DNA from: Streptomyces sp. TG1A-8
GTDB taxonomy: Bacteria; Actinomycetota; Actinomycetes; Streptomycetales; Streptomycetaceae
NCBI RefSeq assembly: GCF_030499535.1
Contig: NZ_JASTLB010000004.1
Span: 372,001 to 436,000, forward strand
Direction: 5' to 3'
Length of the DNA stretch: 64,000 bases
Within the stretch, counting starts at the first letter, position 1; each line of letters starts with the position of its first letter. Positions 1-64,000 of the stretch are shown here, in pieces. The notes under the pieces are model-generated. The model had not been told where the DNA came from, made no database searches, and was given only the letters and a program-made list of their open reading frames with translations. The translations under genes and the position numbers were made by a program.

Positions 1-1235
1 ATAACTGTCAGGGTTGATCTTCCGGATGGTCCTCGTCAGGCAAGCGAACTCGAAGCTGTTCGAGGGTCCGGGCGGGCGACCCAGGCAGCGGTGTAACGGC
101 GATGCGATGCAGGTCCGGGATCCGGTGCCCGTCTTGGAACTGGTTGGAGAGGTTGGTGCGGGTAACGCCCAGCAGCTGGGCCAGGAGGGTGCTGGTGATC
201 GCCCTGCGTCGGCGTCAGAGCGCTGCCAGGAGGCGGTGGTAGTGGTCCAGGCTGCTGGTCTGCGGGTGGAGGTAACTGCGCGGACGGTGGAAGCGTCGCT
301 GGAAGGCCGCTTCGGCCAGGGCGTCCCAGTACGGCTCGGAGACTGCCACCAAGCGTTCGAAGTCGGACCGCGGCATGCCGGTCAGGGCCGGATTGCTGAG
401 CATCGTGGTCAGGTCGGGGTCGATCCGCCGGGCGGTCGCCGGCGTCTGGGGCGTTCGGGGCGGGACTGGCGCCAGGGTGTAGTTCCAGTCGCCGTGGAAC
501 GCGTCGGGCGTGATCGGCAGGGCCTGGAACTCGGCGGCGGTCACCGTAGTGCCCAGGCGGTAGCTGCCGGTGTTCAGCTCGGCGTCGATGGTCAGCCCGG
601 TGCGTGTGGTCGTCGCGGCAATGGTTTCGATGACGACCTGGTAGCTGGTCAGTGGTCGACCGCGCCAGTTCGCGGTGATGTGGCAGAACATTCGGTGTTC
701 GATTTTGTTCCATTTCGACGTGCCCGGCGGAAAGTGGCAGACCGTGATCTCCAAGCCGCTCTCCAGGGCCAAGGCAGCCAGGTGTTTCTTCCAGGTCCAG
801 CGGCGGGGATCGTTCGAGCCGCCGGCGTCGGCGGTGATCAGCAACCGGGTTGCGTCCGGGTGGTGCACCTGTCCGCGGCGCTGCCACCAGCGGCGTATGG
901 ACTCCACCGCGAACTCGGCGGTGTCGTGGTCGGTCCCGACGTTGACCCAGCCGGTGTTGGTGGCGATGTCGTAGATCCCATACGGTATGGCGACGGGCTG
1001 GTCGCTGGTGGTGAAGGTGTGGCAGTCGACTTTGATTGGGTCCTTGCCCGGCCGCCAGGTGCGACCGGGCCGGTCTCGGTTGCCGAGCCATTCCTTGGCC
1101 TTGGTGTCGACGCTGATCACCGGCTGTCCGTCGTCGAGGAAGGCGGTGGCCGTAGCGTTCAGGTGGGCGAACTGGGCGTCGCGGTCCGGATGGCTGGCGC
1201 CCTCGGTGGTCTTGACGGTGCCCTGCAGGCTATAG
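1..1235 (-). pseudogene. ISAzo13-family transposase fragment
   Basis: The minus-strand reading frame matches the DDE domain of ISAzo13-type transposases. Visible landmarks are SLQGTVKTTEGA, HPDRDAQF, VISVDTKAKEW, LLITADAGGSN, EITVCHFPPGTSKWNKIEHR and FHGDWNYTL. The N-terminal part is missing: homology starts just inside about 1235, close to the start of the next gene. An in-frame TGA at 215-217 interrupts the C-terminal extension, which continues in the same frame towards base 1 (TLLAQLLGVTRTNLSNQF). The copy is therefore truncated and carries a nonsense codon. Its outer ends are not in the window, so the target site cannot be defined. Confidence 0.85.
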
Positions 1236-1280
1236 TGCTGTGACCGGATTGGTTCACCGGGTTGGCGGTACTGTCCGCGC

Positions 1281-1519
1281 ATGAATCAGCTCCCCTGCAC
1301 TTTGGAAGCTCTCGTTGTGCGCACCGACTTCTCAGCAGACGGTGCGTGGGACGCTCTGCGGGCGTCGCTGTTCTCGCCCAGCAAGGACGGTTTCTTGGCC
1401 CCAGCAAGGACGGTTTCTTGGCCAATGTCGCAGTCGTCGATGACCGGAGGTACGAGGGTTTGACATCCGACCAGGCCCTCGACCTGATCCCCGCGGAGTA
1501 CCAGCATCCGCTTCTTGTC
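1281..1519 (+). pseudogene. DUF6924 protein, broken by tandem duplication and IS insertion
   Basis: The gene starts at ATG 1281 (MNQLPCTLEALVVRTDFS), which resembles the start of the small Streptomyces DUF6924 family. Bases 1378-1400 are repeated exactly at 1401-1423. This 23-bp duplication shifts the frame after SPSKDGFLA. The continuation (NVAVVDDRRYEGLTSDQALD...PLLV) is in another frame and joins smoothly if one repeat is removed. The 3' end is lost where the mobile elements begin at 1520. The family has no function I can state; the assignment rests on sequence pattern. Confidence 0.7.
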
Positions 1520-1522
1520 TTA

Positions 1523-2410
1523 GAACTCCTATCGCAATGACGTCAGGCGCCTCCAGCAGATGAGCGCGCATCCGAGGGTGAGGAAGGCTTCGTGGATGTC
1601 GTCGCGGATCTCCCAGCGGATCCGCAGACGGCGGAACCAGTGCAGGTGGGCGAATGCGCGTTCCACGACCCAGCGTTGGGTGCCGAGTCCGGAGCCGTGT
1701 TCGGTGCCGCGTCGGGCGATCAGTGGCTTCACGCCCAGGTCCCGGACGAGCCGGCGGTACTTGTCGTGGTCGTAGCCGCGGTCGCCCAGCACCACGTCCG
1801 GGCGGCGTCGGGGCCGGCCTCGCTTGCCCCGCACCGGCGGTATCGCCTCCAGCAGAGGGATCAGCTGGGTGACGTCGTTGCGGTTGCCGCCGGTCAGCGT
1901 GGCGGCGAGCGGGATGCCGGTGGCGTCGGTGATCAGGTGGTGCTTGCTGCCGGTTCTGCCCCGGTCAACAGGGCTTCGTCCGGTCTTGGGACCCCCTTTA
2001 GCGCGCGGATGTGGGAGCCGTCGACGGCCGCTCGGGAGAAGTCCAGGGCGTTCGCGCTGCGGAGCTTGGCAAGGAGGACCTCGTGCAGTCGGGGCCACAC
2101 GCCGGCCCCGGTCCACTCGGCCAGGCGTCGCCAGCAGGTCATGCCCGAGCCGAAGCCGAGTTCCTGCGGCAGGTGTTCCCAGGAGATCCCGGTGTGCAGG
2201 ACGAACAGGATGCCCTGGAACACCAGCCGGTCCGGATGCCGCTTGCGCCCTGGGTGCCGGGCCCGACGCTCGACCTTGGGCAGCAGCGGTTCGATCACCG
2301 CCCACAGCTCGTCGTCGACTTCCCACGGCTTCGGCCGTGCCACTTCGCACCCCCAGATCATCGCTGCCGTAATGATCCAACCACCTCGAAGATCATTTCG
2401 TTAGGAGTTC
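1523..2410 (-). mobile_element. IS5-family (IS427-like) element, 888 bp
   Basis: The ends are an imperfect inverted repeat beginning GAACTCCTA(T/A)CG(C/A)AATGA. The element is flanked by direct repeats TTA at 1520-1522 and 2411-2413. Length, a TNA-type target and a two-frame transposase with an A/G-run shift fit the IS427 subgroup of IS5. It inserted exactly at the outer edge of IS701-A copy 1. Confidence 0.85.
1529..2361 (-). CDS. IS5-family transposase (two frames joined by frameshift)
   Basis: The first frame (ATG 2361, PKPWEVDDELWAVIEPLLPK...AVDGSHIRALKG) carries the helix-turn-helix and the first DDE Asp (VDGSH). The second frame (PVDRGRTGSKHHLI...VVLGDRGYDHDKYRR...VVERAFAHLHWFRRLRI) carries the second Asp (DRGYD) and the Glu region. 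The switch falls on the A3G5 run near 1997, as expected for programmed frameshifting in IS427-type elements. The stop is at 1529. Both halves look intact, so the element may be active. Confidence 0.8.
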
Positions 2411-3761
2411 TTATACTCCAGCAGCGGTTCGTGGCCTGAGGTGCGTTTTCGGTAGTGGCAGCGGCGGGCGATGGCCTGGCGGTGTCTTCTCCAGGCGGAC
2501 CAGTTCAGTGCGTGGGTGATGGGATCGCGGTCGGCTCGTGGGTGGGGCAGGAGAGTGTCCAGGAGCCGCCGGATCTCTGCCACGGTGAGCGGGACGGTGG
2601 CTGATCCGTTTCTGCAGCCCCCTTTGCCTCCCCGCCGGCCTGGGCTTGTGCTGCGAGTGCGGCCAAGACGGCGTGGGCGAGCATGGCCAGGGTGATGTGC
2701 CGATACCAGCCGACATAGCGGCGGACTTCGTACTCGTCCAGGCCGCACTCGTTCTTCGCGGCCTGGAAGCACTCCTCGATCGCCCAGCGGGAGCCGGCGA
2801 TGCGGACCAGCTCGGCGATCTCGACACCCACGGGTGCGTAGGCCAGGTAGTAGGCCACATCTTCGGGGTCGGACAGGCTGCGGCGGGCCATCACCCACCG
2901 GTGATGGGTCGGCGGATCCGGATCGAAGATGATGTTGGCGGGCAACTTGGCCCCGGCCCAGTCGTAGATCCGCGGGCCCTTCGCCCCATCGCCGCAGGAC
3001 AGCCGCTGCCAGGCATCATCGGGTGCTTCATCGATGAGATGGTCGATGCGCCAGATGCCGGCCAGGGACTTGATCTGCTGGGACTTGGGCACCGCCACCA
3101 CGTAGCCGACGCCCGTCTGCTCGAGCAGGCGGCGGAAGTGCCAGTCCTGCCCGTAGGCCTCATCCGCGGTCACCCACGACGCCGGCAGGCCGGCGGCCAG
3201 GCAGCGGCGGACGATGTCCCGGGCCAGTTCCCCCTTGGTCGCAAAGCCTCGCCCGTCGGGGATCTTGGCCGCCCGGCAGCGGTCACGGTCGGACGTCCAG
3301 GCTTTGGGCAGGTAGAGCTCCCGGTCCACCAAGGCCCGGCCTGAGCTGGTGGCGTAGGCGGCGAACACGCCGATCTGACAGTTGTCGATCTTTCCTGAGG
3401 TGCCGGTGTACTGCCGACTGACCCCGGCTGAGGTGGTGCCCTTCTTGATGAATCCCGTGTCGTCGATGATCAGCACACCGCCCGGTCCGAGCCGTTCGGC
3501 GACGTAGGCACGGACGTCGTCACGCAGGGCGTCCGCGTCCCAGACACTGCTGTTCAGCAGCCGCTGAAAGCCGTCCGGAGTGCGGTGACCTGCCCATTCC
3601 GCAAGCTGCCAGCCGTTCTTGCGTGTCGCCCGCCCCAGCAGACCACGGACGTAGTCCCGCATCCGCCACCGCAGATCCGCCCGAGTGAACCTGCCCGCCA
3701 CCCGAGCGAACACCAACTCCAACTCGCCGGCCCAGCAAGCGGCTTCACTCATCCCCTCCAT
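2401..3761 (-). CDS. IS701-A transposase, copy 1 (needs -1 frameshift)
   Basis: The start is ATG 3761 (MEGMSEAACWAGELELVFARV). IS701-type DDE landmarks are visible: LIIDDTGFIKKG, SRQYTGTSGKIDNCQ, ASWVTADEAYGQD, and IEECFQAAKNECGLDEYEVR near the C terminus. The zero frame ends at 2505. The conserved C-terminal block (LTVAEIRRLLDTLLPH, ALNWSAWRRHRQAIARR) is in the -1 frame after an A3G5 run, as in all four copies. In this copy the flank is not YTAR, so the shifted frame lacks the usual stop at the element edge and runs three residues further (KNS) to 2401. Confidence 0.8.
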
Positions 3762-3811
3762 ACCAGGACAACGACAACCACCAGCTCAGGACACGAACCG
3801 CTGCTGGAGTA
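2414..3811 (-). mobile_element. IS701-family element IS701-A, copy 1 (1398 bp)
   Basis: Terminal repeats begin TACTCCAGCAGCGGTTCGTG. Three further copies of identical length lie at 35223, 36625 and 38904. The flanks do not match here: CTTA on the left (2410-2413, also used by the IS5) and CTAA on the right (3812-3815). The other three copies have perfect TTAG repeats. This copy probably lost its original flank by mutation or recombination. Confidence 0.85.
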
Positions 3812-3815
3812 CTAA

Positions 3816-5266
3816 TACTCCAGTCTGGTTTCGCGATCTTGTCGCGGACCCGGCTGGGAACGGGTACGGCCACCGCGTGATCATCGGGGTTGTGTGGACT
3901 CCTGAAGATCGTGCGGTGGCCGCGGGCCATAGCGTAGACCCTGCCCGCTGGTGGGCGATGTTCGACCAGGTCATGGCCCGGATCGCGGGCCGCTTCGGAC
4001 GAGTTGAGCCGCGGGCCGCGGCCCGTGCCTACCTGCTCGGGCTGCTGTCGAACGTCGAGCGCAAGAACTGCTGGCAGCTGGCCGAACAGGCCGGCCACAG
4101 CCGACCCGGGCCGATGCAGCGCCTGCTGCGCTACGCCCGCTGGGACGCCGATGCGGTCCGCGACGACCTGCGCGCGTACACCGCCGAACACCTTGGCGCC
4201 GACGGCGCCGTTCTCGTCGTCGACGAGACCGGCTTTCTGAAGAAGGGCCGGGCCTCGGCCGGTGTGCAGCGGCAGTACACCGGCACCGCGGGACGCATTG
4301 AAAACTCCCAGGTCGGCGTGTTCCTCGCCCTGGCCACCCGCCGTGGACGGGCCCTGATCGACCGTCGGCTCTACCTGCCCGAGCAGTCCTGGTGCTCCGA
4401 TCCCGAACGCCGTCACGCGGCCGGGATCCCCAAGGACACCCAGTTCACGACCAAGCCCCGCCTGGCCGGGGAGATGATCGCCGCCGCGCTGGACGCCGGG
4501 ATCACCGCGTCCTGGGTGACCGGCGACGAAGCCTACGGCCAGGACCCCCAGCTCCGCGCCGCCCTTGAGGCGCGCGGCACCGGCTACGTGCTGGCCGTCG
4601 CTTGCTCGATGCGGGTGAGAATCAACCACGGCCGCACCGCCGTCCGCGCGGACACCGTCGCCGGCCGCCTGCCCGCCACGGCCTGGCAGCGCCACAGCGC
4701 CAGAAACGGTGCGAAAAGCCCGCGGTACTACGACTGGGCCTGGATCCACATCGGCACCGACTGCCACCGTCACCTGCTCATCCGACGTAACCGGACTACC
4801 GGTGAACTCGCCTTCTCCCTGTGCTGGTCACCCACAAAGGTGGCCCTGTCCGAACTGGTCCGCGTCGCCGGCATCCGCTGGAGCGTCGAGGAGTGCTTCC
4901 AGGCCGCCAAGGGTCAGGTCGGACTCGGCCACTACCAGGTGAGGCACTGGACCTCCTGGCACCGGCACATCACGCTCGCCATGCTCGCTCTGGCCTTCCT
5001 GACCGCCCTCGCCGCCGGCGCAGCGCCGCCGAAGCGGACCGCCGATCCGCACCAGCTCGCCCGCAGCAGCGACCCCATTGCGTTGACCGTTCCGGAGATC
5101 CGCCGCCTCTTCGGCGCCCTCCTCAACCCACTGGCCGTGTCGGCGGCCAGGCTGCTGCACTGGTCCGCCTGGCGCAGACGCCACCAGGCAACAGCCCGAC
5201 GCAGTCACTACCGACGACGATCCGCCGACGAATCCGCTGGGTAGATCACGAAACCGTACTGGAGTA
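3816..5266 (+). mobile_element. IS701-family element IS701-B, copy 1 (1451 bp)
   Basis: The ends begin TACTCCAGTCTGGTTTCG and TACTCCAGTACGGTTTCG (reverse complement of the right end). The left flank CTAA (3812-3815) is shared with IS701-A copy 1 and the right flank is TTAG (5267-5270), so there is no exact target duplication. A second copy of the same length lies inverted at 25361-26811. Confidence 0.85.
3877..5244 (+). CDS. IS701-B transposase
   Basis: A 455-aa IS701-type DDE transposase. GTG 3877 is chosen because it lies inside the element, although the frame is open upstream through the left terminal repeat; ATG 3958 is an alternative. Landmarks are LVVDETGFLKKGRAS, RQYTGTAGRIENSQVG, ASWVTGDEAYGQDPQL, SVEECFQAAKGQVGLGHYQ and the C-terminal LLHWSAWRRRHQATARR block. 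Unlike IS701-A, the whole protein is in one frame with its stop inside the element. The two copies appear identical at protein level, which suggests recent movement. Confidence 0.85.
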   Translation: MIIGVVWTPEDRAVAAGHSVDPARWWAMFDQVMARIAGRFGRVEPRAAARAYLLGLLSNVERKNCWQLAEQAGHSRPGPMQRLLRYARWDADAVRDDLRAYTAEHLGADGAVLVVDETGFLKKGRASAGVQRQYTGTAGRIENSQVGVFLALATRRGRALIDRRLYLPEQSWCSDPERRHAAGIPKDTQFTTKPRLAGEMIAAALDAGITASWVTGDEAYGQDPQLRAALEARGTGYVLAVACSMRVRINHGRTAVRADTVAGRLPATAWQRHSARNGAKSPRYYDWAWIHIGTDCHRHLLIRRNRTTGELAFSLCWSPTKVALSELVRVAGIRWSVEECFQAAKGQVGLGHYQVRHWTSWHRHITLAMLALAFLTALAAGAAPPKRTADPHQLARSSDPIALTVPEIRRLFGALLNPLAVSAARLLHWSAWRRRHQATARRSHYRRRSADESAG

Positions 5267-5270
5267 TTAG

Positions 5271-5754
5271 CACGGCCCGGGCGGCGCCTCCGCGTCCGAG
5301 CGGCGCGCCACCGGTTCGGTCCGGGCCCGCGCTCCGTTCATCGCGACCGTGCGCCAGACCGTCCTCACCGAGCGGGGGGACGTCCTGCACAAACAGACCC
5401 GGCATGCCCAACTCCGCGACCCTGACGAGCCGTTCAAGACCACCGGGTGCCTGGTCCTGAGCGACCACACCACGACGGCCCTCGCCCAGCTGCGCGAGAT
5501 TCTGGCCGGCGTCGACGTCCCCGGCCACTCCATGCGATTGGGGGTCTGCTGGGCAGGGCCAGGCGGCCGCCACGAGAAGGCCCAGTGGTACTGCATCGAT
5601 GTCATGTGGATCGGGGAGCATTCCGCCGGCCCCGGACGAACCCTGGCTGCGGGTGGCCGCCCACGAGATACTGCAAGCCGGGATGGCCCTGGCCGACATC
5701 ATCGCGGTCCGGCGCGCTGACCCGACCACCCCTCTGTCCCCGCTGCCCGCGTAG
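5271..5754 (+). pseudogene. Unrecognised gene, 5'-truncated and frameshifted
   Basis: Directly after the IS701-B flank a coding-like frame reads ...VRQTVLTERGDVLHKQ, then VLSDHTTTALAQLREILAGV, then YCIDVMWIG. It then jumps by one base in a G run near 5614 to SIPPAPDEPWLRVAAHEILQ...PLSPLPA, stopping at 5754. Removing one G joins the halves into one protein. The start is lost to the IS. I do not recognise the family. Base composition is normal for the region, so the damage looks recent. Confidence 0.5.
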
Positions 5755-5776
5755 TACCGACCCCCAAGGGACCTTG

Positions 5777-5998
5777 ATGCCCACACCGGCTACAGACCCT
5801 CGCCGCGCCCCCATGATCACCGTGCTCGTCCCGCTGCTCCAGGCCAGTTGCCCACCGCAAGGAGGCGGCTACGGCGGCAGCGTCGAGCTGCGCATGCCCG
5901 ATCAAGAGGCGGAGGACCTCGGCGGCGCCAGCCTCCTCCGCTCAGCGCTCCGCGCGGCGGCACGCCAGCTCGGCTGGGAGGTGGAGACCTACGCCTAG
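5777..5998 (+). CDS. Small hypothetical protein (73 aa)
   Basis: ATG 5777 follows an AAGGGA motif at 5765-5770. The frame reads MPTPATDPRRAPMITVLVPL and ends WEVETYA at 5998. It lies 22 bp after the broken upstream gene on the same strand, so the two were probably co-transcribed. No domain, signal peptide or membrane segment is recognisable. Codon use is typical of the region, which is the main reason to accept it. Confidence 0.5.
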   Translation: MPTPATDPRRAPMITVLVPLLQASCPPQGGGYGGSVELRMPDQEAEDLGGASLLRSALRAAARQLGWEVETYA

Positions 5999-6019
5999 AC
6001 ATCTCAGGGGGTGAAGAAG

Positions 6020-6922
6020 TCAAGCTGCGGAGTCCTGACGGATCGTGGTGGAGAACAGGATGAAGAGCACTCCGAGGATCTGTGCGCCGGTCAGATGCTC
6101 GTGATTGACGAGTGCGGCGAGGAGGGTGGCAGTGAGCGGTTCGAGGAAGAGAGCGATGATTGCCCCCCTGGAGCCCGCGTAGCGCAGGCCAGTGAAGTAG
6201 CTGCTGTAGGCGACAGCCGTGGGGACCAGGCCGAGGAAGAGCACGGCACCGATTACTGCGGGACGGGCCGGGATGGCCATCCCGACCGTCAGTGTGATAG
6301 GCAGCAGCAGGAGACCTCCAGCCAGGAAGCCCAGCCCGATGGTGGTGATGTGGTCCAGGCCGGGAAGTGTTTCACGGCGGTCCATCGACAGCGCGGCGAA
6401 GCCTGCTGCAGCCAGTAGCGCCAGGCCGGTGCCGGCCATCCGGTGAGCGCCTGCGGTCGGCGAGCCGATCAGCAGTACCAGACCCGCGAGCGCGATGACC
6501 AAGGAGACGATGGCGCGGCGGGTTGGTGGGCGCCGGTCGAGGAATGCCGTCCCAGCAGTGATCAGGATGGAGACTGCGACCATCGTGGTCAGGGTGGCCA
6601 GGCCGACCGAGGTAGCAGCTACCGCTGCGAAGTAGGCAGCCTGGTAGCAGGCCAACAGGAGACCGGCAGCGGCGATGCGGAACAGGCCCCGCGAGTCCCG
6701 CGGTACCCCGACGAGTCGTCCACTCACCAGGGCATATCCGGTGATGAGGGTGCCTCCGATCAGCAGGCGATATGCGGCCACAGCGACAGGGGCCAAGCCG
6801 GTGTACGAGGCGAGGATCGAACCGGCGAGACCGCCGGTTCCCCACAGCACTCCAGCCAGAACGAGCAGGGTGGTGCCGTTCCGCAGCATCGGTGCAGCGG
6901 AAAGAGACGAGCGTGCAGGCAT
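6020..6922 (-). CDS. EamA/DMT-family transporter
   Basis: A 300-aa polytopic membrane protein built as two repeats of about five helices. The first begins TLLVLAGVLWGTGGLAGSIL, and the second ends with the loop LGLVPTAVAYSSYFTGLRYA and LFLEPLTATLLAALV, which are hallmark EamA motifs. ATG 6922 is preferred over the upstream ATG 6967 because a GGAG lies 9 nt before it. Family members export metabolites such as amino acids or drugs; the substrate here cannot be read. The gene stands alone between IS-damaged regions and appears intact. Confidence 0.85.
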   Translation of the reverse strand: MPARSSLSAAPMLRNGTTLLVLAGVLWGTGGLAGSILASYTGLAPVAVAAYRLLIGGTLITGYALVSGRLVGVPRDSRGLFRIAAAGLLLACYQAAYFAAVAATSVGLATLTTMVAVSILITAGTAFLDRRPPTRRAIVSLVIALAGLVLLIGSPTAGAHRMAGTGLALLAAAGFAALSMDRRETLPGLDHITTIGLGFLAGGLLLLPITLTVGMAIPARPAVIGAVLFLGLVPTAVAYSSYFTGLRYAGSRGAIIALFLEPLTATLLAALVNHEHLTGAQILGVLFILFSTTIRQDSAA

Positions 6923-7047
6923 GAAAGAGGACTCCAGCTTCGACGCGAAGAAAGGAAAAGGCGTCAAAGCAGGGCATCAGCGGATCGACGGCTGATCAGG
7001 CAGCACCGAAGGGGGCCACGGCCGTTCGTCCGGCCGGGCCCAGCAGA

Positions 7048-7069
7048 CGCCCCGCTCAGAAGCGGGGCG
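7048..7069. terminator. GC-rich hairpin upstream of the EamA gene
   Basis: Perfect 9-bp stem (CGCCCCGCT / AGCGGGGCG) with a CAGA loop. There is no T tract on either strand. It could be a weak terminator between the IS110 remnant and the transporter, or a leader hairpin of the transporter mRNA. Confidence 0.4.
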
Positions 7070-7177
7070 GTGAGCAGATGATCCGATGCTGATGCACGGC
7101 GCTCACCCTAGGTTGGGCAGGCATCGGCTGCAGTAGGAATCCAAGCCATGGTCATTTCTGACGCAATGTGCGGAGCC

Positions 7178-8262
7178 TCAGGTGGAAGCGTCTGTGGTCA
7201 CAGGGGTGAAGGCACGCTGCTCATCGAAGGGCACGTTGTTGCGCAGGCAGTGGTGGAGCTGTCCGAGGAAGCGGTTGAGCAGGTGACGCTGGGCGGCGTT
7301 GTGCCAGTCTCCGTGCTCGCGTCGGCGCCGGTAGTGGGTGTTGGCCCCGGGGGATGCCTGGAGGGCTGAGAAGGCCCAAAGGAAGCCGGCGTGCATGAGC
7401 CGGTTGTTCTTGACGAAGCGCCGGCCGACGAAGTGCTTCTTGCCGGAGGCCCGGGTGATCGGAGCCGAGCCGGCGTACGACTTCAGGGCTCTGGCGTCGG
7501 CGAACCGTGTCCGGTGGTCGCCGATCTCGGCGAGCAGCCGGGCTCCGAGCAGGGGGCCGAGGCTGGGGAAGCTGAGCAGGATCTCGCTGTCGGCGTGCTC
7601 CTTGAACGCGGCTTCGGCGGCCGTGGTGAGGTCGTCCGCGGCCTGGCAGGCGGCATCCAGCTGCTTGAGCAGAGCCAGCAGCTGCTGGCCGAACGCGTCC
7701 TCGACGGCCGGGCGATGCCGGGCGTACTCGGAGCGGAAGATCTCCCGCAGGCGCGCGGTCTCGGTGTCGAAGCCACGGGTGCGGCCGCTGCGCTTGAGAG
7801 CGGCGCGCAGCTGGGCAAGGGTGAGTTTCGCGGCCTTCGCCGGGGTCGGGGCGAGGGCAAGGACCACCCGGGCGTCTGCCCCGGTCAGGCCGCCCTCCTT
7901 GCCCTGGAAGGCGTGCAGGGCGGCGGGGTAGTACTCGCGCAGCAGCGAGCGGACCTGGTTGGCGACCTGCTGGCGGCTCCACACGGCGTCCTGCTGGGCT
8001 CGGGCCAGCACGGTGATGGCCTGGGTGAGTTCGCTGTCGGCGGGCAGCGGCCGGTGGGCGTGCATGTCGGTGCGCAGGATGTTCGCCAGGACCAGGGCGT
8101 CGCCGGGGTCGGACTTCTTACGGCTGACGCCGTGCCGGTCGCGGTAGCGGGAGGCGGCGAGCGGGTTGATCGCGAATACCTTGCGATCACCGGTGCGCAG
8201 GGAAGCCACGAGCAGGCCGCGGCTGGTTTCGATGGCCACGGGTATGGGGGTCTTCGGGCTGT
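7178..8262 (-). pseudogene. IS110-family transposase, 5' end removed by IS3
   Basis: The frame begins inside the N-terminal DEDD (RuvC-like) domain at about PVAIETSRGLLVASL. It continues with KSDPGDALVLANILRTD and the C-terminal Tnp20 domain (SFPSLGPLLGARLLAEIGD, ARALKSYAGSAPITRASGKK). The stop is at 7178. The normal start with the first catalytic Asp (of the type WAGIDAGK) is missing because the IS3 element begins at 8263. Roughly 40-50 N-terminal residues are lost, so it should be inactive. The ends of the IS110 element are not identifiable. Confidence 0.8.
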
Positions 8263-8294
8263 TGAGGCGTCCCCCGGAGTGTGGACACGGGGGT

Positions 8295-9186
8295 TCATGC
8301 CGCGAGCGTGAGTCTATGCTCTGCCCGGTGCTGCTGTTCGAACTCAACGGGCGAGAGGTAGCCGAGGCTGCTGTGGCGCCTGCGGGCGTTGTAGTAGGTC
8401 AGCCACTGGAAGATTTCCAGCCTGGCTTGCCGCACCGTCGCGAGCGCCCCTTGCAGTGCCTCTCTCTTCAGCCCTTGCCAGAAACTCTCGGCGAGGGCGT
8501 TGTCGTAACTCGACCCGACACGCTCCATGCTCCGACGGATGCCGAAATGACCGGTGACCTGGGTGAACGCCGCTCAGGTGTACTGCGAGCCCCTGTCTGC
8601 GTGGAAGATCACTCCGTCCACGCGGCCGTCGCGGGTCGCCACCGCCATCTTCAGGGCGCCGACGACCAGCTCGGTTCGCATGTGCGTGGCCATCGACCAG
8701 CCCAGCAGCCGGCGCGAGCAGATGTCCAGGACACAGGCCAGGTAGAGCCACGTGCCGCCGACCTGCACGTAGGTGATGTCGCCGCACCACTTCTCGTCCA
8801 AGCGGCCGGCGGTGAAGTCGCGTCGGACCAGGTCCGGCGCGGGCGGGGCGAGTCGGTCGGGGATCGTGGTGCGCTTGCGCCGGCGCAGGTGTCGGCCCTC
8901 GATTCCTTCCCGGCGCATCAGCCGCTCGATCCGCTTGCGGTTGACCGTGTGCCCGAAGCCCCGCAGCTCGGCGTGCACGCGCCGCACTCCGTAGGTGCCG
9001 CGGTGCTCGGCGTGGATCTGGCGGATCTCCGCGACCAGGGCGTCGTCGTCCGCGGCGCTCGGCGCGGGCGGCCGCGCCGGCCGTCCACCGGTAGTAGCCC
9101 GAGCGCGAGACCCCGAGGACCCGGCACATCCGCTGCACGCCGAAGTCGGCGCAGTTGGCGGAGATGAAGTCCCAGCGGCCGGTCAT
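8295..9186 (-). pseudogene. IS3 OrfB transposase, frameshift plus nonsense
   Basis: OrfB starts at ATG 9186, overlapping the orfA stop (ATGA). After GYYRWTAGAAARA the frame shifts near 9060 to continue as DDDALVAEIRQIHAEHRGTYG. The rve domain follows (DEKWCGDITYVQVGGTWLYL, VIFHADRGSQYT). A TGA at about 8574-8576 then interrupts just before AAFTQVTGHFGIRRSM...SSYDNALAESFWQGLK. Two independent lesions make it a clear pseudogene. Confidence 0.8.
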
Positions 9187-9506
9187 GCCTTCATCTTCCG
9201 GGCGAAATACTGGGCCGCCCGCCGCAGGATCTCCCGCTCCAACTGCCACTCGGCCTCAGCCTTGCGCAGCCTGCCGAGCTCGGCCCGAAGTCGGGCCAGC
9301 TCCTCGTCCCGCTCCTCGGGCATCGCCTCGCCGCCGCGGACCCGGCCCGCCTGCTCGTCGGCCTGGCGCACCCAGGACCGCAGCGTCTCGCCGGTCACCC
9401 CGACATCCGCCGCCACCGCCGCATACGTGCGCCGACCCGCGGCCGCGCGATACAGCGCCACCGCGTCGTTCCTGAACTCCTCCGGATACGGAGACCCACG
9501 TCCCAC
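9183..9506 (-). CDS. IS3 OrfA (helix-turn-helix/leucine zipper)
   Basis: A 107-aa protein starting MGRGSPYPEEFRNDAVALYR, the common start of IS3 OrfA. It contains the helix-turn-helix TYAAVAADVGVTGETLRSWV and a C-terminal heptad region rich in L/E/R (ELARLRAELGRLRKAEAEWQ). OrfA binds the inverted repeats and is normally fused to OrfB by -1 frameshifting; here OrfB is broken. Confidence 0.8.
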   Translation of the reverse strand: MGRGSPYPEEFRNDAVALYRAAAGRRTYAAVAADVGVTGETLRSWVRQADEQAGRVRGGEAMPEERDEELARLRAELGRLRKAEAEWQLEREILRRAAQYFARKMKA

Positions 9507-9606
9507 AGGACACCCTTCCTCGGACCACCAAGATCCATTGTCAGAGTATCCACACCCCAGGGGTCACCTCAGACGCGACCTGACACCCGTTCCTGGGCAG
9601 TCCCCT

Positions 9607-9897
9607 TCACTGGGGTGGGTAAGCCTCGTGTGGGCTCCCGTGCTCGGCGACGAGGCCGAACCTGCTCGGCTCGCTGCGGTGGTGAGGCAGCGCGTCCATC
9701 ACGACGGACACCGTACCAATTGCCTGCTCAGGCTCCGGCGCAGGTGCCTGGATTCGCTCCAGGTCGGCGGCCGATACGAGGGCGACGAGCGGCTTTCCGT
9801 GGCGAGTAAGAACGACATGTTCACCTCCGTAAACCACACGGTTGATGAGCTCCGCCAGCTCAGAGCGGGCTTGCGTCACAGGAATCTCATGGGCCAT
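9607..9897 (-). CDS. Phd/YefM-family antitoxin, orphan
   Basis: A 96-aa protein from ATG 9897, with AGGA 7 nt upstream (GTG 9903 is possible). The N-terminal domain reads HEIPVTQARSELAELINRVV followed by GGEHVVLTRHGKPLVALVSA, the standard Phd/YefM fold that binds DNA. The C-terminal part is the variable toxin-binding tail. No toxin gene (Doc, RelE or PIN) is adjacent: the downstream side runs into the IS3 end after about 35 bp. A 17-bp dyad upstream may be its operator. The partner was probably lost in the rearrangement. Confidence 0.75.
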   Translation of the reverse strand: MAHEIPVTQARSELAELINRVVYGGEHVVLTRHGKPLVALVSAADLERIQAPAPEPEQAIGTVSVVMDALPHHRSEPSRFGLVAEHGSPHEAYPPQ

Positions 9898-9913
9898 GTG
9901 CACATCCTACATT

Positions 9914-9930
9914 CTGTACGTCCTGTACAG
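9914..9930. promoter_or_regulatory. Inverted repeat, probable antitoxin operator
   Basis: CTGTAC-N5-GTACAG lies 17 bp upstream of the antitoxin start. Phd/YefM antitoxins normally bind palindromes of this size in their own promoter. Confidence 0.45.
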
Positions 9931-10003
9931 TTAGCTCGAGTGCTCCGTCAGGGGTCACCTGACACCCGTCGAGCAGCTGAGCTCGCGACCGACCGAGAGG
10001 AAG

Positions 10004-10855
10004 TTGTTCGAGGTGCGGCGGAACCTGGTCTGTCTGAGGAAGTCGAGTGGGCGGCACGCGCTGGTTTTCATCCATCCGGCAAGTGGGTCGGCCGCGTCGT
10101 TCCGCGCCTTGCAGCCACACCTCGGTTCGGACTGCTCCGTCTACGCTTTCCAGGCACCGGGCATCGACCCCGACCGCCCCCGCTCTATCGAAGGGATCGC
10201 AGAGACCTACTTCGCGGAGTTCCTGGCCGCTGACTCCCAATCGACCCCGATCTTCGTCGGGTGGTCCTTCAGCGGACCGGTCGCTGCGGAGATGGCGCGC
10301 CTTGGCGAGGAGCAGGGGCGAGCGCCTGCCGGCGTGATCCTCCTGGACAGCGCGACTCATGAGGTTCTGGGAGGCCGGACGACCGATCGCGCGACGGAGA
10401 TCGGCGGGCTCTTCGGGATAGACCTGTCCGGAACTGATGCCCGTGCGGTCGACGGACTGCTCGATCATGCGGCGGAGTTGATCGCCGCGGCGAGCGACAC
10501 CCCCGGTCTGACTGGTGCGGACCTGCGCCCCTTCTGGGATGTCTACGCCTGGCACCAAGGGATCTTCGACGACGGCTGGCAGGCCCGTCCGTGTGCCGCG
10601 CCGCTGCTGATGGTCCGGGCGCGGGACGAGACCGGGTGGAACGCGGGGCCCGACTGTCTCGGCTGGTCCGCGCTCGTGGGCCGTTCCATACCCGTCGTTT
10701 GGGCGCCAGGGACGCATTACACGCTGATGGACGACGGCCGGCTCGCCGAGGTCGCTCGCATCATTGACCGCGCGGTCGATGAGTGGACGGCGTCGCCGCA
10801 GGATCCAGCAGATCACTTTTCCCGACGATCGTCCGCCAAGCACTTCTCGTCATAA
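10004..10855 (+). CDS. Thioesterase of the NRPS/PKS TE type
   Basis: An alpha/beta-hydrolase protein of 283 aa. The sequence [20 protein letters not shown] and [10 protein letters not shown] are typical of terminal or stand-alone thioesterases of non-ribosomal peptide synthesis. The nucleophile elbow is FVGWSFSG (Ser88), a late Asp follows LLDSA, and the His is in APGTHYTLM. The annotated start is TTG 10004; GTG 10013 has better spacing from GAGAGGA. The frame is open back to about 9935, so this may be the surviving terminal domain of a longer synthetase cut at the 9949-9969 repeat. It lies 76 bp before clpP on the same strand. Confidence 0.75.
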
Positions 10856-10931
10856 GGCCATGCGTCGTACCGCAAGGCCCTTCACCACATTGATTACCAG
10901 GCCTCTCGTGAGGCCCATCAGGAGGAACAAC

Positions 10932-11588
10932 GTGAATCTCCGCCCGGCTACCCGCTCTGCCGTCCAACTGCCCCATGCCGAGGGGCGTTACGTGGTTCCG
11001 CGTTTCGTCGAGCGCACCGCACAGGGAGTCCGTGAATACGACCCCTACGCCAAGCTTTTCGAAGAGCGCATCATTTTCTTGGGCGTACAACTCGATGACG
11101 CGTCTGCCAACGACATCATGGCCCAGTTGGTGTGCCTGGAGTCGATGGATCCGGACCGGGACATCTCCATCTACATTAACAGTCCTGGCGGTTCCTTCAC
11201 CGCATTGACGGCCATTTACGACACCATGCAGTACGTGAAGCCCGACATTCAGACGGTGTGTCTTGGGCAGGCCGCTTCCGGTGCGGCCGTGCTTCTGGCG
11301 GCCGGCACTCCCGGAAAACGCATGGCCCTGCCCAGTGCGCGGGTTCTGATTCATCAGCCGTACGCCGAAACGGGTCGCGGCCAGGTTTCCGACCTGGAGA
11401 TCCAGGCGAACGAGATCCTGCGCATCCGGGCCCAGATGGAGGAGATGCTTGCCAAGCACTCCTCCACGCCGCTGGAGAAGATCCGCGAGGACATTGAACG
11501 GGACAAGATCCTCACTGCCGAGCAGGCCCTCGAGTACGGGCTCGTGGACCAGGTCGTCACACCCCGCTCCAGCCATTTGGGCGCCTGA
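10932..11588 (+). CDS. clpP: ATP-dependent Clp protease proteolytic subunit (extra ClpP)
   Basis: A 218-aa ClpP with GTG 10932 behind a perfect GGAGGA. Ser116 lies in [15 protein letters not shown], His141 in [10 protein letters not shown] and Asp191 in [12 protein letters not shown], giving an intact catalytic triad. The SPGGS oxyanion loop is near residues 84-88. It forms serine peptidase barrels that work with Clp ATPases in the cytoplasm. It stands alone without a second clpP or clpX, unlike the core Streptomyces clpP pairs, and follows a thioesterase gene. Extra ClpP copies protect producers of ClpP-targeting antibiotics such as acyldepsipeptides, which is a possible role here. Confidence 0.9.
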
Positions 11589-11629
11589 ATTCGACAGCCG
11601 ACGAACGCAAGGCGGGTGGTCAGTCCGTG

Positions 11630-11953
11630 ATGTTCCCAGAAGGTCCCCGGGTCCCGGCCCTCACCGAGGCGGAGAGCCAGGTAGTGGATGCATATGTGGC
11701 CGTGCTGAAACGTCTGAGCAGCGTCAACCCCAGCCAGACCACGGGCACGTACACGGCGCTCAGGGCAGCACAGGCGCTTGTCTCCGAGACACGGGCACTG
11801 CGTGACGCTCTTTCCCTCATGTTCGAGCGACACGAAAAAGAGATCCATGTACGCACGATGACCAAAGCCCTGGAATGCCTCGAGGGCGACCGCATCTTGC
11901 ACCGTCTCGGCCCGCCCCGGGACGGCCGCGCACTGCCCGATGCCCCTTCCTGA
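11630..11953 (+). CDS. Small helical protein downstream of clpP
   Basis: A 107-aa frame from ATG 11630 (GTG 11627 also possible), 41 bp after clpP and on the same strand. The sequence is rich in A, L, E and R and looks all-helical (AESQVVDAYVAVLKRLSS, ALVSETRALRDALSLMFERH). There is no signal peptide or membrane segment. I do not recognise the family. Its position suggests co-transcription with clpP; a partner or adaptor role is only a guess. Confidence 0.5.
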   Translation: MFPEGPRVPALTEAESQVVDAYVAVLKRLSSVNPSQTTGTYTALRAAQALVSETRALRDALSLMFERHEKEIHVRTMTKALECLEGDRILHRLGPPRDGRALPDAPS

Positions 11954-12205
11954 TCCGGTTTTCTGACAGTTCTTCGCGCACGTAGGCACCGATGGCCCCC
12001 GACTCGCCATCGGTGCCCGCGCGCTGCCCACAGTCAGACGCCTGCGATCGATTCCATGCATCCGAACCGAGAAAAACGGACATTCGGATGGGTGGCCTGA
12101 AATCTTCAAGCAGTCTTGATCTTCGTTCGCCTCATTGAGTTAGAAAGTAGTTGATCTCTGCTGGGCGAATAGCAGGTCAAGTTTTCCAGCCGAATTTGGG
12201 TCTTA

Positions 12206-13311
12206 TTGATGCGAAACGGTTTGGGTTCTGGGTTGTTGGTGGGGTGTGAGCGATCTGGTGGGGGTCGCGCGGCATCTGTCGCCGTCGGCGCAGGAGGCCC
12301 TGCGGTTGCGGGCGGTGGCCGTGTTGGTGGCGGGGCGGGACCGTGAGGACGTGGCGGCGGTCTTCGGGGTGTCGCTGAAGGCGGTCGACGGGTGGTGGGC
12401 GAAGTGGCAGGCCGGTGGCCGTGGGGCGCTGGTCATGCGGCCGCGGGGCAAGCCGGTCGGGGTCCACCAGGTGCTCGGGGAGGCCGGGCAGGACGCGGTG
12501 CGGCAGGCGGTCTTCGATCACCGGCCCTGTGACGTGGGACTGAGTGGACAGCTGTGGACGCGGCGGCTGGTGGGCGAGCTGATCGTGAAGCTGTACCGGG
12601 TGCGGCTGACCGAGGTGGGGGTGGGCAAGTACCTCAGGCGTTGGGGGCTGTCCTTCCAGCGTCCGGACAAACGGGCCGTCGAGCAGGACCCGCAGGCCGT
12701 GGCGCGCTGGCATTAGGAGACCTGGCCGCAGATCCGAGCGAAGGCGAAGGCCGAAGGCGGTGAGATCCTCCTCGCCGACCAGGTCGGCATCCGATCCGAC
12801 CAGGTCACCGGCCGCACCTGGGGAGAGAAGGGGAAGACGCCCGTGGTGCGGCGGAGCGGGAACCGGTTCTCGGTCAACGCGATGTCGGCGATCAGCACCA
12901 AGGGCCGGATGCACTTCATGGTCTTCACCGAGCACTTCACCGCCGAGGTGATGTGCCGCTTCCTGGACCGGCTCGCCGGCCACTTCGACCACAAGGTCCA
13001 CCTCGTGGTCGACGGGCACCGCGCCCACCGCTCCAAGGAGGTCCGCGACTGGCTCGCCGCCCACCCCGACGACGTCGAACTGCACTTCCTGCCGCCGTAC
13101 TCACCAGAGCTGAACCCCGACGAACTGGTAAACGCCGACCTCAAGCACAGCCTGCCCCGGCAGCACCGAGCCCGTGATCAGGCCGAACTCACCGCCGAGA
13201 CCCGCCGCTTCTTCCGCCGACGCCAGCGTCAGCCGCACATCGTCCGCGGCTACTTCGGCGGCCCGCACGTCCGCTACGTCCTGGACGAGAACCCCATGAG
13301 TTTCTGATCAA
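12206..13311 (+). mobile_element. IS630-family element (1106 bp)
   Basis: The terminal repeats read TTGATGCGAAAC (left) and TTGATCAGAAAC (right, reverse complement). They are flanked by TA at 12204-12205 and 13312-13313, the invariant IS630/Tc1 target. Confidence 0.85.
12246..13307 (+). pseudogene. IS630 transposase with in-frame TAG
   Basis: The frame starts at GTG 12246 and runs to 13307. It encodes an N-terminal helix-turn-helix domain (REDVAAVFGVSLKAVDGWWA) and a DDE domain (LLADQVGIRSDQ, VHLVVDGHRAHRSKEV, FLPPYSPELNPDELVNADLK). A TAG at 12714-12716 interrupts it after AVARWH; the frame resumes immediately (ETWPQIRAKAKAEGGEI). One point mutation from a sense codon explains it. Ends and catalytic motifs are otherwise intact, so inactivation looks recent. 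Confidence 0.85.
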
Positions 13312-13440
13312 TACCTCCACCAGGCTCCAGCCCGGGTGTTCCTCTGAGATTTTGGTGTCCCGGCCCTCGGTTCTGGCATCGATACACTCCTCTCATCAGC
13401 GCATACGTTCGGGTGCTGCGGTCATAAACGAGGAGATTCG

Positions 13441-14376
13441 GTGTCGGCGGTCGTTGAGATACAGAGGGTCTGGAGGCCGCCTACTACGAATCTCTGGGCA
13501 GGGCAACGCCCTCTGTGGTGGACCGTTGGCCCGACAGGAGAACTTGCTGTTCTGCTCGTCCATCGGAAGTACCTACGCCGAAGCCGCTACATCAAGGGCT
13601 GGGTGGGATGGGGCCCGACGGTCCCGTTCGACGGGGTGCTGGTGATTCGCCAGGCTGACGGATCAGTTCAACGCCGGCTGATCAAGGACGTACAGTTCCG
13701 GCCCAGCCACATCGCCCTCCTCCCGGACTCCCGACTCCTCGTAGCAAGCGGTCGTACACGCAAGGAGGACACGGGCTCGTGGAAGCCGAACGCCGTGGTG
13801 CTCTCCCTGAAGATCGGCGAGCAGGAGGACACCTTCTGCATCGGCGACGACATCCCTGCGTTGGTGACCGATCACGGCGGATCGATCTGGACGGCCTACG
13901 GGGATGAAGGCATCTACGGAGGGCATCCGCAGTCGGCAGCCGGGCTTGCCGGCTGGAGTGCCGAAGGGGAAGCAACCTGGACCCCAGAAGGTCGCCTTCC
14001 TGACGCGCCGTTGGAGGGCTGCACCGCCGCCACTGAGGGCGATCGGGTATGGCTGATCTGGTACTCCGGCAGCCAGCGCGGCGACACGTTCCTGACGCGG
14101 ATCACCCCCTCCACGGGTGAGGTGACCAGCTGGCCCAGCCCGGTACGGGATCCGGACGGATTCGCCGTACGCGGCCATCGAGCAGTCCTGACCAAGCGCG
14201 TCCACAACCAGCGGGCAACCGAAGTGGTCCGAGCTGAGCTGTTCGGCGAAAGTTGGAACGTGACCGAGCGGCGCAAGATACGAGTGCCCGGGCGGGTTGT
14301 CATGCGCTGCGGTCAAGGACGTGATGGCTTTCTTTGGCTTCGCGCCGGCGACTCCTGGCTTCGTATCGAAGTCTGA
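13441..14376 (+). CDS. Hypothetical protein (311 aa)
   Basis: GTG 13441 is preceded by GAGGAG. The protein has no signal peptide or membrane helix. It shows repeated beta-strand-like blocks (GGSIWTAYGDEGIYG, GDRVWLIWYSGS, GRDGFLWLRAGDSWLRIEV) that suggest a beta-propeller or related all-beta fold, which is inference. I do not recognise a named family. It is followed after 86 bp by another unknown gene on the same strand. Codon use is typical of the host and the frame is undamaged, in contrast to the ISs on both sides. Confidence 0.7.
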   Translation: MSAVVEIQRVWRPPTTNLWAGQRPLWWTVGPTGELAVLLVHRKYLRRSRYIKGWVGWGPTVPFDGVLVIRQADGSVQRRLIKDVQFRPSHIALLPDSRLLVASGRTRKEDTGSWKPNAVVLSLKIGEQEDTFCIGDDIPALVTDHGGSIWTAYGDEGIYGGHPQSAAGLAGWSAEGEATWTPEGRLPDAPLEGCTAATEGDRVWLIWYSGSQRGDTFLTRITPSTGEVTSWPSPVRDPDGFAVRGHRAVLTKRVHNQRATEVVRAELFGESWNVTERRKIRVPGRVVMRCGQGRDGFLWLRAGDSWLRIEV

Positions 14377-14462
14377 TACACCGCGCCGAACGTCGCGACT
14401 GCTCGATGGGGTCATCGGGCAGCTCCTGCCGTCGGCAGGAGACCGTGGTCCAGAATCAGGGC

Positions 14463-15056
14463 ATGGACGTCCCTAAGCTGCTGGAAGCCGCTTCCCTACT
14501 GGTTCCTGAGGAGACCGCCACCGAGAACGACATCACGGTGAATGATGTCTGGGAGTACCTCACTCGGGACGAGTGGGAAGTGGCCCTCGGGCTGCTGGAA
14601 GAACTCGGTGACGTCCAACCGCTGCCACTCAGCTTCTGGCAAACCCTGGCCGCCGCAGCCAAACAGATGCGACTGGACAAGAGTGCGGCCTGGTGCCATT
14701 GGCGCTGCTACGAGACTCGCAACGGCATCATCCGAGCCGATCTCACCCTCCGCCCGGCCACCGAAGCAAAACGGCAAACGCCCATCTCCGGTGCTGGCGT
14801 CCTGCGACCGATGTGGAACATCGGAAACCGAACCCCGACCGGCGAACCTGCCCTCAACATCGCCCAACTCTGGGCGGAGTTGACGCCCTTGCTGGAGCCC
14901 GGTGGGCAAGCCTCGGTACGACTTGCTCCTCTTGACCCCTCGCAGTGGCAGCACCTTCAGCCCGGCCAAGTGATCACTATGCACGAGGACCGATCCGTGG
15001 CAGGTGCGGCGGTTGTCCTTGAGGTTCATCGACCTACGACCACATCCACCGCATAG
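14463..15056 (+). CDS. Hypothetical protein (197 aa)
   Basis: ATG 14463 (MDVPKLLEAASLLVPEETAT); the frame is open further upstream but this start opens the conserved-looking part. The N-terminal half is helical (WEVALGLLEELGD). The C-terminal half looks like a small beta-barrel ending PGQVITMHEDRSVAGAAVVL. I do not recognise the family. The stop at 15056 lies about 35 bp before the truncated IS21 sequence, so the gene just escaped damage. Confidence 0.65.
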   Translation: MDVPKLLEAASLLVPEETATENDITVNDVWEYLTRDEWEVALGLLEELGDVQPLPLSFWQTLAAAAKQMRLDKSAAWCHWRCYETRNGIIRADLTLRPATEAKRQTPISGAGVLRPMWNIGNRTPTGEPALNIAQLWAELTPLLEPGGQASVRLAPLDPSQWQHLQPGQVITMHEDRSVAGAAVVLEVHRPTTTSTA

Positions 15057-15089
15057 AAACGAGCGCCGTCGGCTCGTGCCGTTAGTGCA

Positions 15090-16227
15090 GAGAAGCGTGT
15101 TCGCCTCCGCCGGCCAGGAAGCTTTCTTCGAGGGCCACGTGCACGCGCTGCGGGTGCTGGGCGGGGTCCCGCGGGGGCGGGTCCGCTATGACAATTTCAA
15201 GGCCGCCGTCGCCCAGGTGCTGGGACTGAGCCGGGCGAGGGTGGAGACCGACCGGTGGATCGCGTTCAGATCGCACTTCGGCATCGAGAGCTTCTACTGC
15301 CGCCCGGGCATCGACGGCGCCCACGAGAAGGGCGGGGTCGAGGGGCAGATCGGCTACTTCCGCCGCAACCACTTCACCCCGGTGCCGGAGGTTTTCTCGC
15401 TGGCGGAGCTGAACGAGATGGTCGAGCAGTGGGACCTGCACGACGGCCGACGCCGGATCGGCTCCCGGCCACGGACTATCGACGAGTACTTCGCCGTCGA
15501 ACAGCCGCTGCTGATGCCACTGCCGGAGGAGCCGTTCGAGACCGGGCGGGTGTTCACCCCTAGGGTCGACCGCTACAGCTAGATCGCCGTCCGCACCAAC
15601 CGCTATTCGGTGCCGGTCCGCCTGATCGGCAAACGCGTCCGTGTCGTTCTGCACGCCTCTCACCTGGTGGTTTACGACCAGAACGTGGAAGTGGCCCGGC
15701 ATGAGCGGCTGATCGCCAAGGGCGGCTGCCGCCTGGATCTGGACCACTACCTGGAAGCCCTGATCCGCAAGCCGGGTGCTTTCCCCGGCGCCACCGCTCT
15801 CGAACAGGCCCGCTCCGCAGGCAGGTTCACCCCGGTCCACGACGCATGGTGGACCCAGGCCCAGAAGGTCCACGGCGAGCGGGACGGCACCCGGGCCCTG
15901 ATCGAGGTGCTGCTGCTGGCCCGGCACATCCCCCACGAGCACTTGGTCGCCGGGCTGGCCACCGCCTTGCGGGCCGGGGCTCTGACCGCGGACGCGGTCG
16001 CGTTGGAGGCCCGCAAGGCCGCCCAGGCCGAGGACGAACCTGCTGCCCTTGGCCCGTCGGGCACCGGAGCGGGACAGCCGTCGGGGACGGTGACGTTTCT
16101 GCACGAGTGGAAGCTGTCCCACCTTCCGCCGGACACCAGGCCGCTGCCCTCGGTGACCCCCTATGACCAGCTGCTCCGCCGCCGTCGCGCCGACGGCGGC
16201 GCCCACCGAGAGGAAGAAGCCCAGTGA
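15090..16227 (+). pseudogene. istA: IS21-family IstA, 5'-truncated with in-frame TAG
   Basis: Similarity begins abruptly at SVFASAGQEAFFEGH. It continues through the DDE core (RVRYDNFKAAVAQVLG, FYCRPGIDGAHEKGGVEGQI). A TAG at about 15580 interrupts DRYS-IAVRTNRYSVPVRLIGK; a CAG-to-TAG change would explain it. The rest of IstA continues to TGA 16225-16227. The first half of the transposase and the left end of the element are missing. Confidence 0.85.
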
Positions 16228-17021
16228 CCCTGCCCCGCCAGCGAGGATTGACCGAGCAGGCCGCCACCACCGCCATCGACACCGCCTGCCGTCTGCTGCG
16301 GCTGCCGTCGATCCGCAAAGAGTTCGCCGACATCGCCGACCGAGCGGTGAAGGACCAGCTGACCTATCGCGGCTTCCTCGCCGAGCTGCTGATGGCCGAG
16401 TGCGACGACCGGGCTCGCCGCCGTTCGGAACAGCGGATCAAGGCAGCGGGCTTCCCGAGGGAGAAGTCGCTGCGGACCTTCGACTTCGATGCCAACCCCA
16501 ACATCGACGCGGCCACCATCAACACACTCGCCAGCTGCGAGTGGATCAAGAAGGGGCAGCCGCTCTGCCTGATCGGAGACTCCGGCACCGGCAAGTCGCA
16601 CATGCTGATCGCCCTGGGCACCGAGGCCGCCATGAAGGGCTACCGGGTCCGATACACGCTGGCCACGAAACTGGTGAACGAGCTGGTCGAGGCCGCCGAC
16701 GAGAAGCAGCTCACAAAGACCATCGCCCGCTACGGCCGCGTCGATCTTTTGTGCATCGACGAGTTGGGATACATGGAACTGGACCGGCATGGCGCCGAGT
16801 TGCTGTTCCAGGTTCTGACCGAGCGCGAGGAGAAGAACAGCGTCGCCATCGCCTCCAACGAGTCGTTCGGCGGTTGGACGAAGACCTTCACCGACCCCCG
16901 GCTCTGCGCGGCCATCGTCGACCGCCTGACCTTCAACGGCACGATCATCGAGACCGGCACCGACTCCTACCGGCTCGCCTCCACCCGGGCCCGGGTGGAG
17001 GAACCCGCCAAGGCCGGCTGA
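16224..17021 (+). CDS. istB: IS21-family IstB ATP-binding helper
   Basis: A 265-aa AAA+ protein whose GTG 16224 overlaps the istA stop (GTGA). The Walker A motif is GDSGTGKSHML and Walker B is LLCIDELGYMEL. The sensor region (AIASNESFGGWTKTF) and the C-terminal AAA region (AAIVDRLTFNGTIIET) are typical. IstB activates IstA and selects targets. It appears intact, but its IstA partner is broken, so it has no autonomous function here. Confidence 0.9.
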   Translation: MTLPRQRGLTEQAATTAIDTACRLLRLPSIRKEFADIADRAVKDQLTYRGFLAELLMAECDDRARRRSEQRIKAAGFPREKSLRTFDFDANPNIDAATINTLASCEWIKKGQPLCLIGDSGTGKSHMLIALGTEAAMKGYRVRYTLATKLVNELVEAADEKQLTKTIARYGRVDLLCIDELGYMELDRHGAELLFQVLTEREEKNSVAIASNESFGGWTKTFTDPRLCAAIVDRLTFNGTIIETGTDSYRLASTRARVEEPAKAG

Positions 17022-17157
17022 CACCTGCAGGCCCCACCTCGACGGCCCGCCGCCCTCACGGGCGGCGCGCCGTCCCACCCCATCTTTGAACCCCGCTTGA
17101 TCTCCTCGCGCTCACCCGGCTTCATCGCGATGAGTGCGGACACTGCCGAGCACGACC

Positions 17158-17706
17158 TCAGTCGGACAACGCGACCGGGGACCACATGCCGAACCACTGC
17201 TCGGCGCCCCAATCCTCATACCGTTGCACCTCGGTGAACCCCAGCTTCGCCGCGAGGCGCATCGAGCGTTCGTTGGCGGTCTGGGTTGTGAGCACCACCG
17301 GCTCGCCGGGCAGCGCTTCGGCGCACCAGTCGAGTGCCGCCGCGCACGCCTCCGTGGCATACCCGTGTCCCCACGCCTGCGGCAGGAACATGTAGCCGAG
17401 CTCGACCTCCGAGGCCCCGGGGCGGACGTGAACCGGATGCTCCGGGTCGCGCCGCTCAAGCGTGACGATCCCGATCATCGCCCCGTCGAGATCGACCACG
17501 AAGAGGCCAGGGCGCCGCTTGGGTGTCTCGGGCACCGCACGCTCGAACTCGTCGCGCTGTCGGGGGCCGCCGATATAGGTGCCCACCTCGGGCGAGGTGA
17601 ACAACTCGATGACCGCCGCACGGTCGCGGGCCTCGGGCTCACGGAGCACGAGCCTCTCGGTCTTGATCGGGGCAGGTGGCCAGACGACGGGTCCTAACTC
17701 AGTCAT
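17158..17706 (-). CDS. GNAT N-acetyltransferase (RimJ/RimL type)
   Basis: A 182-aa protein beginning near IKTERLVLREPEARDRAAVI, the usual start of RimJ/RimL-like acetyltransferases. The acetyl-CoA pyrophosphate loop region is MFLPQAWGHGYATEACAA (Q/G-x-G-x-A pattern), followed by TQTANERSMRLAAKLGFTEV. It transfers acetyl from acetyl-CoA to an amine; the substrate is unknown. The gene is complete and transcribed away from the tRNA-like locus. A ribosome-binding site is not obvious. Confidence 0.85.
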   Translation of the reverse strand: MTELGPVVWPPAPIKTERLVLREPEARDRAAVIELFTSPEVGTYIGGPRQRDEFERAVPETPKRRPGLFVVDLDGAMIGIVTLERRDPEHPVHVRPGASEVELGYMFLPQAWGHGYATEACAAALDWCAEALPGEPVVLTTQTANERSMRLAAKLGFTEVQRYEDWGAEQWFGMWSPVALSD

Positions 17707-18209
17707 GCTGGCCAGCTAATCAGCAGGCTCGGTAGCGATCAAGACTCGCGGACCGATCACCCCACCTGCCCGGGCACGTCCTTCTTCTCCCACATCCCCT
17801 CCAACGAGCCGCAGCCCGCACTGATTCGCCCTGCGGGCTCAAGGACGGGAACTGACGTCATTTCTCGTGAACATCCATGGCCCCGCCAACCGGCCACTGC
17901 CACCCAAACCGATGGACAAACGCTGCTGCTTGAAGTGAACGAAGCCGTCGAGGCCTTCGCCGGGGAAGTCAGCCGTGCGGAGGAGCAGGGCCTTTCGGGG
18001 CGGGTGAAGCGTCCCGCATGGTGGCGGGGACGTCGCTTCGGTGCCGGGCTGCGCGGGGCAGGTCACGGGCGTGCGGGCGGCCCATGGTTGCCGCTGGTGT
18101 CCCCAGGGAGGGGAAGCGATGCGGGGACGTCCTCGATGTGCGGGGCCGGCGTGTCTGCGCTAGAATCGATCATGAAGATGGGTGGTCCGCTCCGGCGGCT
18201 GCTGTCTGT
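17707..18209. other. Intergenic segment without a supportable gene
   Basis: About 500 bp between the GNAT gene and the tRNA-like gene. Open frames exist (for example 17935 to 18522, plus strand), but this one runs through the tRNA-like structure and its terminator, so I do not accept it as coding. The phrase LLEVNEAVEAFAGEVSRAEE at about 17929 might be a remnant. A TAGAAT hexamer at about 18161 is a possible -10 box for the tRNA-like gene. Confidence 0.4.
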
Positions 18210-18279
18210 GCGTTGGTCGTCTAAGGAAAGATGTCCCGCTTCCTGCGGGGAGATGCAGGTGCAAGGCCTGCCCGGCGCT
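18210..18279 (+). tRNA. tRNA-Gly(UCC)-like gene
   Basis: A full cloverleaf can be drawn. The acceptor stem is GCGTTGG/CCGGCGC (7 bp, two G-U), the D stem GTCT/AGAT with loop AAGGAA (keeps GG), the anticodon stem TCCCG/CGGGG, and the T stem GCAGG/CCTGC. The anticodon loop CTTCCTG places UCC at 34-36. G1-C72, C2-G71, U73 and C35/C36 are the known bacterial glycine identity elements. Odd features are U37 instead of a purine, G55 in the T loop (TGCAAGG), C9, a 4-nt variable loop and no encoded CCA (CGA follows). A strong terminator follows 9 bp later. It may be a specialised tRNA or a decaying gene. Confidence 0.6.
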
Positions 18280-18288
18280 CGATACGAC

Positions 18289-18322
18289 AAGCCCCGTTCC
18301 TGCTGCAGGGACGGGGCTTTTG
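18289..18322 (+). terminator. Rho-independent terminator after the tRNA-like gene
   Basis: Stem AAGCCCCGT/ACGGGGCTT with a 13-nt loop that has its own CCTG/CAGG pairing, followed by TTTGTTGTT. Its orientation shows that the plus strand is transcribed across the tRNA-like gene. Confidence 0.8.
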
Positions 18323-18509
18323 TTGTTCGGCGCCTGGGCCCTGCTGTTGCGGAGGCGGTCCTGGCGCCTTTTGCGGCCGTTGGTGACCGGTGGTCAGGCC
18401 TGGTCCCCGGGTGGCCTGCGGCCTGTCCCCGCCCCGCTGGGGCGGGACGGGGGTGGGGCGCCGCTGGGAACGGTTCGGGGGCTGTTCCGGCGGGCTCTTC
18501 GGCTGGAGG

Positions 18510-19013
18510 TCAGCCGTGGTAGGTGATGTAGCCGTTGCCGTCCTTGTCGTTGGTCTTCTTGGTGTACGAGTGGACGTCGGCGCGGGCGCCGGAGGGCTTG
18601 TAGAAGTAGATGGTGTCCTTGTCGTTGTTCCAGATGAAGTTGCAGTTCTGGCGGTAGACGACGTTCTTGGCGTCGGAGTCGGTGCCCTTGCCGCCGCGCA
18701 GGTGCACGTAGTCGCCGGGCTCGAGGGTGTGGCTGTTCTGGAAGGTGAACTTGTTGCCGGTGGCGTCCTTGACGACGTAACCCTTGAGGTTGACCTTCAC
18801 GGTCTTCGAGTAGTTCTTGATGGTCAGGTACTCGTTCCTGGTGTTCCCGCCGGAGCACTTGTTGGAGTCGGTGCCCGGTGCGTCGTACTGCACGCCCTTG
18901 ATCTTCAGCGCTGAGGAGTACTCGGTGGCCTGGGCCGGAACAGCCGCGGCCAGGCCGAGCGTGGCGACGGCCGCAGTGGCTGCGGCGGCATTCAGGGTGT
19001 GGCGGATCTGCAT
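18510..19013 (-). CDS. Secreted lamin-tail-domain protein
   Basis: A 167-aa protein from ATG 19013 with GGGGGGA upstream. Residues 1-29 form a Sec signal peptide (MQIRHTLNAAAATAAVATLG, then AVPAQA before TEYSS). The mature part is a single lamin-tail (LTD) beta-sandwich: LKIKGVQYDAPG, NEYLTIKNYSKTVKVNLKG, FTFQNSHTLEPGDYVHLRGG, ending DKDGNGYITYHG. Such domains occur in exported Streptomyces proteins and are thought to bind DNA or cell-surface ligands; the role here is unknown. A GC-rich hairpin near 18424-18447 may end the transcript. Confidence 0.85.
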   Translation of the reverse strand: MQIRHTLNAAAATAAVATLGLAAAVPAQATEYSSALKIKGVQYDAPGTDSNKCSGGNTRNEYLTIKNYSKTVKVNLKGYVVKDATGNKFTFQNSHTLEPGDYVHLRGGKGTDSDAKNVVYRQNCNFIWNNDKDTIYFYKPSGARADVHSYTKKTNDKDGNGYITYHG

Positions 19014-19409
19014 GAGGATTCCCCCCTCGGTGGTGCGAATGGAGCGTCCCGGAGCATACCGAAAATGTGATCACCGTACGGCGGAACGGTGATGGCTGCG
19101 TGAAGCGCAGTAGTAGCTCGCCGACAGCAAGCACTGACCGGAAAAGGAAGCACCATGTCGCCCCAGTGCCGGGTGGCTGTGGAAGGGCTCTGCCCGCTGT
19201 TCATCGGCGCAGTTGGCAGGCCGTGAGGCGAGACTGCGCGGCGGCGTTGATGTCGAGGCCCTTGCCGGCCGACTCGGCTGAAAGGCCATCGCCTTCAGCG
19301 GCGTAAGCGGCCTGGTGGCCAACACCACCGGCAAGCCACTCCAGTTCGCTCACGGCCCGCAGCGCCGCTACGGGCGCTTGGTCGATGAGCAGGGCGGGCT
19401 GTTCCTTTA
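19014..19409. other. Promoter region and unidentified remnant before IS5
   Basis: The first part should hold the promoter of the lamin-tail gene (minus strand). From about 19290 a plus-strand frame reads VANTTGKPLQFAHGPQRRYG then RLVDEQGGLFL and is cut by the IS5 at 19410. It looks like the end of a coding sequence but I cannot identify it. It does not match the IS701 sequence on the other side of the IS5. Confidence 0.35.
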
Positions 19410-20295
19410 CTGATCGTTTCAGAATGAAGTTCGTAGGCGGCGGATGCATATGAGGCTGCAGGCCAGTTCGAGCGGGCCCTGATGGAGATCCGCGCGTCGC
19501 TCGTAGCGGATGCGGAGCCGCTTGGACTGATGCAGCCAGGCGAAGGCGCGCTCGGCCACCCAGCGGACCTTGCCCAGTCCGGAACCGTGGGCGATGCCGC
19601 GTCGCGCGATCATGGGTTGGATGCCACGCTTGCACAGCAGGCGGCGGTACGTGTCGAAGTCGTAGCCGCGGTCGGCATACACCCGCCGTGGCTTGCGGCG
19701 AGGTCGTCCTCGCAGACCCCGGATCGGCGGGACCGCGTCCAGCACAGGCAGGAGTTGGGTGACATCGTGCCGGTTGCCGCCGGTGAGCGTCACGGCGAGA
19801 GGGGTTCCGTGACGATCGACGATCAGGTGGTGCTTGGGGCCGGGGCGGGCGCGGTCGACGGGTGAGGGGCCGACATGGTCCCCCCTTTCAGCGCCCGCAC
19901 GTGCGAGCCATCCACGGCACAGTCGTCGAGGTCCAGCAGGCCGGCTCGGCGCAGTTCATCGAGCAGGGCGGCGTGCAGGCGGGGCCAGACGCCGGCCTCG
20001 GTCCACTCCCGCAGCCGACGCCAGGCCGTCACTCCGGAGCAGCCCACGGTCTCCGCAGGGACATCGCGCCAGGCGACACCGGTCCGCAGTACGTACATGA
20101 CACCGGCGAGTGCGGCCCGGTCCGGAACACGCAGCCGTCCGGGGTGTCGGTGGCGCCGCTCGGGAACGGGCGGCAACAACGGAGCCACCCGCTCCCACAG
20201 GTCGTCAGGCACAAGATCAGCACGCACCCCGGACACTCTGCCGATCAAGATCGCCAAGCACAAGACCACAGCCCAACTCATTCTGAAACGATCAG
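19410..20295 (-). mobile_element. IS5-family element (886 bp)
   Basis: The terminal repeats CTGATCGTTTCAGAATGA are near perfect. The flanks are TA at 19408-19409 and 20296-20297. The right flank lies inside an IS701-type gene while the left flank is unrelated, so an adjacent deletion probably followed insertion. Confidence 0.8.
19419..20227 (-). CDS. IS5-family transposase (two frames)
   Basis: Frame one starts at GTG 20227 (VRADLVPDDLWERVAPLLPP) and carries the first Asp in CAVDGSHVRALKGG. Frame two continues PVDRARPGSKHHLIVDRHG, then ADRGYDFDTYRRLL and VAERAFAWLHQSKRLRIRYE, ending at 19419. The switch lies at an A3G6 run near 19886. Both parts are intact, so the protein can be made by frameshifting as in IS427-type elements. 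Confidence 0.8.
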
Positions 20296-20296
20296 T

Positions 20297-21022
20297 AAAT
20301 CCCAGCAGGTCCACGGCCCACGCATCGACCACCTCCTCACCCAGGCCCCGCCCGAGGCATGGCGGTGTCTGTCCGCCGGACCGGGTGCCAAGGGCGAGCG
20401 CCTCTACGACTGGGCCGCCGCCCGTCTGCCGGCGGTATGGGAGTTTGACGGCGATGAACCCACCCGCCAACGTCGGATGCTCGCCCGCCGCAGCATCGCC
20501 AGACCCGACGAAGTCGCCTACTACCTCGCCTGCGCACCCCTGGATGCCACCATCGCCGACCTCGTCCGCATCGCCGGATGCCGCTGGAAGATCGAGGAGT
20601 CGTTCCAGAGCGCGAAGAACGAGTGCGGCCTGGACCAGTACGAAGTGCGGCGCTTCGTGGGCTGGTACCGGCACATCACCCTGGCCATGCTCGCCCACGC
20701 CTTCCTGGCTGTCCTGGCTGCTCAGGAACGTAAAAGGGGGGCGGGACCCATGACACGCCCGACCTCGTGGACCTTACGCCAGCCGAGATCCGCCGTCTGC
20801 TGGCAACTGGACCCCGCCACCATCCTGCACGCAGCCACACACTGACCGGGTCCCACTGGCGCCGACAACACCAGACACAAGCACGCCGCTGCCATTACAA
20901 ACAGCGCGGCCACACCCTCGTGCGACCTGCCCGCGAAACCGCCCCCGGCACCGCAACAACCCGGATACCCTCACCGCCACCAGGCCACTGACCAGGACAT
21001 ACGGAGAACTCTCACTGGAGTA
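20297..21022 (+). pseudogene. IS701-family remnant (IS701-D), C-terminal part
   Basis: The frame resumes at KSQQVHGPRIDHLLTQAP, equivalent to the middle of the IS701-A transposase. It continues through ARRSIARPDEVAYYLACAPL and FQSAKNECGLDQYEVRRFVG, and the zero frame ends at 20845. As in IS701-A, the C-terminal block (DLVDLTPAEIRRLLATG, SHWRRQHQTQARRCHYK) lies in the -1 frame after an A4G6 run near 20736. The right end ACTGGAGTA stops at 21022, before CTAG. The N-terminal half is missing next to the IS5. Confidence 0.8.
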
Positions 21023-21153
21023 CTAGTTCATCGTCGTCCAGCAGCCGCACCACACCGTCGTCCTCGTCTTCGGGTACCGGGACAGCGGCCGCCGCTCGGA
21101 CAGGGTGAGCCGACGGGTCCGGCCGCGAGATGCAGTAGGGAGAATCCTCTCCG
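21023..21153. other. Short tail of an unknown minus-strand gene
   Basis: On the minus strand a frame reads RAAAAVPVPEDEDDGVVRLL and ends DDDEL with a stop inside the CTAG flank. The acidic tail looks coding but the rest of the gene was removed where IS701-D ends. It cannot be identified. Confidence 0.3.
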
Positions 21154-22167
21154 TCAGAGACCGCCGACCCCCGAGAACTGTGCCGCCATGAGGACCTGGG
21201 CCGCCCCGGTGCGGAAGTAGAGAACCGAGCGGCCCGCGCGCCGCCGCTGGGTCAGGTTGGCCTCGCGCAGGATCCGCAGATGCCGCCCCACCGACCCCAG
21301 AGGTAGGCCGGTGAGAGCCACCAACTGGGTGGTGGTCTTCGGCGCGTCGAGCAGGGTGAGCAGTTCGGCCCGAGCAGGGCCGAGCAGCGCGGCCAGGGCC
21401 TTCGGAGCCGCACGGCGCTCGTCGTCGGCCAGGACTCCCGAACAGGGATAGACGACCGCGTACCGCCTGATGGGATACGCGTTGCGACCGCCGGCCGCGG
21501 GGACGTCCCAACAGACCCAGGTCTGGTTCAAGGTGACTGGGACGAACATCAGCTGCACTCTGGAGAGCTCCAACGGCGGGCTGTCGCAGACGGTGGTCTG
21601 AAGACGGTCGTCTCCGAGCCAGCGCATTCCCGGGCGCATCTCGTTCAACGCGGTGGCCCACCCGTGCAGGGCGGCGCGGGCGGTGCGGGCCACGATATCG
21701 GCTTCGATGATCCGCCTGCGGCGGGGCCAGGAGGGCTGGATGGTCTCCGCCCACACCCACTCCAGCAGGTCAGCGGCCCGCTGGGCCAGGTCGTCGCGGC
21801 GCAGGAGGGCCGGCAGCGAGCCGCTCAGCGACTCCGCCAGGTCAGCCACGACCGTGGCGGGCGGAACGCTGCGGATCTGCTCCAACTCCTCGGCGAAAGC
21901 GGGATCGCTTCCGCCGAGAGGTGTGGGGGTCAGGAAAGTCGCGTTCCACCGGCGTCTGAGCGCCGCCTCGACCAAGGCGGTCGTGGTCGGGTCATCGGCC
22001 AGGCGGGCCCGGTAGCTGGCGAGGTGAGTGTCGAGCCACTGGCGCTCGCCGAGGTGGGCCGCGTGGCCGCGGTGCAGGGTCTTCAGAGCAGCCAGCGCCT
22101 CAGCCAGGGGAGAGGTGGCGAACCGGCTTCCGGCGAGAGTGTCCGTGTCGACCCGCCACCAGCTCAT
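21154..22167 (-). CDS. ArsR-type winged-helix regulator (DUF5937-like N terminus)
   Basis: A 337-aa protein from ATG 22167. The C-terminal 90 residues form a winged helix (ALLGPARAELLTLLDAPKTT, TQLVALTGLPLGSVGRHLRI, REANLTQRRRAGRSVLYFRT). The long N-terminal domain (MSWWRVDTDTLAGSRFATSP...) is the type found before ArsR helix-turn-helix domains in Streptomyces. It is divergent from the MFS gene 61 bp away and very probably controls it from the shared promoter. The ligand is unknown. The gene is complete. Confidence 0.85.
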   Translation of the reverse strand: MSWWRVDTDTLAGSRFATSPLAEALAALKTLHRGHAAHLGERQWLDTHLASYRARLADDPTTTALVEAALRRRWNATFLTPTPLGGSDPAFAEELEQIRSVPPATVVADLAESLSGSLPALLRRDDLAQRAADLLEWVWAETIQPSWPRRRRIIEADIVARTARAALHGWATALNEMRPGMRWLGDDRLQTTVCDSPPLELSRVQLMFVPVTLNQTWVCWDVPAAGGRNAYPIRRYAVVYPCSGVLADDERRAAPKALAALLGPARAELLTLLDAPKTTTQLVALTGLPLGSVGRHLRILREANLTQRRRAGRSVLYFRTGAAQVLMAAQFSGVGGL

Positions 22168-22227
22168 CGTTTCGCCTCCCCGCGAAAGTCTAACGACTCG
22201 TCGATGATGCCGGAGAGACTCTGTGCC

Positions 22228-23439
22228 GTGCGTACTTATCGGGAGCTCTTCGTTACCAAGGAGTTCACCCCGCTCTTCCTCGCTGCGGCCGGACAGACGG
22301 CAGCCCAGACGGTGAGCGGTCTGGCTCTTGGCATCATGGTGTACGAACGGACCGGCTCGGCTCTCCTGTCCTCCCTGGCCATGTTCGCCCCCGCGCTCGC
22401 CCACATGGTGGGAGCGGCCACCGTGCTGTCCGGGGCGGACCGGCTGCCGCCGCGCGCAGCCATGACCGGCCTCAGTCTGCTTTTCGGTGCGGGTACGGCC
22501 TTGCAGGCGATCCCCGGCCTGCCGGTCTGGGCGATGTTCGTGGTGCTGCTGGGGCTTGGCGTCGCGGGGTCGGTCAGCGGCGGGGTGCGGTACGGGTTAC
22601 TCAACGAGATCCTGGCCCGGGACGGCTACCTGATCGGGCGGTCCATGCTCAACATGTCGTTCGGGATCATCCAGATCTGCGGATTCGCGGTCGGCGGCGC
22701 ACTGGTGACGGTGCTCTCGGCGCGTGGCACGCTGCTCCTGTCCGCGGCCCTGTATTTGCTGGCCGCCGTGGTGGCGCGCTGGGGGCTCAGCAGTCGGCCG
22801 CCGCGGGGCGCCGGGCGGACGTCGGTCACCGAGACCTGGCGCACCAACGCACGGCTCTGGTCCTCGCTTCCCCGGCGGTACGTTTACCTCGCGCTGTGGG
22901 TGCCCAACGGCCTGATCGTGGGAGTGGAGTCGCTCTACGTCCCGTACTCGCCTGACGACGCCGGCCTGCTCTTCGCCCTCGGCGCTGTCGGAATGCTGGC
23001 CGGCGACGTCGTCGCGGGCCGCTCCCTGTCCGCTCGGTGGCGGGACCGGCTGGCCGTCCCGCTCTGCGTCTTGCTCGCCGCCCCCTACCTGCTGTTCACG
23101 CTGCATCCGGGCCTGCCGGTCGCCCTGGTGCTGGTCACGGTCGCCACCTTCGGGTACGCGTCGGGGCTGCTGCTCCAAGACCGTCTGATGGCGCTGACAC
23201 CCGATAAGCTGAGCGGGCAGGCTCTGGGCCTGCACAGCTCAGGGATGCTCACCATGCAAGGGCTCGGAGCGGCTGTGGCCGGTTCGGTGGCCGAGCTGAC
23301 GTCACCGGCCACCGGGATCGTGGTGACGGCGGCGGCATCGCTGGCCACGACCCTGCTGCTGGCGCCCGGACTGCGCAGGGGGACGACGGCGGGCGGGGAG
23401 AAGAACCGGGACCAGAACGCCGTACCCGCCCGGCAGTAG
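22228..23439 (+). CDS. MFS transporter
   Basis: A 403-aa inner-membrane transporter with about 12 hydrophobic segments, starting VRTYRELFVTKEFTPLFLAA. GTG 22228 is chosen (GGAG 12 nt upstream); ATG 22204/22207 are possible. Features include MVYERTGSALLSSLAMFAPA in the first helices, the loop RYGLLNEILARDGYLIGRSM, and a charged tail ending GEKNRDQNAVPARQ. It resembles drug-efflux-type MFS proteins paired with ArsR regulators. The divergent ArsR gene supports regulated export of an unknown compound. Confidence 0.85.
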   Translation: MRTYRELFVTKEFTPLFLAAAGQTAAQTVSGLALGIMVYERTGSALLSSLAMFAPALAHMVGAATVLSGADRLPPRAAMTGLSLLFGAGTALQAIPGLPVWAMFVVLLGLGVAGSVSGGVRYGLLNEILARDGYLIGRSMLNMSFGIIQICGFAVGGALVTVLSARGTLLLSAALYLLAAVVARWGLSSRPPRGAGRTSVTETWRTNARLWSSLPRRYVYLALWVPNGLIVGVESLYVPYSPDDAGLLFALGAVGMLAGDVVAGRSLSARWRDRLAVPLCVLLAAPYLLFTLHPGLPVALVLVTVATFGYASGLLLQDRLMALTPDKLSGQALGLHSSGMLTMQGLGAAVAGSVAELTSPATGIVVTAAASLATTLLLAPGLRRGTTAGGEKNRDQNAVPARQ

Positions 23440-23463
23440 GCAGTGTACGAAGCTTCAATATCG

Positions 23464-23496
23464 CTTCCATCCGGCTTCCATCCGGCTTCCATCCGG
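23464..23496 (+). repeat. Three tandem copies of an 11-bp unit
   Basis: CTTCCATCCGG is repeated three times without interruption, between the MFS stop and the IS701-C remnant. Confidence 0.9.
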
Positions 23497-23875
23497 GCCG
23501 CGCAGCCTGGACAGGTGCTGACTTCGAGTGATGACTTATCTCGGTTCTGTGCCTTCCTATTCACTTCGATGTCCCGTGCCGACCAGCGCCGTTGGGGTGA
23601 GGTGTACGTGCGCGGCCTGGTCGAGGTACCCGGTAGGAAGTCGGTGCGCCGGATCTCCGAGCGGCTGCTCGGGCGGCGTGCCGACCAGAGTCTCCAGCAG
23701 TTCGTAAATCAGAGTTCCTGGGACTGGCAGCCGGTGCGCGAGCGCATCACCGAGGTGGTCGACGCGACGCTGACGCCCCGAGCCTGGGTGGTGGAGGAGA
23801 CCGTGCTGCCCAAGAGCGGGCGCAGCTCGGTGGGGGTGGACAAGCAGTTCTCCCAGACGCTAGGGCGGGTGCTTA

Positions 23876-24725
23876 GACGTCGTCTCATTTGGTGAGTCTG
23901 CGGTAGCAGATGAGGCTGCAGGCGATGGCGGTGAAGGCCAGGAAGTGCTCGGCCTTGCGTTCGTAGCGGCGGTGTAAGCGACGGCAGCCGCCCAGCCAGG
24001 ACATCGTGCGCTCGATCGTCCAGCGGTGCCGGCCCAGCCGGGTGGAGGACTCGATGCCCTTGCGGGCGATGCGGTGCCGGATGCCCCGCTTGCGTAGCCA
24101 GCGGCGCAGGTGGTCGTAGTCGTATCCCTTGTCCGCGTGCAGTTTGGCGGGCCGTCGCCTGCGCGGGCCGCGGCGGGAGCGGATCGGCGGGATGCCGCGC
24201 ACGAGCGGCTCGAGTGCCTGGCTGTCGTGCAGGTTCGCGCCGGAGATCCCGATCGAGAGGGGTAAACCGGTCCGCTCGGTGATCAAGTGGATCTTCGAGC
24301 CTTTCTTGCCCCGGTCCACAGGATTCGGACCTGTCAGGTCCCCCCTTTCAGGGCCCGCATGTTCACCGAGTCGATCGCACACCGCGACCAGTCCAGATCT
24401 CCGCGCGAGCCCAGCTCGTCGAGGATGAGGCGGTGCAGCTTCGCCCAGACCCGGGCGGCACTCCACTCGGTGAAGCGCCGGTGCGCGGTCGGCCCTGAGG
24501 GGCCGAAGACCGGCGGCAACTGCCGCCAGGTACAGCCCGTCGTGGCCACGAAGATGATCGCGGCCAGCACCTCGCGATCCCCGTATCGCCGCCGACCGCC
24601 GCCCTGCGGCCGCGATGGAGCAGGCGGGACCACCCGCTCGAACAGCTCCCACAATTCATCCGGCACCATGCGCTCGACCATCACCACACCGGCAGACTAC
24701 CCAGCACCCCAAATGAGACGACGTC
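23876..24725 (-). mobile_element. IS5-family element (850 bp)
   Basis: Perfect terminal repeats GACGTCGTCTCATTTGG with TTA duplications at 23873-23875 and 24726-24728. It lies inside the IS701-C transposase remnant. Confidence 0.85.
23885..24687 (-). CDS. IS5-family transposase (two frames)
   Basis: Frame one starts at ATG 24687 (MVMVERMVPDELWELFERVV) and contains the first Asp in CAIDSVNMRALKGG. Frame two reads GPNPVDRGKKGSKIHLITER, then LHADKGYDYDHLRRWLRKRG and RWTIERTMSWLGGCRRLHRR, ending at 23885. The join is an A3G6 run near 24344, the usual IS427-type frameshift site. Both parts look intact. Confidence 0.8.
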
Positions 24726-24787
24726 TTAACTGCCAGCTGGGGCTGGCCGTGCTGGCGGTCGGGCCGGTCGGCACCGTACCGGGCCCA

Positions 24788-25098
24788 GGGTGGCCGTCAC
24801 CAACAAGTTGCGCTCCTGCAGCGCGGCCCACCGCGAGGTCATGCCCTCCGTTGAGCACCCCTCGCACAAGGGCCTGAACAACCGGGCAGAGAACAGTCAT
24901 CAGCCGACAAGGCAGCGTGAACGCGCGATGAAAGGCTTCCGCAGTACCGGTGGGGCCCAACGGTTCCTGGCTGCCTTCAGTGGCATCTCACCGCACTTCC
25001 GGCCCCACCGCCACCTGATGGCCGCTCCCGGCTACCGAGCCGAGACGACCATCCGCTTTGCAATCTGGGGCCAGGCCACCGGCGCCGCCGGGGCCTGA
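24788..25098 (+). pseudogene. IS6-family transposase, C-terminal fragment
   Basis: About 100 residues survive: VAVTNKLRSCSAAHREVMPS, HKGLNNRAENSHQPTRQRER, AMKGFRSTGGAQRFLAAFSG, HFRPHRHLMAAPGYRAETTI. This matches the end of actinobacterial IS6 transposases, including the last catalytic Glu (NRAENSHQ). The N-terminal two thirds are missing at the junction with IS701-C. The segment 25099-25360 that follows has no recognisable gene. Confidence 0.85.
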
Positions 25099-25360
25099 AC
25101 ATCGGTTCGAAGCCCGGTCCCGCCGCATGCCTCACGCGCTGTTGGAAAACCACTCAATAACGTGACAGTGCCGCATCGACTGCTTGATCGTTGCCGATTA
25201 TCCAGTCCCGCAACGACCCATACGGGGGATCGGGCTGCTCAACGGCGTTTCGATGTCGAGGCCCTCAAACTTTATACACAGAATCTTCACGAAAATCACC
25301 AATTTCACACAACCTGCTCCCGGCTTTAAGGGTTTTTTACTTCGCATTCTGTGGGTCTAA

Positions 25361-26811
25361 TACTCCAGTACGGTTTCGTGATCTACCCAGCGGATTCGTC
25401 GGCGGATCGTCGTCGGTAGTGACTGCGTCGGGCTGTTGCCTGGTGGCGTCTGCGCCAGGCGGACCAGTGCAGCAGCCTGGCCGCCGACACGGCCAGTGGG
25501 TTGAGGAGGGCGCCGAAGAGGCGGCGGATCTCCGGAACGGTCAACGCAATGGGGTCGCTGCTGCGGGCGAGCTGGTGCGGATCGGCGGTCCGCTTCGGCG
25601 GCGCTGCGCCGGCGGCGAGGGCGGTCAGGAAGGCCAGAGCGAGCATGGCGAGCGTGATGTGCCGGTGCCAGGAGGTCCAGTGCCTCACCTGGTAGTGGCC
25701 GAGTCCGACCTGACCCTTGGCGGCCTGGAAGCACTCCTCGACGCTCCAGCGGATGCCGGCGACGCGGACCAGTTCGGACAGGGCCACCTTTGTGGGTGAC
25801 CAGCACAGGGAGAAGGCGAGTTCACCGGTAGTCCGGTTACGTCGGATGAGCAGGTGACGGTGGCAGTCGGTGCCGATGTGGATCCAGGCCCAGTCGTAGT
25901 ACCGCGGGCTTTTCGCACCGTTTCTGGCGCTGTGGCGCTGCCAGGCCGTGGCGGGCAGGCGGCCGGCGACGGTGTCCGCGCGGACGGCGGTGCGGCCGTG
26001 GTTGATTCTCACCCGCATCGAGCAAGCGACGGCCAGCACGTAGCCGGTGCCGCGCGCCTCAAGGGCGGCGCGGAGCTGGGGGTCCTGGCCGTAGGCTTCG
26101 TCGCCGGTCACCCAGGACGCGGTGATCCCGGCGTCCAGCGCGGCGGCGATCATCTCCCCGGCCAGGCGGGGCTTGGTCGTGAACTGGGTGTCCTTGGGGA
26201 TCCCGGCCGCGTGACGGCGTTCGGGATCGGAGCACCAGGACTGCTCGGGCAGGTAGAGCCGACGGTCGATCAGGGCCCGTCCACGGCGGGTGGCCAGGGC
26301 GAGGAACACGCCGACCTGGGAGTTTTCAATGCGTCCCGCGGTGCCGGTGTACTGCCGCTGCACACCGGCCGAGGCCCGGCCCTTCTTCAGAAAGCCGGTC
26401 TCGTCGACGACGAGAACGGCGCCGTCGGCGCCAAGGTGTTCGGCGGTGTACGCGCGCAGGTCGTCGCGGACCGCATCGGCGTCCCAGCGGGCGTAGCGCA
26501 GCAGGCGCTGCATCGGCCCGGGTCGGCTGTGGCCGGCCTGTTCGGCCAGCTGCCAGCAGTTCTTGCGCTCGACGTTCGACAGCAGCCCGAGCAGGTAGGC
26601 ACGGGCCGCGGCCCGCGGCTCAACTCGTCCGAAGCGGCCCGCGATCCGGGCCATGACCTGGTCGAACATCGCCCACCAGCGGGCAGGGTCTACGCTATGG
26701 CCCGCGGCCACCGCACGATCTTCAGGAGTCCACACAACCCCGATGATCACGCGGTGGCCGTACCCGTTCCCAGCCGGGTCCGCGACAAGATCGCGAAACC
26801 AGACTGGAGTA
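25361..26811 (-). mobile_element. IS701-B, copy 2 (1451 bp)
   Basis: Same length and same ends as the copy at 3816-5266, in inverse orientation. The flanks are CTAA (25357-25360) and CTAG (26812-26815), which differ at one base. It separates the IS6-remnant region from a Tn3 transposase tail. Confidence 0.85.
25383..26750 (-). CDS. IS701-B transposase, copy 2
   Basis: The protein is the same as that of copy 1 throughout: LVVDETGFLKKGRAS, ASWVTGDEAYGQDPQL, SVEECFQAAKGQVGLGHYQ. The start is taken at GTG 26750 by analogy with copy 1, although the frame is open to the element edge. The gene is intact. Apparent identity of two copies 20 kb apart points to recent transposition. Confidence 0.85.
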   Translation of the reverse strand: MIIGVVWTPEDRAVAAGHSVDPARWWAMFDQVMARIAGRFGRVEPRAAARAYLLGLLSNVERKNCWQLAEQAGHSRPGPMQRLLRYARWDADAVRDDLRAYTAEHLGADGAVLVVDETGFLKKGRASAGVQRQYTGTAGRIENSQVGVFLALATRRGRALIDRRLYLPEQSWCSDPERRHAAGIPKDTQFTTKPRLAGEMIAAALDAGITASWVTGDEAYGQDPQLRAALEARGTGYVLAVACSMRVRINHGRTAVRADTVAGRLPATAWQRHSARNGAKSPRYYDWAWIHIGTDCHRHLLIRRNRTTGELAFSLCWSPTKVALSELVRVAGIRWSVEECFQAAKGQVGLGHYQVRHWTSWHRHITLAMLALAFLTALAAGAAPPKRTADPHQLARSSDPIALTVPEIRRLFGALLNPLAVSAARLLHWSAWRRRHQATARRSHYRRRSADESAG

Positions 26812-26815
26812 CTAG

Positions 26816-27072
26816 GCGCGCTCGGCCTGGTCCTCAATGCCATTGTGCTCTGGACCACCCGCTACATCGACGCCGCCGTCGCCCAGCTCCGGGATGAGGG
26901 TCACGAGATCCGCGAGGAGGACATCGCCCGGCTCTCCCCGCTCAAGCACCGCAACCTGAACCTGCTCGGCCGTTACAGCTTCACTGCCAGCGTTCCGGCC
27001 GCCGGCGCCCTGCGTCCGCTGCGCGACCCCGATACGCCCGAGCTGGACGAGGACGAAGAGGGCGAGGAGTGA
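26816..27072 (+). pseudogene. Tn3-family transposase, C-terminal tail
   Basis: The frame directly after IS701-B reads LGLVLNAIVLWTTRYIDAAV, AQLRDEGHEIREEDIARLSP, LKHRNLNLLGRYSFTASVPA and ends in an acidic tail at 27072. This is the standard end of Streptomyces Tn3-type TnpA. Everything upstream is lost to the IS. A serine resolvase with a possible res site lies 1.3 kb downstream and may come from the same transposon. Confidence 0.85.
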
Positions 27073-27096
27073 GCGCGAGGGAGCTGCTCGGCGGCG

Positions 27097-27423
27097 TCAT
27101 TTCTCGTCCGTGCCGGTTTCCGCGCTGATGGATGCCTGGTAGACCTCCGCGTAGGTAGGGGAGTCCTTGACCAGGTCGTCGCAGAACGCTGCAACGTCGG
27201 TGCCGATGAGTTCCACAACTCCCTTGCCTGCGGCGACGCCCTCTTCAAAGAAGTCGACGATCCCGGGGAGCAGGGGCCCGTCAGGCAGGCTGATCGGTCC
27301 GACCTTGAACAGGTACTTCTGCATCTCCTTGTAGACGATCTGGTAGTCCGGCGGGAGTGCCTTGACCCGAGCCACGTGCGCCCGCCACTGTTTCTTGCCT
27401 TCGATGATGTCCTGGATGCTCAC
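27097..27423 (-). CDS. DUF1048 protein (second in PadR operon)
   Basis: A 108-aa protein starting at GTG 27423, one base after the stop of the preceding gene, which implies translational coupling. The sequence (MSIQDIIEGKKQWRAHVARV, ALPPDYQIVYKEMQKYLFKV) matches the small helical DUF1048 family that commonly follows padR genes. No signal peptide or membrane segment is seen. The biochemical role of the family is unknown to me. Confidence 0.8.
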   Translation of the reverse strand: MSIQDIIEGKKQWRAHVARVKALPPDYQIVYKEMQKYLFKVGPISLPDGPLLPGIVDFFEEGVAAGKGVVELIGTDVAAFCDDLVKDSPTYAEVYQASISAETGTDEK

Positions 27424-27424
27424 G

Positions 27425-27781
27425 TCAGCCTCCCAGCCGGCTCAATTTCCTCGCGACGTTCCTGTTCAACTGCTCGCGCCACCGGTCGCGATAGGTCCGG
27501 GCCCCTGCTCCGCCGGCCAGCGCGGTGCAGAAGCCTTGGATGTCCTCGCCGAGCACCTCGTGGACGCTCTGGCCGTCCGCCGCTGCTACTTCGAGCAGCC
27601 CCAGGGCGGAGTCGAGGATCGGCATCAGGTTGCGACCGCTGAAGTCCCCGTAGGGGAAGAGGTGGGCGATGATCTGCCCCCACGCCGCCCGGTAGTCGTC
27701 CGGCAGGGCCTCGGCCCGGGCCTCGAACGCCTTCCATTCCCTGGTGAGATCGCTGCCTGTGACCTTCTCCCAGAAGTTCAT
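27425..27781 (-). CDS. DUF1048 protein (first in PadR operon)
   Basis: A 118-aa protein from ATG 27781, overlapping the padR stop by 4 bp (ATGA). The sequence MNFWEKVTGSDLTREWKAFE and ALPDDYRAAWGQIIAHLFPY is typical DUF1048. It is a diverged paralogue of the next gene. The two probably act together, possibly as a heteromer, under PadR control; that is inference from the gene order. Confidence 0.8.
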   Translation of the reverse strand: MNFWEKVTGSDLTREWKAFEARAEALPDDYRAAWGQIIAHLFPYGDFSGRNLMPILDSALGLLEVAAADGQSVHEVLGEDIQGFCTALAGGAGARTYRDRWREQLNRNVARKLSRLGG

Positions 27782-28104
27782 CTCCCGCCCTTCTTGAGCC
27801 TGTCGATGCGTGATGAGAGGTACTGCCATTTCGCCCAGAACTTCGCGAGTTCCTCGCGTCCGGCGTCGTTGAGCGCGTAGAACTTGCGCGGCGGACCAAC
27901 CCCGGAGGGTCGTTTCGTCACCTGGACGAGCCCGTTCCTCTCCAGCCGCAGCAAGATGGTGTACACCGTCCCCTCGATGACTTCGGCGAAGCCGAGCTCG
28001 TTCAATTGACGGGTGATGGCGTACCCGTAGGTTTCCTCGCTGCCGATGATTTCGAGCACGCACCCTTCGAGCGTGCCTTTCAACATCTCCGTCAGGTCGT
28101 CCAT
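27778..28104 (-). CDS. PadR-family transcriptional regulator
   Basis: A 108-aa winged-helix repressor from ATG 28104. The core reads MLKGTLEGCVLEIIGSEETY, GYAITRQLNELGFAEVIEGT and VYTILLRLERNGLVQVTKRP, followed by GPPRKFYALNDAGREELAKF. PadR proteins repress divergent or downstream genes and release on binding small molecules. It heads a three-gene operon with two DUF1048 genes. A 28-bp dyad lies 33 bp upstream of the start and is the likely autoregulatory site. Confidence 0.9.
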   Translation of the reverse strand: MDDLTEMLKGTLEGCVLEIIGSEETYGYAITRQLNELGFAEVIEGTVYTILLRLERNGLVQVTKRPSGVGPPRKFYALNDAGREELAKFWAKWQYLSSRIDRLKKGGR

Positions 28105-28136
28105 CGCCGGTGCTCCTCAGCCCTGTCGGTACTGCG

Positions 28137-28164
28137 TGATACCGAGTACCGCTATATGGTATCA
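28137..28164. promoter_or_regulatory. Dyad TGATACC-N14-GGTATCA, probable PadR operator
   Basis: Perfect 7-bp arms separated by 14 bp, centred on a TATAT-containing segment that could be the -10 region of the minus-strand padR promoter. Spacing and location are typical of PadR sites. Confidence 0.55.
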
Positions 28165-28335
28165 CCGAGTAGTGGAAGGCGGCAGTATCTCCGGTAGGCG
28201 TAACCCGGGACCGGTCGGCGAGGACCCGCACTCCATGGCGGCGACCACTCATCGGCCCGGCTCCGAAGTCAGCGGGGGCTCGTAGGCCATCACCGCAACG
28301 CCTCGATCCCCCAGGCTGTTTGTCGGCCAGCTTGC

Positions 28336-28367
28336 GCCTGTCGGGAAACGATCGTTTGACGACAGGC
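28336..28367. other. Possible res or operator dyad upstream of the serine recombinase
   Basis: GCCTGTCG and CGACAGGC arms enclose a centre containing the palindrome AACGATCGTT. The dyad spans 32 bp and ends 132 bp before the recombinase start, where Tn3-type res sites normally lie. A second weaker ACAG-containing segment is at about 28447-28470. Confidence 0.45.
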
Positions 28368-28499
28368 GGACGGGGCGTCCAATGAACCCGCGCAATCAGG
28401 GGGTTCGAGGCGGCCCAAATCCAATCAGATCCGATGGCGATTGCTGACAGGGTTTAACGACAGATAGGGTCCGATCCTCCGTACGGAAGGGACCCTTCA

Positions 28500-29426
28500 G
28501 TGGCGAACCTGGTCTACAAGCGGGTCTCGACCGACCAGCAGTCCACCGCCCGGCAGAACCTCGTCCTGGACGAGGCCGGCATCGAGGACCCGGTCGTCTT
28601 TGAGGAGGACGGCGGCACCTCCAGCCGCCTGCACCCGCTCCAGCGCCCGAAGTTCCGCGAACTGCTCACCTACGCGCGGCCGGGCGACACCGTGCACATC
28701 TCCGAGATGTTCCGCCTGGTGCGCGGCACCGGGCACATCCTCGACGTCCTCGACGTCCTCCACCGCGACCGCCTCGCCCTCCGCATCCACGACGGCGCGT
28801 TCTCCACGATGGACCTCACCGCTCGCCACCCTCGCACCGGCGAGCTGCTGTCCACCGTGAAGTTCATGGTGCAAACGCTCGCCGCCGCCGGCGAACTCCA
28901 GCGCGACCTCCAGCGGGATCTGACGTACGACGGGCTGCGGGCCGCCGAGGCCAAGGGCAGCAAGGGCGGACGCCGCCCGGCTGTGCCGGCCGACAAGACC
29001 GACGACGTGCGTATCGCCTACCTGGAAGGCCGCTCGATCGCCGCCCTTGCCCGCGAGCGTGGCGTCAGCCGCGGCGCCATCCGCACAGCCGTCGCCGACC
29101 TTCTGCCCGAGCACACCACCGACGGCCAGGAAAACGTCCCTGCCTCTGAGCTGTCAGCCACCCTCGACATGCCGGGCAAGGTCGCCGACTTCCTGCGCGC
29201 CGCCGAGCTGGAGCCCGCCGAACGCGCCGCGCTCGACCAGGGCGTCACCGTACGGGGCGGCCAAAGCTACACCCTGCGTGTCAGCACCACCCCGGCCGTC
29301 CACCGCCAGCTCCTTGCCCGCTGCCAACCCCTCGACGCCGCTCAGGGCACCCCGGCGGTCCCGGCACAGCGCAAGGCCCGCCGCGAGTACGAGAACCGCG
29401 TCACCACTCTCGGAACTCCGGCCTGA
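28500..29426 (+). CDS. Serine recombinase (resolvase-like)
   Basis: A 308-aa protein from GTG 28500, with GGAAGGGA upstream. The catalytic domain starts VYKRVSTDQQSTARQNLVLD (Ser at the YxRVST motif). It continues with FEEDGGTSSRLHPLQRPKFR and the regulator-helix region GELQRDLQRDLTYDGLRAAE. A C-terminal helix-turn-helix follows (SIAALARERGVSRGAIRTAV). About 100 further residues form an unusual extension. It probably resolves cointegrates of the Tn3-type transposon whose TnpA tail lies at 26816. Confidence 0.85.
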   Translation: MANLVYKRVSTDQQSTARQNLVLDEAGIEDPVVFEEDGGTSSRLHPLQRPKFRELLTYARPGDTVHISEMFRLVRGTGHILDVLDVLHRDRLALRIHDGAFSTMDLTARHPRTGELLSTVKFMVQTLAAAGELQRDLQRDLTYDGLRAAEAKGSKGGRRPAVPADKTDDVRIAYLEGRSIAALARERGVSRGAIRTAVADLLPEHTTDGQENVPASELSATLDMPGKVADFLRAAELEPAERAALDQGVTVRGGQSYTLRVSTTPAVHRQLLARCQPLDAAQGTPAVPAQRKARREYENRVTTLGTPA

Positions 29427-29656
29427 CCAAGATCACCGGCTTAGCGTTAACCGCTGTACCGATGTTCCGAGCGCCGCCAATTGCACCGGATGCGAACTCG
29501 CGATGGTCTGTGATGCGACCTGGCAGGATGCCGGATTTATCGCCGTGACCAGGGTGATTGTGGTCCTGAAGCAGCACCTGACGCTACCGGGGCTCAGCTC
29601 GTGGTTGCCAGCTGTGTCACTCGTATGGATGGCTGGCCTGCGGATTTGCCGCCCTC

Positions 29657-29692
29657 TCGCATCGGATGCGGTTTTCTCGCACCTGATGCGAG
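29657..29692. promoter_or_regulatory. Two adjacent dyads before the recombinase module
   Basis: TCGCAT-cgg-ATGCGG (29657-29671) and CTCGCA-cctga-TGCGAG (29676-29692) end 17 bp before the first recombinase start. Further GATGCGA motifs occur near 29489 and 29513. They could be operators for the XRE protein or binding sites for the recombinases. Confidence 0.45.
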
Positions 29693-29709
29693 TGACGGAG
29701 GGTGGCGGA

Positions 29710-30837
29710 ATGGTGGGGTTCAGCGGGCCGGTGCCGGGGGCGGCGGGGCTGCATATGGTCGACGGAGCACCTCTGCTGCGGCCGGAGGAACAGGTCTTCG
29801 CGGCGATGCTGACAGGGTTCGCCAACCAGCAGCTCGCGCGGAATCTGGCCCGGACGACGGTGGAGGGCCGGGAGAACACGGTGAAGGCGTTTGCGGCCTA
29901 CGTGAACGCCTACCCGTGGCTGTGGACGCCGGCGCTGGTCGACGAGTGGCTCGGTGACCTGCGCTCCCTGCGGGATCTGAAGCGCTCGACGATCCGCTCG
30001 TACTCCGAGGCCGTGCGGGCCTTCTGCCACTTCATTACCGATCCGCTCTACGAGTGGACGGCGACCTGCGAGAAGCGGTTCGGCACTCATCCGGTGCAGG
30101 TGGTGCACGAGTGGAACACCGCGGTGCACGTCCAGGACAACGAGGCGGACGCGAAGAAGCGCGCGTTCACGAAGGCCGAGCTGCACGCGTTCTTCGCGCA
30201 CTGCGACGACGAGGTCGCCCGCATCCGGGCCTTCAGCCGCAAGGGCTGGCTGCCCGCATTCCGCGACGCGACGTTGTTCAAGACCGCCTACGCCTACGGA
30301 CTGCGGCGCAATGAGACGCGGATGCTGGACGCCGCCGACTTCGGCCGCAACCCGCACGGACGCGAGTTCGGCGAGTGCGGCCGGTGCCAGGTCCGGTTCG
30401 GCAAGGCGAAGAAGGGCTCGCCGCCCAAGCGCCGCGGGGTGCTGACCGTGTTCGACTGGACCCCGGACGTCCTGGACGAGTGGTTCACCGAGGTCCGCCC
30501 GTTGTTCGACACCGACGACAACCCGGCGGCCTGGCCCTCCGAGCGGGGCATGCGGATCGGCTGCCAGCGGCTCAACTCCCGCTTCATCGCCTACCGCAAG
30601 GCCCTGGGCCTGGACGACGGACTCGACTTCCACTCCTTCCGAAGGTCCTACGTCACCCACCTCATCGAGGACGGCTGGGACCCGCGCTTCGTCCAGGAGC
30701 AGGTTGGCCACGAGCACGCCAGCACCACCTCTCTTTACACCTGCGTCTCCTTGGACTTTCGCACCCGCACCCTGCGGCGGCACCTGGACTCCACCATCGC
30801 CGCGGCCCTCCAGACCCAGACCGGGAGGCAAGCATGA
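29710..30837 (+). CDS. Tyrosine recombinase with zinc-ribbon-like insert (module gene 1)
   Basis: A 375-aa protein from ATG 29710, behind GAGGGTGGCGGA; the frame is open far upstream but the upstream part is not coding-like. An N-terminal SAM-like core-binding domain (TVEGRENTVKAFAAYVNAYP) is followed by the catalytic domain: Arg in YGLRRNETRMLDAAD, His/Arg in DFHSFRRSYVTHLI, VGHEHAS, and Tyr in TTSLYTCVSLDF. A Cys pair in GECGRCQVRFGKAKKG lies between. Its TGA overlaps the next start (ATGA). Confidence 0.85.
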   Translation: MVGFSGPVPGAAGLHMVDGAPLLRPEEQVFAAMLTGFANQQLARNLARTTVEGRENTVKAFAAYVNAYPWLWTPALVDEWLGDLRSLRDLKRSTIRSYSEAVRAFCHFITDPLYEWTATCEKRFGTHPVQVVHEWNTAVHVQDNEADAKKRAFTKAELHAFFAHCDDEVARIRAFSRKGWLPAFRDATLFKTAYAYGLRRNETRMLDAADFGRNPHGREFGECGRCQVRFGKAKKGSPPKRRGVLTVFDWTPDVLDEWFTEVRPLFDTDDNPAAWPSERGMRIGCQRLNSRFIAYRKALGLDDGLDFHSFRRSYVTHLIEDGWDPRFVQEQVGHEHASTTSLYTCVSLDFRTRTLRRHLDSTIAAALQTQTGRQA

Positions 30838-31169
30838 AACGCAAGGTGGGATACACGTGGCGGCTGCGCGAGATCATGGCCCAGCAGCAGATCTTCACGG
30901 CTACCGAACTGGTGCCGCTGCTGCGCGAGCGGGGCATCGATCTGTCCGCCTCCCAGGTCCACCGCCTGGTCTCCGGCACCCCGGAACGTCTGTCGTTGCA
31001 GGTCATGGCCGCGCTCTGCGACATCCTGTCCTGCACCCCGGCCGACCTGGTGGCCACCACCGCCGAAAACGCCGGCGTCCGCAAGACCGCCACCGGAGAC
31101 CTGCCCGCCCCGCCCGCGAACGTCGCAAAGCTGCGGCCCCGCGCCGCCCGCATCCTGCCCGACGCATGA
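30834..31169 (+). CDS. XRE-type helix-turn-helix protein (module gene 2)
   Basis: A 111-aa protein whose ATG 30834 overlaps the preceding stop. The Cro/C1-type HTH spans about residues 8-65 (RLREIMAQQQIFTATELVPL, DLSASQVHRLVSGTPERLSL, LCDILSCTPADLV). The rest is a Pro/Ala-rich tail. Translational coupling to two recombinase genes suggests it controls their expression or acts as a directionality factor. Confidence 0.85.
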   Translation: MKRKVGYTWRLREIMAQQQIFTATELVPLLRERGIDLSASQVHRLVSGTPERLSLQVMAALCDILSCTPADLVATTAENAGVRKTATGDLPAPPANVAKLRPRAARILPDA

Positions 31170-32704
31170 CCCGTTCCCACGCCACCGACGACCAGTACGA
31201 ACGCTGGTACATGGCGGAGTGCTGCCGCTGCGGCCGCCGCAGACACAAGGCCGGCACCTGGCCGGACGGGTATGTCTGCCGGACCTGCTCGCACCGCGCC
31301 GTCCGGACAAGGGGCATCTGCCCGGGATGCGGCCGGGACCGTGCCCTTCCCGGGCTCCGCCCCAGTGACGGGGCTCCGATCTGCACTACCTGCGCCGGCT
31401 TCTCCCAGACCTTCGACTGCTCACGGTGCGGATTCGAGGGCAAGCTCCTGGGCGGGCGACTGTGTGAACGCTGCACGCTCACCGACCGCCTCACCGCGCT
31501 CCTGGACGACGGCACCAGTCATATCCGTCCCGCGCTGGTCCCGCTGTTCGACCTGCTGGTGGCGATGGACAAACCCAGGAGCGGGCTGGCCTGGCTGGAG
31601 ATGCGCCGCGGCCAGCCGGGAAACGCCTCACAGTTGCCGCGGCGGCTCGGCCTCGGCCAGGTCCCGCTGACCCACGACGCCTTCCACGAGCTCCAGCCCT
31701 GGCGGGCCGCCGCTCATCTGGAAGAACTCCTGATGACCTGCGGAGTCCTGCCCGCGGTCGACAAGTATCTCTGTTCCTTCCAGCGCTGGCTTCCCGGGCA
31801 CCTGGCCGACATCGCCGATCCCGAGCACGTCAAGACGATCAGACTCTTCGCGACCTGGCGCGTCCTTCCTCGGCTGCGGGCCCGCGCCGAGCGAAGCCAC
31901 ATCACCCCCAGCGTCCGACGGTTCGCCGCCGAGCAGATCAAGTACGCTACCGCCTTCCTGCAATGGCTCGGTGAGCGCAACAGCACCCTCGCGTCCTGCG
32001 GCCAGATCGACATCGACGCCTGGTACGCCGAGAACACCGAACACGGCCGCACCTGCCTGCGAGCCTTCCTCAACTGGGCCGTGCAGGGCCGCCACTGCCG
32101 ACGCTCTCTTTCCATCCCCGCTATGAAGGTCTCCCGGCGGGCCGCACTGAGCGAGGACGAGCGCCTCGATGCCCTCGGCCGACTGCTGACCGACGCGGAG
32201 ATTCCGATGCGTCTGCGTGTCGCAGGAGTCATCGTGCTCCTCTACGCGCAGCCCGTGAGCCGCATCGTCCGGCTCAGCGTCGACGACGTGATCCGCGTCG
32301 GCGAGACCGTGCTGCTGAGGCTCGGGGATCCAGCCTCGCCCGTTCCCGCACCGGTCGCTGACTTGCTGCTGGAGCACATCGCGAACCGCGACAACATGAA
32401 CACCGCCACCAACCCGGCGTCCCGCTGGCTCTTCCCGGGCCGCCGAGCCGGCCAGCCGTCCCGCCCGGATCATCTGTCCGCGCTCCTGAACGAGGTCGGG
32501 GTCCCGGCCGCCGCTGCCCGCGGCACCGCCATCCGCCAGCAGCTCCTCGAACTGCCCGCCCCTGTCGCCGCGGACGCCCTCGGCTACCACGACAAAACCA
32601 CCAGCCGCCTGATCAGAGAGACCGGCGGGACATGGAGCCGATACGCCGCCGGCGATCACACGGACGACCATGCACACGCCCAGACCTGTGCCCGCGGAAC
32701 GTGA
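31166..32704 (+). CDS. Zinc-ribbon tyrosine recombinase-like protein (module gene 3)
   Basis: A 512-aa protein from ATG 31166, overlapping the XRE stop (ATGA). The N-terminal 110 residues carry at least four Cys-x2-Cys knuckles (ECCRCGRRRH, CRTCSHRA, CPGCGRDRA, CTTCAGFSQTFDCSRCGF). An integrase-like core follows (SVRRFAAEQIKYATAFLQWL, LNWAVQGRHC). The C-terminal catalytic-like part (RVAGVIVLLYAQPVSRIVRL...DALGYHDKTTSRLIRETGGT) keeps an Arg-poor, degenerate pattern: the canonical HxxR and Tyr are hard to place. It may be a non-catalytic partner of gene 1. Confidence 0.75.
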   Translation: MTRSHATDDQYERWYMAECCRCGRRRHKAGTWPDGYVCRTCSHRAVRTRGICPGCGRDRALPGLRPSDGAPICTTCAGFSQTFDCSRCGFEGKLLGGRLCERCTLTDRLTALLDDGTSHIRPALVPLFDLLVAMDKPRSGLAWLEMRRGQPGNASQLPRRLGLGQVPLTHDAFHELQPWRAAAHLEELLMTCGVLPAVDKYLCSFQRWLPGHLADIADPEHVKTIRLFATWRVLPRLRARAERSHITPSVRRFAAEQIKYATAFLQWLGERNSTLASCGQIDIDAWYAENTEHGRTCLRAFLNWAVQGRHCRRSLSIPAMKVSRRAALSEDERLDALGRLLTDAEIPMRLRVAGVIVLLYAQPVSRIVRLSVDDVIRVGETVLLRLGDPASPVPAPVADLLLEHIANRDNMNTATNPASRWLFPGRRAGQPSRPDHLSALLNEVGVPAAAARGTAIRQQLLELPAPVAADALGYHDKTTSRLIRETGGTWSRYAAGDHTDDHAHAQTCARGT

Positions 32705-32748
32705 AGGCAGGCTGGTGCACCGACCTGCTAAGATCTCCGTCAGTAGTG

Positions 32749-32793
32749 AGCCTTCCTGGCCCGGATACAACATCCGCCCAGGGAGGCTTTTTT
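32749..32793 (+). terminator. Strong terminator after the recombinase module
   Basis: Near-perfect stem AGCCTTCCTGGCCCGG / CCGCCCAGGGAGGCT with a 9-nt loop followed by six T. It marks the end of the three-gene transcript. Confidence 0.85.
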
Positions 32794-32919
32794 CATGGCC
32801 CCGGCGCCGCTTATCCGGAGACCAGCGCTCATCAAACAGGCGTCAGCCCCAAGCCTCGGTATCACCCGACCCGGGCATGCGGGGCGCGCGCCGGTTGGCC
32901 ACCTCTGCAAAGGAGTCAC

Positions 32920-33429
32920 GTGCCAGACGTATCCATTCGCCTCGCAGGCATCGCCGACCGCCCCGTAGTGGAGCGGCTATGGCTGATGTTCCGCCATGAC
33001 ATGTCGGAGTTCGACAGTCTGCTGCCCAACACTGACGGAACCTTCCGCAGCGACCGGCTCCACATGGCCTTCTCTGAGCCCGACTGGGCGCCATACCTCC
33101 TCACAAGCGGTGACAGCCCCGCTGGGTTCGCGTTCGTCCGCAGTCTGACCGCACCGACACGGGTGCTGAACAGCTTTTTCGTGGTGCGCGGCGCACGGCG
33201 GACAAGGATCGGGCTGCACGCTGTTCAGGAGATCGCGGCCAGACACCCAGGCTCGTGGGAAGTCGCGTTTCAGGATGCCAACATCGCCGCGGTGCACTTC
33301 TGGCGTCGCGTCGCCACGGAGATCGCCGACGACGCATGGACAGAGGAACGCAGACCGACACCAGGTCGGCCCGACCTGCCTCCTGACGTCTGGATCTCGT
33401 TCAACACCCCTGCGAAGACGCACGACTGA
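32920..33429 (+). CDS. GNAT-family acetyltransferase
   Basis: A 169-aa protein from GTG 32920, with AGGAG 4 nt upstream. The fold is recognisable from SIRLAGIADRPVVERLWLMF, PAGFAFVRSLTAPTRVLNSF, FVVRGARRTRIGLHAVQEIA (acetyl-CoA loop, degenerate R/G-x-x-G/A) and QDANIAAVHFWRRVATEI. It is a typical single-domain acetyltransferase of unknown substrate. It lies alone after the terminator of the recombinase module and before a hairpin at 33446. Confidence 0.8.
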   Translation: MPDVSIRLAGIADRPVVERLWLMFRHDMSEFDSLLPNTDGTFRSDRLHMAFSEPDWAPYLLTSGDSPAGFAFVRSLTAPTRVLNSFFVVRGARRTRIGLHAVQEIAARHPGSWEVAFQDANIAAVHFWRRVATEIADDAWTEERRPTPGRPDLPPDVWISFNTPAKTHD

Positions 33430-33445
33430 GCATCAAAGCGGGGAA

Positions 33446-33467
33446 GCCGCCGAGCACACTCGGCGGC
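33446..33467 (+). terminator. Hairpin after the GNAT gene
   Basis: Perfect 9-bp stem GCCGCCGAG/CTCGGCGGC with a CACA loop, 16 bp past the stop. There is no T tract. The following 33490-33600 contains a short coding-like phrase (VTELLSLHTVNIALAAPKNW) that I cannot identify. Confidence 0.5.
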
Positions 33468-33599
33468 ACCGCCCACGCTGGCTGGGCAAGGCAATGGGGG
33501 TCACCGAGCTGCTTTCGCTACACACCGTCAACATCGCCCTCGCTGCACCCAAGAACTGGCGACAGTTGAATACGCGAGCCCACCAATACCGAGGCCGGT

Positions 33600-34013
33600 G
33601 ACCCACACATGCCGTCCGCCGGCGGACCCGGAGGCGGCGACCACGTAGGTCAGCCCGGCCTCGTCGAGGGCGCGCAGCAGGGTGGCGAGGTCGGGGCCGA
33701 CGTCGCCGAGCTTGGTGTCAAGGTCGAAGCAGAGCCTGCAGAAGCGGCCGTCCTCGTCGGCGAGGTAGACGGCGTACGGGCCCCGGGGGGCGGTCTGCGG
33801 CAGGGTCCGGTCGACGTAGGAGTGCAGCCATTCGCCATCGCCAGAGCGGCGGTCCACCCGGATGGAGGCGCGCGGGGACAGTTCCAGGAACAGGGCCTGG
33901 AAGTCGACCTGCGCGCTCTCGAACAGGGGCAGAACGCCGGTATGGGGGTTGTGAATCGGGGCAGATGACGGGCTGTGCACGCCCGGTTCCCCGGACACTC
34001 CGGGGGCGGGCAT
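33600..34013 (-). pseudogene. Primase-like (AEP superfamily) protein, C-terminally truncated
   Basis: Minus-strand frame from ATG 34013 (upstream ATG 34121 possible). It contains LFCRL-type primase motif I as CFDLDTKLGDVG (hhDhD) and motif II as ASGSAGGRHVWV (SxGxH). These are the first two signature motifs of archaeo-eukaryotic-type primases used by plasmids and phages. Motif III and the rest are missing: after HVWV the frame runs into unrelated DNA and stops at 33528. This suggests the broken replication gene of a former plasmid or ICE. Confidence 0.55.
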
Positions 34014-34343
34014 GAGCTGTCCGGCACCGTAGCTGTCCGCTACGATGGGAGGGCTCCTAACTCCATATGAACGCCGAAGCCCCCTCGCGCCGAGACGGCG
34101 GAGGGCTCCGAACGCGGCCAACCAGGTCGCTCTAGGGGTGCGCTTCTAGCTCCTTGTTGTTGGGACAACCCGCCCGACAGTCGCCGTGGAAAGCGTCTGT
34201 GGGGCTTGACTCACCTCCTCTGTTGCGGTGCGAGGGACTCGGTTGGAAGCCGGGTCGCTCTGGGGCCGTGGCGCTGGATGGGCGCCCTTGCAGGGTGCTG
34301 GTCGGCTGGGAGGCCGACCGTAATGCGATTTGCAGGTAAGACC

Positions 34344-34427
34344 GGGATTCAGCTCGCTGGGGAGTGATGCTGAGTCCCGTTTGTACGTCGGATGGGCGCC
34401 GCCCCGGTTGGATAGGCCGGGGCTTTT
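34344..34427 (+). ncRNA. Hairpin plus terminator: possible small RNA end
   Basis: A hairpin (GGGATTCAGC/GCTGAGTCCC, 34344-34378) is followed by a clear intrinsic terminator (GCCCCGG/CCGGGGC with TTTT, 34401-34427). No plus-strand gene precedes it for 300 bp (34030-34340). A small plus-strand RNA between two minus-strand replicon genes would resemble a plasmid control RNA. This is inference; the terminator itself is well supported. Confidence 0.4.
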
Positions 34428-34450
34428 CGGCGCCCTCCGCGTTTTTCCGA

Positions 34451-34726
34451 TCAGCCGGTCATGGGAAGTTCTCCCTGGCCTGGCTCACCGAAGGCTTCGC
34501 TGGCCCACACGGGACGGCCGCTCTGGTCGAGCTGGTCGCGCCGGATGAGTTCGGCGATGTACTTGCCCATCGACACCCCCGCAGCCTTGGCGTTGGAGTA
34601 CGCGGCTGCGTGGACGTCGGCCGGAACCATCGGGGAGAGGCGCACGAGTCCGTGGCGCTTCTTGTCCTGCACAGGCGGGACGTACTCCCGCTCTTCTGCG
34701 TCTCGACTTCCGTAGGGCCTGGCCAT
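34451..34726 (-). CDS. Small putative RHH/CopG-like DNA-binding protein
   Basis: A 91-aa protein from ATG 34726, with GGAAAG upstream. The central segment KRHGLVRLSPMVPADVHAAA then YSNAKAAGVSMGKYIAELIR fits a ribbon-helix-helix layout: a short strand, then two helices. Proteins like this occur on Streptomyces plasmids and ICEs as regulators or partition/mobilisation accessories. It sits between the truncated primase-like gene and a strong inverted repeat. The function is not established. Confidence 0.6.
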   Translation of the reverse strand: MARPYGSRDAEEREYVPPVQDKKRHGLVRLSPMVPADVHAAAYSNAKAAGVSMGKYIAELIRRDQLDQSGRPVWASEAFGEPGQGELPMTG

Positions 34727-34790
34727 GCTGGTGATCTTTCCTCACCGACGTTCATGTACGCAACCTTGATGCGGGTGTGTCGCCGGATTT

Positions 34791-34833
34791 CCCGTGTGGC
34801 GGGCGTTTAAGTTCCGGGCTCCCGCCACACGGG
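34791..34833. repeat. Perfect 13-bp inverted repeat
   Basis: CCCGTGTGGCGGG and its exact complement are separated by 17 bp. It lies 65 bp upstream of the small minus-strand gene, next to replicon-like remnants. The rest of 34834-35218 holds no gene; it has several short GC-rich palindromes. Confidence 0.8.
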
Positions 34834-35222
34834 AAGTGACGGGCATTCAGGCAAAACGGGCCCATTGCAGCGTGAAGCACGCGAACAACGGGACCTGTTG
34901 GACTGGCCTTTGGCCGCGCCGCGACTTCACCCGATCCGGTCACTCGACGTCCCCTCCTCCGCTGCTCTGTGACGTCCTCTCAATTCCGTAGACGTATCGG
35001 CCTTCGGAATCGTTACAGGAAAGGGGACACCAGTTTTCGCACGTCAGGTGGTGTCCCCCCGGCGGGAAGGCAGGCGGGGTGTCTCCCGCTGGGCGTCCCA
35101 TCTCCCGGGAGACGGCTGTCCGGGCCTGCGGCCCGACGGGCATGTCGGTGGCGTCCTCACAGTGAGGGGAACGTCGTCCGCTGGATTTTGTGACACCCCC
35201 GCTCGCGGCCGGGTTCGCTTAG

Positions 35223-36620
35223 TACTCCAGCAGCGGTTCGTGTCCTGAGCTGGTGGTTGTCGTTGTCCTGGTATGGAGGGGATGAGTGAAGCCGCTTGCT
35301 GGGCCGGCGAGTTGGAGTTGGTGTTCGCTCGGGTGGCGGGCAGGTTCACTCGGGCGGATCTGCGGTGGCGGATGCGGGACTACGTCCGTGGTCTGCTGGG
35401 GCGGGCGACACGCAAGAACGGCTGGCAGCTTGCGGAATGGGCAGGTCACCGCACTCCGGACGGCTTTCAGCGGCTGCTGAACAGCAGTGTCTGGGACGCG
35501 GACGCCCTGCGTGACGACGTCCGTGCCTACGTCGCCGAACGGCTCGGACCGGGCGGTGTGCTGATCATCGACGACACGGGATTCATCAAGAAGGGCACCA
35601 CCTCAGCCGGGGTCAGTCGGCAGTACACCGGCACCTCAGGAAAGATCGACAACTGTCAGATCGGCGTGTTCGGCGCCTACGCCACCAGCTCAGGCCGGGC
35701 CTTGGTGGACCGGGAGCTCTACCTGCCCAAAGCCTGGACGTCCGACCGTGACCGCTGCCGGGCGGCCAAGATCCCCGACGGGCGAGGCTTTGCGACCAAG
35801 GGGGAACTGGCCCGGGACATCGTCCGCCGCTGCCTGGCCGCCGGCCTGCCGGCGTCGTGGGTGACCGCGGATGAGGCCTACGGGCAGGACTGGCACTTCC
35901 GCCGCCTGCTCGAGCAGACGGGCGTCGGCTACGTGGTGGCGGTGCCCAAGTCCCAGCAGATCAAGTCCCTGGCCGGCATCTGGCGCATCGACCATCTCAT
36001 CGATGAAGCACCCGATGATGCCTGGCAGCGGCTGTCCTGCGGCGATGGGGCGAAGGGCCCGCGGATCTACGACTGGGCCGGGGCCAAGTTGCCCGCCAAC
36101 ATCATCTTCGATCCGGATCCGCCGACCCATCACCGGTGGGTGATGGCCCGCCGCAGCCTGTCCGACCCCGAAGATGTGGCCTACTACCTGGCCTACGCAC
36201 CCGTGGGTGTCGAGATCGCCGAGCTGGTCCGCATCGCCGGCTCCCGCTGGGCGATCGAGGAGTGCTTCCAGGCCGCGAAGAACGAGTGCGGCCTGGACGA
36301 GTACGAAGTCCGCCGCTATGTCGGCTGGTATCGGCACATCACCCTGGCCATGCTCGCCCACGCCGTCTTGGCCGCACTCGCAGCACAAGCCCAGGCCGGC
36401 GGGGAGGCAAAGGGGGCTGCAGAAACGGATCAGCCACCGTCCCGCTCACCGTGGCAGAGATCCGGCGGCTCCTGGACACTCTCCTGCCCCACCCACGAGC
36501 CGACCGCGATCCCATCACCCACGCACTGAACTGGTCCGCCTGGAGAAGACACCGCCAGGCCATCGCCCGCCGCTGCCACTACCGAAAACGCACCTCAGGC
36601 CACGAACCGCTGCTGGAGTA
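35223..36620 (+). mobile_element. IS701-A, copy 2 (1398 bp)
   Basis: Ends identical to the other copies, with perfect TTAG duplications at 35219-35222 and 36621-36624. The right TTAG is shared with copy 3, giving a head-to-tail tandem. Confidence 0.9.
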
Positions 36621-36624
36621 TTAG
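35273..36624 (+). CDS. IS701-A transposase, copy 2 (-1 frameshift, stop in target repeat)
   Basis: The zero frame encodes 418 aa from ATG 35273 to 36529. Reading -1 at the A3G5 run (36409-36416) gives about 450 aa with the conserved C-terminal block ALNWSAWRRHRQAIARRCHY. The last codons are CTG CTG GAG TAT TAG: the element ends at TA, and the final T plus TAG come from the TTAG target. This copy differs from the others by Gly instead of Ala in CQIGVFGAYATSSG. DDE motifs are intact. Confidence 0.85.
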
Positions 36625-38022
36625 TACTCCAGCAGCGGTTCGTGTCCTGAGCTGGTGGTTGTCGTTGTCCTGGTATGGAGGGGATGAGTGAAGCCGCTTG
36701 CTGGGCCGGCGAGTTGGAGTTGGTGTTCGCTCGGGTGGCGGGCAGGTTCACTCGGGCGGATCTGCGGTGGCGGATGCGGGACTACGTCCGTGGTCTGCTG
36801 GGGCGGGCGACACGCAAGAACGGCTGGCAGCTTGCGGAATGGGCAGGTCACCGCACTCCGGACGGCTTTCAGCGGCTGCTGAACAGCAGTGTCTGGGACG
36901 CGGACGCCCTGCGTGACGACGTCCGTGCCTACGTCGCCGAACGGCTCGGACCGGGCGGTGTGCTGATCATCGACGACACGGGATTCATCAAGAAGGGCAC
37001 CACCTCAGCCGGGGTCAGTCGGCAGTACACCGGCACCTCAGGAAAGATCGACAACTGTCAGATCGGCGTGTTCGCCGCCTACGCCACCAGCTCAGGCCGG
37101 GCCTTGGTGGACCGGGAGCTCTACCTGCCCAAAGCCTGGACGTCCGACCGTGACCGCTGCCGGGCGGCCAAGATCCCCGACGGGCGAGGCTTTGCGACCA
37201 AGGGGGAACTGGCCCGGGACATCGTCCGCCGCTGCCTGGCCGCCGGCCTGCCGGCGTCGTGGGTGACCGCGGATGAGGCCTACGGGCAGGACTGGCACTT
37301 CCGCCGCCTGCTCGAGCAGACGGGCGTCGGCTACGTGGTGGCGGTGCCCAAGTCCCAGCAGATCAAGTCCCTGGCCGGCATCTGGCGCATCGACCATCTC
37401 ATCGATGAAGCACCCGATGATGCCTGGCAGCGGCTGTCCTGCGGCGATGGGGCGAAGGGCCCGCGGATCTACGACTGGGCCGGGGCCAAGTTGCCCGCCA
37501 ACATCATCTTCGATCCGGATCCGCCGACCCATCACCGGTGGGTGATGGCCCGCCGCAGCCTGTCCGACCCCGAAGATGTGGCCTACTACCTGGCCTACGC
37601 ACCCGTGGGTGTCGAGATCGCCGAGCTGGTCCGCATCGCCGGCTCCCGCTGGGCGATCGAGGAGTGCTTCCAGGCCGCGAAGAACGAGTGCGGCCTGGAC
37701 GAGTACGAAGTCCGCCGCTATGTCGGCTGGTATCGGCACATCACCCTGGCCATGCTCGCCCACGCCGTCTTGGCCGCACTCGCAGCACAAGCCCAGGCCG
37801 GCGGGGAGGCAAAGGGGGCTGCAGAAACGGATCAGCCACCGTCCCGCTCACCGTGGCAGAGATCCGGCGGCTCCTGGACACTCTCCTGCCCCACCCACGA
37901 GCCGACCGCGATCCCATCACCCACGCACTGAACTGGTCCGCCTGGAGAAGACACCGCCAGGCCATCGCCCGCCGCTGCCACTACCGAAAACGCACCTCAG
38001 GCCACGAACCGCTGCTGGAGTA
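36625..38022 (+). mobile_element. IS701-A, copy 3 (1398 bp)
   Basis: Directly follows copy 2 with only TTAG between them. The right TTAG (38023-38026) was later split by an IS5 insertion. Confidence 0.9.
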
Positions 38023-38026
38023 TTAG
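36675..38026 (+). CDS. IS701-A transposase, copy 3
   Basis: Zero frame from ATG 36675 to 37931. The -1 frame after the A3G5 run continues to TAG 38024-38026, again inside the TTAG flank. The protein carries the family landmarks LIIDDTGFIKKG, ASWVTADEAYGQD and IEECFQAAKNECGLDEYE and looks functional. It reads the same as copies 1 and 4. Confidence 0.85.
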
Positions 38027-38899
38027 AGGGTGTCTCACGTGGTGTGAGGTTGATGCGGCATGATGCCGTGCCATGGGTGTTGGTTTGTCGCAGCGGTTGG
38101 TTCCTGACGAACTCTGGTCGCTCGTGGCACCGTTGCTGCCTTCGTTCGCTTCCCGTCCGCAAGGCGGAGGCACGGCCCCGGTGGATGAGCGAGCGGTGTT
38201 CACGGCCGTGGTGTACGTGCTGACCAGCGGCTGCGCCTGGCGGCACCTGCCGGAGACGTTCGGCGTCTCACCGGCCACCGCCCACCGCCGGTTCTCCGCA
38301 TGGACCAAGGACGGGCTGTGGCGGCGGCTGCACCAGGCCGTCCTGGACGAACTCGGCGCCCGCGGCGAGGTGGACTGGACCTCGGTGATCGTGGACGCCG
38401 CCTCCGTCCGGGCGAAAAAGGGGGATCGCTGACCGGGCGCAATCCGGTCGACCGGGGCAAGAAGGGCAGCAAGCTCCACGTCCTGTCCGACGCCCAGGGC
38501 CTCCCTCTCGCCCTTGGCGTCTCGGGGGCGAACGTCCATGACAGCCAGGCACTCCTGCCGCTGGTGCTGGGCATCCCCGCCGTCCGTTCCCGGCGCGGCC
38601 CTCGCAGACGCAGGCCCGGCAGGCTTCGCGCGGACAAGGCGTACCACTCCGCCGAGAGGCTGAGGTGGCTGCGTGAACGGGGCATCGTCCCGCGCATCGC
38701 CCGACCCGGCATCGAGTCCGGCGAGCGTCTCGGCCGGCACCGCTGGAAGATCGAACGGACGATCTCCTGGCTCTTCGGCTACCGCCGCCTGACCGTCCGC
38801 TACGAGCGCAAAGGCAGCCACTTCCTGGCCTTCCTCGGGCTCGCAGCGGTCCTGACCTGCTACAAGAAACTCGCAAAGATCGCCACGTGAGACAAGCTC
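38026..38899 (+). mobile_element. IS5-family element (874 bp) in the IS701 target repeat
   Basis: The ends read GAGGGTGTCTCACGTGG and GAGCTTGTCTCACGTGG (reverse complement), with TTA at 38023-38025 and 38900-38902. The duplicated TTA is the first three bases of the TTAG left by IS701-A. Confidence 0.9.
38073..38890 (+). CDS. IS5-family transposase (two frames)
   Basis: Frame one starts at ATG 38073 (MGVGLSQRLVPDELWSLVAP) with the first Asp in VIVDAASVRAKKG. Frame two continues GRNPVDRGKKGSKLHVLSDA, LRADKAYHSAERLRWLRERG and RWKIERTISWLFGYRRLTVR, stopping at 38890. The shift is at the A5G5 run near 38420. Intact on both sides of the shift; related to but distinct from the other IS5 copies. Confidence 0.85.
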
Positions 38900-40251
38900 T
38901 TAGTACTCCAGCAGCGGTTCGTGGCCTGAGGTGCGTTTTCGGTAGTGGCAGCGGCGGGCGATGGCCTGGCGGTGTCTTCTCCAGGCGGACCAGTTCAGTG
39001 CGTGGGTGATGGGATCGCGGTCGGCTCGTGGGTGGGGCAGGAGAGTGTCCAGGAGCCGCCGGATCTCTGCCACGGTGAGCGGGACGGTGGCTGATCCGTT
39101 TCTGCAGCCCCCTTTGCCTCCCCGCCGGCCTGGGCTTGTGCTGCGAGTGCGGCCAAGACGGCGTGGGCGAGCATGGCCAGGGTGATGTGCCGATACCAGC
39201 CGACATAGCGGCGGACTTCGTACTCGTCCAGGCCGCACTCGTTCTTCGCGGCCTGGAAGCACTCCTCGATCGCCCAGCGGGAGCCGGCGATGCGGACCAG
39301 CTCGGCGATCTCGACACCCACGGGTGCGTAGGCCAGGTAGTAGGCCACATCTTCGGGGTCGGACAGGCTGCGGCGGGCCATCACCCACCGGTGATGGGTC
39401 GGCGGATCCGGATCGAAGATGATGTTGGCGGGCAACTTGGCCCCGGCCCAGTCGTAGATCCGCGGGCCCTTCGCCCCATCGCCGCAGGACAGCCGCTGCC
39501 AGGCATCATCGGGTGCTTCATCGATGAGATGGTCGATGCGCCAGATGCCGGCCAGGGACTTGATCTGCTGGGACTTGGGCACCGCCACCACGTAGCCGAC
39601 GCCCGTCTGCTCGAGCAGGCGGCGGAAGTGCCAGTCCTGCCCGTAGGCCTCATCCGCGGTCACCCACGACGCCGGCAGGCCGGCGGCCAGGCAGCGGCGG
39701 ACGATGTCCCGGGCCAGTTCCCCCTTGGTCGCAAAGCCTCGCCCGTCGGGGATCTTGGCCGCCCGGCAGCGGTCACGGTCGGACGTCCAGGCTTTGGGCA
39801 GGTAGAGCTCCCGGTCCACCAAGGCCCGGCCTGAGCTGGTGGCGTAGGCGGCGAACACGCCGATCTGACAGTTGTCGATCTTTCCTGAGGTGCCGGTGTA
39901 CTGCCGACTGACCCCGGCTGAGGTGGTGCCCTTCTTGATGAATCCCGTGTCGTCGATGATCAGCACACCGCCCGGTCCGAGCCGTTCGGCGACGTAGGCA
40001 CGGACGTCGTCACGCAGGGCGTCCGCGTCCCAGACACTGCTGTTCAGCAGCCGCTGAAAGCCGTCCGGAGTGCGGTGACCTGCCCATTCCGCAAGCTGCC
40101 AGCCGTTCTTGCGTGTCGCCCGCCCCAGCAGACCACGGACGTAGTCCCGCATCCGCCACCGCAGATCCGCCCGAGTGAACCTGCCCGCCACCCGAGCGAA
40201 CACCAACTCCAACTCGCCGGCCCAGCAAGCGGCTTCACTCATCCCCTCCAT
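38900..40251 (-). CDS. IS701-A transposase, copy 4
   Basis: Zero frame from ATG 40251 to 38995. The -1 frame after the A3G5 run continues to TAC TAA at 38900, so the stop again uses the flank (CTAA on this strand). The landmarks are the same as in the other copies and no damage is seen. Confidence 0.85.
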
Positions 40252-40301
40252 ACCAGGACAACGACAACCACCAGCTCAGGACACGAACCGCTGCTGGAGT
40301 A
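38904..40301 (-). mobile_element. IS701-A, copy 4 (1398 bp, inverted)
   Basis: Opposite orientation to copies 2 and 3. TTAG at 38900-38903 and 40302-40305; each TTAG is overlapped by the TTA duplication of a neighbouring IS5. Confidence 0.9.
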
Positions 40302-40304
40302 TTA

Positions 40305-41168
40305 GACCGTGTCCTATGTGGTGGTGGCTCGTTGAGCTGCGTATGGGGCGGGGTACGTGGAGTTGGATTGTTCCGGACGGGCTGTGGGAGATCGCGAGGC
40401 CGCTGATCCCGCCGTCAAAGGTGCGGCCGCAGGGTGGCGGGACGCAGGACACGCCTGATGAGACGCTGTTTGCCGCGATCATCTATGTGCTGGTCAGCGG
40501 CTGCGCCTGGCGGGCACTGCCACCGTGCTTCGGTATATCGAAGTCCACTGCGCATCGCCGTTTCGTGATCTGGTCGCGGGCCGGTGTGTGGGGCCGGCTC
40601 CATGAGGAGATCCTGCGCCGGCTCGACGACACGGACCTCCTCGATCTTTCCCGTGTCGTCCTCGACTCCGCCCACGTGAGGGCTAAAAAGGGGCGAACAC
40701 ACAGGTCCGAGTCCCGTGGACCGGGGCAAGCCGGGTTCCAAGATGCACATCCTGTCGGACGCGAAGGGACTGCCCCTTCTCGTCGGCGTCTCCGCGGCCA
40801 ACGTCCACGACAGCCAGGCCCTGAAGCCCATGGTGCTCGGTCACCTAACGAGACACGACCCGCACAACGGCCGGTACTTCAAGCCCCAGCGCCTGCATGC
40901 CGACAAGGCATACGACGTCCCTGAGCTGCGGAAATGGGTACGCGGCAAGCGCATCGGCGTCCGCATCGCCCGCAAGGGCATCGAGTCCAGCGAACGGCTG
41001 GGCCGGCGTCGTTGGGTGATCGAACGGACCATGTCCTGGCTGACCGGCTACCGTCGGCTCAACCACCGCTACGAACGCAATCCCCGCAACTACCTGGCCT
41101 TTCTGGGGCTTGCCGCAGTCCTCTGCTGCTACAAGCGACTCCTCAAGCCCACCACATAGGACACGGTC
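40305..41168 (+). mobile_element. IS5-family element (864 bp) at the right end of the nest
   Basis: Perfect terminal repeats GACCGTGTCCTATGTGGTGG; TTA at 40302-40304 and 41169-41171. The outer TTA followed by G restores TTAG before the GNAT gene. Confidence 0.9.
40343..41159 (+). CDS. IS5-family transposase (two frames)
   Basis: Frame one starts at ATG 40343 (MGRGTWSWIVPDGLWEIARP), with the first Asp in VVLDSAHVRAKKG. Frame two reads GPSPVDRGKPGSKMHILSDA, LHADKAYDVPELRKWVRGKR and RWVIERTMSWLTGYRRLNHR, ending at 41159. The shift is at the A5G4 run near 40690. Both parts are intact. Confidence 0.85.
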
Positions 41169-41720
41169 TTAGCGCTGCGGGAGGTCGAGCAGCATGGCGT
41201 GGAAGAGCGGCGCGTCGGGGATGCGGGGACGCAGGTCCCCCAGCGTCTGCCAGCCCCACGACTGGTACAGGGCGTGGACTTTGGGGTGGTCCTGGTCGAC
41301 CAGGAGCGTGGCACGCTCCTCGGGCCGGTCCTCGAGTAGCGCGTCGTGCAGCTGGCGGGCGGTGCCAGTCTTGCGCCACGGGACGCGCACCATCAGCTCG
41401 CTGAGCGCGTAGGTGCGGGTGCCAGTCTCCTCGACGACGTCGGCGGGCACCTCGGTGAGCAGTCCGCCCCACCACGGTGCGCCGGCCGGGAGCGGGGCGC
41501 CGTAGGCGTAGCCGACGGGCTGGTCCTGGTCGTAGCCGACCACGCACGTCCAGCCGTCCCGGCGGCTCCAGCCGTCCAGGCCCTGGGCGAACCGCTCGAC
41601 GGTGGCGAACGGGTCGGTCTTGGCGGCCTCGGCGTACACCTCGGCGTAGACGTCGAGCAGCAGCTGGCGGATCTCGGCGGCCTGGTGGTGGTCGTAGTGC
41701 CGTATGGCGAGCGAGGTCAC
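41169..41720 (-). CDS. GNAT-family acetyltransferase
   Basis: A 183-aa protein from GTG 41720 with AGGAG 8 nt upstream, 11 bp after the stop of the regulator gene, so probably an operon. The fold is visible in LAIRHYDHHQAAEIRQLLLD, YALSELMVRVPWRKTGTARQ (acetyl-CoA loop) and PKVHALYQSWGWQTLGDLRP. The stop codon TAA is itself inside the TTAG target of the IS nest. The insertions left the reading frame complete but removed whatever lay downstream. Confidence 0.85.
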   Translation of the reverse strand: MTSLAIRHYDHHQAAEIRQLLLDVYAEVYAEAAKTDPFATVERFAQGLDGWSRRDGWTCVVGYDQDQPVGYAYGAPLPAGAPWWGGLLTEVPADVVEETGTRTYALSELMVRVPWRKTGTARQLHDALLEDRPEERATLLVDQDHPKVHALYQSWGWQTLGDLRPRIPDAPLFHAMLLDLPQR

Positions 41721-41731
41721 GGGCGGGGCTC

Positions 41732-42961
41732 CTAGTCGGTGAGGGTCCGGCGGACAGCGGCCAGCCGGTCGGTGATGCGGCGGCTGTCGAGGGAGGACGC
41801 GTCGATGCCGGAGACGGTGGCCGCGGCCTGCTCGCGCTCGCCCTGGGCCAGCTGCAGCTCGGCCAGCTGCACGGAGTAGTACGCCCGATTGCGGCGCATC
41901 CGCTCCGGGAGCAGGTCGAGGGCCTGAACGGTGGCGGCCTCGGCGCGGTCGTAGTGGCCCAGCGCCTGGTGGGCGATGGCGCCCAGCCCGGACAGCTCGG
42001 CCGGGTTGAGGAACGACAGCCACGTCGGCGCCGGCGCCGCGGTGTCGACCCGGTCGTACGCCTTCTCGGCGGCGAGCAGGGAACGGGCGGCCCCGGTGCG
42101 GTCGGCGGTGCGGGCCTGGCCGATGGCGAGGCGGGCGTGCAGCAGCGTGGCGATGTGCGGGTCCTGGCGGGCGCGGCGGTTGTCGAGGGCGGCCCGGGTG
42201 ATCTGGACGGCCTCGCGGTGGCGTCCCTCCAGCCGGGCCTGCATGGCGAGGTTGGACCACGCGCGGGCAGTGGCGGAGGGATCGGCGGCGAGCAGGGCGC
42301 TCTGCAGGGAGGCGGTGTGGAGCAGGGTGGCCTGCTCGGCGTCGCCGCTGTCGTGGCACGCCCAACCGGCGGACGCGTACAGGCTGCTGATCGCGCCGTG
42401 CAGGGCGCGCTCGACGCGGTCGCCGTAGCTGCAGCCGTCGAGGGCCTCGCGCAGCCGGGCGATGTAGCCGGTGGACACGGAGATCAGCGGGCCCCCGCCG
42501 ATGGAGAAGAAGTGGGCGTCCATGCGGCCGATGCGCTCGTGGACACGGTCGACGTCACTCATCGACAGGCGCCCGCTGGTGGGGGTCTGGTCGATGCCCA
42601 GCACGGCGGCGACGGTGGTGGCGGCGGACGCGGTGATGAACCTGCGGCGGTGCACGGCGGGCTCCTCCTCCTGCTGTGCCGGCCGCGGCGGACGGGGAAG
42701 GTTGGCGCTGGCCTTGCCACGCGGCACGAACCCCAGTGCCTGGGCCGGACGATCGAAGATCCGTTCCAGTGGCAGAAGGTACCGAGTCCACGGCCAGCGG
42801 ACTTCCCCTGAGATCCACCGCCGGACATGCCGGTCGCCGCAATCGCCGGGCCTGCCGAAGATGTCCTCGGCCACCCGGTTCACCTCGTCGGCGAGGCCCT
42901 GGTGGGTGAAGTCGTACTCGTCGAGCAGCGCTTCGAGGATTGCGTTGCGCTGTCTGTCCAT
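41732..42961 (-). CDS. XRE/TPR-type regulator
   Basis: A 409-aa protein from ATG 42961. The N-terminal 75 residues form an atypical helix-turn-helix (AILEALLDEYDFTHQGLADE, DRHVRRWISGEVRWPWTRYL). An RRRF-led hydrophobic stretch (RRRFITASAATTVAAVLG) follows, then TPR-like helical repeats (AEQATLLHTASLQSALLAAD, GHYDRAEAATVQALDLLPER). This architecture is common in Streptomyces regulators. It is divergent from the small gene at 43132 and upstream of the GNAT gene. Confidence 0.8.
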   Translation of the reverse strand: MDRQRNAILEALLDEYDFTHQGLADEVNRVAEDIFGRPGDCGDRHVRRWISGEVRWPWTRYLLPLERIFDRPAQALGFVPRGKASANLPRPPRPAQQEEEPAVHRRRFITASAATTVAAVLGIDQTPTSGRLSMSDVDRVHERIGRMDAHFFSIGGGPLISVSTGYIARLREALDGCSYGDRVERALHGAISSLYASAGWACHDSGDAEQATLLHTASLQSALLAADPSATARAWSNLAMQARLEGRHREAVQITRAALDNRRARQDPHIATLLHARLAIGQARTADRTGAARSLLAAEKAYDRVDTAAPAPTWLSFLNPAELSGLGAIAHQALGHYDRAEAATVQALDLLPERMRRNRAYYSVQLAELQLAQGEREQAAATVSGIDASSLDSRRITDRLAAVRRTLTD

Positions 42962-43131
42962 CGGGGCCCCCGGGGTGCTGTGCGTGCGCGAGACGGTAGT
43001 GCGGCGGCACCCCGCGCGTTGGCAAAACTGTCCGGTCTCTCGACGGGAAGTGCCCGCAATCCGGCCTGATCCCACCCGGATGTGTGGCGGTTGTCTGGGA
43101 GTACCGAGACGAACCGATCAGGGAGCCTCCC

Positions 43132-43584
43132 GTGCCGAACTCCTCCAGCGGCCGACGCCGTGTCACCTGGTCCTCGAAAGCCGATCCCGACGGGCGGGTG
43201 CGGGAACGGTGGCGCCGCGCGGACTGCCGTACGGATTGGGCGCACTGCGGCCGGGAGTGGGACGCGGTCGCGGTCGAGCTGCAGCGGGGCCTGGACGCGC
43301 TCGACGCGCTCGGCCTGGGGCTGCAGCGGGGCTACCCGGTGCTGGCGGACTACCTGACTAACCGGCTGTACGTGATGGTCGACCCGGGCACCGGGCACGT
43401 CTGCCGGGATGTCCCGGGCGTCCGCGTGCTGTCGGCGGGCTCGCAGGTCCTCGTCCCGGTCTCCGGTGCCGGCACCATCGCGGCGCACTGGGTCAGCCCT
43501 CCCCGGGCGTCGCGGCTCGTCGACTCCGGGAAGCTGGCGACCGCGCTGCTGCGCCTGGTCGACGTCGGCGCGGTCGCCTCGTGA
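43132..43584 (+). CDS. Hypothetical protein (150 aa)
   Basis: GTG 43132 with GGGAG 5 nt upstream; the frame is open to 43084 but this start has the better ribosome-binding site. No known domain. A helical first half (AVAVELQRGLDALDALGLGL) is followed by beta-rich VMVDPGTGHVCRDVPGVRVL. It is divergent from the TPR regulator and translationally coupled to the next gene, a pairing seen around such regulators in Streptomyces. Confidence 0.65.
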   Translation: MPNSSSGRRRVTWSSKADPDGRVRERWRRADCRTDWAHCGREWDAVAVELQRGLDALDALGLGLQRGYPVLADYLTNRLYVMVDPGTGHVCRDVPGVRVLSAGSQVLVPVSGAGTIAAHWVSPPRASRLVDSGKLATALLRLVDVGAVAS

Positions 43585-43967
43585 GCGGGCACCAGGTGCT
43601 GAACGATCCCGACGTCGTCCTGGACGCCGAACTGCCCCTGGACCGAGAGCCGCACCAACTCCTCGTGCGGGCCGTGCTCGCGGTGACCGACCCGGCCGGG
43701 CTCGCGCCGGCGGACTGCTCGCAGATCGCGCTGCAGCTGACCGGGCACGCCCGACTCGTCGCGCGCGACGTCGAGCAGCTGGCCGGACAACTCCCGGAGC
43801 ACGACGGGCGGCGCCTGTTCGCGGAGGACGTCCTGCGGTCGGCGCGGACACGGCTGGAGACACCGCTGGAGCCGACCCTGCGGTGCGTGCAGGGCCGGGC
43901 CCGCATCGTGCGCGACCTGTACGCCCGGCTCGACCGGCTGAACACGCCCCGGCCCGTCCCGGGCTGA
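43581..43967 (+). CDS. DUF6415-like small protein
   Basis: A 128-aa protein whose GTG 43581 overlaps the preceding stop (GTGA). The segment CSQIALQLTGHARLVARDVE then QLAGQLPEHDGRRLFAEDVL resembles the helical DUF6415 family found next to Streptomyces regulators; the match is by eye only. No membrane or signal segment is seen. It ends before a strong bidirectional terminator. Confidence 0.6.
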   Translation: MSGHQVLNDPDVVLDAELPLDREPHQLLVRAVLAVTDPAGLAPADCSQIALQLTGHARLVARDVEQLAGQLPEHDGRRLFAEDVLRSARTRLETPLEPTLRCVQGRARIVRDLYARLDRLNTPRPVPG

Positions 43968-44018
43968 TCCTCTCCACGGCCTCGGCCCGTCGCTTCCCCC
44001 GTGAGCGCGGGCCTTCCC

Positions 44019-44068
44019 GGGCCCCGGTGGTGCAGAAGAGCTAAGGCGGCTCTGCACCACCGGGGCCC
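44019..44068. terminator. 18-bp perfect hairpin
   Basis: GGGCCCCGGTGGTGCAGA pairs exactly with its complement across a 14-nt loop, 52 bp past the stop of the upstream gene. There is no T tract; probably a transcription terminator. Confidence 0.7.
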
Positions 44069-44275
44069 CTCTCGTACGCACGCGCGCCCGCGCGTGGACC
44101 TGCGCAAGTAGCGCAAGAACCCGTCGATATGCCCGGTTCGGAACGGCGAGACCAGCCCGCACGCGCGCGCGTAGGACGGTCTCATAGGTTCCACGGGCGT
44201 ACCTTCTCGGCCCTGTTCTCCCGAAGCTGCCACGAAGTGACAAGTAGCTCTCTGTAGCGGGTCTGGGGTCTGCTT

Positions 44276-44773
44276 GTCAGAGTTTTGGATCTTCTGGGCT
44301 CATCGAGCGCCGCGGAGGCTGAGCAGGTCCTGCGGCGTTTCACCCGCGGCGGCCCGAAGCACCCGACGTACCGGGCGATCGAGGAACTTGGGCGTGCGGT
44401 GCGTACGGCGTTCATCTGCGACTACCTCGCCGACGCGGACCTGCGGCGCGAGATCAATGACGGGCTCCAGGTCGTGGAGAACTGGAACTCCGCCAACCAC
44501 GACCTGTTCTACGGCAAGGACGGCGACCTGACCGGCTCCGACAAGGAGAGCCAGGAGGTCTCCATGCTCGCCCTGCACCTGCTCCAGTCGGCGTTGGTGC
44601 ACGTCAACACCCTGCTCCTCCAGGACATCCTGAGTGAGGAGAAGTGGCAGAAGCGGCTTACCGACGCCGACCGGCGGGCTCTGTCCCCGCTGTTCTGGAC
44701 CCACGTGAACCCTTACGGCCGGTTCGAGCTGGACATGAACTCCCACCTCGCCCTTGCCGCCATCGTCATCTAG
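44276..44773 (+). pseudogene. Tn3-family transposase fragment
   Basis: About 165 residues near the TnpA C terminus: FTRGGPKHPTYRAIEELGRA, GLQVVENWNSANHDLFYGKD, SMLALHLLQSALVHVNTLLL, ALSPLFWTHVNPYGRFELDM. The catalytic Glu region (ENWNSAN) is present. There is no start and the normal TnpA end is replaced at 44773. The sequence differs from the Tn3 tail at 26816, which covers a partly different part of the protein. Confidence 0.85.
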
Positions 44774-44856
44774 GGGGTGGCACCTCTTTCCGCTGCTCAG
44801 GTGGCTGATCAAGGGTGCAGGCAAGTTCGGCAAGTACGACTTGTCATGCCCGAGCA

Positions 44857-45022
44857 ACGTGGTTCGGCCGAACCACGTCAGGGCCCCTGTTCGAACGTTC
44901 GGTCACCTGCAAAATCCTCCACGTCGACCGCACCCCCGTCCTCAACTGACCGCAATGAGGCACCCCAGAACCAGCCGTAGGGCCGCCCCCGCAGATCACT
45001 GCGGGGGCGGCCCTACGGCTGG
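44857..45022. repeat. Two strong palindromes upstream of the SUKH gene
   Basis: A 22-bp perfect palindrome (44857-44878, half-site ACGTGGTTCGG) is followed by a 52-bp hairpin (44971-45022) with 24-bp perfect arms and an ATCA loop. The second ends 46 bp before the SUKH start. A 13-bp part (CAGCCGTAGGGCC) recurs near 48315. Confidence 0.85.
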
Positions 45023-45068
45023 CATCCTGGCAGACAGCATCCAACGACCCAGAGGGGGAAACGGAACC

Positions 45069-45992
45069 TTGACCGTGACCGTGGACATACCCGACCACAT
45101 ACGCGACCTCTGTGCCCACCTCGGAGACGGTGTCCCATACGCGGTCAAGGTCCTCGCTCGGCAGCTGGCCGACGACCCCCGTCTGGGCAAGCGCACCGGC
45201 AGGCTCGGCCTGTACGCTGCGACGATCGACGGCGACACCTTCGATGACTGCCCGCCCCTGACCGTGCGCTACGCCTACGGCCCGCCCCTGATGGCGGAGG
45301 GGCAGCTCCAGATCCGTGACGTCGAAGCCACCGGACCGCTCCCCGCCACCAGCGATACCGACGACGGCCAGGCCCCCGATCCGCGCCTGGAGCAGATCGC
45401 CGTACGGCAGGTGACCGGGGCGTGGCAGCGAATTACCTCATGGCTTGAGCAGAACGCGCCGGCCTCGCACGAGGCGCTGCTGCCCGCCGCGGCCGAGCAG
45501 GACATCGACGCCCTGGTGCAGCAGCTGGGCGTGCGTGTGCCGGTGGAACTGCGGGCGCTGTGGCTGCTGTGCGCGGGCAACCAGGACATCCCGGATGCCG
45601 GCTTCTTCCCCGATCACGGGTGGGCGTTGATGCCGTTGGACTCGGTTTGTGCGGTCTACCGGCGGCAATCGCGCTGGCAGCAGGACCACGACGATGCGGA
45701 GTCGTGGATGTGGAAGCCGTCCTGGATCCCGTTCTGCTCGTGGTCGGTGACCGACACCAGCTACGGCCTGTTCGTCGACGCGGAGACGGGCGAGGTTGGG
45801 CACTGGGACGACACGGCCGTGCGCACCGTCGAGGACAAGTCGCTGACGATGCTGCTGGAGGAGATCGCCGACAAGCTGGAGAATCCGCAGCTGGCCACCG
45901 GATACCGCCCCGGTCTGATCGGGGAAAGGCTGGTGTGGGGTCCGCCGGTCGCGGCGGACGAGGCCGCCCTGTGGCGGCCGTTCACTGGCTGA
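45069..45992 (+). CDS. SMI1/KNR4 (SUKH) family protein
   Basis: A 307-aa protein; TTG 45069 follows GAGGGGGAA, with GTG 45075 as an alternative. The C-terminal 170 residues form a SUKH domain: IDALVQQLGVRVPVELRALW, PDHGWALMPLDSVCAVYRRQ, WIPFCSWSVTDTSYGLFVDA, EVGHWDD. The N-terminal 100 residues (VTVDIPDHIRDLCAHLGDGV) are a separate domain I do not recognise. SUKH proteins often act as immunity proteins to nuclease toxins. The gene is convergent with a secreted nuclease-like gene, with a shared terminator between. Confidence 0.8.
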   Translation: MTVTVDIPDHIRDLCAHLGDGVPYAVKVLARQLADDPRLGKRTGRLGLYAATIDGDTFDDCPPLTVRYAYGPPLMAEGQLQIRDVEATGPLPATSDTDDGQAPDPRLEQIAVRQVTGAWQRITSWLEQNAPASHEALLPAAAEQDIDALVQQLGVRVPVELRALWLLCAGNQDIPDAGFFPDHGWALMPLDSVCAVYRRQSRWQQDHDDAESWMWKPSWIPFCSWSVTDTSYGLFVDAETGEVGHWDDTAVRTVEDKSLTMLLEEIADKLENPQLATGYRPGLIGERLVWGPPVAADEAALWRPFTG

Positions 45993-45999
45993 CGCGAGA

Positions 46000-46035
46000 G
46001 AAGGGGCGGACAGGCAGTTGCCTGTCCGCCCCTTC
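46000..46035. terminator. Bidirectional terminator
   Basis: Perfect 17-bp stem (GAAGGGGCGGACAGGCA and complement) with a 2-nt loop, between two convergent genes. Confidence 0.85.
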
Positions 46036-46059
46036 GTGCTTCCTGGGGTCAGGTGGTGC

Positions 46060-48159
46060 TTACACCTTGCGCCAGGTGCAGGTCACTGCCACGCCCGAGC
46101 AGTGGTTGAACCCCGGGGTGTCGATGAAGAATCCGTCCCCGTCGGTCAGCCGCCAGACCGACGGTTGGAGCTTGTGGAATGCGCCCTGGTTCTGCGCCGA
46201 GTCGATCGCCGCCCGGCCGCAGCGCTCCGTACCTGTCGGGCCGTTGGTCGCGACGCGGGTGTCCGCGAGAAGACCGAACGACGTCGACCCGTCACCGACC
46301 CCGTTGAACACCCAGTCGGTGTACAACTGGGCGCACTGGTTGCCGCTGGTGACCTGGTTGACCCCGCCAGGGAACCCGCCGGACTCGTGCGTGGACGCGG
46401 GCGCGTACTCGTCGCAGTCGGTGGTGCCGACGATGCTGTCCGCAGGGTGCTTGGTCCACGTGCTGGGGCACACCACCTTGCGGCTGTCGTCCGAGGACCA
46501 GGGCGCCCCCGTGGACGGGTTCTTCACCGTGGTGTCCGGACCCAGGTAGTGCACCAGACTGTCCCATTTCTTGGAGCCGGCATGGTCGGGCATCCGCTCC
46601 TGCATCAGCCAGTAGTAGCCACCCGCCGCCGGGTAGAGGTTGGTGTCCAGGGTGAACGTCGGCTTGAAGAACGGCAGCACGCAGCCTGGGGTGACCGCGC
46701 CGCGGGTGATGTCGTCGCACCGCGGGGCGAGTTCCCGCACGGAGGCGACACCGCTGGTGCCGAAGTCTGCCGTCGCGTCGACGGAGTTGCTGGCATCGAC
46801 GGTCGCGGTGATCGACCAGTCCAGATCGATCTGCTCCTTGCCGGTGCCGAGCCAGCGGGTCACCACGGTGCCCCACATGCTGCGGTAGTCCTGGAGCGGG
46901 TCGTAGTCCCAGTGCGCGCCGTTGACGGGGTTGGCGCCGTCGTCGGTCCACTGGATCGGCGCCACGTCGCACGCCGAGCACGACGAGTCGATGTCCCACC
47001 GCATCGTGACGCCTTCCAGTGCGGGGTTGATGTAGGTGGGGGCGATCACGAGCTGCTGGTCGAACTCGGCGAAGTCGCTGCCGGATTCGGTCTTGTTGCG
47101 GTAGGTCTTCATCCGCTGCTCGAACAGGAACGTGCCCCTGCCGATGGCCGGCTTCTGCGGGTCGGAGTCGAAGAACCACAGCTCGCCCTCGCCCAGAGTT
47201 TTCAGGCAGGCTTCGGTGCGGTTCATGTAGTCCAGGCCCTCGGCGGCGTTGGTGCACCAGTCGACCAGGTCGACCGCATCGTTACCGCCCGGCGTCGACA
47301 TGATCCCCGCCGACTCGGCCGACTTGGCGGTGAACGTCTGCTTGGTCTCCCGGGTCTTTCCGGACTTCGGCGGAGCCTGCACGGACTTGGCCTTGTCCCG
47401 TTTGACCATGCGGAAGCACACCGTGCGGTCAGCCTTGTCCTGCTTGGAGCAGTCGTCCTTGTCGAAGTCCGCCAGCGTCGGCGACGGCTGTTCCGTGGCC
47501 GTGGACGTCGCGGTGGCGGAGCCGTCCGGGTCGGTGCGGGTGAACTCCACCGTGGTCTGTGCGGTCGAGTCGATTCCCGAGGTGGACTGTGCGACGGGGA
47601 ACGTCACGTAGGGCTCGATGCGGAACTTCGCCCATGGGGACCAGGTGTTTTCGTACAGGCTGCCGTCGTAGGCGTTGGTGTGCACCAGGTAGGTGGTGCG
47701 CGGCTTCAGCCGGCCGTAGTCGACCTTGACCGACGCCGTGCTGCCGGACGCCACATACGGGGACACCAGCACCCCGTACGAGTTGGCGTCGGTCAGCTTG
47801 ACCTTGGTGCCCGGCGTGCCGTCGGCGTTGGCCGTCCACACTTCGAATGTCAGGGTCGACTTCTCCCCGTCGGCGTCGGTGACGGTGTTGCGCAGCACGA
47901 CCTCGGGGGCGACGACCCGCCATGTGTCACCGGACTTGGTGAACTTCGGGCCGGCGGACGGGTTACTTCCCGACACCGGACGCGACCCTGCCGTGATGGA
48001 CATCTCCGCTTCCGGTCCGTGGACCTTCGGCGGCGCGGCCAGCGGACCAGGCCCCTTCGGTGAACCGGCGGCGGAAGCCGTTCCCGCCCCGGCCAGAACA
48101 GCAAGGACGGCGCCAGCTGCCATGCAGCGCAGCGCCGCCGTTATACGTGTGCGTCTCAA
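46060..48159 (-). CDS. Large secreted protein with NucA/NucB-type nuclease domain
   Basis: A 699-aa protein from ATG 48159. Residues 1-31 form a signal peptide (MRRTRITAALRCMAAGAVLA, then AGAGTASAA). The middle part is beta-rich and contains a fibronectin-like segment (ASVKVDYGRLKPRTTYLVHT). The C-terminal 150 residues carry TDCDEYAPASTHESGG, matching the catalytic DEY-x-x-AST-x-E motif of NucA/NucB DNases, then GNQCAQLYTDWVFNG. It is probably exported and may cleave DNA outside the cell. Nuclease activity is inferred from the motif only. Confidence 0.75.
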   Translation of the reverse strand: MRRTRITAALRCMAAGAVLAVLAGAGTASAAGSPKGPGPLAAPPKVHGPEAEMSITAGSRPVSGSNPSAGPKFTKSGDTWRVVAPEVVLRNTVTDADGEKSTLTFEVWTANADGTPGTKVKLTDANSYGVLVSPYVASGSTASVKVDYGRLKPRTTYLVHTNAYDGSLYENTWSPWAKFRIEPYVTFPVAQSTSGIDSTAQTTVEFTRTDPDGSATATSTATEQPSPTLADFDKDDCSKQDKADRTVCFRMVKRDKAKSVQAPPKSGKTRETKQTFTAKSAESAGIMSTPGGNDAVDLVDWCTNAAEGLDYMNRTEACLKTLGEGELWFFDSDPQKPAIGRGTFLFEQRMKTYRNKTESGSDFAEFDQQLVIAPTYINPALEGVTMRWDIDSSCSACDVAPIQWTDDGANPVNGAHWDYDPLQDYRSMWGTVVTRWLGTGKEQIDLDWSITATVDASNSVDATADFGTSGVASVRELAPRCDDITRGAVTPGCVLPFFKPTFTLDTNLYPAAGGYYWLMQERMPDHAGSKKWDSLVHYLGPDTTVKNPSTGAPWSSDDSRKVVCPSTWTKHPADSIVGTTDCDEYAPASTHESGGFPGGVNQVTSGNQCAQLYTDWVFNGVGDGSTSFGLLADTRVATNGPTGTERCGRAAIDSAQNQGAFHKLQPSVWRLTDGDGFFIDTPGFNHCSGVAVTCTWRKV

Positions 48160-48610
48160 CGATCCTCCACTAATGGCACGAACGTTCGACGCAACCCCAT
48201 CACGCGCAACTCCCGTAGGACAGAGGAAAGATCGCCATCCTGAGCGCGCGACGCTCGTACGGTCGGCCCCGCCGCCATCCTCGGATGGACTGTCACGGCG
48301 GCACCCCGGAAGCAGCCGTAGGGCCCCGCAGCAATCTGACCTTGTTGGTTAATTCCTTCGGGCCTCGGCGACCCGGCGGCGGACAGTAGCTGGCCCGCGT
48401 CCGGTGGGAGGGCGCGATGGCGTGGGACGCGGTTTGGCGCGGGCTGTGGTCGGTCAAGCGCGGCGCTACCCCAACCAGCGCTCGGCGACCCGCATGACGC
48501 CGACGTCGACGCGCGGCTCCTCGTTGCGGAGCTGGAACAGATGGCGGCGACACCGTCGTCCGCCCCGTGGTGATCCACCCCGCCCGCGAGCAAGGGCCAG
48601 AGCTGGGGGT

Positions 48611-48846
48611 TGAGGAACAACCGTGTCAGATCGTGCGGCAGCGGTCCGGCGGCGCGATACCACAGATAACAGGGCTGCTTCACGTGCCGCCCGCGGCTCG
48701 TTCGGACAGGTGGCGCCCCGTACTGCCACAGATAACGGCGCATTATCCGTGGGACAACTTCCGACCGGTCCCGCCGCCGGCACCCCGTCGGCCGCCCACC
48801 AGGGCCGACGAACGCTTAGCGCACGATCTGACACGGATGTTCCTCA
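48611..48846. repeat. 236-bp segment bounded by a 30-bp inverted repeat
   Basis: The arms at 48611-48640 and 48817-48846 match at about 27 of 30 bases (core CCGTGTCAGATCGTGCG). Inside are two direct CCACAGATAAC repeats (about 48661 and 48726). No convincing coding frame is present, so it resembles a MITE or the end region of a larger element. The surrounding 48160-48973 holds no gene that I accept. Confidence 0.6.
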
Positions 48847-49042
48847 GACCCCGCGTTCCTGCCGACGGCTTTTGACAGTCTGCTCAGATCACCGGTGGAC
48901 TCAACACGCCTGGTGCCGGGCTGCCACCGGTTTCGGCACGGCTGCCTGAACCGGCCACGAGCGAGTCGGCACTATGAAGCCCACGGGGAACGATCTCGAT
49001 ATTCCCATGCTGCTATACCGAACGAATGACACAGTGCCAGGC

Positions 49043-51187
49043 ATGGTGACATCCCCACTTCTGCGACAGCTCGCCCGCACCCGCCGCTTCACCCTCGGCG
49101 CACCCACCCGTTTCACCGTGGCGCCGGACAATACCTGTGTCCTGTTCCTGCGGAGCCGGGCCGGGGACGATCCGGTCGGGTGCCTGTGGACGCTCGACCT
49201 GGCGACCGGCGCGGAGCGACTGCTGGCTGACCCCGCCGGGCTGCTCGGCGACGCGACCGATGAGGTGCCGGAGGAGGAGCGCATCCGGCGCGAGCGCGCC
49301 CGGCAGCAGGCCGCCGGGATCACCGACTACGCCACCGACACAGCCGCCCAGGTGGCCACGTTCGCCCTCTCCGGGCAGCTGTGGGTGGTGGATACCGGCT
49401 CCGGCGCTGTCCGGCAACTACCCGCCCGGCAGCCGGTGGTGGACCCGCGCCCGTCCCCGGACGGCCGGAACATCGCCTACGTCTCCGGCGGCGCGCTCCG
49501 GGTGATCAGCGCCGACGGCAGTGGCGACCGAGCGGTGGCCGCGCCCGAGCCGGCGGAAGGTCCGGACGTCTTCTTCGGCCTGCCGGAGCATGTCGCGAGC
49601 GAGTCGATGGGCCGCTACCGGGCGTACTGGTGGGCACCGGACGGAGAGCGGCTGCTGACCACCCGGGTGGACAACCGGAAGGTTGGGCTGTGGTACATCA
49701 CCGATCCGGCCGACCCCGCCAAGCCGCCGCGCACCATGCGCTACCCACGGGTCGGCACCGCCAACGCCGAGGTCACGCTCTGGATCGCCGATCTGGCGGG
49801 CAACCACACCGAGATCCGCTGGGACCGGGCCGGCTTCGAGTACCTGCCCGCGGCCGGCTGGGACGGGCACGGTCCGTTCGCCGCCGTACTCAGCCGCGAC
49901 CAGCGCACGCTCCAGGTACTGGCCATCGACCCGGCAGACGGTACGACCAGCCTCCTGGCCGAGCGGCACGATGAGCGCTGGGTGGAGCTGCTGGTGCCCG
50001 GAGTGCCCGCGCGGACAGACACCGGCCTGCTCGTCGACTACCTCGACCGGGACGAGACCCGGCACCTGAGCATCGACGGCACGCCGGTCACACCGGACGG
50101 CCTGCAGCTGCACGAGGTGCTCGCGGTGGACGGCGAGACGGTGCTTTTCACAGCGTCCGCAGAACCCACCGAGCGCCATGTGTGGAGGTACCGTCCGGGC
50201 CAGGGCATACACCGGCTGACCGAGCAGCCGGGGGTGCACTCCGGCGCATTCTGCGGCAGCACGTTCGTACACACCACGCGCACGCTGGATCTGCCGGGCT
50301 CGCACACCACCGTGCACCGCCTGACCGAGGACGGCCGACCGGAACCGGACGGCCCCGCGCCCGTCGAAATCAGCTCGCACGCCCAACGCCCGCTGCTGCA
50401 ACTGCGTGTCGAATCCGCCGCCGTCGGGCCCCGCGAACTGCGCACACACCTCTTCCTGCCGTCCTGGCACAAGGCCGGTGACGCCCAGCTACCGGTGCTG
50501 GTCGACCCCTACGGCGGCCCCGCAATGCAGAAGGTGATGGCCGAACAGACCTCTCACACCCTCGTCTCGCAGTGGTTCGCGGAACAGGGCTTCGCGGTGC
50601 TGGTGACGGACGGCGCCGGCACGCCCGGACGCGGGCCACGCTGGGAGAAGGAGATCTACGGCGACCTGATCGGCCCGACCCTGGACGACCAGGTCGCCGC
50701 GCTGCACGCGACCGCCGAGCGCCACCCGGAGCTTGATCTCGACAGGGTCGGCATCCGCGGCTGGTCGTTCAGCGGGACGCTGGCCGCCGCCGCGGTGCTG
50801 CGCCGACCCGACACCTTCCACGCCGCAGTGGCCGGCGCCCCTCTCACCGACCAGCATCTCTACGACGCCTGCTGGAAAGAACGCTTCCTCGGTCTGCCCG
50901 ACCAATACCCGGAGCACTATGAGCTGTCCTCGCTTCTTGCCGACGCTCCAAAGCTCAGCCGCCCGCTGCTGCTGATGCACGGACTGGCAGACGACAACGC
51001 CTTCGTGGCCAATACGCTGCAACTCTCCAGCGCTCTGCTGGCCGCGGGGAAGCCGCACGAGGTGCTGCCGCTCAGCGGGATGACACATGCCGCACCGACC
51101 AACGACACGTTCGCCCGGCTACTGGGGCACCAACTGGAATTCCTCCAGCGGCACCTGGTCGGCCGCCCCACCACGGTGCCCTGCTAG
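49043..51187 (+). CDS. S9-family peptidase (dipeptidyl-peptidase IV type)
   Basis: A 714-aa protein. ATG 49043 (MVTSPLLRQLARTRRFTLGA) fits the usual Streptomyces start better than ATG 48974. Residues 20-450 form the DPP IV-like beta-propeller. The C-terminal hydrolase domain contains PVLVDPYGGPAMQKV, the nucleophile GIRGWSFSGTLAAA, the Asp in HGLADDNAFVAN and the His in SGMTHAAPT. It should cleave short peptides, in the cytoplasm because no signal peptide is present. It is intact and monocistronic, followed by a hairpin. Confidence 0.85.
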   Translation: MVTSPLLRQLARTRRFTLGAPTRFTVAPDNTCVLFLRSRAGDDPVGCLWTLDLATGAERLLADPAGLLGDATDEVPEEERIRRERARQQAAGITDYATDTAAQVATFALSGQLWVVDTGSGAVRQLPARQPVVDPRPSPDGRNIAYVSGGALRVISADGSGDRAVAAPEPAEGPDVFFGLPEHVASESMGRYRAYWWAPDGERLLTTRVDNRKVGLWYITDPADPAKPPRTMRYPRVGTANAEVTLWIADLAGNHTEIRWDRAGFEYLPAAGWDGHGPFAAVLSRDQRTLQVLAIDPADGTTSLLAERHDERWVELLVPGVPARTDTGLLVDYLDRDETRHLSIDGTPVTPDGLQLHEVLAVDGETVLFTASAEPTERHVWRYRPGQGIHRLTEQPGVHSGAFCGSTFVHTTRTLDLPGSHTTVHRLTEDGRPEPDGPAPVEISSHAQRPLLQLRVESAAVGPRELRTHLFLPSWHKAGDAQLPVLVDPYGGPAMQKVMAEQTSHTLVSQWFAEQGFAVLVTDGAGTPGRGPRWEKEIYGDLIGPTLDDQVAALHATAERHPELDLDRVGIRGWSFSGTLAAAAVLRRPDTFHAAVAGAPLTDQHLYDACWKERFLGLPDQYPEHYELSSLLADAPKLSRPLLLMHGLADDNAFVANTLQLSSALLAAGKPHEVLPLSGMTHAAPTNDTFARLLGHQLEFLQRHLVGRPTTVPC

Positions 51188-51208
51188 GCCCGATACTCCC
51201 GAAGCTAC

Positions 51209-51234
51209 GGGCAGGTGCCAACTGGCACCTGCCC
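51209..51234 (+). terminator. Hairpin after the S9 peptidase
   Basis: Perfect 12-bp stem GGGCAGGTGCCA/TGGCACCTGCCC with a 2-nt loop, 22 bp after the stop codon. Confidence 0.7.
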
Positions 51235-51342
51235 CACGGTCATCCTGGCTGCCATCACACTGTGTATTCGCTAGGCGAGGGACACCCCCAACAGCAAGGC
51301 CCGAGGTCTTTGGAGGAGATATCCGCGAAGCGGCCCCCGCGG

Positions 51343-52676
51343 CAGGGCTGATTCAAAGTCCTGGTGATCATGTATCGGTGCAGGTCAAGCGAGTCCGAGC
51401 AGGTCGAGCGGGTGAGTGAAGGGCGCGTAGGAAACCTGCCGTAGCCCGGCGGCGATGCTGCGGTGACCGGCGTCGCGGAGCGTGTTGACCGCGAGGTTCC
51501 GCAGTGTGGCCATGTTCGCCGGGCCGTGCCCGGTGCGGACCTTGGATGCGTCCTCGGCGAAGGTTGTATCTCTGACGTGGTGCACGGACTCGATGCCCCA
51601 GTGTGCGCGGGCGAGTTGCCCGAGATGCTGCGGGGATGCCTGACGGGAGGTCATGTCGGTGATCGCATAGACCGTCTGCCGGGTGGTCTTCCCGCTCTTG
51701 ACGTCGGTGCGGTAACGGTGGATCTTCACGGCCTGCGCGACGTGCGGGAAGTCCAGGCCGAGGCCGGTGACGGTCAGCGCACGCACCGAGCGGGTCTCGT
51801 GCCGGCCGTGTCCCTGCTCGCGGTCGTGGCGCACCGCGGTGCATTCCTTCCACGGCAGGGCGCGCAGCGCGGTGTGCAGGCGCGGCTGGTTGCGCTTGAC
51901 CACGAGCACGAAATGGGCCTTCTTCTCCTGTACCAGGTAGCGGGCCTGTTCGCGGCTGGTGTGCAGCGCGTCGGCGGTGACCGTGCAGCCGATCAGGTCG
52001 AAGGGCGCCAGCAGCGCGGGCAGGGCGGTGACCTCGGTGGTCTTGTCCGGCACCGGGAGCTGGGAGACCACGCGTCCGGAGCCGGTCAGGGCAGACAGCA
52101 GGTGAACGGCGTCGTCGGTGTCGGTGCGCGAGCCGCGGGCGGTCTTGCCGTCCACGGCCACCTGCTCGGCGCCCACCGGGGCGGAGCCGAGCAGATCGGC
52201 CAGCCCGCCGGGGCACACCAGGGTGAGCACACGGCGGATCGTGGATGTGGCAGGCGCGCGCCGGATGCCGAGCGGGCCCCGGGACGGGATGCCGAGACGG
52301 GCGAGACAGTCCTGCGGGGCATTGCGCGCCCACTGGCCGATGGCCAGGTAGGAGCGGGCCCCGGCCAGCACCGCGCAGGCCGCGGTGAGCAGGACCGACA
52401 CCAGCGAGTGCCGACGGCCACGGCGGTCGCGCAGGTCGAGCAGTGTCGCCAACCGCTCGGCGACGTCGGGCAGTTCACGCTGGCGCGGCGAGGGCGACTT
52501 GGTCAGGCAGACAGTGGCAGACTGGCGGCACATCGAGGCTCCGGTGATACAGGGCGACTTGGTAGGTCACCCCGTCAACTGGAGCCTCGTTGTCTTCGTG
52601 ACGGCCCACCGGCCACCCCGTCACACCTCCGTGACCAGCAACGCTTCGTGATCACCAGGACTTTGAATCAGCCCTG
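51343..52676 (-). mobile_element. ISAs1-family element (1334 bp)
   Basis: The terminal repeats begin CAGGGCTGATTCAAAGTCCT. The 10-bp target duplications GCCCCCGCGG are at 51333-51342 and 52677-52686. Confidence 0.9.
51385..52533 (-). CDS. ISAs1-family transposase
   Basis: A 382-aa protein from ATG 52533. An N-terminal DDE-associated domain (LATLLDLRDRRGRRHSLVSV) is followed by the catalytic region: EQVAVDGKTARGSRTD, GCTVTADALHTSREQARYLV, HFVLVVKRNQPRLHTALRAL and the Glu in ARAHWGIESVHHVRDTTFAE. It appears intact. The element interrupts a palindrome and not a gene body, so its only local effect is on the end of the RNR-tail gene. Confidence 0.9.
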   Translation of the reverse strand: MCRQSATVCLTKSPSPRQRELPDVAERLATLLDLRDRRGRRHSLVSVLLTAACAVLAGARSYLAIGQWARNAPQDCLARLGIPSRGPLGIRRAPATSTIRRVLTLVCPGGLADLLGSAPVGAEQVAVDGKTARGSRTDTDDAVHLLSALTGSGRVVSQLPVPDKTTEVTALPALLAPFDLIGCTVTADALHTSREQARYLVQEKKAHFVLVVKRNQPRLHTALRALPWKECTAVRHDREQGHGRHETRSVRALTVTGLGLDFPHVAQAVKIHRYRTDVKSGKTTRQTVYAITDMTSRQASPQHLGQLARAHWGIESVHHVRDTTFAEDASKVRTGHGPANMATLRNLAVNTLRDAGHRSIAAGLRQVSYAPFTHPLDLLGLA

Positions 52677-53176
52677 GCCCCCGCGGGGGCCGCTTCGCGG
52701 ATATCTCCTCCAAAGACCACCTTGGTCGCCCGCTCCTCGGCCGTGAGGACGTTCAGCCCCACCCGCACGTCGTAGGGCAGATAGTCCAGGGCCAGGCGGC
52801 GGCCGACATAGTCCATGACGGAGCTGACCTGCCTGATCTCCGGGTCGTTGGTGAGGCCGGCGGGCTCGAACCGCATGCCGACGTACTCACGGACGAACAC
52901 TTCGAGCGGCACGCCGTGCTGAAGGCCCCGCGTGATGGTGGAGGAGAAGGCATCCATCATGCCCGCGAGCGTGGAGCCCTGCTTGACCATGCGGATCATC
53001 ACCTCGGCTGGAACGCCATCGGTGGTGCAGGCGACGGTGAGGTACCCCTTCCCCTCGCCGACGGTGAACGAGCGGGTCGTCGACTTCATCCGCCGCGGAG
53101 GACGCTGGGGCGCCGGTCGGCCCACCTGATCGTCGCTGCGCGTCAGCGTCGTACCGTCACCGAACCGCTCGGCCAT
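52652..53176 (-). CDS. B12-dependent ribonucleotide reductase C-terminal (TSCPD-like) protein
   Basis: A 174-aa protein from ATG 53176. The core (GEGKGYLTVACTTDGVPAEV, KQGSTLAGMMDAFSSTITRG, VREYVGMRFEPAGLTNDPEI, DYVGRRLALDYLPYDVRVGL) matches the extreme C terminus of NrdJ-type reductases. All catalytic barrel domains are absent, so it is a stand-alone tail protein as found in some Streptomyces. The last codons now lie in the ISAs1 end (ARADSKSW), so the native C terminus has been replaced. Confidence 0.8.
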   Translation of the reverse strand: MAERFGDGTTLTRSDDQVGRPAPQRPPRRMKSTTRSFTVGEGKGYLTVACTTDGVPAEVMIRMVKQGSTLAGMMDAFSSTITRGLQHGVPLEVFVREYVGMRFEPAGLTNDPEIRQVSSVMDYVGRRLALDYLPYDVRVGLNVLTAEERATKVVFGGDIREAAPAGARADSKSW

Positions 53177-53323
53177 GAATGATCCTTCACTGGTAGATGG
53201 AGAACGTACAGACTGGGTCACACACAAACTGTGGACGTCAACTGCTAGTGCTTTGACCAGGAACGTTCGCCGGGTGGTTGGGCAACGTTGTGGTCGTTGA
53301 CCGCACTCGGGGATCATCGCGGG

Positions 53324-53899
53324 ATGAGCGAGATCATCTTGATGTCGGATCCACGGGTAGCAGCCGTCCCCGTACACGAGTGCGGTGAGCCGCTGGTCGA
53401 TGTCCGGAGGGGGCCGCTGCTTGTGGACTTGCGGAAGCAGGTCGACTCGGACGCCTTCTTCTACCTGCGGGAAGGCGTGCTGGAGCGTCTGTTCAAGGCA
53501 CAGGCGCACTTGCCGGCCGGTCTGAGGTTCCTGGTGGTCGAGGGCTATCGTCCTCCGGCATTGCAGCGGCGCTACTTTGAAAAGTACGCGGCCAGACTGC
53601 GAGCTGAGCAGCCTGGATGGACCGACGAGCAGATCCGGTCGGCGACGAGCCGTTTCGTGTCGCCGCCGGAGATCGCGCCGCACAGCGCGGGAGCGGCGGT
53701 GGATCTGACACTCGTGGATGCAGACGGCCGTGAGCTGGATCTGGGTACGCCTATGAACGCGACTCTGGAGGAGAGCGCCGGCGCCTGCTACACCGACGCT
53801 GCCGGGATCGGCGAGCAGGCGCGCGCCCACCGGGAGATCCTCGGGCGCGTGCTGACGGCCGTGGGCCTGGTGAACTACCCGACGGAGTGGTGGCATTGA
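53324..53899 (+). CDS. VanX-like D-Ala-D-Ala dipeptidase with premature stop
   Basis: ATG 53324. Peptidase M15D motifs are present: FLVVEGYRPPALQRRYFEKY, the zinc ligands in APHSAGAAVDLTLVD (HxxxxxxD) and the catalytic Glu/His in YPTEWWH. A TGA (53897-53899) follows WWH where the family has Trp. The frame continues SFGDRYWALATGAAS to 53983, the normal C terminus. One TGG-to-TGA change therefore removes about 15-27 residues while keeping all ligands. VanX-type enzymes hydrolyse D-Ala-D-Ala; no vanH/vanA genes are near. Confidence 0.75.
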   Translation: MSEIILMSDPRVAAVPVHECGEPLVDVRRGPLLVDLRKQVDSDAFFYLREGVLERLFKAQAHLPAGLRFLVVEGYRPPALQRRYFEKYAARLRAEQPGWTDEQIRSATSRFVSPPEIAPHSAGAAVDLTLVDADGRELDLGTPMNATLEESAGACYTDAAGIGEQARAHREILGRVLTAVGLVNYPTEWWH

Positions 53900-54010
53900 T
53901 CGTTCGGCGACCGCTACTGGGCGCTGGCCACTGGAGCGGCAAGCGCCTGTTACGGACCGAGCCGGCAAGGTGTGCACGAATGACGCTCTTGGTTGAGCCG
54001 CGGTAGCCCG

Positions 54011-54407
54011 TCAGGCTGTCGCGGTGAGTGGGCGTCCGCCCCAGCGGATGCCCTTCTCGCTGCGGATGCGGGCGCGCTCCTTGCGCTGGGCGGCGAGCAC
54101 GTCGGGGTGACGGGCGTTGGCGTTGCGCCATCGCAGGTATGCGTGCAGGGCCCGGGTCTGCGCGGGGTGGCTGCGGTGGTGGGAGTTGGCCAGGGTGAAC
54201 TGCCGCAGCGGGCCGAAGTGGGCCTCGATCGGGTTGGCCCAGGAGGCGTAGGTCGGGGTGAAGCACAGTTCGACGCGGTTCTTCCTCGCCCAGCGCCGGA
54301 TGGTCTCGCCCTTGTGGGCGGAGAGGTTGTCCAGGATGACGTAGATCGGGGCGCCGTCCGGGCGGGCCGCGCGGATCGACTTCAGCGCGGCCAGTGTGTT
54401 CGCGGCG
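54011..54407 (-). pseudogene. IS630-family transposase, C-terminal fragment
   Basis: The frame reads ALKSIRAARPDGAPIYVILD, NLSAHKGETIRRWARKNRVE, LCFTPTYASWANPIEAHFGP, LRQFTLANSHHRSHPAQTRA and stops at 54011. The second Asp (ILDNLSAHK) and Glu (WANPIEAHF) of the DDE triad are present; the N-terminal half is missing. It is not the same IS630 type as the element at 12206. It abuts the next fragment directly at about 54407. Confidence 0.85.
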
Positions 54408-54948
54408 CCACCTCAACTACGCCAGCGCCGAGCAACGCCTGGTGGAGGCCGAGTGGTTGACCACCTGGGCCGACAAGGGTTGGCTCACGCCCGACGGCCG
54501 CCGCCACACCCTCCCCGCGATCTACGCCGGCGACAACAACTCCTACCCCACCGGTTCGCGAGGCGACCTGCCGCTGCCGGACCTCTCCACGGTCAAGAAC
54601 CTGCCTCACCGACTCCACCGCTCGTACGCCGGACCGTCCGGCAAGCGCGTGCCCGACACGCGGCCCGACACCGCATTCCGCACAGCCGGACTCGAGGACG
54701 CCGCGCTGTACTGGGCGACCGCCCCGCACGGCGATCCGCGCGCGCTCTCCCGCGCCGTCAACGCCTGCGACACCCACGGCCCCGACAGCCGAGTCGACCG
54801 CGCCTACCTCACCCCCGAATTACTGCCTGCCATAACCGGATTCGACGTGATCGAGGTCAACGAGGACCTCTCCGACCACCACATCCTGCGCCTGACCCTC
54901 GACAGCGACCAGCTCAGCGACATCCTCAACCAGCCGGTGAGTGCCTGA
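54408..54948 (+). pseudogene. Endonuclease/exonuclease/phosphatase-family fragment
   Basis: The frame reads HLNYASAEQRLVEAEWLTTW, LPAIYAGDNNSYPTGSRGDL, then SRVDRAYLTPELLPAITGFD and NEDLSDHHILRLTL, stopping at 54948. The GDNN, R-D-A-Y and SDHH motifs are those of the EEP fold (metal-dependent phosphodiesterases such as DNase I-like proteins). The N-terminal half is lost at the junction with the IS630 fragment, so it is non-functional. Confidence 0.75.
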
Positions 54949-55227
54949 CCCCAGGGCCTGCGTGAACGACTCGCCAAGAAGAACCCGTTATCCGGCCCAC
55001 CGCCGCGCACGGAGGAACCCGTCCTGGCTGGAAGCCGGCCCGGCCCGTCTCCGGGACCGGGCGGTGACGACGCCGCCCCCCTCCCCCGCCACAACGGCTC
55101 GACATCGCCCAGGGCATCCGCAGCTTCAACTCCCAGCGGCGGCTCGCTTCGCCCTGTTAACACCCACTTTCGTAGGAAGTATCCATGATCCGCTTCACCG
55201 CCTCTGTACCTCTTCAGGGGGCTCGCC

Positions 55228-56112
55228 ATGCCTGACGCCCTCACCCTGCGGTTGTGCACACCACCGTGCGGTTTTCCCTCCGTGTCGCAGCTGCTGGTCG
55301 ACGCCCTCCTGCGCCACCACCGCAGGGTGAAAGGCCTCTCCGTCGCACAGGCCGGACAGCTTGCCGGGATACCCACCTCTCGTGTGAGCCAGACCGAGCT
55401 GGCGCGGCAGCTGCTGAGCGAGCGCGTCACGCGCTCTCTGCTGGAGGAGTACGGCGCGCCGGAGGAGGAGGTGCATTACGCCGCTGCCCTGGTGGAACGG
55501 AGCGGGAGCGTCCATGCGCACGAGGCCGGTGCCGAGCCTCTGGGGCGCGGGGCGTGGACGACGGCCTTGAGGGGTGCCAGCCGGGAGACCGTGATCTTCA
55601 CTACGGGTCCTCTCCAGCCGGCGTTTCACGCTGCGGCGGCCGTCGTCGCCCCGAGCCCTCAGCAGGCCCGCTGGAGTGCGACGCTGCTGCTGCACGAACC
55701 CGCTTTGGACTGGCTCTCAGCCGAACAGCTTGCTCAGCTGGTCGGCCTCCTCGACGCCCAAGCGCTCAGCGTCCGGCTGGTCCCGGCCAGCTTCAGGGTC
55801 GAGCCGGGGGTGGTGACCCAGTGGACCCTCACCGCGCGGGGCTGGGACGGACGCGCGGCACAGCGCGAGCGGCGCCAGCTGTACGTCGCGCACGCGCCCG
55901 GACAGCCGTCCCTGGTGCGCAACGGTCCTTCCGCTCGCAGGGAGCGGCAGGTGCTCGAGGCCGCGGCCCAGCGGGCACTGTCGGTGGCGATCAGCGCTCA
56001 CGAGCTCCGGCAAGCCGTGCAGGGAGGCGGGCCATGGGCGCCACACGGCCGTCGGCATGGTCCGGCAGGAGCCCGCGGGGCTGATGCGGACTCCAGGAGG
56101 CCGGCGTGCTGA
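55228..56112 (+). CDS. XRE-family regulator (Scr1/DUF5753-like)
   Basis: A 294-aa protein from ATG 55228, with GGGGG 6 nt upstream. The N-terminal helix-turn-helix is LLRHHRRVKGLSVAQAGQLA, GIPTSRVSQTELARQLLSER. The rest resembles the ligand-type domain of Streptomyces Scr1 regulators (FTTGPLQPAFHAAAAVVAPS, RLVPASFRVEPGVVTQWTLT). Its 3' end overlaps the open frame of the next regulator. Such genes usually pair with small DUF397-type partners, but none is seen here. Confidence 0.7.
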   Translation: MPDALTLRLCTPPCGFPSVSQLLVDALLRHHRRVKGLSVAQAGQLAGIPTSRVSQTELARQLLSERVTRSLLEEYGAPEEEVHYAAALVERSGSVHAHEAGAEPLGRGAWTTALRGASRETVIFTTGPLQPAFHAAAAVVAPSPQQARWSATLLLHEPALDWLSAEQLAQLVGLLDAQALSVRLVPASFRVEPGVVTQWTLTARGWDGRAAQRERRQLYVAHAPGQPSLVRNGPSARRERQVLEAAAQRALSVAISAHELRQAVQGGGPWAPHGRRHGPAGARGADADSRRPAC

Positions 56113-56173
56113 ACGCTCTCCCCCAGGCAGACGCGGCCCCTCCTGCGAGGGTGATCCATGCCGCGACATATCC

Positions 56174-57220
56174 GTGGACGACGTAGTCGTCGGCGCCTTC
56201 CTTCGTGCCGCACGCGAGCGGGCCGACATCTCCCCGGCCCGAGCCGCCGCCTACCTCAAACTGCCCGAGACACGGATCCGCCGCCTGGAGGCCGGCCGGG
56301 CGGCGTGGTCCCACGCGCACGCGCTGGCCCTGACCCGCTGCTACGGGCTCGCCGACGAGGACCCGGACGGGCTGGAGCGGCTGCTCGCTTGCGAGCACCG
56401 GCACGTCGTGGCCGACTTTGGCGCGGGCCGATACCGGCGGCTGGCCGCAGTGGAGGCCCGAGCCACGCGGATCCGCGTCGCCTCGCGCACCGTGCCGGCC
56501 TTACTCCACGGATCGGGGACACCACAGCAGACCGGGCACGCGACCGCACCGGAGCAACGGCGATTGCCCGACGACTGCCCGGTCACTCTGTTGTGGGACG
56601 AATTCGCTCTCGAATGCGGCTGTGTTGACGCGCCGCGTACCGCCGCTCGCCTACGCCACCTGGCCGCCATGGTCGACGCCGGAGTACTGCACTTCCGTCT
56701 GCTGGTCCCCGACTTCACCGTCTGGTCCGAACCGGTCGGCACCGAACTCACCCTCGACACCGGACCGGTCGTGTTCGCCGACGAGCAACTGCCGTTGACG
56801 GTCACCTACAGCACCGGGCCCAAAGCCGGGTGGAAGACCTCGTCCCTCGACCGGCAACTCGCGGCGGCCCTCAGCGCCGAGGACTCTTTGGCCGCACTGC
56901 ACCGCGCCGCCACGCAGTGGGGGATCGCGCATGACCACAGCCGCCATGCCCCGCACCGCCTCCGCCCCCGTGCCGGCCCCGCTGTCCGCCAGCAACACAG
57001 TCCCCCGCCGCGCCACGGCATCGGGCCCGCGGCCAGAATCCGCGAGGACCGCGCCCCCCATGCGCAGCGCACGCCCCTGGCAGCACGATCCGCTGCTCTC
57101 GACTCTGCGAGACGTCGGTGGCTGCATGGCCGTCATCGCGATGGGCGTGCTGATCACCGTGCTCGTATGTGCAGCGCACGCCTCGTGGCCACCAGCGCAT
57201 CCAACTTCCAGCCCCGTTGA
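56174..57220 (+). CDS. Second XRE-family regulator (Scr1-like), uncertain C terminus
   Basis: GTG 56174 opens the conserved part (VDDVVVGAFLRAARERADIS); the frame is open back to 56057. HTH: PARAAAYLKLPETRIRRLEA. Then a Scr1-like domain (FGAGRYRRLAAVEARATRIR, DCPVTLLWDEFALECGCVDA, GVLHFRLLVPDFTVWSEPVG). After about 56930 the sequence becomes low-complexity (Arg/His/Pro) and overlaps another plausible gene. The true end may therefore be earlier, or a frameshift may have extended it. It is a diverged neighbour of the upstream regulator. Confidence 0.65.
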   Translation: MDDVVVGAFLRAARERADISPARAAAYLKLPETRIRRLEAGRAAWSHAHALALTRCYGLADEDPDGLERLLACEHRHVVADFGAGRYRRLAAVEARATRIRVASRTVPALLHGSGTPQQTGHATAPEQRRLPDDCPVTLLWDEFALECGCVDAPRTAARLRHLAAMVDAGVLHFRLLVPDFTVWSEPVGTELTLDTGPVVFADEQLPLTVTYSTGPKAGWKTSSLDRQLAAALSAEDSLAALHRAATQWGIAHDHSRHAPHRLRPRAGPAVRQQHSPPPRHGIGPAARIREDRAPHAQRTPLAARSAALDSARRRWLHGRHRDGRADHRARMCSARLVATSASNFQPR

Positions 57221-57248
57221 CCACCACATCTCGCAGGGCCAGCGATGA
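56931..57248 (+). CDS. Small membrane protein overlapping the regulator
   Basis: A 105-aa frame from ATG 56931 with a Pro/Ala/Ser-rich N terminus and one hydrophobic segment (CMAVIAMGVLITVLVCAAHA). Third-position GC is high in this frame, which favours it over the regulator frame in the overlap. No known family. It might be an anchored partner of the regulator. Confidence 0.45.
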   Translation: MTTAAMPRTASAPVPAPLSASNTVPRRATASGPRPESARTAPPMRSARPWQHDPLLSTLRDVGGCMAVIAMGVLITVLVCAAHASWPPAHPTSSPVDHHISQGQR

Positions 57249-57613
57249 CCGCCATCTGCGCAGCCTCACATCCTTCGGTGCCTCCGCCCCACCCAGGCCG
57301 ATATCTCGTCCGGGCACAGCCTTGCGGTCACGAGGCGGCAGGAGGCCGTAGCGGGTGCCCGCGATGCCGGCGTAACGGGGCGAGGAAGAGCCGCCGTATA
57401 GCCATCGGTCTTGACGGCTCCCTGCACGGTTGTGCTCCCGCCCGCCCCGGCCCCGGGGCGGGCAGAGACGGCCGCTCGGATCCAAGTCCGCGGCCAACGG
57501 CGTCCGCCATTCGTTCCAGCCGCGCGCTCCCCGGCGGCACGGGCCTTGCGCTCGTTGTTGTCGCGGCCGCGCGAAGGGCTGCCACGGGTTCGTGGCGGGT
57601 GGGAAGGCGCAGT
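57249..57613. other. Intergenic segment
   Basis: Between two convergent transcription units. It is GC-rich with several short inverted repeats but no acceptable coding frame and no clear T-rich terminator. Confidence 0.4.
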
Positions 57614-58942
57614 TCAGACTGCGGCTTTGACCAGGAGTTCAGGAACGCCCTCCGCGTCGCTGAATGCCTCGAATCGCGGGACGAGTCCGCGCACGAGTTC
57701 AACGCAACGGGGGGCGCCGATACGGCTAGCGAGGTCCAGGGACTTGGATGCAGCGGCTGCGGCGACGTCGGGCTCGCCCCGGTCAAGGTGCGTTTTGGCG
57801 CGGTATGCGAGGAAGACTCCGCGGGTTTTGTCCCGGCTGGGCGGAAGCAGGTTCTGGCCTTCCTCGATGAGCTGGTGGGCCCGGCGGGTTTCGCCCAGGT
57901 CGCTGAGGCTCTGCCCGGAGTCGACGGCGAGGTCCGCCTCGGAGAGCCAGGAGCACCACGCAGGAACGGGATCGGGGGTCGGCACGCCGAGAAGCAGCTC
58001 GGCAGCACTCAGGGCCCGCAGAGTGGCGCGCCGCTCGCCCTGGGCAGCCAGGGCGCGTGCAAGGCGGAGGTGGAGCAGGGACCGGGCGGCGGGGTGCCGG
58101 GTGCGGGTCAGAGCGCGTTCCAGGATGCGGGCGGCCGTGCGAGGGTCATTGCGCCAGGATGCCTGGTAGGCGAGGTCGCTCAGGAGTGCGGCGCCCATGT
58201 CGTGGTCGCCGCTGGCGTAAGCACTGTGGAGGCCGGCGATCCAGAAGCGGCCGGCTTCACCGTGGCGCCCGTGGTCGAAGCGGTGCCAGGCCACGGTCTG
58301 GGCGAGGCTGGCGGCTAAGGCGTGGAGCCGGAGGCCGAGGGCCGGGAAATAGCGCCCCTCGGCGATCAGGTCGGTCACGGTCGCCAGGTGGGCGTCGATC
58401 AGTGGAGCGGTGTGCTGCCGTTCCCGAGTGGCCAGGGTGGTCAGCCGCGCGCTGGTTTCCTCCAGCACGGCGACAAGTCCCTCGCCGACGCCTTTGCCCT
58501 GGACGCGCTCGAGGACTTGCGGCCCTGTGTCGGTACTCGCCCAGGCACCGGCCAAGGTGATCAGGGCCGTGCCGGAGATCGCGGACAGGATGGTACGGCG
58601 GGATCGATCCATCGATGCTCTCAATGCCTCTCGAAGGGCTGGCACGGTGCTGGCGGGCCCCAGGCGGACGACGCCGACGTCGGGCAGCCAGTTCGGCCAC
58701 GACCCCACGTCGACGTTCTCAAGGGGGACTCCGAATACCTCGGCGATGTACTCCTGGGACTCCCGGTCAGGTCTGACCCCGGCGACCTCCCACTTGCGGA
58801 CACGCTGTTTGTCCACGCCCGACCGCAGGCCGCGGCGCTCCGCCGCCGCGCAGATCCCCCGGGCCAAGTCAACGCCGGTCATACCCCACGCGCCACGTAC
58901 GAGTGCCAAGGGGTGGATGTTGTCCGCCACTCCATCATCCAA
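57614..58942 (-). CDS. XRE/TPR-type regulator
   Basis: A 442-aa protein from the start at 58942. N-terminal helix-turn-helix (MTGVDLARGICAAAERRGLR, VDKQRVRKWEVAGVRPDRES, EYIAEVFGVPLENVD). One hydrophobic stretch (TILSAISGTALITLAGAWAS) separates it from TPR-like helices (EAGRFWIAGLHSAYASGDHD, RTAARILERALTRTRHPAAR). The architecture is the same as the regulator at 41732. It is divergent from the unusual 59171-64000 gene series and is the best candidate for its regulator. Confidence 0.8.
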   Translation of the reverse strand: MDDGVADNIHPLALVRGAWGMTGVDLARGICAAAERRGLRSGVDKQRVRKWEVAGVRPDRESQEYIAEVFGVPLENVDVGSWPNWLPDVGVVRLGPASTVPALREALRASMDRSRRTILSAISGTALITLAGAWASTDTGPQVLERVQGKGVGEGLVAVLEETSARLTTLATRERQHTAPLIDAHLATVTDLIAEGRYFPALGLRLHALAASLAQTVAWHRFDHGRHGEAGRFWIAGLHSAYASGDHDMGAALLSDLAYQASWRNDPRTAARILERALTRTRHPAARSLLHLRLARALAAQGERRATLRALSAAELLLGVPTPDPVPAWCSWLSEADLAVDSGQSLSDLGETRRAHQLIEEGQNLLPPSRDKTRGVFLAYRAKTHLDRGEPDVAAAAASKSLDLASRIGAPRCVELVRGLVPRFEAFSDAEGVPELLVKAAV

Positions 58943-59016
58943 TCAGCAGCACCAGCGCTGAGCGTAGCCGTGAACCGGCCGGGACTACCGCGGGGACTAC
59001 CGACAACTCCTTGGGT

Positions 59017-59029
59017 AACTGCGGCAGTT
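59017..59029. promoter_or_regulatory. Perfect dyad AACTGC-G-GCAGTT
   Basis: A 13-bp palindrome in the 228-bp divergent promoter region, inside a larger imperfect ACAACT...AGTTGT dyad. Likely operator for the TPR regulator. Confidence 0.45.
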
Positions 59030-59170
59030 GTTCGACACTCGGTCATTGGATCGACCTCCCAGGATGCGGCGTTCGCGTCATGTATCCCCGGACGGAGCCG
59101 GCCTGTCCACGTCCCCGAGGAGCGATGACGCTCCTGTGCGTGTCGCGCAAGGTGAGAAATGGAGGCCTAG

Positions 59171-60418
59171 ATGAACCCGGACAGTACCTATTGGATGAAC
59201 TACGTCATTGGAGTAGCGCAAAGGGACTCACAATCAGGTCGGCGGGTCGGTGTTGCGCTCGTTTCACAACACGACGAGTTGATTTGCTCCGCGTTCGATG
59301 GCGAAGTGCGCGGCGCATCCTGGTTCCGCGTTCTGCGGCGCAGGATTCAAGAACTCGGAATCGCCAGTGCTCACAGCGCCTACCTGACGATCAACACCCT
59401 GTCGGGAGCCGGGTCGTTCGAGCTGGCCGAGCTCTTGAGCGCCGTGCGGATCGACAAGGTGTACGTCGGTCTGCCGGACCCCGCGCTGACGAACTACCTC
59501 AGTGGCGACCCCGTCACCGAGCGAGGCCATGTACTCCGCTTCCCCGACGATCTTCAGCGCCAGATCCTTGTCCAGAATCGGGACCTCTACGCGGCGAGCG
59601 AGCAGAGCATCGACTGCAACCCCCACTACTCCACCCATCGCATCAGCGAAGCCGTCTCCACCAGGCTGATGGCAATGGGATTCGCAGTGACCAGGAGCGA
59701 CGTCAACGCGCACCGGGGGAGGGTTGCGCTCGCCTCGCTCATCTGCAAGAGGTACGGGACCGAGTACCAAGAGGCTGAGCGCGCCGTAGGCGACGCACTG
59801 GCCGCAGCGTTCGACGCGAAGTACGGCACCTACGACTACGCGTACGACGCTCGCGCCGCCAACGCGGGGTGGGTCGACGACTTCATGGCGGTTTACAGGA
59901 TGTCGTCCACAAGGCCCCTGACTGCCGCCAGCATCCTCAACGTAGGCGTCGGTGCCGGCCACGAAGCGGCGGCCCTGTTCTCCGACTGCCCGCGGATCAC
60001 CTTCGCCGATATCGCGGAAAGCGGCCTCGCGAACATAAGCAGACGCATTCCCTTATCGAGAACCGTCGTCTCCAGCGCAGAAGACCTGTCCGCCCTGCCG
60101 GGCGACAGTTTCGATCTGTATGTCTCATTGAGGACGTACAATTCGTCATTCTTCGACACGTCTGCAGCAGCCTCGGAGGCACACAGAGTACTGAAGCCCG
60201 GCGCGGTGATTATCGTCTCCGTGGCCAACGGATTTCTGTATACTCAGCGGGGCTGCGTCGTGCCGGGACTGATCATCCCCGGCACTGAATTCGTCGACAT
60301 TTATCGCGGGATGGACACCGCCAATCTAATTGGTGCGGAGCTCGACAGTGTCGACTTCAAAGACGTCCGAATATTCCCAACAAGTACCGAGATTTACCTT
60401 TCGGCGGTCGCCGCCTAA
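59171..60418 (+). CDS. RibD-like deaminase domain (no zinc site) fused to SAM methyltransferase
   Basis: A 415-aa protein from ATG 59171 with GGAGG upstream. Residues 1-145 follow the cytidine/RibD deaminase layout: WMNYVIGVAQRDSQSGRRVG, then TINTLSGAGSFELAELLSAV and KVYVGLPDPALTNYL, with QILVQNRDLYA at the end. The HAE and PCxxC zinc motifs are absent. Residues 240-360 are a class I methyltransferase (SILNVGVGAGHEAAALF, RITFADIAESGL, HRVLKPGAVIIVSVANGFLY). It probably binds a pyrimidine-like substrate and methylates it or a linked group. It is first in a four-gene series. Confidence 0.7.
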   Translation: MNPDSTYWMNYVIGVAQRDSQSGRRVGVALVSQHDELICSAFDGEVRGASWFRVLRRRIQELGIASAHSAYLTINTLSGAGSFELAELLSAVRIDKVYVGLPDPALTNYLSGDPVTERGHVLRFPDDLQRQILVQNRDLYAASEQSIDCNPHYSTHRISEAVSTRLMAMGFAVTRSDVNAHRGRVALASLICKRYGTEYQEAERAVGDALAAAFDAKYGTYDYAYDARAANAGWVDDFMAVYRMSSTRPLTAASILNVGVGAGHEAAALFSDCPRITFADIAESGLANISRRIPLSRTVVSSAEDLSALPGDSFDLYVSLRTYNSSFFDTSAAASEAHRVLKPGAVIIVSVANGFLYTQRGCVVPGLIIPGTEFVDIYRGMDTANLIGAELDSVDFKDVRIFPTSTEIYLSAVAA

Positions 60419-60532
60419 CGTTGCCGCCGCCCCCCGGCCGGCCGCGGACCAGTTCCGCGGGAAGGCTGGATCGCAGACAGCCGGGGCGACCGGTCGGTCT
60501 GGAGCGACCAGCGTGAAGGAAGGACTTCTGCA

Positions 60533-61249
60533 ATGAACGGGCGAACGACCGTTGCTGATCGGATCCTGCAGTTCAACGAGGAACTCGCGGAGACGACGCT
60601 TGAACTGCCGCCTGGATTCGCGGTCGTCAACCCGTTCAGCGGCCCGCAGAGGGAGCGCGTCCGCGAGGTGACGACTGCGTTCTACCGCAAGTATTACGAC
60701 GACGACAGGCCGCGCCGTCTGGTGCTTGGGAGTTCGCCCGCTCGACGGGGCACGGCCGTGACCGGGGTCCCGTTCGAGGACGCCAAGCTCCTCGAAAGCG
60801 AAACGGGAGTCGATGTCGACGGCTATGCGGTGAGCCGGCCCTCCGCCGGATTCCTGCACGATGTCATCAGGCGCTACGGGGGCCGCGAAAGGTTTTACGC
60901 CGACTTCGTCATGAGCTTTGTCTGCCCTCTCGGCCTGGTGAAAAAAAGCCCCCAGGGAAGAGAGGTCAACTGCAACTACTACGAGAACAAGAAGCTGTTG
61001 GAACTCCTGGACTCTTTCCTCCTGAAATCCCTTGAGCGCCAGCTGACATTCGGAATCGACGCCTCGGTGTGCTACTGCATCGGCAGCGGCGACAACTTCT
61101 CGTTCCTCTCGAAAGTGAACGAGGGCCAGCGCTTCTTCAAAAAGATCGTACCCTTGGAGCATCCGCGCTTCATCACGCAATACAACGGCGGCAGAAAGGA
61201 GGAATTCGCCGAGAAATACCTCCGTGCTCTGCGCGGAGAAGGCGACTAG
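60533..61249 (+). CDS. SMUG2/DUF4918-type uracil-DNA glycosylase-like protein
   Basis: A 238-aa protein from ATG 60533, with GAAGGAAGGA upstream. Landmarks are GFAVVNPFSGPQRERVREVT, RRLVLGSSPARRGTAVTGVP (active-site loop region), VCPLGLVKKSPQGREVNCNY and VPLEHPRFITQYNGGRKEEF, where HPR is the second glycosylase motif. This agrees with the single-domain SMUG2-like family (DUF4918). Members excise uracil or related bases, or bind a nucleobase. It lies 114 bp after the deaminase/methyltransferase fusion. Confidence 0.75.
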   Translation: MNGRTTVADRILQFNEELAETTLELPPGFAVVNPFSGPQRERVREVTTAFYRKYYDDDRPRRLVLGSSPARRGTAVTGVPFEDAKLLESETGVDVDGYAVSRPSAGFLHDVIRRYGGRERFYADFVMSFVCPLGLVKKSPQGREVNCNYYENKKLLELLDSFLLKSLERQLTFGIDASVCYCIGSGDNFSFLSKVNEGQRFFKKIVPLEHPRFITQYNGGRKEEFAEKYLRALRGEGD

Positions 61250-61337
61250 CTGTGCTGCCCACAGCGCCTCCCTCGGCTGACTCCCCGCAGGTTGAGGACT
61301 CCCAACGCGACGGATCGAGAAGAAGGAGAACAGCACA

Positions 61338-62117
61338 GTGATGACAAAGAGCAAGGTCCTGGTCCACTTCGGCTCGGAACGCGTCAGCGTCTACCGCCAC
61401 CAGAGCGGCGAGCTGAGCCTGCTCACCAGGGAGCGGCTTCCGTTCGGAGTCGGCCTCGCCGGCGAGGCGCTGGCGGACAGCGTCAGCGAGTTCTGCACCG
61501 GGCTCAAGGAGTTCACCGAGGTCGTCGACAACAAGAACACGCGAGTGCACGCCACCGGGGTCTTCCAGCGGCTCCCACACTCGGAAGCGAACGCGCTGGT
61601 CAACAGCGTCTACGTCGACACGGGCCTCTACTTCAACATCGTGGGGCCTGAGCTGGAGCAGTTCTATCTGGACACGGGCATGTCCGCATGTGGTTCGAGC
61701 GACATGGTGGAAGGCCTGATCCGGAGGGAGTTACGGACGGCCGTCGTCTGCGGCAGCTTCCAGCAGTGCCTGGGGGACATCGAGGGCGTCATCACCCAGC
61801 TGCGCGAAACCGGCACCGAGGTGCTCAGCCCGCGCAGCACCAGGATCAAGCCGGAAACCGAGGGCACCGACTTCATCCTCTTCGACTACCAGGATGTGCT
61901 GAAGAACGAACGCGACACGTGGCGGCACAAGTACGTGCACATGGACGCGTTCCGGCGAGCCGACGCTGTCATCGTGTGCAACCCGGGCGGTCGCGTCGGA
62001 AGCGGCACCGTCTTCGAGCTCGGCTTCATGTCCGCGCTCGCCAAGAAGGTGATCTTCACGGAGGAGCCCCAAGGCGTGTCCGTCCTCTTCCCCTGCGAGG
62101 TGGGCCTGGGTTCCTGA
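61338..62117 (+). CDS. Ppx/GppA-like domain fused to nucleoside 2-deoxyribosyltransferase-like domain
   Basis: A 259-aa protein; GTG 61338 has AAGGAG at good spacing, ATG 61341 is possible. Residues 1-125 resemble the first half of Ppx/GppA phosphatases (VHFGSERVSVYRHQSGELSL, NTRVHATGVFQRLPHSEANA, FNIVGPELEQFYLDTGMSA). Residues 130-259 fit a nucleoside 2-deoxyribosyltransferase fold: TAVVCGSFQQCLGDIEGVIT, HMDAFRRADAVIVCNPGGRV, SGTVFELGFMSALAKKVIFT, including the AD-x-V/I and E-L-G motifs. A base-exchange or base-release role is inferred. Confidence 0.65.
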   Translation: MMTKSKVLVHFGSERVSVYRHQSGELSLLTRERLPFGVGLAGEALADSVSEFCTGLKEFTEVVDNKNTRVHATGVFQRLPHSEANALVNSVYVDTGLYFNIVGPELEQFYLDTGMSACGSSDMVEGLIRRELRTAVVCGSFQQCLGDIEGVITQLRETGTEVLSPRSTRIKPETEGTDFILFDYQDVLKNERDTWRHKYVHMDAFRRADAVIVCNPGGRVGSGTVFELGFMSALAKKVIFTEEPQGVSVLFPCEVGLGS

Positions 62118-62273
62118 GCACACCCGCTGAGGGCCGCGGCACCCCGCCCCGTCGCAGCCCTGACTGGATCGCGTTTCGACGAACGCAGTCCCGTCAGCAG
62201 GTCCTCAGCTCACCCTCTCTCTGCCCCCAGATCCCGCTGCTCGGCTTCGACGATTGGGAAAGGACCCTCGCTG

Positions 62274-64000
62274 GTGGAACCCATCGACATAGTGTCCGAC
62301 AGGCTGCGAGCGATCGTGGCGTCTGTCCTTGAGCTGGACGAGGCAGCCATCGACCCTGGTGCCCTGTTCTACGAGGAACTCGGCATGAGCTCCTTGGAGA
62401 AGGCCGAGGTCGTGATCGCGATCGAGCGCGAGTTCGGAGCCCTGTCCGTGGAAGACGCGGCAGCCCTCACCAGCCTGGATGCCGCGGTGGCCGTGCTCGG
62501 CCGGCGGGCGACGAGTACCCAGGGCGCTGACCTAATCGACCTCCTGGTGGCGGGTCATGTCTCCGCCGGCCGGGGTGACCGGGCGAGCTACCACGACCCC
62601 GAGGCCGGGGAGATCACCTACGCGGGCCTCCTGGAGGCAGCACGCGGGTACGCCGGCGCCCTGCGGACAGCAGGCGTGCCCGAGGGCGCCCGCGGCCTCC
62701 TGGTCACGGACGACTCCGTGGCGACCGTGGTCGCCGTCCTCGGCCTGTGGTGGCACGGCTGCGTCCCCGTGGTGATGAGCCCGCTGCTCACGGACGACGA
62801 GGTCCGCTACATCGCCGCCGACTGCGCCGCAGCAGTGGTGCACCTCGACGCCGCCCCCCAGCGGCAGCGCGCTCTGGAGGAGCTGTTCGCGACGACCACC
62901 CGGTTCGCAGGCACCGACGTCCGCGCCGGCCTGGCGACCGCCGAGGCCGGTCCCGCACGGCGCCCGGAGGACGCTGGGGCACCGGCCGCGTGGAGCAGGG
63001 AGCGGGAGGCGCTGGTGCAGTACACCTCCGGAAGCACCGGCATGCCCAAGGGGGTGCGGCACTCAGCGGGCGCGATCGCGGCCATGGCCGACGGCATCGG
63101 CGCGGTCTTGGCGCTGACGCCCGAGGACACCGTGCTGTCCACTGCTCGGCTCTCTTTCGGCTACGGGTTCGGCAGTTCCGTCCTGTGCCCCCTGGCGGCA
63201 GGGGCCCGCGTCGCACTCCTGCGAGGCACCGTCGACGTCCACACCCTCGCCGCCGCGATGCAGCGCCACAGGCCCACCGTGTTGTTCTCCGTCCCCCGGC
63301 TGTACGCGGCGCTGCTGAACGTTGGACCGGAGCTCGCCCCCGACTCCGTGCGGCTGTGCGTGTCGGCGGGCGAGAACCTGGCCGGTCCGCTCAGCGAGCG
63401 GATCCGCACCGCCTTCCAGGCCGAGCTGCTCAACGGCCTCGGCGCCACCGAGGTCCTCCACATCGTCGTCGGCACCCCGCCAGGGGAGGACCACCTGGGC
63501 ACCCTCGGAGTCCCGGTGCCCGGAGTCACCGCGACCGTCCGCGCCGCGGACGGCACGCCCGTCACCGAGGGCCAGGAGGGCCGGCTGCACATCGCCGGCC
63601 CGACCGTCGCCCTCGGCTACATCGGCCGCCCTGAGGCCGCAGCGCTCACCTTCGCCGACGGCGGCGCCTACACCGGCGACATGGTGCGCCGCGCGCCGGA
63701 CGGCACGTTCACCTACCTCTGCCGCGCTGATGACCTGCTCAACCTGGGCGGGTACAAGGTCGTTCCCAGCGAGATCGAGAGCGTCATCCGCGGCGTCGAC
63801 GGGGTCCGGGACTGTGTGGTGGTCGGCGGCCGCGACGTGGATGGCCTGGAGCAGGCCGTGGCGTATCTGGTGGCCCGGCCGGGATCTGACGGGGCCGTGG
63901 TGCGGCGCGCGGTGACCGCCGCGATCCGCGGCGGTCTCGCCGCCTTCAAGCGGCCCGCCCGTCTGGAATTTTTGGACGATCTGCCGACCACGTCGACCGG
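62274..64000 (+). CDS. Acyl carrier domain fused to AMP-forming acyl ligase (partial)
   Basis: GTG 62274 with AGGA 9 nt upstream; the frame is open to the window end, so the C terminus is not seen. Residues 1-75 are an acyl carrier domain with the phosphopantetheine Ser in EELGMSSLEKAEVVIAIE. From about residue 85 an ANL-type ligase follows: the P loop LVQYTSGSTGMPKGV, STARLSFGYGFGSSVLCPLA, LNGLGATEVLHIVVGTPPGE, YTGDMVRRAPDGTFTYLCRA and DDLLNLGGYKVVPSEIESVI. It resembles benzoate-CoA-ligase-type enzymes and may activate an (aryl) acid onto its own carrier domain. Confidence 0.8.
   Translation, partial: MEPIDIVSDRLRAIVASVLELDEAAIDPGALFYEELGMSSLEKAEVVIAIEREFGALSVEDAAALTSLDAAVAVLGRRATSTQGADLIDLLVAGHVSAGRGDRASYHDPEAGEITYAGLLEAARGYAGALRTAGVPEGARGLLVTDDSVATVVAVLGLWWHGCVPVVMSPLLTDDEVRYIAADCAAAVVHLDAAPQRQRALEELFATTTRFAGTDVRAGLATAEAGPARRPEDAGAPAAWSREREALVQYTSGSTGMPKGVRHSAGAIAAMADGIGAVLALTPEDTVLSTARLSFGYGFGSSVLCPLAAGARVALLRGTVDVHTLAAAMQRHRPTVLFSVPRLYAALLNVGPELAPDSVRLCVSAGENLAGPLSERIRTAFQAELLNGLGATEVLHIVVGTPPGEDHLGTLGVPVPGVTATVRAADGTPVTEGQEGRLHIAGPTVALGYIGRPEAAALTFADGGAYTGDMVRRAPDGTFTYLCRADDLLNLGGYKVVPSEIESVIRGVDGVRDCVVVGGRDVDGLEQAVAYLVARPGSDGAVVRRAVTAAIRGGLAAFKRPARLEFLDDLPTTST

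Follow-up and report, generated by a model that had tools for sequence, protein, structure and literature searches.

Genes A–G, together with the small gene I, usually the kinase gene H and often a NUDIX hydrolase gene, are best explained as one uncharacterised biosynthetic operon that would yield an aryl-ketide along with a methylated or released nucleobase. We put the probability of this reading at roughly 40%, and the gene block probably makes an undescribed natural compound. The reading is based on the gene content, gene order, co-occurrence, predicted folds and residue changes that were observed; from these we infer the starter, the product and all of the reactions. The window, the whole stretch of 64,000 nucleotides from Streptomyces sp. 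TG1A-8 that was analysed, ends within this block. The four co-directional genes reported in the earlier note are real and form the start of an operon extending past position 64000. The DNA beyond this position was checked for biosynthetic genes and contained a ketosynthase (KS), a KS-like partner and an ACP-thioesterase, given below by their positions in locus L009.

57614..58942, minus strand: divergent NsdA-family TPR regulator, candidate only (NCBIfam NF053720, E 1e-90)
59171..60418, plus strand: gene A, RibD-type deaminase-like domain without zinc ligands, fused to a class I SAM methyltransferase
60533..61249, plus strand: gene B, SMUG2-like protein of the UDG superfamily
61338..62117, plus strand: gene C, half Ppx/GppA domain and DNPH1/NDT/MilB-type N-glycosidase domain
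62274..64000, plus strand, crossing the window end (whole in L009:274-2046): gene D, ACP-AMP ligase, benzoate-CoA-ligase-like
L009:2043-3179, beyond the window: gene E, KS
L009:3176-4198, beyond the window: gene F, KS-like partner
L009, ATG at 4195 to 5202, beyond the window: gene G, ACP-thioesterase
L009:5292-5678, opposite strand, beyond the window: gene I, small protein
L009:6152-7252, beyond the window: gene H, APH-type kinase

For the comparison of loci, 30 were given and four were dropped as duplicates, leaving 26; L024 (C-D-E only, on a 3.4 kb contig) and L060 (the same place as L022) were left out. For I, J, K, M, N and O, the query sequences used for identities came from L025, L026 and L028 and not from the window. 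The order A-B-C-D-E-F-G-I was kept in 24 of the 26 non-redundant loci, so that the conserved unit supposed earlier is borne out. All 24 belong to Streptomyces or Kitasatospora and lie on chromosome-sized contigs and plasmids. The NsdA-family regulator was present in only four of the 26 loci and is thus not part of the core. Searches for RNA families at 57000-64000 gave none, and no obvious base-acyl ligase or transporter was seen among the genes conserved in the 26 loci. Among 392 Streptomyces genomes, 11 contain full-length C, each of them together with D-G. Three further Streptomyces genomes have an F orthologue without C. Weak matches to C in G033, G142 and G384 covered residues 128-252 only (best E 1e-8 to 1e-9); they were read as other NDT-type proteins and left out of the count.

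These data bear on the question of whether two unrelated functions are simply neighbours here, with D-G as an ordinary pathway to an aryl-ketide and A-B-C as a mobile cassette for nucleotide metabolism. The two halves do differ: A-C are separate cistrons (gaps of 114, 88 and 156 bases) while 4-base overlaps join D/E, E/F and F/G, with the start of G taken at 4195; in the two loci where GC content was compared, A-C (59-65%) lie below D-G (69-74%); and correlations of protein distances are highest within halves (A-B 0.79, F-G 0.80). However, divergence is also correlated across the halves (C-D 0.73, A-D 0.64, A-F 0.55), values that none of 500 permutations reached. For G this correlation is less strong (B-G 0.31, a value reached in 8 of the 500 permutations), and I shows no clear correlation with any gene (0.13-0.30, reached by 20-104 of 500). 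Moreover, the gene order is fixed in all 24 loci on both kinds of replicon, A, B and C were absent from all nine sister PKS loci tested (L084-L092), and the three genomes with an F orthologue and no C have truncated or broken sets. We regard mere linkage as very unlikely.

The earlier proposal that the fourth gene activates an acid agrees with the similarity of D to ACP-AMP ligases of the benzoate-CoA type. Its nearest solved structures are benzoate-CoA ligases, and it scores 318 bits against TIGR02262, below the cut-off of 375, which makes D a candidate aryl-acid (benzoate-type) ligase. E and F match the NCBIfam models of AmcF and AmcG below the curated cut-offs (181 of 325 bits and 26 of 80 bits, respectively), and the thioesterase of G most resembles type II editing enzymes, of which RifR is an example. 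Sister clusters, in which E is 61-70% identical, occur on the KN37, NBC_01471 and NBC_01340 plasmids and in L084 and can be read as 3-hydroxyanthranilate- and avenalumate-like. Of the sister clusters whose neighbours were inspected, two contain genes for aryl supply (DAHP synthase, anthranilate synthase-like, isochorismatase, dihydroxybenzoate dehydrogenase); another encodes ThyX, a nitrosuccinate lyase that scores above its cut-off and an AvaA6-like diazotase that scores below. Since D is similar to benzoate ligases and the three sister clusters examined look aminohydroxybenzoate-related, with no A-B-C in the loci tested, an aryl starter is likely. Two more distant KS clusters (52-54%) have another make-up and no adjacent AMP ligase.

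Domain and fold searches bore out the folds assigned to A-D in the earlier note, including those that handle nucleobases; what had been missed were the changes at the active sites of A and B and the DNPH1 likeness of C. In A, the deaminase-like domain spans residues ~1-144 and the methyltransferase ~205-415. The RibD-type fold is present at the N-terminus. RibD-type deaminases bind zinc through the motifs H-A-E and PCxxC. In 20 alignment rows of A the first place reads x-G-E (G in 19, S in one; E in all 20) and the second N-T-[LMIV]-[SA]; judged from this alignment, the deaminase zinc ligands are gone from the RibD-like domain.

B matches the SMUG2 structure 5h0j over residues 6-234, near its whole length (E 4e-63). 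Motif 2 is kept, H210-P211-R212 being unchanged in all 15 proteins aligned, while motif 1 reads GSSPAR instead of GINPGR in every one of them. The Asn of the motif GINPG is catalytic in SMUG enzymes, and B was for this reason not filed as an active SMUG2. Stand-alone relatives of B in Listeria have the same GSSPAR motif, so this change is not specific to the A-G pathway.

C consists of a half Ppx/GppA domain (~4-132) and an N-glycosidase domain (~133-259); its predicted structure has a mean pLDDT of 77, with residues 183-196 below 50. Other relatives of C show 51-57% identity. About 125 residues align with Ppx/GppA (model 4..132 or 4..155), short of the full two-subdomain catalytic region of ~300 residues. 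Pfam reported no Ppx-GppA match in C, and a profile comparison with the Ppx gene of L022 was empty, so that the predicted Ppx link is one of fold only. The second domain has the NDT/MilB/DNPH1 fold with an invariant nucleophile, Glu227; its likeness to DNPH1, a 5'-nucleotide hydrolase, is no less than its likeness to a deoxyribosyltransferase. The place of the general acid, an Asp in DNPH1 (D80) and MilB (D78), would by spacing correspond to an invariant His201, although the printed HMM alignment is shifted there; His201 may replace the Asp.

From these features a possible route can be drawn. D would adenylate a small (amino/hydroxy)benzoate-type aryl acid and load it onto its own ACP, E and its partner F would add one or a few malonyl units, and G would release the chain. 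A-B-C would provide or modify a nucleobase. A would use its methyltransferase on a nucleobase or nucleotide bound by its catalytically dead RibD-like domain; C, through its DNPH1/MilB-like domain, would split the N-glycosidic bond of a 5'-nucleotide and free the modified base, and B, as an altered SMUG2, would hold or process this base. The product would then be an aryl-ketide that is either linked to the methylated nucleobase or formed in parallel with it. The acylated nucleoside metabolite suggested in the earlier note is no more than a candidate product. A nucleoside salvage operon was considered and dropped, as no kinase/phosphorylase gene set surrounds the block in the annotated loci.

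A-B-C occur without an orthologous ligase or ketosynthase in two of the 26 loci. In Saccharothrix (L021, genome G393) the best matches to D and E are 34-35% and 34-36%, respectively; the alphaproteobacterium (L022, genome G392) has no match to D, and its best E match is 36% over part of the protein. At E 1e-20, C was found in one of 396 genomes of the phylum sample (the window's own); among 289 genomes from the class of G392 and 249 from the family of G393, only G392 and G393 themselves had it, so that loci with A-B-C alone number just two. They imply that A-B-C can work without an aryl-ketide, which counts against the operon reading. Other points against it are the weaker correlations of G and I, the missing base-acyl ligase or transporter, GSSPAR in the Listeria relatives of B, the editing-type thioesterase of G, the make-up of the two distant KS clusters and the possible loss of the general-acid Asp from C. 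It is conceivable, if rather doubtful, that the three proteins A-B-C (dead deaminase-methyltransferase, rewired SMUG glycosylase, Ppx/GppA-half/N-glycosidase) are a self-contained nucleobase machine acting on an unusual nucleotide, traded between Alphaproteobacteria and Actinomycetota and captured in Streptomycetaceae by an aryl-ketide pathway to give a new class of nucleobase-polyketide hybrids.

The neighbours of A-B-C in L022 are a type III restriction gene, an SNF2 helicase gene, and Ppx and HhH-GPD genes; ORFs judged by eye to look phage-structural lie downstream. Such surroundings, the patchy distribution in Streptomyces and a stand-alone B relative in four Listeria phage records of INPHARED, which was searched for B, favour the suggestion that A-B-C act during phage infection or stress by sensing or rewriting nucleotides, with the polyketide half of Streptomyces providing an effector or signal. 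The phage defence raised in the earlier note is nevertheless weakened. PADLOC 2023 gave for A-H only weak generic methyltransferase matches on A (mad2 26 bits, MTase_II 10 bits), peptide-pattern scans of IMG/VR confirmed no relative of A, B or C, and each of the 24 Streptomycetaceae loci in the comparison also has the polyketide half. The Listeria phage records show that the IMG/VR scans are not exhaustive. PHROGs returned nothing useful for A-C. Taken together, a defence role appears decidedly improbable.

Human cells use DNPH1 and SMUG1 to sanitise hydroxymethyl-dU. By this precedent the D-G product could be a genotoxin or antimetabolite, and A-B-C, I and the NUDIX hydrolase could protect the producer by removing damaged nucleotides, with C and NUDIX acting on the pool and B on DNA. 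We regard this as unlikely: the catalytic Asn is absent from B in all aligned proteins, sanitation does not need a methyltransferase such as A, A-B-C also exist without polyketide genes, and the window's own locus yielded no J.

Should A-B-C prove to be enzymes, they would represent a new route to methylate and release a nucleobase, and a biosynthetic operon would, to our knowledge for the first time, make use of a rewired uracil-DNA-glycosylase fold. If they confer self-protection, a SMUG/DNPH1-like pair would join the known DNA-glycosylase self-resistance proteins. The 24 natural copies and the two relatives with A-B-C alone make both ideas directly testable, and the broken and A-C-less copies are natural controls.

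The papers searched gave no pathway or defence system with this gene set, in line with the earlier note, and individual parts do have known counterparts. B shares homology with SMUG2 over the matched residues but differs in motif 1. Compared with the human DNPH1-SMUG1 pair, this motif of B is altered, C is fused to a Ppx half, and a methyltransferase and PKS are linked. C and the MilB/NDT proteins of the nucleoside antibiotics mildiomycin and bacimethrin belong to a common superfamily (Pfam PF05014) with a nucleophilic Glu; C adds the Ppx half domain, appears to have His at the place of MilB Asp78, and its sequence match to MilB is insignificant (E 0.6). According to PMC4081090, MilB frees 5hmC from hmCMP for both compounds. 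The polyketide half resembles AmcB/F/G/H of cispentacin, where, according to PMC10698177, an AMP ligase loads an ACP, a KS acts with a partner without KS motifs, and the AmcF/AmcG pair performs a short, single C2 extension; AmcH uses 2-oxoglutarate, whereas D is benzoate-ligase-like. The sister clusters share the AMP ligase-KS-KS order with D-E-F but carry their own aryl-supply or diazo genes, and the nine sister loci tested have no A, B or C.

The window corresponds to bases 372001-436000 of a contig of 518,462 bases, and the four genes reported earlier at 59171-64000 (A, pseudo-RibD/methyltransferase; B, SMUG2-like; C, Ppx-half/N-glycosidase; D, ACP-AMP ligase) are intact and share one direction. 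Inspection of the DNA past 64000 for more biosynthetic genes, as the earlier note had proposed, revealed genes E, F, G, I and H. The four-gene series is real and represents half of an operon, the remainder of which lies past 64000. Gene D is followed by E (ketosynthase, KS), F (KS-like partner) and G (ACP-thioesterase) with 4-base overlaps, and downstream of G lie I, a small gene on the opposite strand, and H, which encodes an APH-type kinase. On L009, the stretch of the same contig running past the window end, two features are located as follows:

L009:2046, plus strand, 3′ end of gene D
L009:5292-5678, minus strand, gene I, 129 aa

By eye, the gene I product resembles a small nucleoside-hydrolase-type protein; Pfam gave no match at cut-off and PHROGs gave none.

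Most likely, the gene set is a natural-product operon not yet characterised, with D-G predicted to produce a short aryl-ketide and A-C to prepare a nucleobase in methylated or released form. No paper describing the set was found among open-licence PMC papers, which is weak evidence.

Gene-order comparison of 30 loci, 26 of them non-redundant, bore out a conserved neighbourhood: the order A-B-C-D-E-F-G-I was kept in 24 of the 26. In three of these 24, an additional 1.4-1.8 kb separates E from F or F from G. No stop interrupts the matched stretches of A-G in 18 of the 24, and in the remaining six stops are confined to the terminal part of F. Median identity to the query copy ranged from 77% (C, G) up to 90% (I; query copy L025). 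When genes of one half were compared with genes of the other, their distances correlated; the signal was clearest for the pairs C-D and A-D and weakest for G, and gene I showed no clear correlation with any gene. H is present in 22 of the 26 loci and the NUDIX gene J in 14. Sanitation by DNPH1- and SMUG-type proteins together with NUDIX is an attractive alternative, but the lost Asn of B and the methyltransferase of A would then need explaining. Upstream of gene A, a divergent HTH-peptide deformylase fusion was seen in eight of the 26 loci (L026:6095-7564 and seven others; median identity 94% where present); it may be a regulator.

Full-length C was found in 11 of 392 Streptomyces genomes, all 11 of which contain D-G, and an F orthologue (at least 74% identity) in 14. 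In the three genomes that bear F but not C, D is only partial in two, and A-E are missing from the fetched stretch in the third. In PLSDB, six plasmids matched C: five bear the whole set (one with F and G annotated as a single CDS) and one has fragments of C and B only. A seventh plasmid contains a split E together with F, G, I and H, with no annotated A-C, and further copies sit on chromosome-sized contigs. Repeated 418-aa ORFs flank the region (L009:8377-9633, 10656-11912 and 19008-20000, agreeing by translation; window 35273-36529, 36675-37931, 38995-40251 and 2505-3761, matched by length only) and look like one putative transposase. A truncated NUDIX remnant (L009:7338-7541) adjoins the cluster end, suggesting erosion.

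The nucleobase half also occurs without the polyketide half. In Saccharothrix (L021), A-B-C are accompanied by a distant I (48% over part), and an orthologous ligase or KS was not found in the genome. On an alphaproteobacterial contig (L022), A-B-C (49-60% identity) follow a Ppx gene and an HhH-GPD glycosylase gene; further upstream are genes for type III restriction and an SNF2 helicase, and the ORFs downstream look phage-structural. The Ppx/GppA-type and glycosylase genes (L022:6398-7985) are separated by 7 bases, and the glycosylase ORF overlaps that of A by about 11 bases; this tight spacing suggests a five-gene operon. Because of these two loci, A-B-C can be regarded as a unit able to exist without polyketide genes, and this argues most strongly against reading the set as purely biosynthetic. 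A possible defence function of the set rests mainly on one locus. Listeria monocytogenes has a SMUG2-type gene standing alone near mnmE/mnmG (L048:8001-8708), with 59% identity to B; GSSPAR is present in the aligned Listeria B relatives P0347 and P0355.

Eight sister loci contain D, E and F (50-71% identity) and a ninth E and F only (45-51%), and A, B and C are absent from all nine (L084-L092). Among the sister clusters whose neighbours were examined, two contain genes for DAHP synthase, an anthranilate synthase-like protein, isochorismatase and 2,3-dihydro-2,3-dihydroxybenzoate dehydrogenase, and one contains nitrosuccinate lyase, an AvaA6-like ligase (below cut-off) and ThyX:

L098:13136-13966, ThyX (flavin-dependent thymidylate synthase), inside the sister aryl-ketide cluster with nitrosuccinate lyase

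We read these examined sister clusters as hydroxyanthranilate and avenalumate-like routes. Two more distant KS clusters (52-54%) differ in make-up.

Within the proposed natural-product operon, D carries its own ACP and resembles benzoate-CoA ligases (2v7b, E 1e-73), although its score against the family model for benzoate-CoA ligase falls short of the cut-off. E is a KS related to AmcF and to structure 6kxd (E 2e-43), which we take to be the ishigamide KS. A C-terminal KS domain in F was not found by Pfam. In the cispentacin pathway, a KS and partner pair of the E/F type performs one C2 extension and a cyclisation (PMC10698177).
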